Part shown: positions 1-64,000 of the stretch, in pieces
How positions within the stretch are numbered: the stretch's first letter is position 1
Layout: the number at the start of each line of letters is the position of its first letter
NCBI RefSeq assembly: GCF_026914265.1
Contig: NC_069125.1
Coordinates: forward strand, 68,461,207-68,525,206
DNA from: Mya arenaria
Lineage: Eukaryota; Mollusca; Bivalvia; Myida; Myidae
Direction of reading: 5' to 3'
DNA length: 64,000 nucleotides
Position numbers and translations under genes: made by a program
The notes under the pieces: model-generated
What the model saw: the letters and a program-made list of their open reading frames with translations, nothing else
Databases searched by the model: none
Told to the model about the DNA's origin: nothing

Positions 1-993
1 AATCAAGTTCCAATTGTTGCATCTTTCATAAATTGTTATCTTTGTTACAATTGTATATAAAATGATTAAATTATATACACATTTATTTATTTAAGTTATG
101 TAGAAAAACTGATCCATCCCAGGTAAGTGTTATCAGTTTGTAAAGCTTGTTTTTATCATTCGTTAGTTTAACTTATATCATAAGTGTCTGGGATTAATGG
201 TAAAGAACTGTTTTATTTAAAAAAAATCACATTACTATTTATATAAAGTGTCAAATCTGTCTTTTATGACAAACCAGTCAGTACATGTACAAATACAAAA
301 TGATCAATACATTACATGTCTTAAAATTAAGTAGTTTACAATTTCGTCAAGTGTAAAGAACAGGGTAACTTGCAGGGTTAAACATTTTTGGAAGAAAATG
401 ACAATTTAGTTAGTGTTAAAACTTTTCAAATAAAGATGTATGGTTGTGACCAATTATTACTGTATTTCCAATTGTACATTAGCTAGTTTATAAAAGGGAA
501 ACATCTTATTGATTAACATAAACATCTAGAGGTAATATAACTGATGTAACGTTAACTATATTTTTTATATTGTTTGGAAATTTTAAGTCTTTTTTTTTCA
601 GTTTTTAAGATTAACTTTAAGTTGCTTTTTGATAATTTAGGGCCTGAACAAACAATTCCACATACTTTGACTTAATTTTTGTAATAAAATATTTCAAAAA
701 AGTTTCAAAAAAGAAATTCCATGGATGTAGGTATAACAGTTACTTGATTTGTCCCTAAATCGGTCTACGTATAAGTTCTAAGAAATCCTTTGTACATGTC
801 AAGGTATATATCTAGTTCTACTTCACATTTTTTGTGATATTGAAAGGGAATTTAAGTAATAAACAAATACATCATGACAGAAACAGATACATGCTCATTT
901 TTCAATGTTGTGCAATGAAGAAGAATGCAATCAATGCAGGACACATGAGGACAAATGTTAAAACCAACAGACTTATTCTAAATTGTTTAGCCC
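1..993. other. AT-rich flank, no gene recognised
   Basis: AT-rich sequence with no recognisable exon or domain. SNAP29, on the minus strand to the right, should continue leftwards through here or beyond the window. I could not find a convincing second SNAP29 exon. Confidence 0.5.
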
Positions 994-1219
994 GTAAAGC
1001 TGCACTCTCAAAGATGGGACGTTTTGACAACTTTTTTATTTTTTGTCTTGAAACCAATTTTTGCGAAAATGCATGGAAACCAATTATATAAGACTGCTGA
1101 CAAAAAATTAGATTGCAGATTTTTATATTTAAGTTCAAAAATTGACATACTATGCCTTTTTCTTAAACCGTTAGTAACGGCTGTAAAAATGGTATATCTG
1201 TGAGAGTGCAGCTTTAAAG
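994..1219. mobile_element. Foldback MITE, copy 1
   Basis: A short non-autonomous element with inverted ends. It begins near TAAAGCTGCACTCTCA and ends with TGAGAGTGCAGCTTTAAAG. The interior shares long stretches with the copy at 26187-26541, including ATATAAGACTGCTGACAAAA, TTGGTTTCCATG and the TTAAACCGTTAG-like centre. It has no coding capacity. The left end has drifted more than the right. The superfamily is not assigned because no clear target duplication is visible. Confidence 0.75.
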
Positions 1220-1917
1220 CCTTGCTCCAATTCGATGTCATATATAAATATTTTATGCAGGGTTCTTGATAAGATAGGGACATTTTGAAAACAAGCACAT
1301 CATTTCCTGCATTCATCGCCATTCTGATTACACATAGTTTACAGTTAAATCTTACATAAAAAGGGCATCCAATGATCATATTATACAACTGATACAATTT
1401 TAAATTAGACCTGTCAATCTTTCCCTTTTCATGTTTTTGACATTGTTCAGCTTGTTGTCTCATTGAGACGAATGCATCTCTCTAAATTTGGCCATTAACT
1501 ATATAAGAGCGTCTGTATGATTCTTACATATGTGACTTAATACAGACAACGTCAAAAAGATATGGTGATTATTATAAAAACATTATTTGATAAATAAAAC
1601 CAGTCAGCCGCTGCACATAAGGATGCAAAAGTATTTTTAAACAGCAAAAAAGGGTACTCTTATTTGCGTAATATTTCTTTATTTCTTTTATTTAGGTTAA
1701 CGCAAATTTGTTCAGACTCAAAAGCCATTTGAACTGTTCATTTCTTGGGTGAGAGCTGGTTCTTAATGAGAACCCTGTTTATAGCTGTTGTTTTAATGCT
1801 TGATGTCAACCCTTCCAATGTGAGAAGAAACTCAAATTAATATATTTGGATTGGAATTATGGGTGTGACAAGCAAATATCCAATTTGTCCCTCTCTCTGC
1901 AGACATATTATGATATA
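1220..1917. other. Spacer without recognised features
   Basis: AT-rich sequence between two TIR elements. I see no exon, RNA gene or strong repeat here. Confidence 0.5.
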
Positions 1918-2623
1918 CAATTGAACACCGTTAATCCGAATTCGTAGGGACCCCCAAAATATATTTCGGAATAGCGATATTTCGGATCAACAAATTTCAG
2001 AAAATGACAGCATGACAGCGTTCGCAAATTATAGACGATGTGAATACTAAGTCGTGAAGATTGTAATGTTGGTTACACGTTACCAATACGATACATTCGG
2101 TATGAGTGATATTTGTCGTATACAAAAATATTTGTCGATTTATTGCTTTATAAATGACATATAATTCGTTATTATCCTTCTTTATTAAATCGGACCTGAT
2201 GAGGCATTTCTGAATGATATTCAGATTGTGTTACTCAGCAATTATATACACACTATATCACCCAAATGAATCGCTCATTTTTGGAAATCAATGTTTTTAA
2301 CATACGCGTGCTCAATGTCATTCTTTAACAAGCACTAATTCTGCTCCATTGTCACATCAAGCCGATGCCTGAGTGCATTTGAAGTATGGTGTGCAAAACT
2401 ATGACATGATCCAGTTCGAAATAAGAATTGATATATAGGTGTGAAATACCAAATTGGGACTGTAATTTTTACCTCGAAATAGCAATTATTTCAGACTAGT
2501 GATTTAAGAATAAAGATTAAAAATTTAGTTAAACAAAGAAGGAGTAAAATCTGGACCAAAATAATAATCTCCAAATAGCGATAATTTCGGATAAACGGTG
2601 TTCGGAATAGCGGTGTTCAACTG
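1918..2623. mobile_element. pogo/Tigger-like non-autonomous DNA element
   Basis: The 706-bp element is bounded by CAATTGAACACCG on the left and CGGTGTTCAACTG on the right, which are inverted copies with one mismatch. It is flanked by the dinucleotide TA on both sides (1916-1917 and 2624-2625), the target duplication of Tc1/mariner-pogo elements. Subterminal words such as ATTTCGGAATAGCGAT and ATAGCGATAATTTCGG repeat in inverted form, as is usual for Tigger-like ends. The interior is non-coding, so it depends on a transposase in trans. Confidence 0.7.
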
Positions 2624-3233
2624 TACTTTTTGATTTTTTTAACATTTTTAGTAATTGTAACATGTAGTGCACTACAATTATAAAAATAATATTGACATAG
2701 ATAGGGGATACCGCCACATACCCACCCCATAAGTCAGCCCTGACAAGCCTTCGGAAAATCATGGCGAAAACTCTGAGTTCAAGCATTGGGAATGAGGCTC
2801 AAACTTTGGCTTCAAAATCGATCAGAAAATTAAAATGAACTCTTAATTCAGTTAAATGTTTATGTCCCTGCTAGGGTTGCAAGATCAAGTGATGATGAAT
2901 ATTGAATGTGTTTCGTTTCACAGTTGGCTATAAATAGACATGACAATCACTACTATCCTCACAGTCAAACAAACATTTTATTGAGATATCATAAAAATAG
3001 TAATAATCTGATGGTCTGCCACTATTGTTATGATTCCAGCCGTAACCCCAACCAATCCTTATTGGCAAAAGAAGGGTAAAAAATTGAAAAGAAATATATA
3101 AATTTTCAAAACTTAAGTATAAAAGAAATATTGAATTTTAAACAAGAATGTTAATCAATTCGGGTGACAAACACATTTTAAACCATTCACATTATAGAAT
3201 TAATGTGTTTCAATGGTAATATCTTAAAACTAC
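2624..3233. other. SNAP29 first intron (part)
   Basis: On the minus strand this follows the SNAP29 exon 1 donor at 3233-3232. It is AT-rich and no second exon was recognised in it. Confidence 0.5.
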
Positions 3234-3455
3234 CTCTGCAGTAGCGACACCCATTCGTTCTGATTCATCAATACTTGCGAGAGCCCTCCTCGTACTCTCG
3301 AGCTGTCGTGCCTCAGAATCCTCGATTTCTTGCATCATCCGCTGGATCTGTTCTTCTTGTGACAACTTCTCGCGGCTGGGACGGTTATGTTTATTTCTAT
3401 AACCGTCTTCATCTTCGTCGAAAGGATTAGAACTCGTATAAACTGAGTTTGACAT
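3234..3455 (-). CDS. SNAP29: SNAP29 (synaptosomal-associated protein 29), first coding exon, partial
   Basis: This exon encodes about 74 residues, starting at the ATG at 3455 and ending at a GTAGTT donor after codon GAG. The N-terminus has the NPF motif followed by an acidic run (NPFDEDED), as in animal SNAP29, where NPF binds EH-domain proteins. A charged helix follows, then RRALASIDESERMGVATAE, which matches the start of the Qb SNARE helix (human SNAP29 has SLALMYESEKVGVASSE there). SNAP29 lacks the palmitoylated cysteines of SNAP25 and acts in trafficking and autophagosome-lysosome fusion. The rest of the protein (linker and Qc SNARE) must lie in exons left of the window or unrecognised in 1-3233. 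The region just upstream (3506-3564) carries one arm of an inverted 59-bp duplication. Confidence 0.85.
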
Positions 3456-3505
3456 GTCAATACTGTTCTGTTCTGTTCCTGTTTTGGTTTGTTACCTCCT
3501 TTTTG

Positions 3506-3564
3506 AAGAGGTCGACGTTATATTCTATACACGCTCACAGTCTGACCATTGGAATCTATCACCC
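3506..3564 (-). repeat. Inverted 59-bp duplicate, left arm
   Basis: The reverse complement of this stretch matches 8743-8802 at nearly every position, including GAGCGTGTATAGAATATAAC and CGTCGACCT. It lies about 50 bp upstream of the SNAP29 start, probably in the promoter or 5' UTR. Confidence 0.8.
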
Positions 3565-3705
3565 TTAAATTTTTCCGTAAAGTAAACCATGAAACTGTTG
3601 ACTGCGACCATTTCAACTAGTTTTATTTCCGGATAGCCCTTAAAGCTCCCGTTTTAGTATAATAACTCTTTTAAGGATTATAACTTGGACTTCCAATATG
3701 TCGAC

Positions 3706-6651
3706 ATGGATAAACAGCCTCAAGTCAACTTTGTAAGTGCTCCGTCACCATGACGTGTCGCTGTGGTACGAAAGGATTGGGATCAAGTATGCTAACAGTA
3801 AATAAAAGTTTGGTGAGGATTGGACAAACAGTTTTCAAGAATTAGATCGGAAACAATCTTCGGGACGTATTTTTCAAGTCTTTTTTTGCAAATAAAGGGC
3901 CGTAACTCCTAAATGACAAAAGCGATTTCCATGGCTATCGAACTTGATCAAGATATTATGGTCACAATCATGTATGTAAAGTTTGGTGAGGATTGGACAC
4001 ATACTTTTCAAGAATTAGATTGGAAACATATATTTTTGAAGTATTTTTGGCAAAAAAGGGCCGTAACTCCTAAATGACTAAAGCGATTTCCATGACTATC
4101 GAACTTGATCAAGATATTATGGTCACAAACATGTGTTTAAAGTTTGGTGAGGATTGGACAAACGGTTTTCAAGAATTAGATCGGAAACAATCTTCGGGAC
4201 GTACGTACGTACAAGGGCAACCCTATATGCCGCCACTTTGTGGGGGCATAAAGATATATATGATTTTACTTTGACGTTTGCAACATCAAAGACGAATATT
4301 TGAATGTTATTTTATGTATGTTTGGTTCATAATGGTACTTTGTCAAGTGTTTGTGGTTATAAATGACTGATGCATAACATTCTTAATGCAATGTCAGATT
4401 CTAATTGAGAGAATTGCTCCCATTTGTCCAAATTTTATTGTCATCAATTGTGGCAATGAAAGCAGATCAGATATCACAGTAAAGATTTTCCTTTTCTTTT
4501 TGTAATATATCTTCAAGAATATCAAAGACACTGGGAACTGAAAGGTTTTATCCAAGACTTACAGTCATAGTTGATAATGACAAAGTTATCAAGTATTGCA
4601 TTATTCAAATATAATTTCAGGTTATGCAGATTGTTGAGAGCAATATGATGAGGGAAGGCAGGAAAGAGTCTTATTGTCTGGTAATGTTAACAAGAAATGT
4701 TTAAAACACCTTCTTTGTTAATCATGATTTCCAATATGATATCATGTGTATTGTGATCCTAGAATTGGACTTTTTATGTCTCCCCCTCTCTGGGGGAGAC
4801 ATATTGTTTTTGCCCTGTCCGTCAGTCCGGTAGTCCGGTAGTCCGGTAGTCCGTCAGTCCGTCAGTCCGTCCGTACGTCACACTTCGTTTCCGATCGATA
4901 ACTGGAAAACCGCATGACCTAGGATCACCAAACTTGGTAGGGAGGTTGGTCATGAGGTGTAGAAGATCCCTATTGTTTTTGGGGTCACTAGGTCAAAGGT
5001 CAAGGTCGCGGCGACCCCCAATGTAAAAAACATTTCCGCTCAATATCTTGACAATGGTTTGACCTAGGTTCACCAAACTTGGTAGGGAGGTTGGTCATGA
5101 GGTGTAGAAGATCCCTATTGTTTTTGGGGTCACTAGGTCAAAGGTCAAGGTCGCGGCGACCCCCAATGTAAAAAACATTTCCGCTCAATATCTTGAGAAT
5201 GGTTTGACCTAGGTTCACCAAACTTGGTAGGGAGGTTGGTCGTGAGGTGTAGAGGATCCCTATTGTTTTTGGGGTCACTAGGTCAAAGGTCAAGGTCGCG
5301 GCGACCCCCAATGTAAAAAACATTTCCGCTCAATATCTTGAGAATGGTTTGACCTAGGTTCACCAAACTTGGTAGGGAGGTTGGTCGTGAGGTGTAGAGG
5401 ATCCCAATTGTTTTTGGGGTCACTAGGTCAAAGGTCAAGGTCGCGGCGACCCCCAATGTAAAAAATATTTCCGCTCAATATCTTGAGAATGGTTTGACCT
5501 AGGTTCACCAAACTTGGTAGGGAGGTTGGTCGTGAGGTGTAGAGGATCCCAATTGTTTTTGGGGTCACTAGGTCAAAGGTCAAGGTCGCGGCGACCCCCA
5601 ATGTAAAAAACATTTCCGCTCAATATCTTGAGAATGGTTTGACCTAGGTTCACCAAACTTGGTAGGGAGGTTGGTCGTGAGGTGTAGAGGATCCCTATTG
5701 TTTTTGGGGTCACTAGGTCAAAGGTCAAGGTCGCGGCGACCCCCAATATAAAAAACATTTCTGCTCAAAATCTTGAGAACGGTTTGACCTAGGTTCACCA
5801 AACTTGGTAGGGAGGTTGGTCATGAGGTGTAGAAGATCCCTATTGTTTTTGGGGTCACTAGGTCAAAGGTCAAGGTCGCGGCGACCCCCAATGTAAAAAA
5901 CATTTCCGCTCAATATCTTGAGAATGGTTTGACCTAGGTTCACCAAACTTGGTAGGGAGGTTGATCATGAGGTTTAGAAAACTCCTATATTTTGGGGGGT
6001 CACAAGGTCAAAGGTCAACGTCGCTGTGACCTCTAATGTAAAAAAATATTTCCGTGCAATATCAGGAGAATGCTTTGATCTAGGTTCACCAAACTTTGAA
6101 GTGAGGTTGGTCATGATGTCTAGTTGATTTTGCAATCAGTTGGTCAAAGGTCAAGGTCACTGACCTTGAGGTGAAGAACCGGTTTCTGCTCAATAACTCA
6201 AGAACGTTTACACCCAGGAACTTCATACTTGGTATGCCAGTTAGTCATGACTAGTTGATGGCCCCTATTGATTTTGGGATCCATCATTGATTATTTCTCA
6301 CCTACGACCACACAATGGGGGAGACATGCGCTTTTTCGAAAAAGCAATCTCTAGTTTCTTTATTGGATTTTAGGAATATTTAACTTTTTCAGACTTTGAA
6401 ATAATATCATGACAGTAAAGCAAACCACAAAGTATGTTTTAATATATTTTGCCTAATACTATCGTACAGGCCATCCATATAGCATACTTTTGTTGTAAAA
6501 AAACTTCTTAATATTTGCACAATAGGTTTTAAGACTTTGATTTTTTGAAGGTGATCAACAAAAGAAAGATTTTCATAGAATTTTCTTTTATATTATGATT
6601 TAATTGCAGTATGTACTCATGGCAAAATGGTGTTCGAGAGGTGGCGAATAA
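3706..6651 (+). CDS. Possible small three-exon gene divergent from SNAP29
   Basis: Three segments with consensus borders are phase-compatible. 3706-3732 encodes MDKQPQVNF, then a GTAAGT donor. 4621-4680 runs from a TTTCAG acceptor to a GTAATG donor and encodes 20 residues beginning VMQIVESNMM. 6610-6651 follows TTGCAG and encodes YVLMAKWCSRGGE and a stop. The middle exon is open in only one frame, which is the one required. The result is a 42-residue basic peptide I cannot assign to a family. It starts 250 bp from the SNAP29 start on the other strand, so a shared promoter is plausible. Both introns hold repeat elements. Short open exons arise by chance, so this is a weak call. A further acceptor-like site near 7049 could be untranslated sequence. 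Confidence 0.28.
3780..4253. repeat. Tandem-unit element, about 160-172 bp period
   Basis: About 2.5 imperfect copies of a unit containing AAGTTTGGTGAGGATTGGAC (starting near 3806, 3980 and 4141) and GGGCCGTAACTCCTAAATGA. The block ends with ACGTACGTACGTAC and CGCCACTTTGTGGGGGCAT. This looks like a dispersed non-autonomous element with internal tandem units. No coding capacity is credible. Confidence 0.7.
4776..6357. mobile_element. Palindrome-ended element with 145-bp internal tandem repeats
   Basis: The left end is a perfect hairpin, ATGTCTCCCCC-TCTCT-GGGGGAGACAT (4776-4802), followed by a CCGTCAGTCCGTAGTCCG-type degenerate run. Then come about seven nearly identical 145-bp units: GGTCACTAGGTCAAAGGTCA recurs at about 4984, 5129, 5274, 5419, 5564, 5709 and 5854. 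After diverged half units the right end repeats GGGGGAGACAT and carries the palindrome CGCTTTTTCGAAAAAGC. The architecture (structured ends, core of tandem units) fits a non-autonomous mobile element whose core expands. Antisense open frames of 61 codons in the units are repeat artefacts. Confidence 0.75.
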
Positions 6652-7892
6652 GGATTTGCTTGCAGCATTGAAGAACGATATATGTATGTTGTATTTGTTT
6701 TCTTCTAAATATGTGAATACTGTGTTAAACTTTAAATCTTGCCATGAAATAAGTATCATGTATTCCAATTTCAATTTGTTTAAATCTTGCCATGAAATAA
6801 GTATCATGTATTCCAATTTCAATTTGCCAGTATTACTATATCATAATCCTAAAAGATCCTCTACAACTAAACTTTATGCAAAAATGTTGTTTATACATTT
6901 GAAATTCTTGTAATTTCCTGCTAACAGCATTTATTCCTGTATTGCATATAATCTGATAAATGCCCAAGATTGCCAAAAAATTGCTAACTGCTGATCTTTG
7001 ATAAATGGGGATGCTTTTAATCTATATCTTTATTATTTATATTTCAGGCAAAGAACAGAAAGAAATGTCCTCTTAACATAGAAAGTAAAGAAATAATGAA
7101 GATCACACTACAGTTGACAATCTGGATGGGTTTCCTTTGTTATTTGAACATGATTTATTTTAACTTACATAACAAGTATGCACTACAATAATGAATATCT
7201 ATATTAATAGTAATGATATTCCATTAAACATGGATATGGAAAAGATATTCTTTGACAATGCAAGATAAGATAAATCCAGACATAGTCAGAGTCTTCAGTT
7301 AACTTGGATGTGTTCCATTTGTTTCATCCACAAACTTGAAATTTGTCTTGTAACTACGTGTATTTTTATGAGGTTAAGTGGTGAGTAATCAACCTTTATC
7401 ATAACATTTTCTTATTTGGGGATAGTATGTATTTATGTTGACACTATGTGTACCTTCATTCTCTTCATTTTTCTGTACAAAACAAGACCAAATGTGTCAT
7501 TTTAGTTTAACCATTTTAAACTGTATTTATTATACTCTTCATTGAATAGCCATTCGTATATTATCAAACATTTTAACAAATTTAAATGTGTTGTTATTTT
7601 GATTATATTGTATTGGTGTCATAGGGTACATGTACATGTCCATTCCTAGCCTTCAAGAAAAAACAGATATATTCTTTGTTGTAAAATGTGTTCTTTATGC
7701 ATATACATATAGAGTGGCTACAGAGAGCTCAACATTTTTCTTACAAAATATCTAAGGGTTTCCCTGCATGTGATTGCTACATTCAGTGTACCTCATGTTA
7801 TATAATACATTGTATATGATCAATAAAACAGATTAAGAACCAAAGCTGTTGCTAAATACTTTTTAAAAGCTGTATATGTACAAGACAATACT
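6652..7892. other. AT-rich sequence, possible 3' UTR of the small gene
   Basis: No recognisable coding exon. A 50-bp direct duplication containing AAATCTTGCCATGAAATAAG lies at about 6732-6825. An AATAAA hexamer occurs near 7822. Confidence 0.4.
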
Positions 7893-8592
7893 GAGACTGT
7901 ATAGACACCAATGTTTGTCCTAACTTGAAGATGTATAGATTCCAATGATTGCCTTGAGCTTAGGCTGTATAGATTCCAATGTTTGTCTTAAGCTGAGGCT
8001 GTATATATTCTAATGTTTGTCTTCAGTTGAGGCTGTATAGATTCCAATGTATGTCTTCAGTTGAGGCTGTAATAGATTCCAATGTTTGTCTTAAGCTGAG
8101 GCTGTATAGATTCTAATGTTTGTCTTCAGTTGAGGCTGTATATATTCTAATGTTTGCTTTCAGTTAAGGCTGTATAGATTCCAATGTTTGTCTTCAGTTG
8201 AGGCTGTATAGATTCTAATGTTTGTCTTCAGTTGAGGCTGTATAGATTCTAATGTTTGTCTTCAGTTGAGGCTGTATAACGTTCAATGTTTGTCCCTTCT
8301 TGATGCTGTATAGATTCTAATGTTTATCTTAAGTTGAGGCTGTATAGATTCCAATGTTTGTCTTAAGCTGAGGCTGTATAGATTCTAATGTTCGTCTTCA
8401 GTTGAGGCTGGATAGATACTAATGTTTGTCTTCAGTTGAGGCTGTATAACGTTCAATGTTTGTCCAGGCTGTACTGAATCCAAGATCTCTCAAATTTGAA
8501 ACTGTTTAGATTCCAATATCTGTCTTAATATGTTGGAGTTGAAAAGACTCCATTGTCTGTCCTACGGTGTAGCTGTTTAGATTCCTATGTCG
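7893..8592. repeat. 34-bp minisatellite
   Basis: About 18-20 imperfect copies of a 34-bp unit, consensus TGTATAGATTCYAATGTTTG followed by TCTTCAGTTGAGGC. Copies at both ends are more diverged. The core word TATAGATTCCA also appears in the 59-bp segment at 8743-8802, which may be a far-diverged unit. Confidence 0.9.
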
Positions 8593-8742
8593 AGCGAACT
8601 TGGAAACTGTGAGATATAATTGTTTATTTCCTTGCAAAGTATTTATTTTATTTAAAATTGTCATCTTTTGTCTTAATTATTATCTGAAATCTCAAAAAAT
8701 GTGGATACAGAATTTTTCATATATTTTACGACATTTCAATGG

Positions 8743-8802
8743 GGGTGTATAGATTCCAGTGGTCAGACCGTGAGCGTGTATAGAATATAACGTCGACCTT
8801 TT
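8743..8802 (+). repeat. Inverted 59-bp duplicate, right arm
   Basis: Matches the reverse complement of 3506-3564 with only a few differences over about 59 bp. It sits just past the 34-bp minisatellite. Confidence 0.8.
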
Positions 8803-11114
8803 GAAGAGCGCTTTCTTGCTAAGACACTGCCCAATATTGTCGGTTACGTACCACCTTTCCGGTGCATGACATCTTTGAGCATTTACAGATCTCAGTGCAC
8901 AGAAACAATGCTTTGGGTGCAGAATTATTTTTGTTATTGTTATTTGTCAATTTCTATACTTATTTTTGTCCGGAGCATTAATTGAAAAGCCTTGAGGTTT
9001 TTACTTCAGACTTCATGTACAGATATACATCATTGAGGAAAAGTGTAGTGCCCAAGAACCGCCGCATACTTCTTGCTGCAGTATTTCTTAGCTATTGCCG
9101 TTTGTAATGTTTTCAACTTATTTTTTTTTGTCCGGAGTAAAACTCATTGAGGAAAAGTGCAGTACATGACCCTGGCTGCAGATTTGTTTGGGCTACTGCC
9201 CTTCGTTTTTGTTCAGTGTTGGCCAACTGCAAAAATACGGTTCGTAAACAATTTACATCTTAATTCCCAATAGTTTTGACAGACAAGAAGGAAGTGGTAT
9301 TCGGATTATACCTGGGTGATATTGCATGCACATACTCTTTCATTTAAGCTCTTTCATTTACTGATGTATTAGTAAACCTGCCCGTCTTAATTGCCAGCAT
9401 ATTGCTAGCATTTGAGCGTTCTATATCTTGCGAGGGAATGTCGATTCTATTTCATGGATAGTTTCTAAGTATTTTTATCTGGTAAAAGCATGTTTCAATA
9501 AGGCACATGTTTTTACTTTAGGTGATTTATTGCATACCAGTTTTGACAATATGTATCTATAATTCTATTTTGGTGTGTAGTGTGTAGTTATCAGTATTTT
9601 CAACTCGCCGTATATCAGAAAAGCCGTGTTCATCAGAGTATTTTTTAACAGTGAGTGGCCATTTTTTTATGTTTCATGTATGGAATCGTCTGTTCGCAAG
9701 ACGGTTTATGTGTTTGAACCAAACTATCATCTCCTGGAGCAATTGTTTTCTTCCAATAATGATCTAATTTATTTTCCTATATATTAGCAAAGGAACTCTT
9801 CCAAGTTCGCTTTAAATAGTAATTAAGTTTGTTGATTTTTTACTCCGGGAAAAATGACATGAATCGTTTTATTTTCCGTGGCTGGATTCATACCACAAAT
9901 TTCTGAGCAGAAATTTAGTACAGAGCCCACTAAAACATCAAAAGTTTAAATTACTGATGAAAGAAAGTTCAGTGGTATTAATTACTTGATACAATTTATG
10001 GAGTGAAAAAGATGCACGCTGAGCAATTATATTTTGAAACCTATTGAAGATATCATTCTTAAACAATTAAGTTAACATATTCTATTGTATTTCTATAAAT
10101 GTGAAGGTCTATATGTGTTGCTCTTACATTTTCGAAGATTATGACTTAAGTCTTTGCTACTTTTATCTTTTATCCCCCCATATGCTGCAGTAATTTCTTA
10201 CGTCCTTCTACCAAGGAGATTTTGCAAAAAGTACCACATCATGGGCATAACATGGGGGAATAACTTTACGTCATCTAGAGATGTCACCACCGGTAGATTA
10301 CTCGTATAATTTATATTTATTAAGTCATTGATGAAAAACACAGGGTGTATATATACATATAGGCTAGAATAAACAAAACTAATTTGTTTTTGCCCCCTGT
10401 GGATGAAAAACACCGGGAGCTAGGGTTCCATGTTTTACAAAGAGATGTTTAAAGAAGGTGACATCGATGTTTGATATCTTACACACGACTTAACACAGCC
10501 ATCACTCGTTTTAAGATCATTAACAAAATGGTCCCTTATTTTTCATTTACCATCATGTGTCATACACATGTGTGGTGAATGCTGTTAAAATGCTGATAGT
10601 CAATGAAAGTTAAGAATAGTTTTTAGGCTGTAGGTCGCAGTTCTTCAGTTCTGCAAATCGAAATCAGGTATCATCAGACCTAATTTTTGACATGACATGT
10701 TAAAAAGAATTAATGTGCCGGAGTTAGAAAATGGGAGTAGCAATGCTGTGATTTATTTTTAACATTTTTGCGTATATTACTACTTTTTTGAGAATGTAAG
10801 CATTTCGTTGCTCGATGCGATCATTTCTGGTTGTTGTTTTTTTGAAGTGTGGTATTACAAGTATACCTGTAGTGATTAAAAACTCCTTGTGCGACAGGAA
10901 CCAACATTTATACAATATGTCCCACGGAGTCACCCGTCAGCATATACAAAGTTTTAAACCACGTATGCTTCTTTGTTCAATGTTGTCTGCGATGTTTCAA
11001 TAGAAGGACTTTTTTTACAAACTATTCCATACGACGCACAAACGCTGAGATGGACTAAATGTAATGCTTTATAATTAAGATATAATTATGTAATACATAG
11101 ATGGATGTAAATCT
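8803..11114. other. Spacer with a degenerate direct repeat, no gene recognised
   Basis: Between about 8880 and 9215, three degenerate copies carry the words TTTTTGTCCGGAG, CATTGAGGAAAAGTG and TGCTGCAG/TGGCTGCAG, so an old local duplication is present. Elsewhere I see no exon, RNA gene or element end. The short open frames have no domain signature. Confidence 0.5.
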
Positions 11115-11120
11115 TTTATT
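11115..11120 (-). promoter_or_regulatory. Polyadenylation signal of the minus-strand VWA-ChtBD2 gene
   Basis: AATAAA on the minus strand, about 225 nt after the stop codon at 11345-11347. It is the first clear hexamer in the expected direction. Confidence 0.5.
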
Positions 11121-11344
11121 CTTCAAAATTCTCCAAGTATGTCAATAAAACAACTTCATTAACACAAGTGAAATAAGCACAATGTTTGTCGTGTATGTTA
11201 TCTTTCAAATGTATGAATAAGTGCACCTTAAAAATGTCACATACGGAGACGTCAGCATAGTTCTGGTTTCATCTTGGCACGTACAAATCATCTAGATATA
11301 CAGATTTCACACAGTACAGTATTGCGTATATATGTGGTTCAGGA

Positions 11345-14300
11345 CTAAGTGCATGCGACCGCGGCCGTAAACCCACATCCTTTAGTTGTTGCGTCAAACC
11401 ACATATTATTCGGGCATTTCTGAACGTACGGCCGGAAGTCGAAGCAGTTGATGTACTTGCTGCAGTCGGTCGGGTGTGGAAACAGTCCATTCTGCATGGG
11501 ACACTTGATGTCAGTGTAGCAGGATACGAACTCCTTGTAGTTGCACGCGCTGGCGCTCGGGTCGAACAACATGCCGGTGGAGCAGCGCTCCTGAACCGGG
11601 CGCCGGAAACGGCAGTGGTAGAAGTAGGCGCAGTTCTCAGGGTCGGGGAAGAGAAGGGAGCGCCCGTCACACTGTACCGGTTCCGGTTCTTTGCTTTGAT
11701 ATAGCTCTGTAACGAAATGGTTACATGAAGTTATTTTACAGACAACTTTGAAAAGTTACTCATCCCTTATGGACAATTAAATTACATAGTATGTTTTTAT
11801 ATGTTCATGGATGTCAACAACTATTTAATATGGCAGGCGCGCGCAGACCAGTCACTAGTTTAACGCCCCCTGTCAATAGATGGAGGACCAGGAGGGCATT
11901 TATGGTCATAATTATTGCCGAAATTTGACAGATAATGTGTAAAAAATGTATTACTTAATATAGATTTCATTTGCAATGTTTCGAATAAGCTTGATTTCCG
12001 CATAACAGCCATGATCGATTAGATGTTTACGTATGCAAACACATCAATAAACATTTGTCATAACTGAAGTGTATGCAAACCTATTAAATGTTTTAGGAAA
12101 CATGCATCGATTACGTTATTGTATTATTTGAAAAGCTTTTAATCGTTGTTTAAAAAGCAAGTAATACTCTGTTTACATTGAACAGTTATTAACATGCTAT
12201 TGTTGGTCAGAGTTACATACGTGGGAAGCAGTTTAGCTCTGTGACGTTAACGTTGGGGTTCATCTCGGAACAGAGGCTGGAGCCTAGGAAAGCCAACACA
12301 CTGGGGAGCCCGTCGATGAAGCGGCCCATTGAGAACGACTTGCAGTAATCAGAGCCGATGTGGGAGAACTCGGGACCCGCCTGGCCCTTCCCCACTCCGT
12401 ACAACGTAATACCATCACCCCTTGCCGCTTTCGCTGCCTCTATCACAGACTGACGCTCATCTATGCTCACGGAATCGTACGTGAACACCACCCCGATCTG
12501 CCTGGCATTGTTCCGACGGCCACTGCCTGTTTGCCCGGTGGGGTTGGTAAACATTTTTCGCATCAACGATAAGGCCGCAGTAAGATTGTTTCCGCCATTT
12601 AGTTCGTCCGCATAGGATAAGCGCTGGCTCATTAGCGTTATACGAGTGTTAATTTGTTTTTGACTCTTAAATGGCTGTGGCCATGCAAAGGGGACGGGCG
12701 TTTTCCCGTACAGGATGAGTCCGACGTTGACGTTGTCCCGGTCGATGTTGAAGAAGCTGACCAGGTTGATGAGGAAACGCTCGAACGGGAAGAACTCGTG
12801 GCCCGGCACTGCATCCGAGCCCGGCACGAGAAACATGATGTCAGCCTTGCCCGGACACTGGCCTGGATAAAGAAGTTAAGATATTAAAAGTGTAAACACT
12901 GTCTGATTGTAAACACTGCCTGGTTATAAACATTGTCTGGTTGATTTATGGAATCAAAGGTCAATAAAAATCAACGATCTCATTTATGATTATTTATTTT
13001 TACACTGTGTTGTAATCGAACAGTATGGCTGGTTACCGCTATCCCCCCCCCGGGCATCCGGACACACGGACGGACGGACGGACAGACGGTCGGTGCGATA
13101 TTAATATAACAGAAATGTTCCTTGGTATGCGTTTACAGTGTACAACAAAACAATTCCCTTATTAGTTTGCCATCCACCCTAGCCCTAAACATTGGCTTAC
13201 TGGTTGACGGTACATTTCCGAACAGGGCACAAATCCCGAACACCGGCTAAAACACGCGTTTGTTTACCGTCATCGATTATTCGAAGATCTAGATCAATAC
13301 AGAGGCCTGCCTTGGTCACACTTGCGAAGTTTCATCTTGTTTTGTTAAGTATTTTCTAAAAAAATGCCATTCAATGTTTATACCTTAAAGATCAAAATGT
13401 AGCACATGGGGGAATGACGTCAGAGGGCGTACGCGCATCTTTAGGTTTTGCAGTTATGCAGGTTTTGCAGTTATGTTGACCTACATTCAAGGTATTTATG
13501 ATTAGAAATCACGCTTTACATTTGAATTGCATGTTTTGAAAAAAACAAACATCGGAAACAATAAATCACTTTGCAGCTAAGTGTTTATTTAATATAGCAT
13601 ACTTATTAATTATAATTGTATGAATCGCTAATGCAAGTGTTCGGTATTTGTGCATAATTTACTGTCCATAAAATGAACGATTTTCGACATTAAATTGATG
13701 AGATCGTGAATCTGTACTTTGACAGATGTTGTCACATTAACCAAAGATGTTTCATACGCAATTTTAACTTACAACAAAAACTCTTCAAGATAATTGTGAA
13801 AAACCTCAAAAAGTGTTCGGATTTGCGACGTCAACCAGTATATAGCAATCAGTTATAAATTAATGTTATATAGGTAATATACAAAACATGCATTGCGAAA
13901 ATTAAACTTTGACAAGACTCCAAAACATTTTCAGAATATGCTTATAGTTTCCTTAAGTGCAGTAGAACTCGCCCATCTTAACAGCATTGTTGAAGATGAT
14001 TCAAAAGATAGAAGGAATTTAGTTAAGTGTTGCACATGCACATCTTTTTTATATAAAATTATTGTTTGAAATTGTTCCCGTTTGCACCCAGATTTGTGTA
14101 TAAAATCGCTAAGAATACAGCCTACATTCTCAGCCAATGCAATTGCAGATAGGCAATCATTAGCCAACTACAAAATTTAATCAATTTCAACTTTCGCGGG
14201 TGTTAAAAGGTCCGCCTACTGCCACTCATTAGATACACACTCCCTGCGTCAGTTTTTGCATTAACAATGTGTCAAGGCTTCCAGTCATATACCTAAAAAA

Positions 14301-14771
14301 CACTATGAGTTAGGGGAACATTTCTATGAATTTTACCAAGAGATAGGAGGTGAATGATGAATGATGTTGGCTCATAAAAGCAATTGTTGACGACGGACGA
14401 CATTCGACGCACAAAACCGATCACAATTGCTAATTAACTATGAACCGCTTGTGCTCAGCTAAGCTTAAAATTTCTTTTCTGAAATTCATGATTTACGCTC
14501 ATGAAACAACGACAATAATCATGTACAAATCTGGCCGATCCAGCAACAGCAGAACTGATATGTAACAAATGCCAAATACAAAGAACGGTATGCACATCGA
14601 CCGACATTAGCTGTGGCAATGATTTGGGTTGAAGATGCTAGCTTACTTAATGAAATATAACTCCAAATCAGTCAATTTCTCAATTAACCGAAAAAATGCA
14701 TAAAAAGTACCTGTGACAGAGGTTAATCCAATAACTAGGAAACAAACGACAGCTCCCTTCCAGATATCCAT
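11345..14771 (-). CDS. Secreted VWA protein with two chitin-binding (ChtBD2) domains, gene A
   Basis: Three coding exons on the minus strand (14771-14711, 12862-12221, 11706-11345) join in phase to 354 residues. Exon 1 encodes a signal peptide (MDIWKGAVVCFLVIGLTSVT) and follows a polypyrimidine tract and CAG at 14784-14786, so a 5' UTR intron is likely. Exon 2 encodes the whole VWA domain (residues about 25-225). The MIDAS strand reads DIMFLVPGSDAV, so the first metal-binding Asp is Pro and the DxSxS motif is lost; adhesion would have to be metal-independent. Exon 3 encodes two peritrophin-A domains (about 246-301 and 302-352), each with six cysteines. Signal peptide-VWA-ChtBD2 resembles the N-terminal architecture of the molluscan shell-matrix proteins Pif and BMSP. 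It is a clear paralogue of gene B, in divergent orientation, but its VWA domain lacks the four introns that interrupt B. Role inferred: chitin binding in a secreted matrix. Confidence 0.9.
13200..13838. mobile_element. TIR element with TA flanks in intron 1 of gene A
   Basis: The left end CTGGTTGACG and right end CGTCAACCAG are perfect inverted 10-mers flanked by TA on both sides. Further in, TTCCGAACA and TGTTCGGA are inverted again. About 640 bp, no coding capacity. A Tc1/mariner-class MITE is the best guess. Confidence 0.55.
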
Positions 14772-14817
14772 ACTCTCCTTCTGCTGAAAAAAAAGAAAAA
14801 CACAGTAAAATATTGTA

Positions 14818-14819
14818 TT

Positions 14820-14877
<58 letters not shown>

Positions 14878-14960
14878 GTAATAATAACAATAATAATAAT
14901 AATAAGTATAACAATAATAATTATAATACTAATAATAACAATAATAATATAATGGAAAAA
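14818..14960. repeat. AAT trinucleotide microsatellite
   Basis: About 20 pure AAT units, then interrupted copies with ACA, AGT and ATT variants. It begins about 35 bp upstream of the acceptor of gene A's start-codon exon, so it probably lies in the 5' UTR intron. Confidence 0.95.
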
Positions 14961-15544
14961 AATGAAAATATAATAATATTATTTTAATAATCCTAACATT
15001 GATTTAAAAAAAAATACAAATATATATTTACTATACCTCCAGTACCTTGTATTCCGAAAGTGAAAATGAACGACTATGACTTCATTATTTGCACAACCCA
15101 TGAATTTGGACGTGGACGACTTACGGGGAATTAGCGTTTTATTGCGACAATGTATTCGTTATTAGACGATATTAAATGGCAGTAAAACACACTAAAACAT
15201 ACTAAAACACACATAACTGTCCCTAAATATGGGACTGAGTGTAGCAGTTAAAATATATAGTTGCAAGCTCGTACATTTGTCCATCAGACCTATACACCCC
15301 AATCAAAATTATCTCACCCCGAAATTCATGATAACGTAGTTATTTTGGTAATATGAAAATGATGGTAGCACACTAATTGTTGGACATATCTAATCGTAAG
15401 AACGATATAATTATTATTGGTCGTTAAATAACATGAATGCTATCAATTCCCCAAATATGTGCACATAATCTATTTCAGTTGTCAATTCCGGTTCCCCTGT
15501 AACACAGATGACGAGAGAGATCACACTGAAAAGCGGGCCTCAAT
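14961..15544. other. Upstream region of gene A, no feature recognised
   Basis: Should contain the 5' UTR exon and promoter of gene A on the minus strand. No TATA box or exon could be assigned. Confidence 0.4.
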
Positions 15545-16232
15545 ATCGCGAAAATACATTATGTGTACGGGTGTTCTAGACATAAGCAGACATTATCTGT
15601 ACATGCATTCTACACATGAGCAGACATTATGTGAACGGGTGTTATAGACATAAGGAGACATTATGTGAACGGGTGTTCTAGACATAAGGAGACATTATGT
15701 GTACGGATGTTCTAGACATTACCAGACATTATGTGTACGGTTGTTCTAGACATTAGCAGACATTATGTGTGCTGGTGTTCTAGACATTACCCGACAGTAT
15801 GTGTACGGTTGTTCTAGACATTACCAGACATTATGTGTACGGGTGTTCTAGACATTAGCAGACATTATCTGTACATGCATTCTAGACATGAGCTGACATT
15901 ATGTGAACGGGTGTTCTAGACATAAGGAGACATTATGTGTACGGATGTTCTAGACATTACCAGACATTATGTGTACGGTTGTTCTAGATATTAGCAGACA
16001 TTATGTGTGCTGATGTTCTAGACATTACCCGACAGTATGTGCACGGGTGTTCTAGACATTACCAGACATTATGTGCACGGGTGTTCTAGACATTACCCGA
16101 AAGTATGTGTACGGTTGTTCTAGACATTACCAGACATTATGTGTACGGATGTTCTAGACATTACCCGACAGTATGTGTACGGTTGTTCTAGACATTACCA
16201 GACATTATGTGTACGGGTGTTCTACATTGGAC
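15545..16232. repeat. 34-bp minisatellite between the divergent VWA genes
   Basis: About 20 copies of a 34-bp unit with consensus AGACATTATGTGTACGGGTG and TTCTAGACATTACC. Variants such as TTAGC, GTGAAC and TACATGCATTC recur in blocks (15560-15650 resembles 15840-15925), pointing to multi-unit duplication inside the array. Confidence 0.9.
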
Positions 16233-16254
16233 ATTGAGCATTCAAAAATGAAAG

Positions 16255-16372
16255 TCGTGCCCTTAAAATATTTTAGCCCTATGAAAGTTTACCTAAGGAA
16301 GATTACCAAAAGTTTACTTATTCTAAAAAAAAAAGTTTACTTAGCCCTAATAAAGTTTACCTTGCTCTCATT
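16255..16372 (-). repeat. Short inverted arm of the 20-bp minisatellite
   Basis: Contains AAAGTTTACCTAAGG and AAAGTTTACTTAGCCCTAA, which are the reverse complement of the array unit found right of the palindrome (TAGGTAAACTTTCTTAGGGC). About four degenerate units. Confidence 0.75.
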
Positions 16373-16396
16373 TTTAAATGTCCAATGTCGTGCCAG

Positions 16397-16543
16397 CATG
16401 ACTTTCATTTTTGAATGCCCAATCTCCAATGTCGTGCCAGCACGACTTTGGACATTCAAAAATGAATGTCGTGCCGGACATTGGACACGGGGCTTTCAAA
16501 AATGAATGTCGTGGAGATTGGGCATTCAAAAATGAAAGTCATG
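16397..16543. repeat. Large palindrome (cruciform candidate)
   Basis: The 32-bp stretch at 16397-16428 (starting CATGACTTTCATTTTTGAAT) is the exact reverse complement of 16512-16543. The loop repeats shorter inverted copies of ATTCAAAAATGAATGTCGTG. The palindrome sits between the inverted short array on the left and the long direct array on the right. Confidence 0.9.
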
Positions 16544-16554
16544 AAAGTCACTAT

Positions 16555-18612
16555 TTCTTAGAAATAGTAAACTTTCTAATAAACTTTCTTAGGGGTTGAT
16601 AAACTTGCTTAGGGCTAGATAAACTTTCTTAGGGCTAGGTAAACCTTCTTAAGGCTAGGTAAACTTTCTTAGGGCTATGTGAACTTTCTAAGGGCTATGT
16701 AAACTTTCTAAGGACTATGTAAACTTTCTTAGGGCTAGGTAAACTTTCTAAGAACTATTTTACTATTTTACGACTAGGTAAACTTTCTTAAGGCTAGGTT
16801 AACTTTCTTAGGGCTAGATAAACTTTCTTATGGCTAGACAAACTTTCTTAGGGCTAGGTTAACTTTCTTAGGGCTAGATAAACTTTCTTAGGGCTAGATA
16901 AACTTTCTTAGTGCTAGGAAACTTTTCTTAGAACTAGTAAACTTTTTAGTAAACTTTCTTAGGGCTAGTAAACTTTCTAGTAAATGTTTTAGGGCTAGGT
17001 AAACTTTCTTAGCGCTATATTCACTTTCTTATGGCTGGATAAACTTTCTTAGTGCTAGGTAAACATTCTTAGAATTAGTAAACTTTCTTAGGGGTTGATA
17101 AACTTGCTTAGGGCTAGATAAACATTCTAAGGGGTAGATAAACCTTCTTAGGGCTAAGTTAACTTTCTTAGGGCTAGGTAAACTTTCTTAGGGCTAGGTA
17201 AACTTTCTTAGGGCTATGTAAATTTTCTAAGGACTATGTAAACTTTCTAAGGGCTAGGTAAACTTTCTAAGAACTAGTTAACTTTTTTACGACTAGGTAA
17301 ACTTTCTTTGGGCTAGGTAAACATTCTTAGGTCAAGGTAAACTCTCTTGGGGCTAGGTAAACTTTCTTAGGGCTTGACAAACTTTCTTAGAACTAGTAAA
17401 CTTTCTAGTAACCATTTTTAGGGCTAGGTAAACTTTCTTATGGCTAGATAAACTTTCTTAGTGCTAGGAAACTTTTCTTTGAACTAGTAAACTTTCTAGT
17501 AAATGTTTTAGGGCTAGGTAAACTCTCTTAGCGCTAGATTCACTTTCTTATGGCTTGATAAACTTTCTTAGTGCTAGGTAAACCTTCTTAGAAATAGTAA
17601 ACTTTCTAGTAAACTTTCTTAGGGGTTGATAAACTTGCTTAGGGCTAGATAAACATTCTAAGGGCTAGATATACTTTCTTAAGGCTAAGTTAACTTTCTT
17701 AGGGCTAGGTAAACTTTCTTAGGGCTAGACAAACTTTCTTAGGGCTATGTAAATTTTCTAAGGACTATGTAAACTTTCTTAGGGCTAGGTAAACTATCTT
17801 AGGGCTAGACAAACTTTCTTAGGGCTATGTAAATTTTCTAAGGACTATGTAAACTTTCTAAGGGCTAGGTAGACTTTCTAAGAACTAGTTAACTTTTTTA
17901 CGACTAGGTAAACTTTCTTTGGGCTAGGTAAACATTCTTAGGACAAGGTAAACTCTTTTGGGGCTAGGTAAACTTTCTTAGGGCTTGATAAACTTTCTTA
18001 GAACTAGTAAACTTTCTAGTAACCATTTTTAGGGCTAGATAAACTTTCTTATGGCTAGATAAACTTACTTAGGGCTAGGTAAACTTTCTAGTAAACTTTC
18101 TTAGAGCTAGTAAAACGTTCTAAGGGCTAGTGGCTAGGTAAACTTTCTTGGGGCTAGGTAAACATTCTAGTAAACTTTCTTAGGTCCAGGTAAACTTTCT
18201 AGTTAACTTTCTGAGAGCTAGGTAAACTTTCTAGTAAACTTTCTTATGGCTAGGTAAACTTTCTTAGGGCTAAATAAACTTTCTTGGGGCTAGGTAAACA
18301 TTCTAGTAAACTTTCTTAGGTCCAGGTAAACTTTCTAGTTAACTTTCTTAGAGCTAGGTAAACTTTCTAGTAAACTTTCTTAGGGCTATGTAAACTTTCT
18401 TTTAACTAGTAAAATTTGTAGTAAATGTTCTTAGGGCTAGGTAAACTTATTTACAGCTAATAAACTTTCTAATAAACAATTTTAGGGCTAGTTTACTTTC
18501 TAAGGGCTAGTCAACTTTCTAGTAGATCTTTTAAGGGCTAGGTAAACTTTCTTAGGGCTAGTGAGATTTCTTAAGGTAAGGTAAACCTGCTTAGGTAAAC
18601 TGCCATTGGACT
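16555..18612 (+). repeat. 20-bp minisatellite, about 2 kb
   Basis: About 100 variable copies of TAGGTAAACTTTCTTAGGGC with frequent 10-bp insert-type units (AGTAAACTTTCT). Higher-order copies are visible: blocks around 17100-17400 reappear around 17640-18010. Many units hold GTAAAC and TTAG words but no coding frame is supported. Confidence 0.95.
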
Positions 18613-19246
18613 GGTAAACTTTGCATGGACAAGTAAAATTTACATTTGTCTCGAAGTCTCATATACAGGGACAATATTTACCAGCATAGTAAGATATAAT
18701 TTCAGTTAAAGTTAATATGCATTTATGTTGGTTTCTTATAATAAATGAACGATGTTATTAATTAAACTGTGTTAGTCACGGAACACTGAGCCTGGTATGA
18801 TCATCTCTTGGATATTTATTCACCTGGCAAATAAATGAAGTAAATAACATAAATTGCACCAAATGTAAAAACAAATCGCAAATTGCATTTTTGTCATACA
18901 ATATTGAAATGAAATCATATAAATTAAATACGCATTAAAATTGCATACCAGCCTAACGAGCATCTATCATAAACAGTCTCATCCAAACCACATCTGTCTG
19001 CATTTCAAAACAAGTTGGCAAGCCATGATAAAGCGAGTTTCAAAGCCCATTATTTATCTTTAAAATAAATTTTGACCGAAACGCCACCTTTATGTGTAAT
19101 AATTCGTTAATTTTATTCAGTTAATTTGGTTTAACTTTTATTTCGTAATCTTTCCCACACACCGTTGTTGGAAGCTATAGAGTGAAGTTGTCTGTGTTTA
19201 TATGAATATTATTTATTAAGAAACAAATTCTTTTGACATTGTAATT
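18613..19246. other. Upstream region of gene B
   Basis: AT-rich sequence directly before the gene B start codon. It must hold the promoter and any 5' UTR. No clear TATA box or initiator can be assigned. Confidence 0.4.
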
Positions 19247-22200
19247 ATGGGTTCAATCTTCGTGTGGACTATAGCCCTGCTTTTTGTTGTCTGGGCTCCC
19301 ATGACCAAAGGTACGTTATATACTGATATATTCTTGCACTTCATTAGTTCAAAACATTCCCAAGAAAGCACATTTTCAAAAAATATATAATTTAAAGATT
19401 TTGTGTACAAATATTGTTAATCAATTATTTATCTCTAGTATTGTAGATTATCCAGTAACCTTGCAACAAAATTCGTTAGTAGCACGGCCAACTACCTCCC
19501 CAATGTATGATCATTTACTTATGTACTTAATGGTGTTGGACTTTAAAAATAGAAAAACACCCATGTAGATTTAGAAGAAATACTAGGTATAAAGACTGTT
19601 TCTGTTGCTATGCAATCACGTTTCATAACGGTAAATTGGTCAAGTCCCGTCAGCTAAGCGATGGTTTTGCCTAAAATTGCGTACTAGTAATCCACAGTGC
19701 TGGTTTCCAACGCCATATTATCGCACTAGTCCTTTAATGAAAATCAAAATTCATAGCTTTAATTAGCCTCTGTCATAATTCAATCTCCTTTTTTACGCAG
19801 TTAGACAGTTATATTGTTGTATAATGAGCGCTACTCAGATGGTGTCAACCCAGTAAGTACTATGACATAAACATTATCTGATCTATTTAAAGTATGTATA
19901 AAAAATGACGTTCGATAGGCTAAAAATATGATGCCAAGAGGAAAACATTTTTTGCGGACAGATAAAACCCCGCGGATATTCTCTGCGTGTGTGTGCGTGT
20001 GTGTGTGTTGGTGGGGAGGGGGGTGGAGGGCGGTGTATCCAGTAAAACAGTCACGGTTTATTGCATAATTAGAAAGAAGGAGTAGAATGGTCAATGAAAG
20101 GACAATGTAAATTTAATCAAACATAAAAATGGTCTTAACTGAAAAATTACGTAAACGACCATGCTGGAAATGAAGTGTTCTCTAGCCCGAAATATCGTAA
20201 CCATGAAAGGTTAATCAAGTTATATAGTAGGTAATGTCAAATTTGTCATGTTTTGAACACACATTCAATTTTATATTGATACATTTGTAGCATGTGTTTT
20301 CAATTTATATGATAACATTAGCATAATAACAACATACAGACTTATATCTTATTAGCATGAAAACTTGTTTACGCAAATTTGATAAATTCATTCTTGAAAT
20401 TGAAGGAAAACATCGTATTACATACTCTTTGATGTATGCATGAATAATTTTTTTTTGTAGATAAAAACTAAAAGATATAAAGAAATTTAAAACAGATTTT
20501 GGTAAGGAATAGCGCTTAAAAGTCTCTTATGACGATAAAAGAGCACTTGGCCTATTTTCATGTCAAATTACCCCACCCACGTTTTTGCCTTAAATTACAA
20601 ATTTGAGCTGAACATTTATACTCAGTGCTACCTCAATTTATCTCAACATTTCCATTTATCACATTAACAACTGTTGCCATTTCTTTACCACATACCTTAC
20701 GGGTTCTATATAATTTGGGGCATAATAGTTACATTTTACATCTCTATGGAACGCTCGGACACGGCGATAAAGTCATAGATATTTAGGAGCAAGTTCAGTA
20801 GCCCGATTTTTAAAATGGCATCAGGAAATGTTGATTTAAATCAGTTTGAACCATGTGTTGTTATTGCAGGCCAGTGTCGAGCTAACATGGGACCCGTGGA
20901 CCTGGTGATCGCAGTACCCGGATCTAACCATGTGTTGTTTGTTATTGCAGGCCAGTGTCGAGCTAACACGGGACCCGTGGACCTGGTGATCGCAGTACCC
21001 GGATCTAACCATGTGTTGTTTGTTATTGCAGGCCAGTGTCGAGCTAACACGGGACCCGTGGACCTGGTGATCGCAGTACCCGGATCTAACCATGTGATTC
21101 CTGAAAACGAGTTTAGTGCCTTCGAGAAAAACCTCATTAATCTCCTCATGCACTTTGCCATCCAACCTGACGAGTTCAACATTGGCCTAATTCTGTACGG
21201 AAAAACTGCGATACCCATTGCAACACCGCAACCATTCAAAACAAGAACCCAGGTAACAAATGATTTGCCCCGAACAAATCAAAAGCAAAATACTAAAAAC
21301 AAGAAATAAGGTCACACGACTTACCCCCAATAGTTAAAACCAGAAACAAAAGTAACACATAACTTCTCCAAACAGTTAAACCAAGAACAAAGAAAAAACA
21401 TGCCCTCACACACATCAAGAACTCATGTAAAGCAGGTAACACTCGTGTAAAACATGATCTCACAAACGGTTATAACAAAACATTTTAGAAAAAGAACTAG
21501 GGTACAACAACACTCAGCAACAAAAATGCATGAATAGTTCAAAGAAAAAAACAACTTGTATAGCTTGTTACCACACACCGATGCATAAAACAACATTGAA
21601 ACCCGTTTCAATCTCGCAATAATAGTCTAATAATGTTTCCGTTTCAGATTAACACGCGTGTGACGTTACTCACAGAGCGGATGCAGTACCAGCACGAACT
21701 TGGCACGAAACACGACGTAGCCGCCGCCTTAAACCTCATGATTAACGTAAGACTATCCCACACGTTGCCCTTGGATACCTGACCCATTGAAACATTCGCC
21801 CAATAATGGTTTTACAGATAAAAAATGAATTATAACTTCTGATGGACACACTCTTGGAATATCTGTTTAACGGTGTAATTCACTTGTTTGTAATATCACG
21901 TTCTATTCAGATTAAAAAAAAACAACAACATATAAAAATAATGAGTATGTTAATGATATTCTATTTGAAAAATTCTCATGCTCTTCTTATATAAGTTTTT
22001 TACATAGTGTACCTTGACTTCCTATTCCCATCTTATCTACATAGATGTTTAAAGTGCCACCCCCGGGCTACACGGGTAACATCCTGCGCGAGAGAGCCCG
22101 CCGTATAGGCATCATCTTCACGTTCGGTTCCACTCCCGCGGAGAACGTCGATAACGTCATTGGTACGTCAGTGTTTTGTAGAACAGATAATGGATTTAGT

Positions 22201-25200
22201 TCAGATCTATCATTCAACATAATAATATACAAATCAAGTCAAAATGACCCATGATCAATGAAAAGAATGAATATGTGTTCATATATACACGGCGATCGGC
22301 GAGTCATTACATGTAATAAACGGGAAGGGAAAAATGAGCATTCTAGCATACACTACGGATAATTGCACTAAGAACATCAATGTGGATGAATAAGATTCTA
22401 AAGAAATTACATGCTATATAGGTTTGATATATCAATAAGTAGTTGTGTTTTTACAAAAGTCATGATTACTTCTTTAGATGTAGTTATTCAACATCTTTAT
22501 GACTTTTATAATTTTAATTAAAATACCATATATAACGATGTTTTCGTAAAGGTTGCCGTTTTTTCAGATAATTTATCTAAAAGAACCTGTAAATTTGACA
22601 TATTTCACCATTGCTGTTTTGGAAGTGCATTTGTACATACAACGTATGTAGCGTAAAAATGATATATTAAAAAGCATCGAAAATGGAAGAAACAAAAAAT
22701 AATTCAGAACAACTTATATTGTATTAACCTTGGTTTTAAAATATTGAATCGAATTATGTCTCTTCCAATAATGAAATTTTCATAGTTAAATTCTTGCATT
22801 ATCAGCGGCAGCAACAAGGGCCAAGTCGGATGGTATCCTGCTGTACGCGCTTGGAAGCAACGGTACCAGCCGGGACTTTATAGAGCTTGGAACCGACTAC
22901 TGCCGTCTCTTCTCCATGGGAGAGTTCTCAGACGGCCTCCCCTTTGCAATGCCAGACCTCGCCAGTGGCATCTGCTCAGGTACACACGTGACACAGGAGA
23001 TACACGTGCGCATACGCGCGGAAAAATATAATCACAAACATACCAAACACAACATGTCAAATCTCTCAAGTATGAAAATATGAGGGGCTGTATTAGTTAT
23101 CAAACTTATTCAATACACTATTAATCTTGTGTGATGACGTCATGCAGAGGGTAAATTATATGGTTAACTGTTGTATTATTAAAAGCTAAGGTATTTGTTA
23201 CCTGGCACGAAGATCGGGCCAATAATGTGTCCAGTTTCAATGACCGTCAGTCTTAGACTTGGAACCTTATGAGCGACGAATTAAGGATATGAACTAAATC
23301 AGACTGAGTAAACAAATACATAAAAAGTTTTTTTTATATAAATGAATTAATTTAAATGACAACAACAATATTCTATTAAAACCATTTATCATATTCCGGT
23401 TTAATGAAGCAATTATTTTAGATGTGTGATATAACATTTCTTTTTTTCTACTGGTCAGAAAATATGTCACCCAATTTGTTTGTCAAAATAAAAATCAATC
23501 TGCAAAAATACACACTTAATTGGCAATATTTTAGCAAGTCATACGCTTATTACTCATTTGGTATTGATGATATATAATAGGACAATTGTTTGTTTCCATG
23601 TAAGATTGTAATATATTTCACCGAGTGAGCACCACAGGCTATTTAACAATGATGCTCACGTTGTTGGTTATTGGCTTTCATCGCTACAATATTTGCTACC
23701 ATTAAATCCCCTTAAACCGTTACAGTTTTTTTATATTGGCCTTTCGAGAAAAACTGCAGTTTAATATTGTTTTGATTAATGATATCATAAAACGTTTACC
23801 TCATAAACACTTTCTGGAAAAAAACAATTGTGTATAATATATAAATTATTTGGTAGTTCAATCAACGAAATGGCATATTTAATGTATTATAGCCTTTACC
23901 GCCATTATCATATATTGTTTTGTTTTATTATATATGCTTTCCTGTTCTTTTTAGAGATTAATCAGTGGAATACTAATGATATTTCACTTTTTCAAAAAGC
24001 GAAAATATCAATTTGATTTCAATATTTTGAAAATTTAGCCCATTAAAACATCAGCGCGCACAGAACAACGGACAGAACATCAACGACGTCATTTCCGAAA
24101 TGACGTAACGTGCGCATACACGCGTTCTGATAACATGCAGTTGAAATCTTTTAATGCCATTGCGCCAGTCATCACACTTTTGCCACGGTGCCCATTTAAT
24201 ATGTGAACATATTGTACAATCATAGACGGAAACAAACAATTATTCTCCTTTTCATATTACCATGAAATTTATTCTACATATTCATTCATTTTCAAAAAAA
24301 GCGTGATTTCATTTTAACATTGTGGCATTTATGTTTCAGAGGTTGATCCGACTGTCAATATAACGGAAAAGAACTGCTTCCCTCGTGAGCTCCTATACTT
24401 TATTTAGTAAATCAAATAAATTTTCTTTATTATTTCCGTAAACATGACTTTTAGTACATCGGATTTGAGTACGAAACAATCATAGCTCATTTACAATTCT
24501 TGTTTTGAAGGGAATGGTATTGTCGCTTTTACTTATCTTCAAACAGCATCTAAGGTAGTTGTCCAAACTTCTTTGAACAAAATTCATATTTTCTACTCGA
24601 AACGTATTGTTTGATTACAAAAACGAAAATGAATTAGCAAACTTCTACACTCAATTTAAATGGCATTTATGATTTCTAAGGATTCCGTGTTACAATAAAA
24701 ACTAAGATTGAACGTCATTGGAATATTGACAGCTCAGGCGTTTTGTTTACTAAAAACTCTCGTGTGTTGCGGCTCAATTTAGCCTGTTAGTCTGTAAAAA
24801 AAACCACTATGCAACACAGTATTTGGACTGTATACTTGACAGAGTTTCTATGTTATATATACACACCCCATCGTCCCCTTTTAGGGAGGTATCCGAAGGC
24901 GCATGGTATCGGCGTTTCCTGTCAGGTGGAGGGTAACATGATGCAGGCAGACCCCAACAACTGTGCCTACTACTACCAGTGCGAATATTTTGACAAGAAC
25001 CCTCGGCGAATGCAGTGCTCAGCGAGCACCCTGTATGACCCCCTGACTAAGATATGTAACGCCTTGAGTAGCGTCGCCTGCTACAACGATATCACGTGTC
25101 CTGATGATAAGCCCGCCCTCCATGCGCACCCTATGGACTGCAACAAGTTCATTAATTGCTACAACGACCGCATTCCGCACGTGCAGTCGTGTCCCGATGA

Positions 25201-25270
25201 CCAGGTGTTTGACCCTCAGACTCAAACCTGCAATAAGACGTCCACGGCGTGTATGCACCAATACGGTTGA
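19247..25270 (+). CDS. Secreted VWA protein with two chitin-binding (ChtBD2) domains, gene B
   Basis: Seven exons (19247-19310, 21032-21252, 21648-21746, 22045-22162, 22806-22979, 24340-24384, 24885-25270) join in phase to 368 residues. Exon 1 encodes the signal peptide MGSIFVWTIALLFVVWAPMT. Exons 2-6 encode one VWA domain (about 23-235); its MIDAS strand reads DLVIAVPGSNHV, so the key Asp is lost as in gene A. Exon 7 encodes two six-cysteine peritrophin-A domains. Shared signatures with A include GLILYGKT, PQPFK and DYC.LFSMG, and both have an N-glycosylation site just before the chitin-binding part (NITEKNC, NVTELNC). The exon 2 acceptor and first VWA strand occur as three in-frame 81-bp copies; acceptors before 20870 or 20951 would add 54 or 27 residues. 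Polyadenylation signal at 25352. Role inferred as in gene A. Confidence 0.9.
19983..20035 (+). repeat. GT run followed by G-rich run
   Basis: In intron 1 of gene B, alternating GT/GC is followed by GGTGGGGAGGGGGGTGGAGG. It has four or more G runs, so Z-DNA and G-quadruplex formation are possible. Confidence 0.7.
20849..21096 (+). repeat. Triplicated 81-bp intron-exon junction in gene B
   Basis: Three near-identical 81-bp units start at 20870, 20951 and 21032. Each has its own polypyrimidine-CAG acceptor followed by codons for QCRAN(M/T)GPVDLVIAVPGSN. AACCATGTG occurs both in the intron just left (20849-20857) and in the exon at 21088-21096. This short homology probably seeded the duplication. 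Each unit is 27 codons and stays open. Confidence 0.9.
24086..24106. repeat. Perfect small palindrome with ACGTCA/TGACGT half sites
   Basis: ACGTCATTTCC and GGAAATGACGT arms overlap in an inverted pair inside intron 5 of gene B. The half sites match the CRE/ATF core TGACGT. Function is unproven. Confidence 0.4.
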
Positions 25271-25351
25271 TAAGATGACAGTCCCCGACGTTTACTGTGA
25301 ACAGATGACATTTTCTACAGCCTTCTGACCTTGTATTTTAAATGTAATAAC

Positions 25352-25357
25352 AATAAA
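25352..25357 (+). promoter_or_regulatory. Polyadenylation signal of gene B
   Basis: AATAAA 82 nt after the stop codon, at a typical spacing. Confidence 0.7.
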
Positions 25358-25958
25358 TAAATTTGGAAACTTTAGCTTTGCAGAAATTCAATGATAAATG
25401 CAATTTTGGAACACAACGAGTTTAGACGCCTAGTCACTTTGTAAGCTATGTAGGATACTGCTTAAGATGTTTCCATGTTTCAGCACTGAGCTCATTGCAT
25501 GACGTTGGAGAGAACATGTTATTATATTCCTGAAACTTCATACACTTTGATTACTGGAACAGATTTAATATCTTTTTGGGATGTTGACCAAATCAAACAT
25601 TTCCTCAGGCATCGGAAATTGGAGCGTTGTCGTGGGCTTTCACAATCATTTTAGTTGATGAAACAATTGACGGCCTAATGCATTAGTAAAGTATCCCGTT
25701 ATTTCCTGTTTACTTTTTCATCTGGATTCTGTTACGCTTTTTACAAAGTGGCTCCGGGTAATTCTCTGTTTTGTATGATTTGTAACCTATATCAACAAAC
25801 AATTAGTCAAAAAGCTATCATATCGAATGGATCCCAATTATTCTAATTGCGCAATTTATCCTGTCCTCCGATATGATATAAAGCAAACACATCTGTCTGT
25901 GCCATCCTGCCAGGACTCGACGGAAAGTTTCAGTCAGACTCGCTATACTTTTAACGAC
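25358..25958. other. Spacer between gene B and gene C
   Basis: Must contain the gene B cleavage site and the gene C promoter. An upstream in-frame ATG occurs at 25827, but the start at 25959 is preferred because it gives a normal signal peptide. Confidence 0.5.
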
Positions 25959-28900
25959 ATGAAGCTCAAGTTTGGTGTTAAGTGGAACTGGGTTCTGGTG
26001 GTAAGTATTGCAGTATTGTCATATCAAACTTGTTAGGACTTAAATTCATTTTAAAACAAGAACGTTCGACATTATTGGCGCCGCGCATAATGGCGCTCTA
26101 ATGTAAGGATTTATGATAGGACGATTTATTAATACCATGATGTTTATGGTTTGCTTTTATATTTTAAATTATCGCAATAATCATGTCTTTAAAGCTGCAC
26201 TCTCACAGATTTACCATTTTTAAAACTTTTAAAACAAAGTCTTGGAAAGGGCAAAATTTTGCTTAAATATCTGCAAACCAATAATATAAGACTGCTGACA
26301 AAAGATCAGATCGCAGATTTTCATATTTCCGTTCGAAAATTAATGTTTTATGGTTACTAGCGGTTTAAGAAAAATGCATAAAAAATCATTTTTTGGACTT
26401 AAATATAAAAATCTGCGATCTAATTATTGTCAGCAGTCTTATATAATTGGTTTCCATGGATTTTCACAAAAATTGGCTCGTTCCAAGACAAAAAAATAAA
26501 AGCTGTCAAAACTTTCAATCTGTGAGAGTGCAGCTTTAAAGAAAAAACCGTATCGCATGTGTAGTTCGTTTTTGTTTTACATACCTTGTTGCAAAAATAC
26601 AGAAGTTTGAGCAACTTTGCCCGGAATGTTTTGTCAAATAATGGTGGAACTCGGGAACAAGTGCAAATTGAGAAAATGACATTGGATATTACTTAATCTC
26701 GGGCCCTACACTGTGCCATACCAATTCTTTATTTGAATACTTTTTTCATTGTTTATATATGCACTTTGTTTACTTAAATATTTTAAGCATAAGTTTACAT
26801 AGCGGCAACATACATTTGGTTGCAATTGGGAATCAGTCGGTGTGTTAATCGAACACAGCGGGGTTATATAGAATACAAAACCATATAGAGGATATTTGTT
26901 GATTACAGTGTAAGATCGTATTTTATGTTTTTTTCTATGATCTCGAGTGAAATTACAAACGATCTAACGCTGAAATCAACAAATTTTCTGTGTCTTTTAT
27001 GCTCATTTCGGAGTTTTAGTAATATTTTAATTTACTTTTTAAAAACAGTGTTTCCTACGCCGCTACCCGTAGGACGTCGCTCACTCAAAATTATAGCTGA
27101 TGGGGTAGCTGTCAATTTTCTATTTCTTGTTCGTGAAAAAATTATATTCTCGAAATGTTATTTATACGTTATTATTCACTAGTCGTTTAGTGCAAACACT
27201 TTATGAGGATAAATCACGAATACGTGACCAAATTACATCGCAGCCATTCATTGAATGAAAATTTGAAAGGTCGAACGTGTTAATCATTTGATTTTTTAGT
27301 TTTAAAGTTTGTTTCATGATAAATGGGTATTCAGTCATCCCTCACTGTTAGAGACCAGACTGATTCGCCAGGTAAAGACCAGGTAAAGAGTAAAGACCAC
27401 GCTAGGTTGTTGACAAATTTTGAGGCGTGGGTGGGGTAAAAGTTATCATCTGTTTATTGTTGGGTGGATTTTCCGGGAAGATCGAACAACGTGTTAGAAC
27501 GACAAACAGTTCAGAAAGATATTTGAACGATGATTTAACACCCTGTTCGAGCAGTTGTTTTCATCTGTAATTTGTATAGAAGCAAATTGTCGAACATTCA
27601 GCTTCAAAGTTCAAGATAACTTATTAAAAGCAAGATTTACATTTTCTAACAAACGATAAGTTGTTAATTTCCAAATATATCTTTATTTAAACTTCTGCAA
27701 CCTTTAACCTTTTTTAATTTCAAATTATTTTGTTGGCACCATTTCCTGGGACAGAAGTGACATGTTTAGTTTTGATCAGGGGGAGTAACTAGTGTATTTT
27801 AAAAGTAGTTATTAAAGTTGATATTTTCCCTATTATTTTTTCACTGATAAAACTCCCATTATTCAACGAAAAGCATGAAAGAAATATGTATTTTAGAAAT
27901 CTTTCGTGTAGGTTCGAGCTGCCCGCGTTTACGTGTTCATGTTTGTTGCTGAAAATAAAAAAATAAACATGTTTATATAATGTTAATGATGAAACAGCAA
28001 CAATATGAATATATATATAATGAACTTCACATTCTCATAAAGGATATAACAGGTAAATAAATAATTTCCATGCTGAAACTTTTTTACACCTATTCGTTAA
28101 TCATATTAAATAGTGATAGTGCAAATTATGTAATAATACCAGCGCGTTACAAGTGACCATCCCGGATTCCTTCGAGATTATGTTCATGCAATTCCATTTT
28201 GATTTCGTTTCTTCTCTTAAAACATATAAAAAAGAGGTGAACATGTTTACATTTTTTTCCATTTCCATGAAAAATAAATGCTGTCAAGGCACTGGAGGTG
28301 AAATTAAATAGAATGCTAAATGCTTTATTAATGGGGTGAAAGATCGATCACTGGCTCGGATAAAACTGCATTCGGGTACAGAATTAATGAATCAGAAATG
28401 CATCTTATCTATAGTCATTATTTCTGTGATTTGTTCATATGCGGAGAATGGTGTTCTCGACTTAATTAATCTATTGTATATAATATATATTAGTAGTATC
28501 ATTTTAAACCACACGGCAGTAACGTCTACTTCATCAACAGATACAGCCTTATTTGCTTCAGATTGAAATTTGTAATGTACTCTTTTAGAATGATGTTCTA
28601 TTGCCATCCCTATAATTCGCAACATTGAGCAATAAAGTCTGTTAAAACAAGTGTAACTAGGATTAATGTAGACGAACTTACTCTGCAAATACTATTTCAA
28701 AGTTATAATATCAGTAAAAGACAAAACTAACAATAAAATACTAGTACGTTTTCGATATCTTTACCTATAGTAGGTACTTGTCATTTGCTTTGGAGTCTTT
28801 AAGGATATGTGTTATCAAAAAGAATAACGTCAGTAGCGAAATCAAATATTGGTGAGAACAAACATACAACTGTTTCAAAGATAAACAATGAATAGGATTA

Positions 28901-31900
28901 TTAGACAAACATTTGTACTTCCAGATCGCGTTTGGCTCCATTCATGCTTGGGCACCACAGCAGGAAAGTACGTTTTTATTGTTAAGAGCAAACAAGTAAC
29001 GCATCTTTTCCGTTGAATATATCTTTGAACTTTATGCCTGTTTGGGAATACGACGATATTGTTTCTATTTGACTAACAATCATCTGAGTATTGTCTTATC
29101 GGGTTTTTCTACCTAGTAGAAAAGAAATAAGAAATAATGAATAATAAATAACAAAAAAATCAACAACAAACACACTGTAAGCAAACTTTGTTTCCCTAAG
29201 CGTGCGGGCGGCCTGCAGATGTGTACTTCCTATTGGACAGCTCGGGGAGCATCAGTCCGGGCGACTTCCGGAAAGAGCTGCGTTTCACAAACGACGTGAC
29301 AGAGATGTTTGATACAGACAGTGGTGCCGTTAGGGTCGGAGTCCTCAGCTTTAGGTATCCGTAGGATACTTGATCAGTAAACAGTGATGTTTGATGGGGA
29401 AAAATCAAGTTATTTAGAAAAAGAACTGTTTTATTCAACATATTTCACAGAGTATTAACTCGTACGGCCCGTTGCAAATGTTGTGCGTTCAAGCAGACTG
29501 GCGTTCGTTTGTTTCAGTTGTACAATTCACCAATTTGTATTGTCTCAGATGACAATGTAGCATATTGCGTATGGTATTTCCCGCTTCAGTCAGACGGTGA
29601 CTCCCCACATTGGCCTTGGTGAGTACGCAGACCGGTCGGACCTACTGACGCGCATCGCCAGCGTCCCGTATGAGGGGCGAGGAACCAACACAGCGGAAGC
29701 ACTGGCCTTCCTCTGCGACAAGGTACCGTGGCTTTGTTTTACTATGTTATTTGTTGACGCACAATTACAGAGGTTAATTTAACAAGACACCCATGTTTTG
29801 CAGCCGTAAACATTCAGCTGCTGTGTTTGTCACCATATTATTACGATTTGGGGATGCAAGAGACTAAAATGAATCTGAAAATTTGAAAAAAAAAATATGT
29901 TGCGACTCACTTCGGCATTTCATTTTTCAAAGTGTTCATGATACATTGAATAGCGCAATGAATATACTTTAGGGGATGTCCTTGGAGCAGACTCGGCCGG
30001 ATGTTCCGCGCGTAGCCATCGTGTTGACTGACGGCATGTCGCAAAACATGACGGCCACGTTGCAGAATGCGGCGCTTGTGCACCGCTCTGCAATCACCGT
30101 GTTTGTCATAGGTGAGGATAATAAAAGAACTTAAACTAAGTAATGACAATTTCTGTAACAAAATAAATGTTTTATGGAATTAAAATAAACGTCATATTAA
30201 AAGTTGCGGAATGGCTGCCCCGTTAGGCATCCCACATTAAGTGTCGGTTCTAAACGCCCTTGCTAAAGCCATACCTTTTTTTAGAGCTGCAAAATAAAAA
30301 TCCCGACCTAATACATCACTTGGTAACTACAATGTTATATCATTTGTACCATTATCAACGCAGTGCAAACTAGGGTGAATTCTTTGTGGTCCTGAAACAT
30401 AGTGATTACTTATGTCAGTTATTTTAGAAATACAAACATTACTATATACTCTTCAATTAAATTCAACAAACGTTTCAACAAAGGGTTGGTTTAAAACTGC
30501 CAAGCAAGTCACAAATAGAAACACATCAAACCACATTCCAACCTTGTCTGATAACAACATTGAAAAATGTCGTAAAAGCAACTTTGTTAAATAACTGCAT
30601 TTGTTCACAATCCTCTCTTTACAGAATCCACTTCCTGATATTATTACTGTCCCTGGAAGCTCTCTTGAGGACATTATTGTTTCTGAACAGGAAGCGAAGG
30701 ATGCTATTAGGTGTATGACTCCTTCAAAGGCTAGTGCCCAGGTCTAATCAATCCTAGACTCATTTGTTCTGGTGGCTCCATTGTCCACCTTTTCCTCAAA
30801 ACTCATTGATTCCGCCACATTTCAATCGCCTTGGAAACTTGTAAATGTAACTCATATACTCTGATATGTCTGATCCTTCCAAGCCCTCAAGCTATCTTCC
30901 TGTTTCTCTTCTTAGCTGTCTAGACAAACTAATGGAGCCCTTATTCACAAAAGGCTTTACAATTACGTTGTCAGCAACACTCTCATTACACCGTATCAGT
31001 CTGGCTTTATCAAAGGGGATTCTACAGTAAATCAACTTACTTTCCTTTAAAATGAAGTATGTCAAGCTCTTGATGAGGGAAAGGAGGTGAGGGCGTTTTT
31101 GTGATATATCTAAGGCTTTCGATCGAGTCTGGCATAGAGGCCTTATTCACAAACTGTATTCTTTTGACATCAGAGGGAATCTTCTCAACTGTTTACATCA
31201 TATCTTACCGGTAGGAAAGAAAGAGTCGTTGTCTTGAATTCTTCCTCATCTTGGTCTGATATGCATGCGTGAGTGCCGCAGGGCTCTATTCTCGGTTCTT
31301 TTCTTTTTCTCATTTATATGAACGACATCGTTGATGAAGCTAACGTTCGTTTATTTGCAGTTGATACTAGCATGTACATTGTGTTCGAGACACCTGAAGC
31401 TTCAGCTGCTGTAATCAATGCTGATCTTCAGAATCTATCCACTTGGTCAACTAAATGGATTGTCACTTTCAATCTTTCTAAAACAGAATCAATTATTTTC
31501 TCTAGGAAACGTGATAGAGGGATTTACCCCCTTTGTTTATGTACAATACTCCAATTCAAAGTGTTCGTTTTCACAAGCATCTTGGTCTCTGCCTTTCTGA
31601 TGATGCTAAATGGAAAGATCATATCACTTCGGTTCTCGACAAAACTCGGAAGAGATTGGGTATCATGCGTTCCCTTAAATTCATACTTTTTCGTGCTTGC
31701 CTTCAAAAAATGTATTTATGCCCATAAGACCGCTTTTGGCTAATGGGGACGTTGTCTGGGGCAACTGTAGTGCTAACTAACAGAGTGAACTAGAGGCACT
31801 AAATTGTGTAACATACATAGTCTTATGATTGATTTGAAGTGGGACACCCTTGCAATAAGAAGGAAAAAACATAGGCTTCTTCTTTTTTTTATAAGATGAG

Positions 31901-34900
31901 CAAAGGCATGACACCCGAATATCTATAGTCGTTGATTCCCACCCAGTTTCAGGTCAGATATCCACTTAGAAACTCAGAAAATGTTCCCCTGCAAGTTTGT
32001 CGAACCCAGTCATATGCGTCATCATTTCTTCCCGCTACATTCCGAGATTGGAACTCCCTTCCAATAGCAATAAGACAATCGGAAACAGTCCTATCTTTGA
32101 AAAACAAACTTCAAACACACTCGACAAAACTACCTCCACTTTACAATGTCGGTTCGCGCCGCAACCAAATGATGCATTGTCGTCTAAGACTTGCGTGTAG
32201 TTCGCTTAACCATGATCTTCACAGAAAAAATATCATTGACTGTCCGTTATGTACATGCACCGCAATTGAAGATCCTTCCCATTTTCTCATGATATTCTCT
32301 TTATACTCCATCCAGAAACAGCGAGGTTTATATCAAGTTCAAGGATATTAGATGCTTGATCGGGTCTGTTCGGATAGTGTTCGGTGTCGGGGGCAGTGTG
32401 TCATGCATGAGTTAATAAACCAATTATATAGCTACATGTGCTAGAAATGATAACAATATATTAGCAAATATATAACGCATCATATTTTAAGCATCTTGAT
32501 CGGATTTGAATATTATAAGTTTATTGAACTAAATAACTATTAGGAAAGGAATTTACATAAGTTTTTAGTAACTTGTTTTCCAATCCTTATTCTTTGTTTT
32601 GTTGTTAAATTACTTTTTATATGTAAACTTGAAATAATTACTGTTTAAACTAAGGAATCATCGCTCAAGCCGTTCAGCAGTTTAGCGCTTTGATTATTAT
32701 TTAAGTACTACATGATAAAAAAAATTGCCAACTTCAATTTGTAATAATCTGAATGCGAAAACTTTGAACAAACTTTACATACTGGAGCAAACAAAAGCAG
32801 ACATAAGCATGCGCCCCTTATTTCATTGTCGAAGTAAACCTGCAATGTCGATTTTGTCTAACAATTATGGTAAGAATTGCACCAAAATACACCTATGTGC
32901 CGTAGTAATATTATATATTTTGAGGAGGTAATCCGAACACGTGCCAATTACGTCTGAAACCAATTTGTGATCTGTTTCTGAGTGACCGGGGTTTTTTCAT
33001 GTAACTTTCATCAACCCAGTGCTCACAGAAACATAACTGAATGTAACCTTGGCTTTTTTCTTGCTGCCATAAGAATTAAATTATGATCCTACTCGTTTGC
33101 ACTTCGCTCGCTTAACGTTCAGGCATTTACACGTAAATTATGTTCCAAAAACATGTAATTTGTAGTGGATATGCCAAAAAGACGCTTAGAAAACCAAGTC
33201 AAATTTGGTCAACCTACGCCCAGCTGCAAATTGAGCATCACCGTTACTTTGAATAAAATTCAAAACATAATGTTTCTCGATATTACTCAGTGAATACTCC
33301 AGTCCTTTCAACGCTTTGATTTTAATTTTGTTTTCGAACCTGACAGCGTACGAGTAGACTATTCAGCTGCAAAAATAAAATTGAGAAAGTTAAATTCCAA
33401 CACATGATATCGATACATTCTTGTCCGAGTGCGACGACCATGGATAAAAATAATAGTTCTGTAATAGACATACATCATGGGCGACAACACAATCAAACGA
33501 GTAGTAAGACTTTCTTAGGCTTACCTTCTCTTGCCAAGATCCAGGATTATCCGGAAGGGGTAGGATTCAATCCTTTCAAATTTAATGTACGCGGGGGCCC
33601 CGATATTCGAACTCTGGATCTATCACACACAATGCGACCGCTGAATAAACATAGTGCACTAGACGAAAAAATGCAACGGCTAAATTAGTGAATAAAATAA
33701 AATCCCCCCCCCCCTCCTAAAATGACAATTGTTAGTAGGTATGAAAGCGTGTGTGTGTCTGTGCAGGTATCGGGTCGCAGGTGGACCGAAAGGAGTTGGA
33801 GGCGATCGGTAGCTCCCCGACCGTCAGTCACGTATTCATGATCGACAACTTTGACGCCCTGGACCACATCAAGGAAAATCTGGCCAGTCAGGCATGCGAC
33901 GGTAAAAAAACGAGTACCACATGCATTTAGGAATACACGTGCAGTATACGTAAATGCTAACTAACTAGCTATAAAACTATTAAGTCCGAAACTCTGGAAG
34001 TGCAGATTTGTTGTTTTGGAGAACGATCTTTTTGAGCATGTTACAAATATTCTTAGTAAATTTGTTTGGTTAGTTAGGAAAATGATTGTAACTTAACAAT
34101 ATTTCCTTCCACTTCTTAACCTGCCCAACTTTGATTTGCTTGCAAATAAAATGTATTAATTAACTAACCATATTCCAACTGGCCTGTGGCACACCTTATT
34201 GTTTATCAGTGTTTGCCTAACAGTAATTGTCTAACAGTGTTTTTTTTCTAAGATCGTTTGTCTAGGAATGTTTTCTCTAAGATTGTTTGTTTAAGATATT
34301 TTCTCCAAGATTGATTCCTCTAAGTGTTTAACGTGATATAGAACTGGCGCCATGTTAATTGTCAATAGAGTAAGTTGGCGTGTGTGTTCTTTTAATCTTT
34401 ACTTAAATGCCAAACCATGTTGTCGTGACAACCATTTTAAAAGAAGTTAGCGGTATGACGTCTCTCTCAAAAATCTTCCATGTGTTTTTCTGTCTTAAAA
34501 TGCTAACCATTCTCAAGAGACTCAAGCAACAAGTTTTGTCCATTATGCATAAATTTAATTGCGAAAAAGCGTCAAATGCATTTACTTTTAAATTAGAAAT
34601 TCCAGTTCGATGTCTTTAAAATGCGGAAACTACGTAATAGCTATCGTTAATTTGCAAGCAAACGTAATAACTGAGCCTTCACAGAGACGGGTGAGAGTCT
34701 GCCTCAAAGAAACGCCTGCCTTTTGACAGAAACGTGCCGAATTTCAGAGATGCATGTGTCTGTTTACTTTACAGAGTGGGCTTTCAAAACTTAAATTTGA
34801 ATTAAATTTGTGGTCATTTTTTTCAGCAAAGCCGGTCACGCCCGCTCCCGACCCGAACCAAATGCAGGCGGATGTGGATTCCGAGTTCATCAGCTTTGGA

Positions 34901-35608
34901 AGTAAATCCTTTTGATTGTATTGTTTATATTATAAAATATAACGTATGTACTAAAATGTTCCCTTTATGGTGTCTCCTGATCAAATCTCTTTTTCGATAA
35001 ACACATAGTGTCGTTCAAAGGGGACCTCTCGTATAACTACTATTACTATTCTAGGATGCTCCCCGAAGCGGCCGCTAGACCTCGTATTTGCAGTGGACAC
35101 AGCGGCCATCGGCGCCCTTAATGCCCGCCACGTGCTCGCGTTCATTGCAAACTTCTCGGAACATATCAACATGGACGATAACTTGGTCACCATTACGACC
35201 GTCACGAATGGGTGCGCTAGTGGGGATATAGATGATCGGCCATCCGTAGACGCTCAGTCCGTAAAGGACAAACTGTCATTCTATGAGGTTCCAAGGTTTA
35301 ATGAGCTTCTTGGAAACATGCGTCTCAAAGCCGCAGACGGTCGTAGAAACGCGGCTCATATAGGAATCGCTTTTGTGAACGCCCGTTTGACAGAGAGCGA
35401 ATTCAAGGAGTCCCGGAAGGAGAAGGGGCGGGCCAAATATCAGCGGACGACCATATTCGTGGTTGGCGTCGGCCCGCACGTAGACAGTGGGCAACTGAAG
35501 GCACTCACCCTGAACGGTGGCGAGCTGCTACAGGCATCAAGTTTCCCCGGCTTGATGGAAGTGGCCAACCACCTCCTTTATAGCATGTGCCTCTTTGGAG
35601 TTGTTTAA
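25959..35608 (+). CDS. Secreted protein with two VWA domains, gene C
   Basis: Eight exons (25959-26000, 28925-28967, 29201-29354, 29590-29722, 29973-30111, 33767-33901, 34827-34901, 35055-35608) join in phase to 424 residues. The signal peptide spans the first junction (WNWVLV then IAFGSIHAWA). VWA1 (about 33-205) has a complete MIDAS: D41-S-S43-G-S45, T112 in GRGTNTAEAL and D144 in VLTDG, so divalent-cation ligand binding is expected. A Pro-rich linker (PVTPAPDPNQ) leads to VWA2 (about 245-415), wholly in the last exon, where the MIDAS reads DTAAI and is degenerate. No chitin-binding domain is present. Matrilin- or collagen-associated VWA proteins have similar tandem A domains. Intron 1 holds a MITE; intron 5 (3.6 kb) holds a LINE relic. 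Placement beside two VWA-chitin genes suggests a matrix role. Polyadenylation signal at 35742. Confidence 0.88.
26187..26541. mobile_element. Foldback MITE, copy 2
   Basis: A 355-bp element with perfect 25-bp inverted ends (CTTTAAAGCTGCACTCTCAC and its complement). The interior is also broadly palindromic (AAGACTGCTGACAA on the left, TTGTCAGCAGTCTT on the right). It lies in intron 1 of gene C and is the same family as 994-1219. Confidence 0.9.
30600..32660 (+). mobile_element. Degenerate LINE (non-LTR retrotransposon), RT fragment
   Basis: Inserted in the sense direction in intron 5 of gene C. Translated pieces show, in order, EAKDAIRCMTPSKAS, PSSYLPVSLLSCLDKLMEP, DISKAFDRVWHRGLI, PQGSILGSFLFLIYMNDIV and LFAVDTSMYI, matching fingers-palm blocks of Jockey/CR1-type reverse transcriptases. 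The catalytic FADD is changed to FAVD, and the frame shifts several times. The 3' part keeps a Cys/His block (IIDCPLCTCTAIEDPSHFL) seen at the end of such ORF2 proteins. The endonuclease region is missing, so it is a 5'-truncated dead copy. The exact clade is uncertain and the right border is approximate. Confidence 0.8.
33560..33690 (-). mobile_element. Possible tRNA-derived SINE
   Basis: On the minus strand AGAGTTCGAATATC resembles a tRNA B box, and the GCACTATG...GCGGTCGC stretch about 35-60 bp before it could be a worn A box. It lies in intron 5 of gene C, just left of a C-run and exon 6. No tail repeat is obvious. Confidence 0.3.
34207..34330 (+). repeat. Degenerate short tandem repeat
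   Basis: Four to five worn copies of a 25-30 bp unit based on TCTAAGATTGTTTGTCTAAG in intron 6 of gene C. Confidence 0.6.
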
Positions 35609-35741
35609 AAGAAACTATCAACTCGAATACGCATTACACGACATGGACTTCAAACAGGAAATGTCTATGTGTTTAAACACATTTGAAATACAAATGACTT
35701 CTTTACAGTGTATGACACCGGCGTTGTTGTTTTTCGAGAAA

Positions 35742-35747
35742 AATAAA
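35742..35747 (+). promoter_or_regulatory. Polyadenylation signal of gene C
   Basis: AATAAA 134 nt after the stop codon; a second AATAAA follows at about 35756. Confidence 0.6.
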
Positions 35748-35759
35748 CTTAAAAAAATA

Positions 35760-36718
35760 AATAAGCAAGAGTATACTTGATCAATTTGATCAAACAATAA
35801 TTCATCATGAAACCAACGAAATACTTAATGTCACTATCCTATCACAGAAATTCGTATTCAACAACGGGCTATTTTAAGGCTAGCTGCACGTTAAAATTAA
35901 TTGGTTGACTTTTATTAATTGTTGGATAATATTTACCATTCAATAAACGGTTTTGCTTACTTTGACCACACCAAAGATTTGACCTGAATGGTACAGTAAC
36001 TGTTGGCTGCTGGTCTATTAATAAAACCTTCTTTTACTGAATGTCTGTTGTTGTCTGTTTTAAATTTGCCATAAAATGTGCCATCATCATTTGCTTATTC
36101 TGATGGGGGTCGCAACCATATTCATACACATAAATGCCGAAAGTCAGTGTCTGTTCCATTCATAAATGCCACACGGACATGACTTGAAATGGTTTTATAG
36201 AACACACAGAACATTTCTTTATACTAATTTCTAATTTCTGGCACAGTGAGTTTCGAACGTAATGACCTTTTACGCGTTTGCCCTACCATGGTCAACATTG
36301 AACTTTGTGAACAGTAGAACATTGTGTCCGCAAACATGAAAACACTTTTAAGTATACCATATCCGTGTTCCTATCAGGATTACGTACACAGGACAGGGTA
36401 GGAAGGTTCTTTTCCCTTTCATTTCCTTTCGTACGGTCTTAGTCAGCGACTCAAAGTTTGGAAATACGCGCATGAAACACCAAATAGTTTTCACTTTTAC
36501 GTCACCCAGTCAATGGAATTCTCTCGTATCTCAATAAACTTTGATTAATTTTGACATGAGTAGGTAAAAGGGATAATCTAAATTAAACATCAGTATAAAT
36601 ACCGCAAAGATGATTGATAATATTGTAAACACTCAGATAACACATTTCCGCGGCTATAAATATAAGTCTGCAAGCAGAAATTAACAGAAACAGATTAAGG
36701 CACTGATCTATAAAATAG
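35760..36718. other. Spacer between gene C and the retroelement
   Basis: AT-rich, without exon, RNA gene or element end that I can recognise. It is the left flank of the Ngaro-type insertion. Confidence 0.5.
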
Positions 36719-37028
36719 TACCAGCTATTAACTATAAAATAGCTGTTGTTATCGAGAATAATCAACCCGTTTTCATCACCTTTATGTTTACATTAGCAAT
36801 ACACATCTAATCATTCAACAGATCCGCTTGAGGGCGCCTTACAGTATTACGTAATCAAAAGATTCCCGCGCCCGCCATTTCGTTAAAGCATTTCATTGGT
36901 TAAAACTTAAAAAGAGATTCAGCGCATGCGCTAAATCGAGCGCGCAACCCCACCGATTCACTTTCGTTCAGGCAGTCGAACCGAAAGGTCAGTTTTTTAA
37001 GAGCTAGGTTTGCTATTTAAGAAAAAAT
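36719..37028 (+). repeat. Split direct repeat A1 (promoter-like)
   Basis: A 310-bp left repeat of the Ngaro-type element. It contains a CCAAT-type word (TTCATTGGTT) and the palindrome GCGCATGCGC at 36922-36931, which matches the NRF-1 consensus. These suggest it supplies the element's TATA-less promoter. Confidence 0.85.
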
Positions 37029-37266
37029 AGTTGAACGAATTAAAATAGTTTTGCTTAGTTAGTTGATGAATTATAGTACAGAACATTACATATACATTCA
37101 AATCATTAAATAAATGTTTCTATTTTATTTGTTTTGTCTACTTTATCAAGAACTCGATCAATTTGTCGAGGAATGAGGTTTTCAAACACGCACATACATA
37201 TGTATATATAAATTGTAAATATTTATACGTCAGACGACGGTTATTGATTTTGCTTTCTTTTTCCGG

Positions 37267-38436
37267 ATGGCATTCCCGCTTCGAGATATTGTGGAAGAGT
37301 TTCGGGCCGCTAAGCGGGCAAGGAGGACCCCTCCAGTACAGACAGGCCAGACGCCCAAATCAAACACAATCGCAGCAGTGCCCGCATCAGCCCCGACGGT
37401 GAATTCCGGTCTAGCCGCGGCTACAGCTGATGCATCTGTGGCGCTGACTACCGGTACTGTGGCTCTGGCAGATGATGGTCCTATATCGCCCATAGACTTG
37501 GCTAATACGGGGAGGGTATCCACACCTCAGGTCGCGTCATCATTCCTCGCTGGCAACGGTTTACAAACCGCCGCCCTGGAAGGCCTCCAGCCATTGAATG
37601 GGCCCATCAGCATTCCGCATCAGGTATCGGTCGCGAACGGTGAACAAGGTGCAGGTACGGAACATTTCCTTTCTGATCCGTTGCCTTTAACGGTTATTGA
37701 TAACACAGTGAATCAGATGCCAAGTGTCTTTTCAAATGTTGGGTGCAACATCTCGCATCAGATTAAGAATAAAATTGTGTCTGGTGCATTTGTAGAATTC
37801 TCTTCTTTGATTGATTCTAAATCAGGTGTCGAGGAGTCAAATAAATCGTTAATGATAGGCCAGGACGGTCGGCTAATTATTGACAACAAGTCCGCACAAC
37901 AAAAAGTTAACGACATCAGTTCGTGGACAGATGCTTTCTTAGTATACATGTCCATTTTTTTGGCTGCTCATCCGGGCAGGACTCAGGAATTGTTAAAATA
38001 TGGCCGTGACATCCGGCTTGCTGCAAAAAAGCACGCCGGCCTAGGCTGGCGTGATTATGACCAGCAGTTTAGACTTAGATTAGCCGCCGACCCAACTGGC
38101 CTGTCCTTCGCAAAAATAGATTACGAATTGTGGCTTCTTTGCATGGGTCCGTCCTTGGCAGTGGTAAGCAATATTGGCAAACTTGCCGAGAAGAAATGCT
38201 TCGATTTCAATTATAGACAATGCCATCGAATAGTTTGTGCTTACCGACATAGTTGTATGTTCTGCAATCTTGATCATCCTTGTAGGTCTTGCGTTAGCCA
38301 AAGAAGTTCTATCCCATACCCCGGGCCCCGACCTGTCCGTGACGCAGCTCACCTCGCGCGGACAAGGTTTCCACTCGTCCGGGGTCGTTCCTTTACTCGC
38401 CCTTACCTCGGGTCCAAGTTCTCCCCCCGTTACTAA
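37267..38436 (+). CDS. Gag-like protein of the Ngaro-type element
   Basis: An open frame of 389 codons with an Ala/Thr/Pro-rich N-terminal third, a helical middle and a C-terminal Cys/His cluster (CHRIVCAYRHSCMFC and HPCRSC) that could bind nucleic acid. Position first in the element and this tail fit a DIRS-order Gag. The frame overlaps the RT frame that follows. The start ATG at 37267 is plausible. Confidence 0.75.
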   Translation: MAFPLRDIVEEFRAAKRARRTPPVQTGQTPKSNTIAAVPASAPTVNSGLAAATADASVALTTGTVALADDGPISPIDLANTGRVSTPQVASSFLAGNGLQTAALEGLQPLNGPISIPHQVSVANGEQGAGTEHFLSDPLPLTVIDNTVNQMPSVFSNVGCNISHQIKNKIVSGAFVEFSSLIDSKSGVEESNKSLMIGQDGRLIIDNKSAQQKVNDISSWTDAFLVYMSIFLAAHPGRTQELLKYGRDIRLAAKKHAGLGWRDYDQQFRLRLAADPTGLSFAKIDYELWLLCMGPSLAVVSNIGKLAEKKCFDFNYRQCHRIVCAYRHSCMFCNLDHPCRSCVSQRSSIPYPGPRPVRDAAHLARTRFPLVRGRSFTRPYLGSKFSPRY

Positions 38437-40084
38437 CAACGATTCGTGCCCCGTCCGTCGTCTTAAGTACCCCGGCTACAGCCCCATAAACACATCAAAT
38501 TTAGACGCATTTTTACAGCGATATCCCGATAAGGTCCATGCAACATTGTTAAGGAATGGTTTCCGATTTGGTTTTAGTTTAGGATTTGAAGGGTCGCGCG
38601 AACCCATCGATGCAAAAAATTTGCGATCGGCTAAACTCCGACCAAGCGTAGTTTTCGATAAATTGGAAAAAGAAATATTGGAGGGCCGAATGGCCGGGCC
38701 GTTCATTAGTCCACCGTTTAAAAATCTTCGAATTTCTCCCATAGGCTTGGTACCGAAGTCTGATGGCGGTTGGCGCCTTATCACTCATTTAAGCTATCCA
38801 CGGGCTGGCGGTAGTGTTAATGACGGCATAGTTAGTCAATTAAAATCAGTATCGTACACAAAATTTGACATAGTGGCAGACATGATATTTAAATTGGGAA
38901 GATCAACGTTAATGGCAAAGCGTGATATAAAATCTGCATTCCGGCTACTTCCAATATCACCTAAAGACTTCGAATTATTAGGCATTAAATTTGATGGCAA
39001 AATTTATGTAAACTTAAATTTACCTTTTGGCGCCAGTTGTGCACCATATTATTTCGAGGCATTTTCGACCTTTATCCATTGGCTGGTAAAAGACATTTCA
39101 AAAATTCCATCACTTGATCATTATCTGGACGATTTCATATTTTGCGGGGCACATGGAACTGGCAACTGCCAACATTTACTTTCCACTTTCCATCAAGTAT
39201 GTGTACAGTTGGGTGTACCAATTAACGATGTCAAAAGCACGGACCCTTCCACTGTAATAGTTTTTTTGGGTTTGGAAATTGATTCTTCACAAATGCTTAT
39301 TAGAATACCCCAGCACAAAATCGCAGAGTTGAAGTCCCTTATTTTGCTCTATATAACTAGGAAGAAAATAACGTTGCGAGACCTTCAGTCACTCGCTGGT
39401 AAATTTTGCTTTTTCGGCCAGGCAATTCGTTCAAGCAGAGCTTTTTTGCGGCGATTTTATGATGCAATGTCCGGTATAAAACATGAATTTCATAAAATAA
39501 GGATAACAGAAGGAATGCGCGAGGACTTCCGCATGTGGCTGTTTTTCTTAACAAGTTTCAATGGGGTATGTTACATTCCCGAAAATGCTTGGTTGGAAAA
39601 CGAACATTTACAACTTTTTACCGACAGCGCGGGTAGAGCCGACCTTGGCGGCGGCTGTTACTTAAACGGCAATTGGGCATTTTTTCCATGGCCTCTTGAC
39701 TGGAGCAAACATGAAGTCATGAAAGACATAACGTTTTTAGAAATGGTCCCTGTGCTGCTTAGCTTGTACCTTTGGGGTCCCGAACTAAAAAATAAGAAGA
39801 TAATTTTACGAATCGATAACGAGGCTTTAGTTGCCATAATCAATAAACAGTCTGCGAAATCCAAACGCGTTATGCACATTCTCAGACATTTTGTGTTAAG
39901 ATGCATGCGCCATAATATTTTGTTTAAGGCTGTCCATATTCGAACAAAACTTAATAATATCGCTGATTCTATTTCACGAAAGCAGTGGGCGCGCCTTCGC
40001 CAGCTGGTACCCGACTTGGCAGAAAGGGCACCAATTCCACCACTTTTTCAGAGCATGATTTACGAAATGAGGCTCGACGACTAA
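38237..40084 (+). CDS. Reverse transcriptase-RNase H of the Ngaro-type element
   Basis: An open frame of 615 codons; the true start may lie later than the frame's left edge. RT blocks visible include WRLITHLSYP, KRDIKSAFRLLPI, LPFGASCAPYYFE and the catalytic YLDDF. The RNase H part has DSAGRADLGGGCY, LEMVPVLLSLYLWG and IDNEALVAIINKQ with the expected acidic residues. The arrangement and sequence are typical of DIRS/Ngaro polymerases, and there is no aspartic protease or DDE integrase. Confidence 0.9.
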   Translation: MLTDIVVCSAILIILVGLALAKEVLSHTPGPDLSVTQLTSRGQGFHSSGVVPLLALTSGPSSPPVTNNDSCPVRRLKYPGYSPINTSNLDAFLQRYPDKVHATLLRNGFRFGFSLGFEGSREPIDAKNLRSAKLRPSVVFDKLEKEILEGRMAGPFISPPFKNLRISPIGLVPKSDGGWRLITHLSYPRAGGSVNDGIVSQLKSVSYTKFDIVADMIFKLGRSTLMAKRDIKSAFRLLPISPKDFELLGIKFDGKIYVNLNLPFGASCAPYYFEAFSTFIHWLVKDISKIPSLDHYLDDFIFCGAHGTGNCQHLLSTFHQVCVQLGVPINDVKSTDPSTVIVFLGLEIDSSQMLIRIPQHKIAELKSLILLYITRKKITLRDLQSLAGKFCFFGQAIRSSRAFLRRFYDAMSGIKHEFHKIRITEGMREDFRMWLFFLTSFNGVCYIPENAWLENEHLQLFTDSAGRADLGGGCYLNGNWAFFPWPLDWSKHEVMKDITFLEMVPVLLSLYLWGPELKNKKIILRIDNEALVAIINKQSAKSKRVMHILRHFVLRCMRHNILFKAVHIRTKLNNIADSISRKQWARLRQLVPDLAERAPIPPLFQSMIYEMRLDD

Positions 40085-40980
40085 TTGGCTGTTCTATGTC
40101 CGGCAATACATTACAGTCGTATCAAGTCGGTTTAAACCGGTTCTCTAATTTTAGGCTTACGTATCAATTGCCAAATTTGTGGCCTCCATCCGTTGACAAT
40201 TTGGTATTGTTTTTCTCATCTTTGTCACTTGATGGCTTAACCGCCAATACAGCTCGCCTCTATAAATGTGCTATCGGTGCCCAATGCAAGCTTTTTGGGT
40301 TCGCGGATACCACCGAAAATTATATAATCACTAAAATTATAACAGGCATGGGAAGGAATACACGCGCAAATACAACGCGACTTCCAATAACGGCACAATT
40401 ATTATGCCTTATTGTTGAAACACTCCCATCCATGTGTATAAATATGTACGAAAGTGCCCTATTTACAGCGGCATACACTTTGGCTTTCTTTGGGTTCTTC
40501 CGCGTAGGAGAATTAGCCGTAACACGACAGTCTGTTGTAAATCACACGTTAGCATTTAGTGATGTAAGATATACGAGCGACGGCAATTTATTGCTTACAC
40601 TTCGCAATTCAAAGACGGATAAAGAGTCAAAGGGTTATATTATTCAGATCAATAAAACCGGTAAAAGTGTTTGCCCTGTACACAGTTTAAATATTTTTCT
40701 GGCACGCAGGCCAAAGATTAACGGTCCGTTGCTGTGTCATATGGATGGTACTCCTCTTACACGCACACAGTTTTCTTCTGTATTAAAAAAATGTTTATCT
40801 GTTAGGAACCTCGAATTTGCAAAGTACAACACACATTCATTTCGCATTGGGGCAGCCACAACCGCCGCTATGGTGGGTTGCACCACGGAACAGATAAAAG
40901 AGGCCGGTAGGTGGACGTCAGACGCCTACAAACGTTACGTTCGGCATGAAACTATACATTTGGTTCCAAATTTACTTTAG
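39985..40980 (+). CDS. Tyrosine recombinase of the Ngaro-type element
   Basis: An open frame of up to 331 codons; the beginning overlaps the RT frame and the real start is undetermined. A SAM-like N-terminal part is followed by a catalytic domain with FFRVGELAV (first Arg), HSFRIGAATTAA (H-x-x-R), GRW and the nucleophile region YKRYVRH. This enzyme integrates a circular DNA copy, in place of the DDE integrase of LTR elements. Confidence 0.9.
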   Translation: MGAPSPAGTRLGRKGTNSTTFSEHDLRNEARRLIGCSMSGNTLQSYQVGLNRFSNFRLTYQLPNLWPPSVDNLVLFFSSLSLDGLTANTARLYKCAIGAQCKLFGFADTTENYIITKIITGMGRNTRANTTRLPITAQLLCLIVETLPSMCINMYESALFTAAYTLAFFGFFRVGELAVTRQSVVNHTLAFSDVRYTSDGNLLLTLRNSKTDKESKGYIIQINKTGKSVCPVHSLNIFLARRPKINGPLLCHMDGTPLTRTQFSSVLKKCLSVRNLEFAKYNTHSFRIGAATTAAMVGCTTEQIKEAGRWTSDAYKRYVRHETIHLVPNLL

Positions 40981-40982
40981 GT

Positions 40983-41594
40983 TTGGTTCATCACATCATA
41001 TTACATATTATTTTATTTTATTTTTTTGCTTATTTAGATAGAACGACGCGCGTGTGGGTCGTCGGTTCTTCAATTATTAGGCATGCCTTTTGCTACGCCC
41101 GATCGCACGACGCGAACCTGGGAATTCCCAATAGTGCCTTTTGGTGGCAGGGCTATGGAGGTCTAAGCCTTAAAGCGCTTGTAAGGAAAGTCACGTTTTT
41201 GAAACATATTAATGAAGATGGACTACCTCATGTCATGATTATTCACATTGGGGGAAATGACATTGGCCAATATCCTACTAAAGTGTTAATGGCAATTTTT
41301 GCTAAAGTAATAAGAGCGCTTAAAGATTTATTCCCATCAACTACTCTCGCAGTATCGCAGATAACGCCTCGAACAACATGGCGCTATTCGAGTAATAAGC
41401 GTGCAATGGGAAATGTAAGGCGCCGATTAAATGGCTTTGTAAAAAAAACCATATTAGGTATTGGGGGTTCCTTCATTTCTCATAGTATAACGCCTGAACA
41501 ATTGAAGTCCGACGGTGTCCACTTGAACGAGCATGGCAATGCGCTTTTGATTCGCGACTTTAAGTCCTGCGTGTGCAGTTTGGTAAATCATTGA
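40983..41594 (+). CDS. SGNH-hydrolase domain protein of the Ngaro-type element
   Basis: An open frame of about 200 codons right after the recombinase stop; the true start codon is uncertain. It shows the SGNH/GDSL blocks: VVGSSIIRHAF (block I Ser), GGNDIG (block III Asn) and DGVHLNEHGN (block V Asp and His). The hydrophobic N-terminus may be an artefact of start choice. SGNH ORFs are a known accessory of animal Ngaro elements; the substrate is not known. Confidence 0.8.
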   Translation: MVHHIILHIILFYFFAYLDRTTRVWVVGSSIIRHAFCYARSHDANLGIPNSAFWWQGYGGLSLKALVRKVTFLKHINEDGLPHVMIIHIGGNDIGQYPTKVLMAIFAKVIRALKDLFPSTTLAVSQITPRTTWRYSSNKRAMGNVRRRLNGFVKKTILGIGGSFISHSITPEQLKSDGVHLNEHGNALLIRDFKSCVCSLVNH

Positions 41595-41859
41595 AATAAA
41601 TATCATCAGTTTTGTCCAGCGACGCTTTATGATACGCTAATACACGTTTACGGTATGCTTTACCGTTCATTCAAGTTGTTGCTGAGTAATGCGAGGCTCC
41701 TTTTCTTGTTGCTTTTTTGCTGCCGAGCCAAAATTTCCTTAAAGTATGAATTGTTTTATAAGATAATAAACCCAGTTGCTGTTTCGGGTTGTGATGCGTG
41801 TTATTTCTTTATGCTTATATTTTGGCGAGTTCGCTTCTAGTACCTAGAATCTCACATTG
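41595..41859. other. Region between the last ORF and repeat B1
   Basis: AT-rich internal part of the retroelement. No separate feature was recognised. Confidence 0.4.
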
Positions 41860-42327
41860 GCGTTCGGCAGCACTTAAATTATGATATTTATTAAGCTATT
41901 GGAATTATATAAATACAGACAGTATACTTAAAGTTAAAATGCTAATTTGTGAGTTCCGGCCATAGTACACCTTGACGGAATTCACGTTCAAATACTTAAG
42001 TTTATTTCATAATCAAACTCGTAAAGCCCAGTGGGGGCTATTCAAAACTGCTGCTTTGCCCTTTGGGGCGGTCGCCAGTAATACGCCAAGTTGGCAGGTG
42101 ACCAGATTGCTTCGTTCGCTGTTCATGCTTGTGAATTCGTGCTTGTGTAAATAACATGGAGCCTCGCCATTAAATCCAAACTTTAAATGTAAATAAAACA
42201 AAATAAAATTTTGACAAGTTATTTGCTCTGTTGTTTTATATAGCAAAAACGTATGGTTATGATTGAAATTAGAGTAAGAGAAGCTAAGCGCTTCAATCGT
42301 TCTTGTAAGTTGAGGATTTATCGATAA
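41860..42327 (+). repeat. Split direct repeat B1
   Basis: A 468-bp repeat, identical by eye to 42969-43436. It abuts A2 directly at 42327/42328, so this junction reproduces the sequence expected of the circular intermediate. Confidence 0.9.
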
Positions 42328-42637
42328 TACCAGCTATTAACTATAAAATAGCTGTTGTTATCGAGAATAATCAACCCGTTTTCATCACCTTTATGTTTAC
42401 ATTAGCAATACACATCTAATCATTCAACAGATCCGCTTGAGGGCGCCTTACAGTATTACGTAATCAAAAGATTCCCGCGCCCGCCATTTCGTTAAAGCAT
42501 TTCATTGGTTAAAACTTAAAAAGAGATTCAGCGCATGCGCTAAATCGAGCGCGCAACCCCACCGATTCACTTTCGTTCAGGCAGTCGAACCGAAAGGTCA
42601 GTTTTTTAAGAGCTAGGTTTGCTATTTAAGAAAAAAT
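42328..42637 (+). repeat. Split direct repeat A2
   Basis: A 310-bp repeat, identical by eye to A1, including the GCGCATGCGC word at 42531-42540. Confidence 0.9.
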
Positions 42638-42968
42638 CCCTCCCACCCACCCAATTGCCGTGCCTTTTGCTTCTTAGCTCTTGATTAGTTTAAAGTTATG
42701 TTCATAAATAGCGGCATGTGTGCATTTGTCTGCGCCCGTTTGGCATATCTGTTTTCAGCAGAGCTACAACATCCATGGTCGTATAAAGCCACCACGACGA
42801 ATTTGAAAAGTCGCTGACCACTACGCAAACACAGGTGCATATTCTTCACGCGTGGGACCAAAACTCTCATCGGATGGACAACTCGTGAATTTACCAGCGG
42901 CGTGGCTCCTATTAAAATCGTGATATTTTGTGTTTGTCATGTATATAATGCTTTATGAGTTGTGATTA
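42638..42968. other. Spacer between A2 and B2 of the retroelement
   Basis: 331 bp present only once in the element. It starts with a C-rich run (CCCTCCCACCCACCC). No coding frame was recognised. Confidence 0.6.
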
Positions 42969-43436
42969 GCGTTCGGCAGCACTTAAATTATGATATTTAT
43001 TAAGCTATTGGAATTATATAAATACAGACAGTATACTTAAAGTTAAAATGCTAATTTGTGAGTTCCGGCCATAGTACACCTTGACGGAATTCACGTTCAA
43101 ATACTTAAGTTTATTTCATAATCAAACTCGTAAAGCCCAGTGGGGGCTATTCAAAACTGCTGCTTTGCCCTTTGGGGCGGTCGCCAGTAATACGCCAAGT
43201 TGGCAGGTGACCAGATTGCTTCGTTCGCTGTTCATGCTTGTGAATTCGTGCTTGTGTAAATAACATGGAGCCTCGCCATTAAATCCAAACTTTAAATGTA
43301 AATAAAACAAAATAAAATTTTGACAAGTTATTTGCTCTGTTGTTTTATATAGCAAAAACGTATGGTTATGATTGAAATTAGAGTAAGAGAAGCTAAGCGC
43401 TTCAATCGTTCTTGTAAGTTGAGGATTTATCGATAA
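42969..43436 (+). repeat. Split direct repeat B2 (right end)
   Basis: A 468-bp right end of the element, ending TTATCGATAA before the host sequence CAATATTTAAAACC. Confidence 0.9.
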
Positions 43437-43715
43437 CAATATTTAAAACCATTTGTATATGAACTAAACAGATCGGGGGAAAGATTTGCGCGTTTTTTTT
43501 TGTTTTTTTTTTCCAAGACAAGATTCGACGCTGTGTACTAAATACTCATTTATTTAAAGAGGTAAGCCATTGTATCGTTAACTCCATGATTTATAATCAA
43601 TCATTCGCAACATGTAATATTGGGTTTCAAGTTAGAAAAGAAATATTCCATATGATTAATCGAACCATAATGTAATAGTATTATCTCACATTTTAGATTA
43701 CCAAATTATTGCACC

Positions 43716-46050
43716 ATGGAGATTACAAGCTCCATACCGTTGGTCGGAAGCGTTCTGTTTGTCACCATGGTGACAGTGGTCTCCGGTCACGGGCGGCTAC
43801 TGGAGCCGCCGTCCCGCTCCAGTCTGTGGAGGTTCGGCTACAAGACACCGATCAACTACGATGACAACCAGCTTTTCTGTGGAGGATTTGATGTATGTTT
43901 GAGTAACAGTCTAGTTTAACCTACAGACAAGCCATACTAAAATCTCAAATACAGGTCGATAATAACCAAACACTGTCAACAGAAGTTCCAAAGACATATT
44001 GTGTTGTAATTGTTCTGAACATGGAATCAACTGATATACGATAACGCTGACAGTAAATAATCTCAATATTTAGCTTTTGGCCGTTCTTAAACAATAGGCC
44101 ACAGAAAGTATAATCAAATTTCTACTATAGGTGCAGTGGCATCAAAACGGTGGACGGTGCGGTGTGTGCGGAGACCCCTATAAAGGGCGGCGGGAGAACG
44201 AGGCGGGCGGCAAGTACGCCACTGGAACCATCGCGCGCCGGTACACGGAAGGCCAGACATTCTCAGTCACCGTGGAGGTGACCACGAACCACGGAGGATA
44301 CTTCGAGTTCCGTATCTGCCCAAATAACGACCCAACCAGACCCGTCACAGGTACTGACTCGTAATTTTATGAATAGACGTAAACATTCAAATCTGTATTT
44401 GTTTGTGTCACACTTAATTAAATACTTAATATCAGTAGTTTGAAGTGTGTGTTTGAGACAACGGAAATGAATGCATCTGTCTCTGTCTTTTAATAAAGAT
44501 GACCCTTTTATCCTCTGTGACCCTTAAAGACAAATCTCATGTTGTAACAAGAAGTTGGGATGTCTTGATAGTTTTGTCGAAAGTTCGTCCACTTGTAAAT
44601 TGACAATTGTAATCGGTTTATCAACAAAGAAATTCCATTTGGGCACATGAAGTGTGCAGCAATTACGATCTTACAGTGAACTCTATGTATATAATGAATA
44701 GAGGAACAACCTATCTGTGTGCTATTTGTCTTAAAATAATCATTCAAAGTTGCTGTTTTTTTTAATCGAACGTGTTCATTTTGCAGAGAGTTGTTTGGAC
44801 GAGCACCTCCTGCAACAGCCATCTGGAGACACGCGGTGGCTGGTGCCGGATGGTACCCGGATGTTCTCGCTCAGTCTCGTGCTGCCACGTGGACTCACCT
44901 GCTCCCAGTGTGTTCTGCAGTGGAAATGGAATACGGGTACGTTCACAAAGTTACGATTGTGAGTGTGTGATATATACGTGATATCATATACATTATACAA
45001 TTTACTTTCATATTGCATTTCTTTTTATTGTTTATTATATGACCTACAAATAAATAGTTTCTCGTTAGTATAGAGCACGATCGGCGTTTAAAATTACATT
45101 TATATATCATAGTTAACGGTTTCAATTACACAGAGCTGCATGGTAGATATTGTTGATTTCAGAAAACAAACCATCGTATTTGGTTTTTGATTTATATGCA
45201 AATCCACAACTTTAGGTAGGCTGATTTGCAAAAAGTCTGAACATAGAATGACTGGAAAACCGACTTTTAAGATATTTTTTACTTATGAATTATTTATACC
45301 ACATTGTATTACATCTTAAACATATAATACAACACTTATGAACATGTTTGTATTTAAATATGATCTTGATATTATCCACACATCGCATTTGATAACTACA
45401 GTCCATAACTGTATGATAATGCCATGTAAACTCAATACTTATATTTACAAAAAAAAATACATAAATAACTATTCATAAAAATAGGCACTATCTTCTTCAA
45501 TTGAGTCTTTGTTCTTAAAGAATAGTAAAAATACAGTTGTATTTAAGAATAATATTTTTTTATACTTTCAGCAAGTAATTGGGATTGTGATGCAAACAAC
45601 AAGTGTTGTAAGGGCTGCGGTCCCCAGGAACAGTTTTTAGGCTGTGCCGACGTCGCCATTAGAGCTGCCAATGTCGAAGGCTACGCCAGCAATAGCCAGG
45701 CGCCCATGGGCAAAGTACAAATTGGACCAATTATCCCTTTAAACGGTGGAACCATTGGATCAGGTCTGCAAACACCAAATATCGGCAGCGAGGGCTCATC
45801 GTCGGCCGGTTCCTCCCTCGGTTCCCTTCTTATCGGCGGTGCTGCAGCTCAACCACAACTATCTGCTAATTTCCAAGCAATTGATGGCGGGAGAGGCTTC
45901 GTTGGCACTGTGACGGCCGTGTGCAAGGCGACTCCGCTATGGCGGTCTCGGTACATCCTGGCGGATCAGTGGTGTAATACGCAGTGCGCGGCTGGCGCCT
46001 GTCCACCAATATATTGTCAGGATGGCTGCAAGGTTTTGTACGCGAATTAG
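43716..46050 (+). CDS. AA15 lytic polysaccharide monooxygenase (chitin/cellulose-active)
   Basis: Four exons (43716-43892, 44131-44350, 44787-44936, 45572-46050) join in phase to 341 residues. The signal peptide ends ...VTVVSG24, exposing H25 (HGRLLEPPSRSSLWRFG), the N-terminal copper-binding His of LPMOs. NYDDNQLFCGG, CGVCGDPY and TTNHGGYFEFRICP follow; H113 is the second His of the histidine brace. GPQEQFLGCADVAI closes the catalytic core, as in animal AA15 enzymes. A Gly/Ser-rich linker (about 230-270) leads to a C-terminal Cys-rich module with WCNTQCAAGACPP. The enzyme oxidatively cuts crystalline chitin or cellulose outside the cell. An acceptor-like TTTTAG at 43691-43696 suggests a 5' UTR intron. 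Its neighbours encode chitin-binding VWA proteins, and a young retroelement ends 279 bp upstream. Confidence 0.93.
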
Positions 46051-46133
46051 AACAGAAGCCATTGTCAAGATTGATCTCAATTTATACTCACAACACGTTA
46101 TGCGTGATTGTACTGTTGTATAATTTAACACAT

Positions 46134-46139
46134 AATAAA
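46134..46139 (+). promoter_or_regulatory. Polyadenylation signal of the LPMO gene
   Basis: AATAAA 83 nt after the stop codon, followed by a T/G-rich stretch at about 46155-46175. Confidence 0.7.
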
Positions 46140-49100
46140 TAGCAATAGTTGATATACATGTAGTCTGTTTTTGTAATTTTTGTACTTCGGAAGTCAAAAA
46201 GGCTGATCTTATTTTTATTTTATCTGAGTAATGTTCTTATAAGGAAGAAGTACCATGATGGTTGTACACCTATTCACCATGATTTAGCCTGTAGTTAAAC
46301 ATGAGTTACCGGTTGCCTGCAACAGGACACACAACTTCCATCCCTGTACCAAGTAATTCTACCACCAAGTCACAGAGACTGGGCATTACATAGTGAAAAC
46401 TTTTTACATTCTCTAAATAAGTCTGAGACAAGTCCAGAGCGAAACTCAGGGCAAATGAGAATATACGGTACATCCCCAGCCAATGAAAACGCATATCGCC
46501 TTCAATAAGTACCGAGCTTAATCGTTAAGAATAGCAGCTTTGTCGTCAACATTTTGTTTCCCGACTGTTGAACATAGGTTATAATCAGTTAGAACAGTAT
46601 TTGCAATCTTAAGACTAAGAAGAGCTCGCTCGATTCGCTTGCTCATTCCTTATTAATTATTTCATTGTTAATTAGATTTTACATAATCTATTCTAACTAT
46701 TACTATACAAAGTAAACCAGCATCCGCCTTCATGCTCCCATAGGGTAATATTATGTAGGGTTCCAAAGGGCGGTAGCCCATGCCACTGTGCAGACTTGCA
46801 TAAAAATGCTATAACACAGTTATCAGTGTGAACGACTTCATTGATCAGCATTCATCAACACCTCACTGCTCATGCTCATTATTTACGGGATATTGCAACT
46901 ATTACTAGTAACATTATCTTATAGTTATTTGCTTCAAACACGCCCATAACAGCCAAGTATTTATTAATTTCGTTTTATTTCGGTTATTAGGCTGAGTCGA
47001 CTTTTATATTGGGACGTGACATCATACTTAATTATATTGGACCGTGACTTTACACTCAATGATCCTCTTACCAAGTACTAGTTAGAACATAATTATGTTG
47101 TGAAATATGATAAGTGATAAAGCAATGTCTTAGATAATTACGTTTAGTTTTTCGCTGTACACAATTAAACAACTGATCTATCGTCAGAATCGACCTACAT
47201 GATATTATGAACACATTACCGATTGATATTGACCAACAAATACCCAGTAAGTAGTTCATGTGTCACATATTAAACCGGAGTGAGCTGTAACCGATTGAGA
47301 TAATAACTAACATTTCCAGCCAATCAAATCGCATATCGGTCTTGCCTCGCTTAACCGTTCAGGATTCCAGCTTTGTAACGTAAGTTAACAGACATGACGT
47401 CACGGTAACGTTGTTGTCGTTGATCATAAATTAAAAACAATTAATGGCTACTCCGATAAAATATAACCAATACGAATCTGAAGGTTATTAACAATACCAT
47501 CTGCAACGTTTAATTAATTATAGGTTATGTGAGCATCATGGATGTGGACCTGTGCTCCTTGACGAACGAACGAGCGTTGTCATCTACATGCTCTTATTTT
47601 TGTTGTTGAATAAATCATAGCATTACAAGCCTGTTTTTAAACAAAACACAGTTTGCACTTTTAAAATATCGTGTAATCCATTCAGCAGAAAAACCCGCGT
47701 ACTTCTTATATAAACGCTGTTATAAAAGTAAGAGGCTTACGACATACAATAATCAGATTTCACAATTAACGTGAACGGCTCAGAAATTAACATTAAATAT
47801 GGAATATTTTGAAAAATACTGCCAACCCATTGATTAAAAATGATTTCGACCATTATCATTCGTTTGTGAGTTGGGCTAGAATTCGTAACGTTATAGATTC
47901 CTATTAGTGTAACATTTATAATGTCAATTGATTTCAATTTAGTATACGTTAGTTTTACGACATACGGCTGTAAAATGCGCATAAAGCCCTTGGTAACCTA
48001 GCTATAAAAATGACGTATACTTATATATCATAAGCTTTCAAAATATTAACAATTACAACAATTGAGCGATCACGGAATCTGATAGAATATTTTACAGAAT
48101 TGTCTTACAGAATGTGTGATAAGGCGTCTATAGTTTTATGGTTTCTCTTAAAGACTTCAGACGTCTCTGATCAGACCCTTGGGAAATCGCTGCAGGCTTT
48201 GTAACATATTCGCTTACAGGACTCCGCGATTTGTATGATTGTATTTAATCAGACTTGGAAAACGTGAACAGATTCTTGACGTGGAACATTCTGTTTCCGT
48301 CTCATTGCATAATGGGATATTCAAGAGCTGCAAATGGAGAGCTATCCTTGACTTGTTAGATGTAACAAGTGTTGCAATCTTAATGAATGTACTATTAGCT
48401 AAAACGGGGTTTCTCTGCTCTAGCCAGTTTTCCCGTTATGTAAATGAAAAAAAGTAATATAAACTTGGATATGTTACCTCTAACCCAACAACAGAAGTTT
48501 GTGGACAAAGATGATATCCTCTTATTTAATTTGTATTTACAAAACTCATAGACAACACACATATACATTAAAACGTTGATGACCTTTGTTGAAAAGTGGA
48601 CACTTTCCGCTATATATTGAATTTTGTGAAATAGCCCTCACGTGGACCAGCCCAAGCCCCGTTGTAATATGAATTATTGACCCTGTTAAAGAATAACCCA
48701 AGGTACCTTTTTCAACGGTTAATACGATCAATTTACAGCGTTGACAACTGACCCCAACGTTATTGATCCTTCCTCGCTTATGAGTTGACCATCGTTGAAA
48801 AGGGAACCAATATCACACTTAGTCAATCCTACGGTCATAACTCATTTCATATATGAAGTAATATATTGCCTAATTATACAACTAAATCAGATAAGCGAAA
48901 TTTTAGTTCTTATTATTAGATGCCTCCCGTTTTGATTACCGACTATTCGATGTCAGGCTGCCACGATGTTAGGTTGCTAAATTCACGCCAGGCTATCACG
49001 CTGTCAGACAGCTAACTTATGCTGCCAGGCAACCACGCTATAAGGCTGCCAAGCTGTTCGGCTGCTGACTTCACATTGCCAGACTGTCACGCTGCCAGAC

Positions 49101-50689
49101 TTCAGGCCTATATGTTCCGAGGTGGCGAGACTGCTAAATTCACGGACAATCCAATAGACGCATGCAAGTTATTTGTATTTTTGATTTTACGTAATGCACT
49201 TAATGTAACGTATGCCACAACCAGCTGAAAAAACTATGTATTTGCTAAGTCAAGAGCCATAACCTTGCTGATACTAGTCAGAAAAGTAGGTCTATGCTAT
49301 TTAACCAACGTGCATTCTAATCTGTAAAGATTCTTTAAATATAATAGTAATGCAGTTGTTTTTGATGGAGTCCAAAAGATTAAAAAAAACTTTTAAACAT
49401 AACGTTTTGTTAAATTGAACAATCAACATATTCCCACCACCAGAAACATTCTTGATGTGTATTAAATTCTTTTTCACATTTGTAAGATTAACTAAAATGG
49501 ACTAAAATGGTACTTTGCTCGTACGCACATGAGTTAGTGTCTTTCAAAGTAAACATGATTATTTTATGTGTTAGTATACCCGGTAGTTCAATGTTCTCGG
49601 ATAAAATTAAAGAGAGGTGTAACTTAGGATGAAGATACGGTATAACCAAATATCATGTGTCCTGATGTGGTCCAGGCTGCAATCTCTACATTTTACATTG
49701 AGATTGCTACATTAGATTTATATTTTGTTTATATCTGAGTAATGCGCATAATTTATAGTTGCTATACTTTGAATTCAGTCCAATATCTACAATCAGAAAG
49801 AAACATTTCATGAATATTTCAGTGATTAAATATTTTCTGGTCCGTGGATGATTGATAACGCGTTAGAATTCAGAACTCGCTGGTTCCTGTCATCGCTGAA
49901 TAACAGGCGTATGATTGGTCTAAAACCGGGGTAAGATTATTACTGTACGTAAAAAAAGAACCAGTGATGTCTCTGAAAATGGGATGCATAGTGCGTAGAA
50001 TTTTATGCCTCTAAAATCCGAAATGAAAACCCGATCAATGAAGTTATAGGTTCAAACTCTAGTTAGGAATTACATGTAAATAAGCTAGCCAGTAGGATTG
50101 CGCAAATTGCTTGTTATTTCAAGAGATACCTAGAAGATTTTCTTCAACGGAGAGTCGATTTCTGATGTTACATGTATTTTTAAATTTTGCTTACCGTTAA
50201 AATATGAGCCCGTTACTGATAAAAATCAACGACATTTCTTGTCAAAAGTGAATATTGAAATGTTGCCAGGGTGCATTTTTAACGTTGAAAAAAGGAGCAT
50301 TTTGTAAAGAAACTGAATGTGACAGCGGCATACAACTACTAAGCACATTTTCGGAAAATAACTTGGAGCTCCTTGCCGATTCGAACCAAGAATTCATGTA
50401 AGAGCTAAAATAAGCAATTATCTATGTTTTGACAACTTGCGTTAATGACTGACGCAAAATAAAAATAATTACTTTATTTTTTTTTTCAAATAGTTCCAAT
50501 AACTGAAAATCTTTGATATCCCACCCAACATATACGAAAAGTTCGATTTCTAAAACAATGAGAGTAATAAAACATCCTGAATTAAGTTCTTAAATAAGCT
50601 AATGCAGACAATATTCTATTTTCAAAATACCAAAGTAAGATGTAACGTACGTAGAAACTCAGAACAAGTCCATATTCCATGTTAATCAA
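46140..50689. other. Intergenic region, no gene recognised
   Basis: 4.5 kb of AT-rich sequence. Two stretches (46470-46543 and 47318-47383) share CCAGCCAAT, CGCATATCG and a CAGCTTTGT end, so they look like an old duplication with CCAAT-type words. A worn repeat of GCTGCCA/CACGCTG words lies at 48957-49105. No coding exon with domain support was found. Confidence 0.5.
48957..49105. repeat. Worn short repeat of GCTGCCAG-like words
   Basis: GGCTGCCACGATGTTAGG, CAGGCTATCACGCTGTCAGA and GCCAGACTGTCACGCTGCCA recur loosely with a spacing of about 20-45 bp. Too diverged for a firm unit. Confidence 0.4.
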
Positions 50690-53600
50690 ATAGACAGACA
50701 CAGTAAAACGATATAGACTGCTTGCTTTGTGTACGTATACCATGGGTATACATAGTAGGACACTATTGACCAATGGCTTTATGCACGTTATACATGGACA
50801 GACACAGTAGAAAACTATTGACCGCTGGCGATGTGTACGTATAACATGGACCGACACAGTAGAACACTTTTGACCGCTGGCGTTGTGTACGTATAACATG
50901 GACAGACACAGTAGAACACTATTGACCGCTGGCGTAGTTTACGTATAACAAGGACAGACACAGTAGAACACTATTGACCGCTGGCGTTGTGTACGTATAA
51001 CATGGACAGACACATTATGACACTATTGACCGCTGGCGTTGTGTACGTATAACATGGACAGACACAGTAGAACACTTTTGACCGCTGGCGTTGTGTACGT
51101 ATAACAAGGACAGACACAGCATGACACTATTTATCGCTGACGTTATGTACGTATAGTAGAACACTATTGGCCGCTGGCGTTATGTACGTATAACATGGCC
51201 AGACACAGTAGAACACTATTGACCGCTGGCGTTGTGTACGTATCGCATGGACAGACACAGTAGAACAATTTTGACCGCTGGCGTTATGTACGTATAACAT
51301 GGACAGACAAGGAAGAACACTTTTGACCGCTGGCGTTATGTAAGTATGACATGGACAGACACAGTAGAACACTATTGGCCGCTGGCTTTATGTACGTATA
51401 ACATGGACAGACACAGTAGGACACTTTTGACCGCTGGCGTTGTGTACGTATAACATGGACAGACACAGTAGGACACTTTTGACCGCTGGCGTTATGTACG
51501 TATAATATGGACAGACACAGTATGACACTATTGACCGCTGGCGTTGTGTATGTATAACATGGACAGACACAGTAGAACACTATTGACCACTGGCGTTGTG
51601 TATGTATAACATGGACAGACACAGTATGACACTATTGACCGCTGGCGTTGTGTACGTATAACATGGACATACACAGTAGAACACTATTGACCGCTGGCGT
51701 TATGTACGTATAACATGAACAGACACAGTAGAACACTATTGACCGCTGGCGTTGTGTACATATAACATGGACATACACAGTATGACCATATTGACCGCTG
51801 GCGTTGTGTACGTATAACATGGACAGACACAGTAGAACACTATTGACCGCTGGCGTTATGTACGTATAACATGGACAGACACAGTAAAACACTATTGACC
51901 GCTGGCGTTGTGTAGGTAAAACATGGACAGACACAGTATGACACTATTGCTCGCTATCGTTGTGTACGTATAACATGGACAGACACAGTAGGACACTATC
52001 GACCGCTGGCGTCGTGTACGTATAACATGGACAGACACAGTAGGACACTATTGACCGCTGGCGTCGTGTACGTATAACATGGACAGACACAGTATAACAC
52101 TATTGACCGCTGCCGTTGTAAACGTATAACATAAACATACACAGTATGACACTATTGACCGCTGGCGTTGTGTACGTATAACATGGACAGACACAGTATG
52201 CCACTATTGACCGCTGGCGTTGTGTACGTATCACATGGACATACACAGTATGACACTATTGACCGCTGGCGTTGTAAACGTATAACATGGACATACACAG
52301 TATGACACTATTGACCGCTGGCGTTGTGTACGTATAACATGGACAGACACAGTATGACACTATTGACCGCTGGCGTTGTGTACGTATCACATGGACATAC
52401 ACAGTATGACACTATTGACCGCTGGCGTTGTGTACGTATCACATGGACATACACAGTATGACACTATTGACCGCTGGCGTTGTGAACGTATAACATGGAC
52501 ATACACAGTATGACACTATTGACCGCTGGCGTTGTAAACGTATAACATGGACATACACAGTATGACACTATTGACCGCTGGTGTTGTAAACGTATAACAT
52601 GGACATACACAGTATGACACTATTAACCGCTGGCGTTGTGTACGTATAACATGGACAGACACAGTATGACACTTTTGACCGCTGGCGTTGGGTACGTATA
52701 ACATGGACAGACACAGTATGACACTATTGACCGCTGGCTTTGTGTACGTATAACAAGGACAGACACAGTAAAACACTATTGCTCGCTGTCGTTGTGTACG
52801 TATAACATGGACAGACACAGTAGGACACTATTGACCGCTGGCGTTGTGTACGTATAGCATGGACATACACAGTATGACACTATTGGCCGCTGGCTTTATG
52901 TACGTATAACATGGACATACACAGCATGACACTATTGCTCGCTGGCGTTGTGTACGTATAACATGGACAGACACAGTAGAACACTTTTGCTCGCTGGCGT
53001 TGTGTACGTATAACATGGACTGACACAGTAGAACACTATTGCTCGCTGGCGTTGTGTACGTATAACATGGACAGACACAGTAGAAAACTATTGACCGCTG
53101 GCGTACTGTACGTATAACAAGGACAGACACAGTAGAACGCTATTGACCGCTGGCGTTGTGTAAGTATAACATGGACAGACACATTATGACACTATGGACC
53201 GCTGGCGTTGTGTACGTATAACATGGACATACACAGTATGACACTATTGGCCGCTGGCTTTATGTACGTATAACATGGACATACACAGCATGACACTATT
53301 GCTCGCTGGCGTTGTGTACGTATAACATGGACAGACACAGTAGAACACTTTTGCTCGCTGGCGTTGTGTACGTATAACATGGACTGACACAGTAGAACAC
53401 TATTGCTCGCTGGCGTTGTGTACGTATAACATGGACAGACACAGTAGAAAACTATTGACCGCTGGCGTACTGTACGTATAACAAGGACAGACACAGTAGA
53501 ACGCTATTGACCGCTGGCGTTGTGTAAGTATAACATGGACAGACACATTATGACACTATGGACCGCTGGCGTTGTGTACGTATAACATGGACAGACACAG

Positions 53601-56600
53601 TAGAACACTTTTGACCGCTGGCGTTGTGTACGTATAACAAGGACAGACACAGCATGACACTATTTATCCCTGACGTTATGTACGTATCACATGGACAGAC
53701 ACAGTAGAACACTATTGGCCGCTGGCGTTGTGTACGTATAACATGGACAGACACAGTAGAACACTTTTGACCGCTGGCGTTGTGTACGTATAACAAGGAC
53801 AGACACAGCATGGCACTATTTATCGCTGACGTTATGTACGTATCACATGGACAGACACAGTAGAACACTATTGGCCGCTGGCGTTATGTACGTATAACAT
53901 GGCCAGACACAGTAGAACACTATTGACCGCTGGCGTTATGTAGGTATCACATGGACAGACACAGTAGAACAATTTTGACCGCTGGCGTTATGTACGTATA
54001 ACATGGACAGACACAGTAGAACAATTTTGACCGCTGGCGTTATGTACGTATAACATGGACAGACACAGTAGAACACTATTGACCGCTGGCGTTATGTAAG
54101 TATAACATGGACAGACACAGTAGAACACTATTGGCCGCTGGCTTTATGTATGTATAACATGGACAGACACAGTAAAACACTATTGACCGCTGGCGTTATG
54201 TACGTATAACATGGACAGACACAGTAGAACACTATTGACCGCTGGCGTTATGTAAGTATAACATGGACAGACACAGTAGAACACTATTGGCCGCTGGCTT
54301 TATGTATGTATAACATGGACAGACACAGTAGAACACTATTGACCGCTGGGGTTATGTACGTATAACAAGGACAGACACAGCATGACACTATTGACCACTG
54401 GCGTTGTGTACGTATAACATGGACAGACACAGTAGGACACTATTGACCGCTGGCGTTGTGTACGTATAACATGGACATACACAGTATGACCATATTGACC
54501 GCTGGCGTTGTGTTCGTATAACATGGACAGACACAGTAGAACACTATTGACCGCTGGCGTTGTGTACGTATCACATGGACAGACACAGTAGAACACTATT
54601 GGCCGCTGGCTTTATGTACGTATAACATGGACAGACACAGTAGAACACTATTGACCGCTGGGATTATGTACGTATAACAGGGACAGACACATTATGACAC
54701 TATTGAACGCTGGCGTTGTGTACGTATAACAAGGACAGACACAGTTTAACACTATTGACCGCTGGCGTTGTAAACGTATAACATGGACAGACACAGTATG
54801 ACACTACTGACCGCTGGCGTTGTGTACGTTTAACATGGACAGACACAGTAGAACACTATTGACCGCTGGCGTTATGTAAGTATAGCATGGACAGACACAG
54901 TATGACACTATTGACCGCTGGCGTTGTGCACCTATCACATGGACAGAGACAGTGTGACAGTATTGGCCGCTGGCGTTGTGTACGTATAACATGGACAGAC
55001 ACAGTAGAACACTATTGCTCGCTTGCGTTGTTTACGTATCACATGGACAGACACAGTATGACACTATTGACCGCTTGAGTTGTGTACGTATAACATGGAC
55101 AGACACCGTAGGACACTTTTGACCGCTGGCGTTGTGTACGTATAACAAGGACAGACACAGTATGACACTATTGACCGCTGGTGTTGTGTACGTATAACAA
55201 GGACAGACACAGTATGCCACTATTGCTCGCTGTCGTTGTGTACGTATAACATGGACATACACAGTAGAACACTATTGACCGCTGGCGTTGTGTACGTATA
55301 ACAAGGACAGACACAGTATGACACTATTGACCGCTGGCGTTATGTACGTATAACAAGGACAGACACAGTATGCCACTATTGACTGCTGTCGTTGTGTACG
55401 TATAACATGGACATACACAGTAGGACACTATTGACCGCTGGCGTTGTGTACGTATAACATGGACAGACACAGTAGGACACTATTGACCGGTGGCGTCGTG
55501 CACCTATCACATGGACAGACACAGTGTGACACTATTGACCGCTGGCGTTGTGTACGTATAACATGGACAGACACAGTAGGACACTATTGACCGCTGGCGT
55601 CGTGCACCTATCACATGGACAGACACAGTGTGACACTATTGACCGCTGGCGTTGTGTACGTATAACATGGGCAGACACATTAGAACACTATTGACCGCTG
55701 GCGTTGTGTACGTATTACATGGACAGATACAGTAGAACACTTTTGTTCGCTGGCGTTGTGTAGGTAAAGCATGGACAGACACAGTAGAACAGTATTGACC
55801 GCTGGCGTTGTGTACGTATAACAAGGAGAAGACACGGTATAACACTTTTGACCGCTGGCGTTGTGTACGTATAACATGGAAAGACACAGTAGAACAGTAT
55901 TGACCGCTGGCGTTGTGTACGTATCACATTGACAGACACAGTAGAACACTATTGACCGCTGGCGTTGTGTACGTATTACATGGACAGATACAGTAGAACA
56001 CTTTTGTTCGCTAGCGTTGTGTAGGCAAAGCATGGACAGACACAGTAGAACACTATTGACCGCTGGCGTTATGTACGTATAACAAGGACAGACACAGTAT
56101 GCCACTATTGACCGCTGGCGTTGGGTACGTATAACATGAACAGACACACTAGAACAATAGTGACCGCTGGCGTTGTGTACGTATAACATGGACTGATACA
56201 GTAGAACAATTTTGACCGCTGGCGTTATGTACGTATAACAAGGACAGACACAGTATAACACTATTGACCGCTGGCGTTGTGTACGTATAACATGGGCAGA
56301 CACATTAGAACACTATTGACCGCTGGCGTTGTGTACGTATAACATGGACAGACACAGTAGAACACTATTGACCGCTGGCGTTGTGCACGTATAACATGGA
56401 CAGACACAGTAGAACACTATTGACCGCTGGCTTTGTGTACGTATAACAAGGAGAAGACACAATATAACACTTTTGACCGCTGGCGTTGTGTACGTATAAC
56501 ATGGAAAGAGACAGTAGAACAGTATTGCTCGCTTGCGTTGTTTACGTATCACATGGGCAGACACAGTAGAACACTATTGCTCGCTTGCGTTGTGTACGTA

Positions 56601-59600
56601 TAACATGGGCAGACACAGTAGAACACTATTGACCGCTGGCGTTGTTTACGTATAACAAGGACAGACACAGTAGAACACTATTGACCGCTGGCGTTGTAAA
56701 CGTATAACATGGACAGACACAGTAGAACACTATTGACTGCTGGCGTTATGTACGTATAACAAGGACAGACACAGTATAACACTATTGACCGCTGGCGTTG
56801 TGTACGTATAACATGGACAGACACAGTGTGACACTATTGACCGCTGGCGTTATGTAAATATAACATGGACAGACACAGTGTGACACTATTGACCGCTGTC
56901 GTTGTGTACGTATCACATGGACAGACACAGTGTGACACTATTGACCGCTGGCGTTGTGTACGTATAACATGGACAGACACAGTATGACACTATTGACTGC
57001 TGTCGTTGTTTACGTATCACATGGGCAGACACATTAGAACACTATTGACCGCTGGCGTTGTGTACGTACCACATCGACAGACACAGTATGACACTATTGA
57101 CTGCTGTCGTTGTTTACGTATCACATTGACAGACACAGTAGAACACTATTGACCGCTGGCGTTGTGTACGTATTACATGGACATATACAGTAGAACACTT
57201 TTGTTCGCTGGCGTTGTGTACGTAAAGCATGGACAGACACAGTAGAACACTATTGACCGCTGGCGTTGTGTACGTATAACATGGAAAGACACAGTAGAAT
57301 ACTATTGCTCGCTGTCGTTGTGTACGTATAACATGGAAAGACACAGTATGACACTATTGCTCGCTGTCGTTATGTACGTATAACAAGGACAGACACAGTA
57401 TGATACTATTAACCGCTGGCGTTGTGTACGTATAACATGGACAGACACAGTATGACACTATTGACCGCTGGCGTTGTGTACGTATAACATGGACAGACAC
57501 AGTAGAACACTATTGACCGCTGGCGTTGTGCACGTATAACATGGGCAGACACAGTAGAACACTATTGACCGCTGGCGTTGTGTACGTTTAACAAGGACAG
57601 ACACAGTATAACACTTTTGACCGCTGGCGTTGTGTACGTATAACATGGAAAGACACAGTAGAACACTATTGACCGCTGGCGTTGTGTACGTATAACATGG
57701 ACATACACAGTATGACACTATTGACCGCTGGCGTTGTGTACGTATAACATGGACAGACACAGTATAACACTATTGACCGCTGGCGTTGTGTACGTATAAC
57801 ATGGACAGACACAATATGTCACTATTGACCGCTGGCGTTGTGTACGTATAACATGGACAGACACAGTATAACACTATTGACCGCTGGCGTTGTGTACGTA
57901 TAACATGGACAGACATAGTATGACACTATTGACCGCTGGCGTTGTGTACGTATAACATGGACAGACACAGTATGACACTATTGACCGCTGGCTTTGTGCA
58001 CGTATAACATGGACAGACACAGTATAACACTATTGACCGCTGGCGTTGTGCACGTATAACATGGACAGACACAGTTGAACACTTTTGACCGCTAGCGTTG
58101 TGTACGTATAACATGGACAGACACAGTAGAACACTTTTGACCGCTGGCGTTGTGTACGTATAACATGGACAGACACAGTAGAACACTATTGGCCGCTGGC
58201 GTTGTGTACGTATAACAAGGACATACACAGTAGAACACTATTGGCCGCTGGCGTTGTGTACGTATAACAAGGACAGACACAGTAGAACACTTGTGACCGC
58301 TGGCGTTGTGTACGTATAACAAAGACAGACACAGTAGAACACTTGTGACCGCTGGCGTTGTGTACGTATAACATGGACATACACAGTAGAACACTATTGA
58401 CCGCTGGCGTTATGTACGTATAACAAGGACAGACACAGTATGCCACTATTGACCGCTGGCGTTGGGTACGTATGACATGAACAGACACAGTAGAACAATA
58501 GTGACCGCTGGCGTTGTGTACGTATAACATGGACTGATACAGTAGAACAATAATGCTCGCTGGCGTTGTGTACGTATTACATGAACAGACACATTAGAAC
58601 ACTATTGACCGCTGGCGTTGTGTACGTATAATATGGACAGACACAGTATGACACTATTTACCGCTGGCGTTGTGTACGTATAACATGGACAGACACAGTA
58701 GAACACTATTGACCGCTGGCGTTGTGTACGTATAATATGGACAGACACAGTATGACACTATTGACCGCTGGCGTTGTGTACGTATAACATGGACAGACAC
58801 AGTATGACACTATTTACCGCTGGCGTTGTGTACGTATAACATGGACAGACACAGTAGAACAATAATGCTCGCTGGCGTTGTGTACGTATTACATGAACAG
58901 ACACATTAGAACACTATTGACCGCTGGCGTTGTGTACGTATTACATGAGCAGACACAGTAGAACCCTATTGGCCGCTGGCGTTGTGTACGTATTACATGA
59001 ACAGACACAGTAGATCACTTTTGATCGCAGGCGTTGTGTATGTATTACATGAACAGACACAGTAGAAAACTATTGACCGCTGGCGTTGTGTACGTATTAC
59101 ATGAATAGACACAGTAGAACACTATTGACCGCTGGCGATGTGCACGTATAACATGGTCAGGCGCAGTAGAACACTATTGACCACTGGCGTTGTGTACGTA
59201 TAACATGGACAGTCAGAAGATGACACTATTGGCCGCTGTCGTTGTGTACGTATTCCATTAACAGATACAGAAGAACACTATTGACCGCTGGCTTTTTAAA
59301 CGTATAACATGGACAGACACAGTATGACACTATTGACCGCTGGCGTTGTAAACGTATAACATGGACAGACACAGTATGACACTATTGACCGCTGGCGTTG
59401 TGTACGTATAACATGGACAGACACAGTATGACACTATTGACCGCTGGCGTTGTGTACGTATAACATGGACAGACACAGTATGACACTATTGACCGCTGGC
59501 GTTGTAAACGTATAACATGGACAGACACAGTATGACACTATTGACCGCTGGCGTTGTGTACGTATAACATGGACAGACACAGTATGACACTATTGACCGT

Positions 59601-60706
59601 TGGCGTTGTGTACGTATAACATGGACAGACACAGTATGACACTATTTCTCGCTGGCGTTTTGTACGTATAACATGGACAGACACAGTATGACACTATTGA
59701 CCGCTGGTGTTGTAAACGTATAACATGGACAGACACAGTGTGACACTATTGACCGCTGGCGTTGTGCACGTATAACATGGACAGACACAGTGTGACACTA
59801 TTGACCGCTGGCGTTGTGCACGTATAACATGGACAGACAAAGTAGAACGCTATTGACCGCTGGCGTTGTAAACGTATAACATGGACAGACACAGTATGAC
59901 ACTATTGACCGCTGGCGTTATGTATGTATAACATGGACAGACACAGTAGAACACTATTGACCGCTGGCGTTATGTACGTATAACATGGACAGACACAGTA
60001 GAACACTATTGACCGCTGGCGTTGTAAACGTATAACATGGACAGACACAGTATGACACTATTGACCGCTGGCGTTATGTATGTATAACATGGACATACAC
60101 AGTAGAACATTATTGACCGCTGGCGTTTTGTAAGTATAACAAGGACAGACACAGTATGACACTATTGGCCGCTGGTGTTGTGTACGTATCACATGGACAG
60201 ACACAGTATGACACTATTGACCGCTGGCGTTGTGTACGTATAACATGGACAGACACAGTAGAACACTATTGGCCGCTGGCGTTATGTACGTATAACATGA
60301 ACAGACACAGTAGAACACTAGTGACCGCTGGCGTTGGGTACATATAGCATGGCCAGACACAGTAAAACACTATTGACCGCTGGCGTTGTGTACGTATAAC
60401 ATGAACAGACACAGTAGAACAATAGTGACCGCTGGCGTTGTGTACGTATAACATGGACTGATACAGTAGAACACTATTGACCGCTGGCGTTGTGTACGTA
60501 TAACATGGACAGACACAGTAGAACACTAGTGACCGCTGGCGTTGTGTACGTATAACATGGACAGACACAGTAGAACAATATTGACCGCTGGCGTTGTGCA
60601 CGTATAACATCGACAGACACAGTAGAACACTATTGTCCGCTGGCGTTGTGCACGTATAACATATACAGACACAGTTGAACACTATTGGCCGCTGGTTTTG
60701 TGTATG
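50690..60706 (+). repeat. 10-kb satellite array, 52-bp unit
   Basis: About 190 head-to-tail copies of a 52-bp unit: ATTGACCGCTGGCGTTGTGT, ACGTATAACATGGACAGACA, CAGTAGAACACT. Common variants are GACC/GCTC/GGCC, GTGT/ATGT/GTAA, ACATGG/ACAAGG and GTAGAAC/GTATGAC, mixed in multi-unit patterns. The edge copies (50690-50800, 60620-60706) are the most diverged, as expected when unequal exchange homogenises the centre. Because 52 is not a multiple of 3, all frames cycle through the same 52-residue pattern. The open frames seen on the minus strand are therefore repeat artefacts. Confidence 0.97.
52844..53571 (+). repeat. Two adjacent 364-bp higher-order blocks in the satellite
   Basis: Blocks 52844-53207 and 53208-53571 each hold seven 52-bp units and differ by about one base. 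They share private variants such as ATGGACTGACAC and GGCGTACTGTACG, which shows a very recent seven-unit duplication. Confidence 0.9.
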
Positions 60707-61075
60707 TTTGATTTATTTTTATTTATTTTACAACGAATCTGTAGAAACATGAACTTACGCTATGTAACTCTAGTTGGTATGATGTTGCACGAGAGTGTTG
60801 TTTGGTGTTGTAGGTCCACCTATCCACCTACTGAGCTATTCCGGTTAGTGAAAAATATTTGTAATTCCATCGAAATATTGGATACTTCATCGCGGTTTAC
60901 GGCTTAGCGTAAAGAGGACTCTGATTAGCTGACCGAACGGTCACCAGAAGATGATCTCCTATGTCAAAGTTATACTAGGACATGATTTAATTCAGACTGA
61001 AAAAAACTTTGCTGAAATGTTTATGTTACCATCACATAGTTCTCATAACATTATGCAAAAACAAGACAAACAATA
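60707..61075. other. Spacer right of the satellite
   Basis: No gene recognised. On the minus strand TAGCTCAGTAGGTGGATAGG at about 60820-60840 resembles a tRNA A box, but no B box or tRNA fold follows. Confidence 0.4.
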
Positions 61076-61709
61076 GGCCGATTGTTCAGAAAGTCGCTTA
61101 ATACTTAGCATAGAAATCGTTGTTAAGTTTGGTAATATACTTATAGAGATCGTTAACATTTTCGTCATATGTTTTTTTTTATTGTTTAGGAGTTTTTAGC
61201 AATAACTAACGATAACCTAAAATCCCCAATATCAAATTTAACGACGGATAACAACGACAAACAAAATGGCCGCAATTATTGATGCTCTGAACGATAAAAT
61301 CAGGGAAAAAACGTGTTTACCGGCCAAAGTTCATGTATAAACCCCTCATAGACAAAGAACTGCGTGCCAGTTGCAGGTTTGGTAAGGAGTGGTTAGAATT
61401 CATAACTGACCAGCTGGAAGAAAGGCTCCGTGGACCTACCGATAGAGGTTGTGCCATGGACTCTGCAGTGCAGGTCAGATTAAATGCATTGTGGGAAAAA
61501 GCAAATGCATTATGGGTCAACTCTTTTGTACATTTGTTGCTTAAGAATTAGCGATATCGCTAAATCGTTGAACGATTGTACGTTAGCGACAGCGATAACG
61601 GTGTTCTGACCAGTCATATTTTTAACAGTTAGCAAGCGATATGTTAAAAAATTAGTAATTTTTAATTTGGCGAATCGCTAACTTGTCGGGAATTTCTGAA
61701 CAATCGGCC
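61076..61709 (+). mobile_element. PIF/Harbinger-like DNA element relic
   Basis: The ends GGCCGATTGTTCAGAAA (61076) and TTTCTGAACAATCGGCC (ending 61709) are perfect 17-bp inverted repeats. The 634-bp body keeps a fragment of a HARBI1-like transposase N-terminus but not the DDE catalytic region, so this is an internally deleted, non-autonomous copy. Confidence 0.75.
61266..61551 (+). pseudogene. HARBI1-like transposase N-terminal fragment
   Basis: The frame starting at 61266 encodes MAAIIDALNDKIREKT and soon stops. The next frame (61333-61551) continues with MYKPLIDKELRASCRFGKEW, FITDQLEERLRGPT, AMDSAVQVRLNAL. This order (small N-terminal helix, R-FG, L-RPT-R-.A.....Q.) matches the start of Harbinger-type transposases. 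It is frameshifted and truncated before the catalytic triad. Confidence 0.6.
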
Positions 61710-62118
61710 CAATGATTTTATATTAAAACCTGTACTATCTATTTGCTAGAATATCTTAATCTATACGTATCACTGTCTTACATAATTGAATAAAATACAG
61801 CACTAGAAATGTGGCATTGCAGTTTAAGGCTTATCAACCGTTTTCCTACGGAAAAGTATTAAGCAGTGTTTCAAATGATATTGTGATATTATTACTTGAC
61901 GTAGATTGACGAGGGTGTTCTTACCTCAACAGGTGTTAACAAGCTTCAGAGTGGTGTCAACAGACACGGAAAGGCATTTGGGTAAGTTGAGAGGTAATTT
62001 GTGTTTAATCTGGAAGTTATCGTAGGGATGACATCATGTACGGAGAGAGGATGAATCCTACAGGAGATAAGCAGGGTTGAGTCCCCTCTGACGTTCTATG
62101 TAAGGAAACAGAAGGGTA
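61710..62118. other. Spacer, no gene recognised
   Basis: Sequence between the Harbinger relic and the microsatellite. No exon or repeat stands out. Confidence 0.4.
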
Positions 62119-62580
<462 letters not shown>

Positions 62581-62625
62581 TTAATACTAGTACTACTACA
62601 ACTTATACTGAAAATCTGATTCGAC

Positions 62626-62979
62626 GCAATTGCATTCGGAGCACCTCGGCCATTTTTTCAAAAACAACCTCGGATGTATATGGACGGTTTACATACTTAA
62701 AAAGTGGTACGTTTAAGTCCGCTGCAAATAGATCGCGTAGTAATCTTATTTAGTAGTTAAAATTTATGACTTAACTCTTGGGAATCGTAATTATGTTTGC
62801 AATAATACACTTCACTGGCAATCAATTTCAACTGAGAGCAATGAATACAACTCTTAAACACTACATTTAATTAATGCTTTTATTCAAAAAAATACGGACT
62901 ACTTCAACAGATGTACCGGCATACATCCGAGGTTGTTTTTGAAAAAAAATGGCCGAGGAGTTCCGAATGACGCAATTGA
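62626..62979. mobile_element. Foldback MITE with about 55-bp inverted ends
   Basis: The left arm (CGCAATTGCATTCGGAGCAC, then CTCGGCCATTTTTTCAAAAA, CAACCTCGGATGTAT) and the right arm (ATACATCCGAGGTTG ... CGAATGACGCAATTG) are inverted copies with a few changes. The interior is AT-rich and non-coding. Confidence 0.85.
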
Positions 62980-63833
62980 TGTGAATTTTCTTGAAGCGAA
63001 TATCGATTGATGTTTTCGAACTATTATGTTATAGTAGTAACTCAATCTTTATCATATCAACTATACCAACATATGACAATACAGATTTACGGACTATTAC
63101 AAAGACATGACTGGCGTATGGCGGCACTTTCAGCTCACTTGTCCAAGCACAATGTGCCGGATTACTGCAGTAGATAAATATTTCAATAACGCCTGATAAG
63201 TTGTGGACATGGATTAAAGCTCTAACTGATTTTGGCGAGGAATCTTGGTTTTCTAGATAAGGCTGGTTCGGAGCTAAGCTGTTTACTAACATCGAGCCGT
63301 GATGCATTCTACTGAGAAGTTCTTCCGTTTTATAGCGCCAGAACACAGTTTGTTCTCCTCTTAATTGGATAAAGTTGTTCAATTGGATACATGGATTTAA
63401 AAAAAAACTCATGGTGATTAACTTGTGGCAAATTATCTTATTTAATTGTAAAAAAGATTTATTTTTTATGATGGTGTTATTTCTCTCTCACATTTACTTG
63501 AGTGTGAATCAAATTCTTTGGTAGTTTGTGACCTGGTGCTGTAAATCGGTTAAAATATATGACGGATGACGGTCGTGTGTGATAACGTTTTGTTTACAAA
63601 CTGAATGTGGGTGAGATTATAGCAGACACGGCATTACATAAGCACTGTGGAATTGTTTCATGAACTATTAACGTCATTTTTATCCGTCGACGGTGAAAAA
63701 AAAGAAACATTTTCCAAGAGGTATAAGAGCAGCAATCAGAAACATAAATATCAGATAGCGTAATATGTTTCTGCCATGAGGAACTTGCGTTACAGGAGAA
63801 AAAAATTCAACTGACAAAATAAGTTTGACTGTA
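62980..63833. other. Upstream of a possible gene, nothing recognised
   Basis: A 127-codon antisense open frame at 63029-63412 has no domain signature. No other feature is supported. Confidence 0.4.
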
Positions 63834-64000
63834 ATGGTTAATAGTGTTAATGAAAGGTTAGGATTCATGGACATGGATACGGATACTGATATAAATGTCT
63901 TTGAATGCCCTACTGTGACGGACGCTTTACTGAACATCCACGAGAAGGATGAACATTCATTTAAGCGCGAAATGGACATTAATGATCACAATGGTATAAC
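63834..64000 (+). CDS. Possible 5' end of a gene running off the window
   Basis: From the ATG at 63834 the frame stays open for 55 codons to the window edge. It encodes an acidic, hydrophilic start (MVNSVNERLGFMDMDTDTDI) with no signal peptide. The composition differs from the surrounding AT-rich sequence, but no family is recognised and no donor site is visible. It could be a first coding exon or chance. Confidence 0.3.
   Translation, partial: MVNSVNERLGFMDMDTDTDINVFECPTVTDALLNIHEKDEHSFKREMDINDHNGI

Follow-up and report, generated by a model that had tools for sequence, protein, structure and literature searches.

A tandem duplication across a 3′ splice site in Mya arenaria that is probably recent and largely hidden by splicing

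INTRODUCTION

A 248-bp array at 20849–21096 on the forward strand of DNA from the soft-shell clam Mya arenaria holds the end of intron 1 and the start of exon 2 of gene B (LOC128229907) three times over. The question raised by this locus is which protein the gene makes: proteins that contain the repeated segment once, twice or three times, or a single-copy protein from which the added DNA is spliced out. The window referred to below is the whole stretch of DNA analysed, 64 kb in length, and positions are counted from its first letter.

A Mya arenaria reference is described in PMC10663159. It was built from PacBio reads by FALCON-Unzip assembly, followed by gap filling and by polishing with 10x linked reads, and its MAKER annotation drew on RNA-seq of six tissues of the reference clam. 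Judging from the species and the names, the window comes from this assembly and the protein MAR_010092 from its annotation.

RESULTS

Anatomy of the triplicated array

It was found that AACCATGTG occurred four times on the forward strand of the window, at 20849, 20926, 21007 and 21088. These occurrences delimit three units of 77, 81 and 81 bp, after which a 9-bp fourth start follows. The features of the array are:

20849–20925, + strand: copy 1, 77 bp, consisting of 21 nt of intron end and 56 nt of exon start, with the original intron flank before it; ATG variant
20926–21006, + strand: copy 2, 81 bp
21007–21087, + strand: copy 3, 81 bp, identical to copy 2
21088–21096, + strand: fourth AACCATGTG, exonic, reading NHV
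20870, + strand: acceptor 1, first exon base (422-aa protein)
20951, + strand: acceptor 2, first exon base (395-aa protein)
21032–21252, + strand: exon 2 as annotated, from acceptor 3 (368-aa protein); the database proteins P0001 and P0002 both start exon 2 there

The 81-bp units of copies 2 and 3 were without any difference. In copy 1, the T-rich tract has a single gap of 4 nt, and one T/C change gives ATG for ACG and Met for Thr (copy 1 is spelled ...AACATGG and copies 2 and 3 ACACGG). A tandem repeat was reported by TRF at 20858–21096, with a period of 81, 3.0 copies, 99% matches and a score of 471; given this score, the array is not a chance occurrence. The period-81 repeat crosses the splice junction, spanning the exon start at 21032, and the acceptors are spaced by 81 nt both times. 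A tandem duplication of intron end and exon start, as an earlier sequence-only reading of this DNA had claimed, was thus confirmed by the AACCATGTG positions, the comparison of units and TRF. That reading had described three copies of 81 bp; the triplication stood, and so did the length of copies 2 and 3, but copy 1 is 77 bp long.

The identity of copies 2 and 3 had been taken as a sign of a recent event. The identity holds and recency is a reasonable conclusion from it, although short-read polishing might also even out copies, so that the base-level identity of these units could be affected. An artefact of assembly or polishing, which produced the third copy or made copies 2 and 3 identical, is nevertheless very improbable. 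The sequence of PacBio reads, FALCON-Unzip, gap filling and 10x linked-read polishing outlined in PMC10663159 would allow such an artefact, and short reads would not be uniquely placeable between identical 81-bp units. Against this, a 248-bp array should be short relative to PacBio reads, and the differences of copy 1 show that no fewer than two distinct copies exist.

Gene B encodes a VWA and CBM_14 protein

Reading of the splice junctions, checked by translation, gave seven coding exons for gene B. Besides exon 2, these are:

19247–19310, + strand: exon 1, start codon and signal-peptide-like stretch (the latter from sequence reading only), donor AAAG/gtacgt
21648–21746, + strand: exon 3
22045–22162, + strand: exon 4
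22806–22979, + strand: exon 5
24340–24384, + strand: exon 6
24885–25270, + strand: exon 7, coding part, with two CBM_14 stretches (Pfam profiles) and the stop by translation

Because the 368-aa translation was identical to P0001 ('uncharacterized protein LOC128229907 isoform X2 [Mya arenaria]') over the full length (100% identity), this model was supported. The second Mya protein, P0002 (MAR_010092, 356 aa), has the same N-terminus as P0001 and 12 residues fewer further on, at the end of exon 4 (22045–22162), which would fit an alternative donor.

A VWA domain (PF00092) was detected at 43.9 bits (curated cut-off 23.8) and CBM_14 at 63.9 bits in two stretches (cut-off 22.1). The structure model of gene B, made with 13 sequences, had a mean pLDDT of 77.1 and a pTM of 0.70, and showed the first strand at residues 31–38 and the following first helix at residues 46–60 (368-aa numbering). 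The top matches of the fold search were VWF A3, collagen VI alpha3 N2 and the mussel byssus protein PTMP1, all VWA domains; a search of the gene B sequence against solved structures gave no match at E 0.001. The metal-site motif after strand 1 of VWA domains is DxSxS. It was absent after strand 1 of gene B, which reads PGSNH, and P replaced the Asp of the motif in all 20 database proteins retrieved and in the neighbouring gene A. With its signal-like start, the gene B protein looks like a secreted-type protein. A shell-matrix function was considered for it and is not claimed. No paper was found in a literature search for four locus names of the VWA and CBM_14 family.

Surroundings of gene B in the window

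A comparison within the window is provided by a divergent neighbour of gene B's family:

11345–14771, − strand: gene A, with a single copy of the segment in the internal comparison

Gene A has the VWA and CBM_14 architecture of gene B, but its VWA domain is encoded by a single exon, while four introns interrupt this region in gene B. Between the two divergent genes, a 20-bp minisatellite was found at 16580–18595 (90.5 copies to 18304 and related rows to 18595), which ends ∼0.65 kb before the gene B start codon. A satellite of 10 kb with a 52-bp unit occupies 50693–60704 (TRF, 192.8 copies, 88% matches).

An apparently complete tyrosine-recombinase retrotransposon lies at 36715–43264, with an RVT_1 match above the cut-off (42.8 bits) and integrase-like and GDSL-like matches that were both below the Pfam cut-off. 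Its split direct repeats, 36715/42324 and 41856/42965, were each reported to be 100% identical over 300 nt, an arrangement which we take to be that of Ngaro/DIRS-type elements. The reverse-transcriptase-like frame at 31273–31743 (21.1 bits, below the cut-off) is probably a broken retroelement. Downstream of gene B, a weaker VWA-like frame was observed at 35009–35608 (21.7 bits, below the cut-off) and an LPMO_10 frame at 44131–44361 (35.7 bits, cut-off 23); judged from the frames, they perhaps belong to a cluster of secreted matrix or chitin-related genes. The frames at 43671 and 45553 had no Pfam match, and the window had no Rfam match at gathering thresholds.

Reading frame and possible protein products

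All three acceptors are intact GCAG sites, and translation showed that acceptors 1, 2 and 3 are in frame, with 422, 395 and 368 aa, respectively. The earlier proposal that each copy brings its own acceptor and 27 open codons was therefore borne out, as was the inclusion of the first VWA strand (residues 31–38) in the repeated segment. Together with this strand, the exon part of the repeat takes in the N-terminus beyond the signal-like stretch, and every extra copy adds 27 residues, among them one cysteine and another version of the strand. The junction of exon 1 with copy 1 by acceptor 1 would read GCCAGTGTCGAGCTAACATGG; joining of exon 1 to acceptor 3 would give one copy, followed by ATTCCTGAA 65 nt past the junction. 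The peptide spanning the join to an extra copy would be HVLFVIAGQCR.

A duplication keeps the reading frame by chance in about 1/3 of cases. The 25-nt intron-derived piece was without a stop in 58% of 20000 shuffles, and for this reason its openness is not evidence of coding.

The right edge of the array

In 19 of 19 other family sequences (P0003–P0020 and gene A, with P0018 and P0019 near-identical) two residues stand between PGx and the following V/I-P, whereas gene B has three, NHV. These three residues are the reading of the exon-side AACCATGTG. Because there is one residue more at this place than in all 19 relatives, AACCATGTG is perhaps a product of the duplication. In this interpretation, which draws on protein homologues, the exon-side AACCATGTG would be the truncated start of a further unit left behind by the event, and we consider such a footprint more likely than a pre-existing seed. 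The alternative is a 9-bp microhomology that was present before the duplication. Such a match could have arisen by chance: 340 of 5000 base shuffles had a 9-mer in common between exon 2 and the final 120 nt of the intron. The microhomology-seeded duplication of the sequence-only reading was accordingly upheld as to the presence of AACCATGTG at both edges, but the seeding itself became doubtful in view of the additional residue. If the footprint interpretation is true, even the single-copy protein carries intron-derived codons.

Copy number in database proteins

The 368-aa query retrieved 14 proteins from 2631 candidates, and the 422-aa query 18 proteins from the 7992 candidates sharing most words; both together make up P0001–P0020. 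None of the 18 proteins returned for the 422-aa, three-copy query had extra copies. The segment motif was counted 0 or 1 times per sequence in the 20 database proteins and gene A, and the zeros (P0015, P0020 and gene A) were spelling variants. P0001 and P0002 are both single-copy, with exon 2 from acceptor 3. Protein-length variation, which had been suggested earlier, is thus unsupported so far. It is not refuted, since the name 'isoform X2' implies an isoform X1, which may use acceptor 1 or 2; this isoform may sit inside the cluster of P0001, which is the representative of two member sequences.

The bivalve proteins P0003 (Dreissena), P0008 (Mercenaria), P0009 (Mactra) and P0011 (Sinanodonta) have the Pfam domains of gene B, 46–63% identity to it and a similarly short start before the PG motif. 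Unlike gene B, they are single-copy, and their loop after the first strand is one residue shorter. Gene A is single-copy at the DNA level; the 18 other database sequences have at most one copy at the protein level, a comparison that is blind to intronic copies. These counts, together with the identity of copies 2 and 3 and with the description of bivalve genomes as highly heterozygous in PMC10663159, are in keeping with a segregating copy number, where this haplotype has three copies and other clams one or two. Such an allele is quite conceivable, if somewhat short of probable, and it would be compatible with the explanation preferred below.

Branch-like sites and acceptor strength

The branch-site consensus is yTnAy. 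A match to this consensus does not prove that the site is used. Two sites were found at the joins of units:

20924–20928, + strand: CTAAC branch-like site, 23 nt before acceptor 2, at the join of copies 1 and 2 (consensus match only)
21005–21009, + strand: CTAAC branch-like site, 23 nt before acceptor 3, at the join of copies 2 and 3 (consensus match only)

CTAAC is created at the unit join, where the exon end GGATCT meets the next start AACC. Acceptors 2 and 3 are therefore each preceded by CTAAC at 23 nt without an intervening AG; of the 17 positions counted there, 11 are T and 11 are pyrimidines. Upstream of acceptor 1, yTnAy occurs just once within 70 nt, as TTGAT at 35 nt, and here an AG does intervene. 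At this acceptor 8 T and 10 pyrimidines were counted in 17 positions, and the T-rich tract is 4 nt shorter than at acceptors 2 and 3. Because CTAAC and the longer T-rich tract are found at the later acceptors and neither at acceptor 1, the later acceptors may be stronger. Genes A and B have 7 other introns, in 5 of which an AG-free yTnAy was observed 17–30 nt before the acceptor; the remaining two (B4 and B6) lack it and are presumably spliced all the same. Where copy 3 ends, there is a third CTAAC (21086–21090), which no acceptor follows closely; another unit added at this point would again get a branch-like site.

Acceptors 2 and 3 are locally identical, and nothing local favours 3 over 2. 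By analogy, distance may decide between them. The flanking introns are 1559–1721 nt upstream, depending on the acceptor, and 395 nt downstream. In PMC9225289, the upstream site is preferred overall in both groups of competing 3′ sites. Transcriptome-wide, this preference is significantly weaker in long-intron (exon-definition) events; between long introns, according to the authors, the sites closest across the exon are favoured.

The local identity of acceptors 2 and 3 would also suit a near-random choice among the three acceptors, giving a ladder of one-, two- and three-copy proteins. Three intact in-frame GCAG acceptors and the isoform X1 implied by the name of P0001 are consistent with such a ladder, and for human UBC, PMC10809524 reports stochastic splicing in which the number of repeat monomers varies. 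However, no retrieved protein had extra copies, and the cysteine and second first strand that come with every extra copy might harm folding. We regard this choice as unlikely.

Comparison with known repeat-associated splicing

Internal tandem repeats at human exon-intron boundaries have been described by De Grassi and Ciccarelli (2009; PMC2812944). There, the repeat spans the boundary as it does here, and human transcripts keep the repeat or splice it out. The human cases are genes in segmental duplications with novel introns, whereas in the clam, as read from DNA alone, an existing intron gains alternative ends. In its anatomy, the clam array matches these repeats.

In the dual-specific splice-site array of human UBC (PMC10809524), tandem coding units have a splice site at each unit boundary, as in the clam. 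The UBC boundaries act as donor and acceptor; the clam boundary is AG/GC without a GT donor, and its junctions, all CAG/GCCAGT, did not qualify as dual-specific, a GC donor being formally possible.

GC donors are rare, and donor sites follow a consensus. It could be imagined that the junction doubles as such a GC-type donor and that the units leave singly as 81-nt introns. CAG/GCCAGT resembles a GC donor at all three junctions except for the C at +3. On the other hand, the unit boundary is without a GT donor, the best GT sites in the array are weak, with 7 of 9 consensus positions (21094) and 6 of 9 (CTG/GTGATC), and gene A has the same GCCAGT start. Such stepwise removal is hardly credible.

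Novel introns that arose by tandem duplication in Drosophila (PMC2891723) also involve duplication at splice motifs and an extra copy that splicing can remove. There, an exonic AG/GY proto-splice site is duplicated to give a new intron; in the clam the duplicated element is a genuine acceptor, and a new intron is not required. Intron gain by this route did not apply here, the duplicated AG being the original acceptor and no GT above 6 of 9 being present within the three units. A literature search on tandem or duplicated 3′ splice sites found no paper.

DISCUSSION

The explanation we favour, and consider probable, is that a stretch across a 3′ splice site was recently duplicated in tandem and that splicing to the final acceptor largely conceals the duplication. 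The stretch would start ∼20 nt upstream of the acceptor of intron 1 and include the first 56 nt of exon 2; it would have been duplicated in the Mya arenaria lineage, and an identical third copy would have been added later. Each added unit would bring a nearly complete 3′ splice site, with CTAAC from the join of GGATCT and AACC. Because each added unit carries CTAAC 23 nt before the next acceptor, the spliceosome would favour the later acceptors over the original one, and above all the last, which has the shortest distance across the exon to the downstream donor. As a result, copies 1 and 2 would turn into intron sequence and the protein would remain single-copy, while the upstream acceptors may yield minor in-frame isoforms. 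The lasting change of the protein would be a single added residue in the loop that links the first strand to the first helix, where NHV replaces two residues.

Several points stand against this explanation. The implied isoform X1 may use acceptor 1 or 2, and annotation pipelines may pick the acceptor that is consistent with homology. The upstream preference in both 3′ event groups of PMC9225289 is only reduced for long introns. The pyrimidine difference is only 11 versus 10 of 17, and B4 and B6 also lack an AG-free site.

A more far-reaching version would treat the unit as a self-supplying splice cassette with its own branch site, T-rich tract, acceptor and 27 open codons, whose copy number grows harmlessly in the population; the upstream acceptors would leak graded proteins with extra strands and cysteines, altering the cross-linking of a secreted chitin-binding matrix protein. 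We see this as a long shot.

In the favoured explanation, gene B would be a clean and apparently young case in which splicing hides a duplication that would lengthen a folded domain, and in which the new acceptor gets its branch-like site from the exon itself. The case also suggests that a duplication of this sort can alter the protein slightly but permanently, perhaps by one residue, though the extra copies are spliced out.
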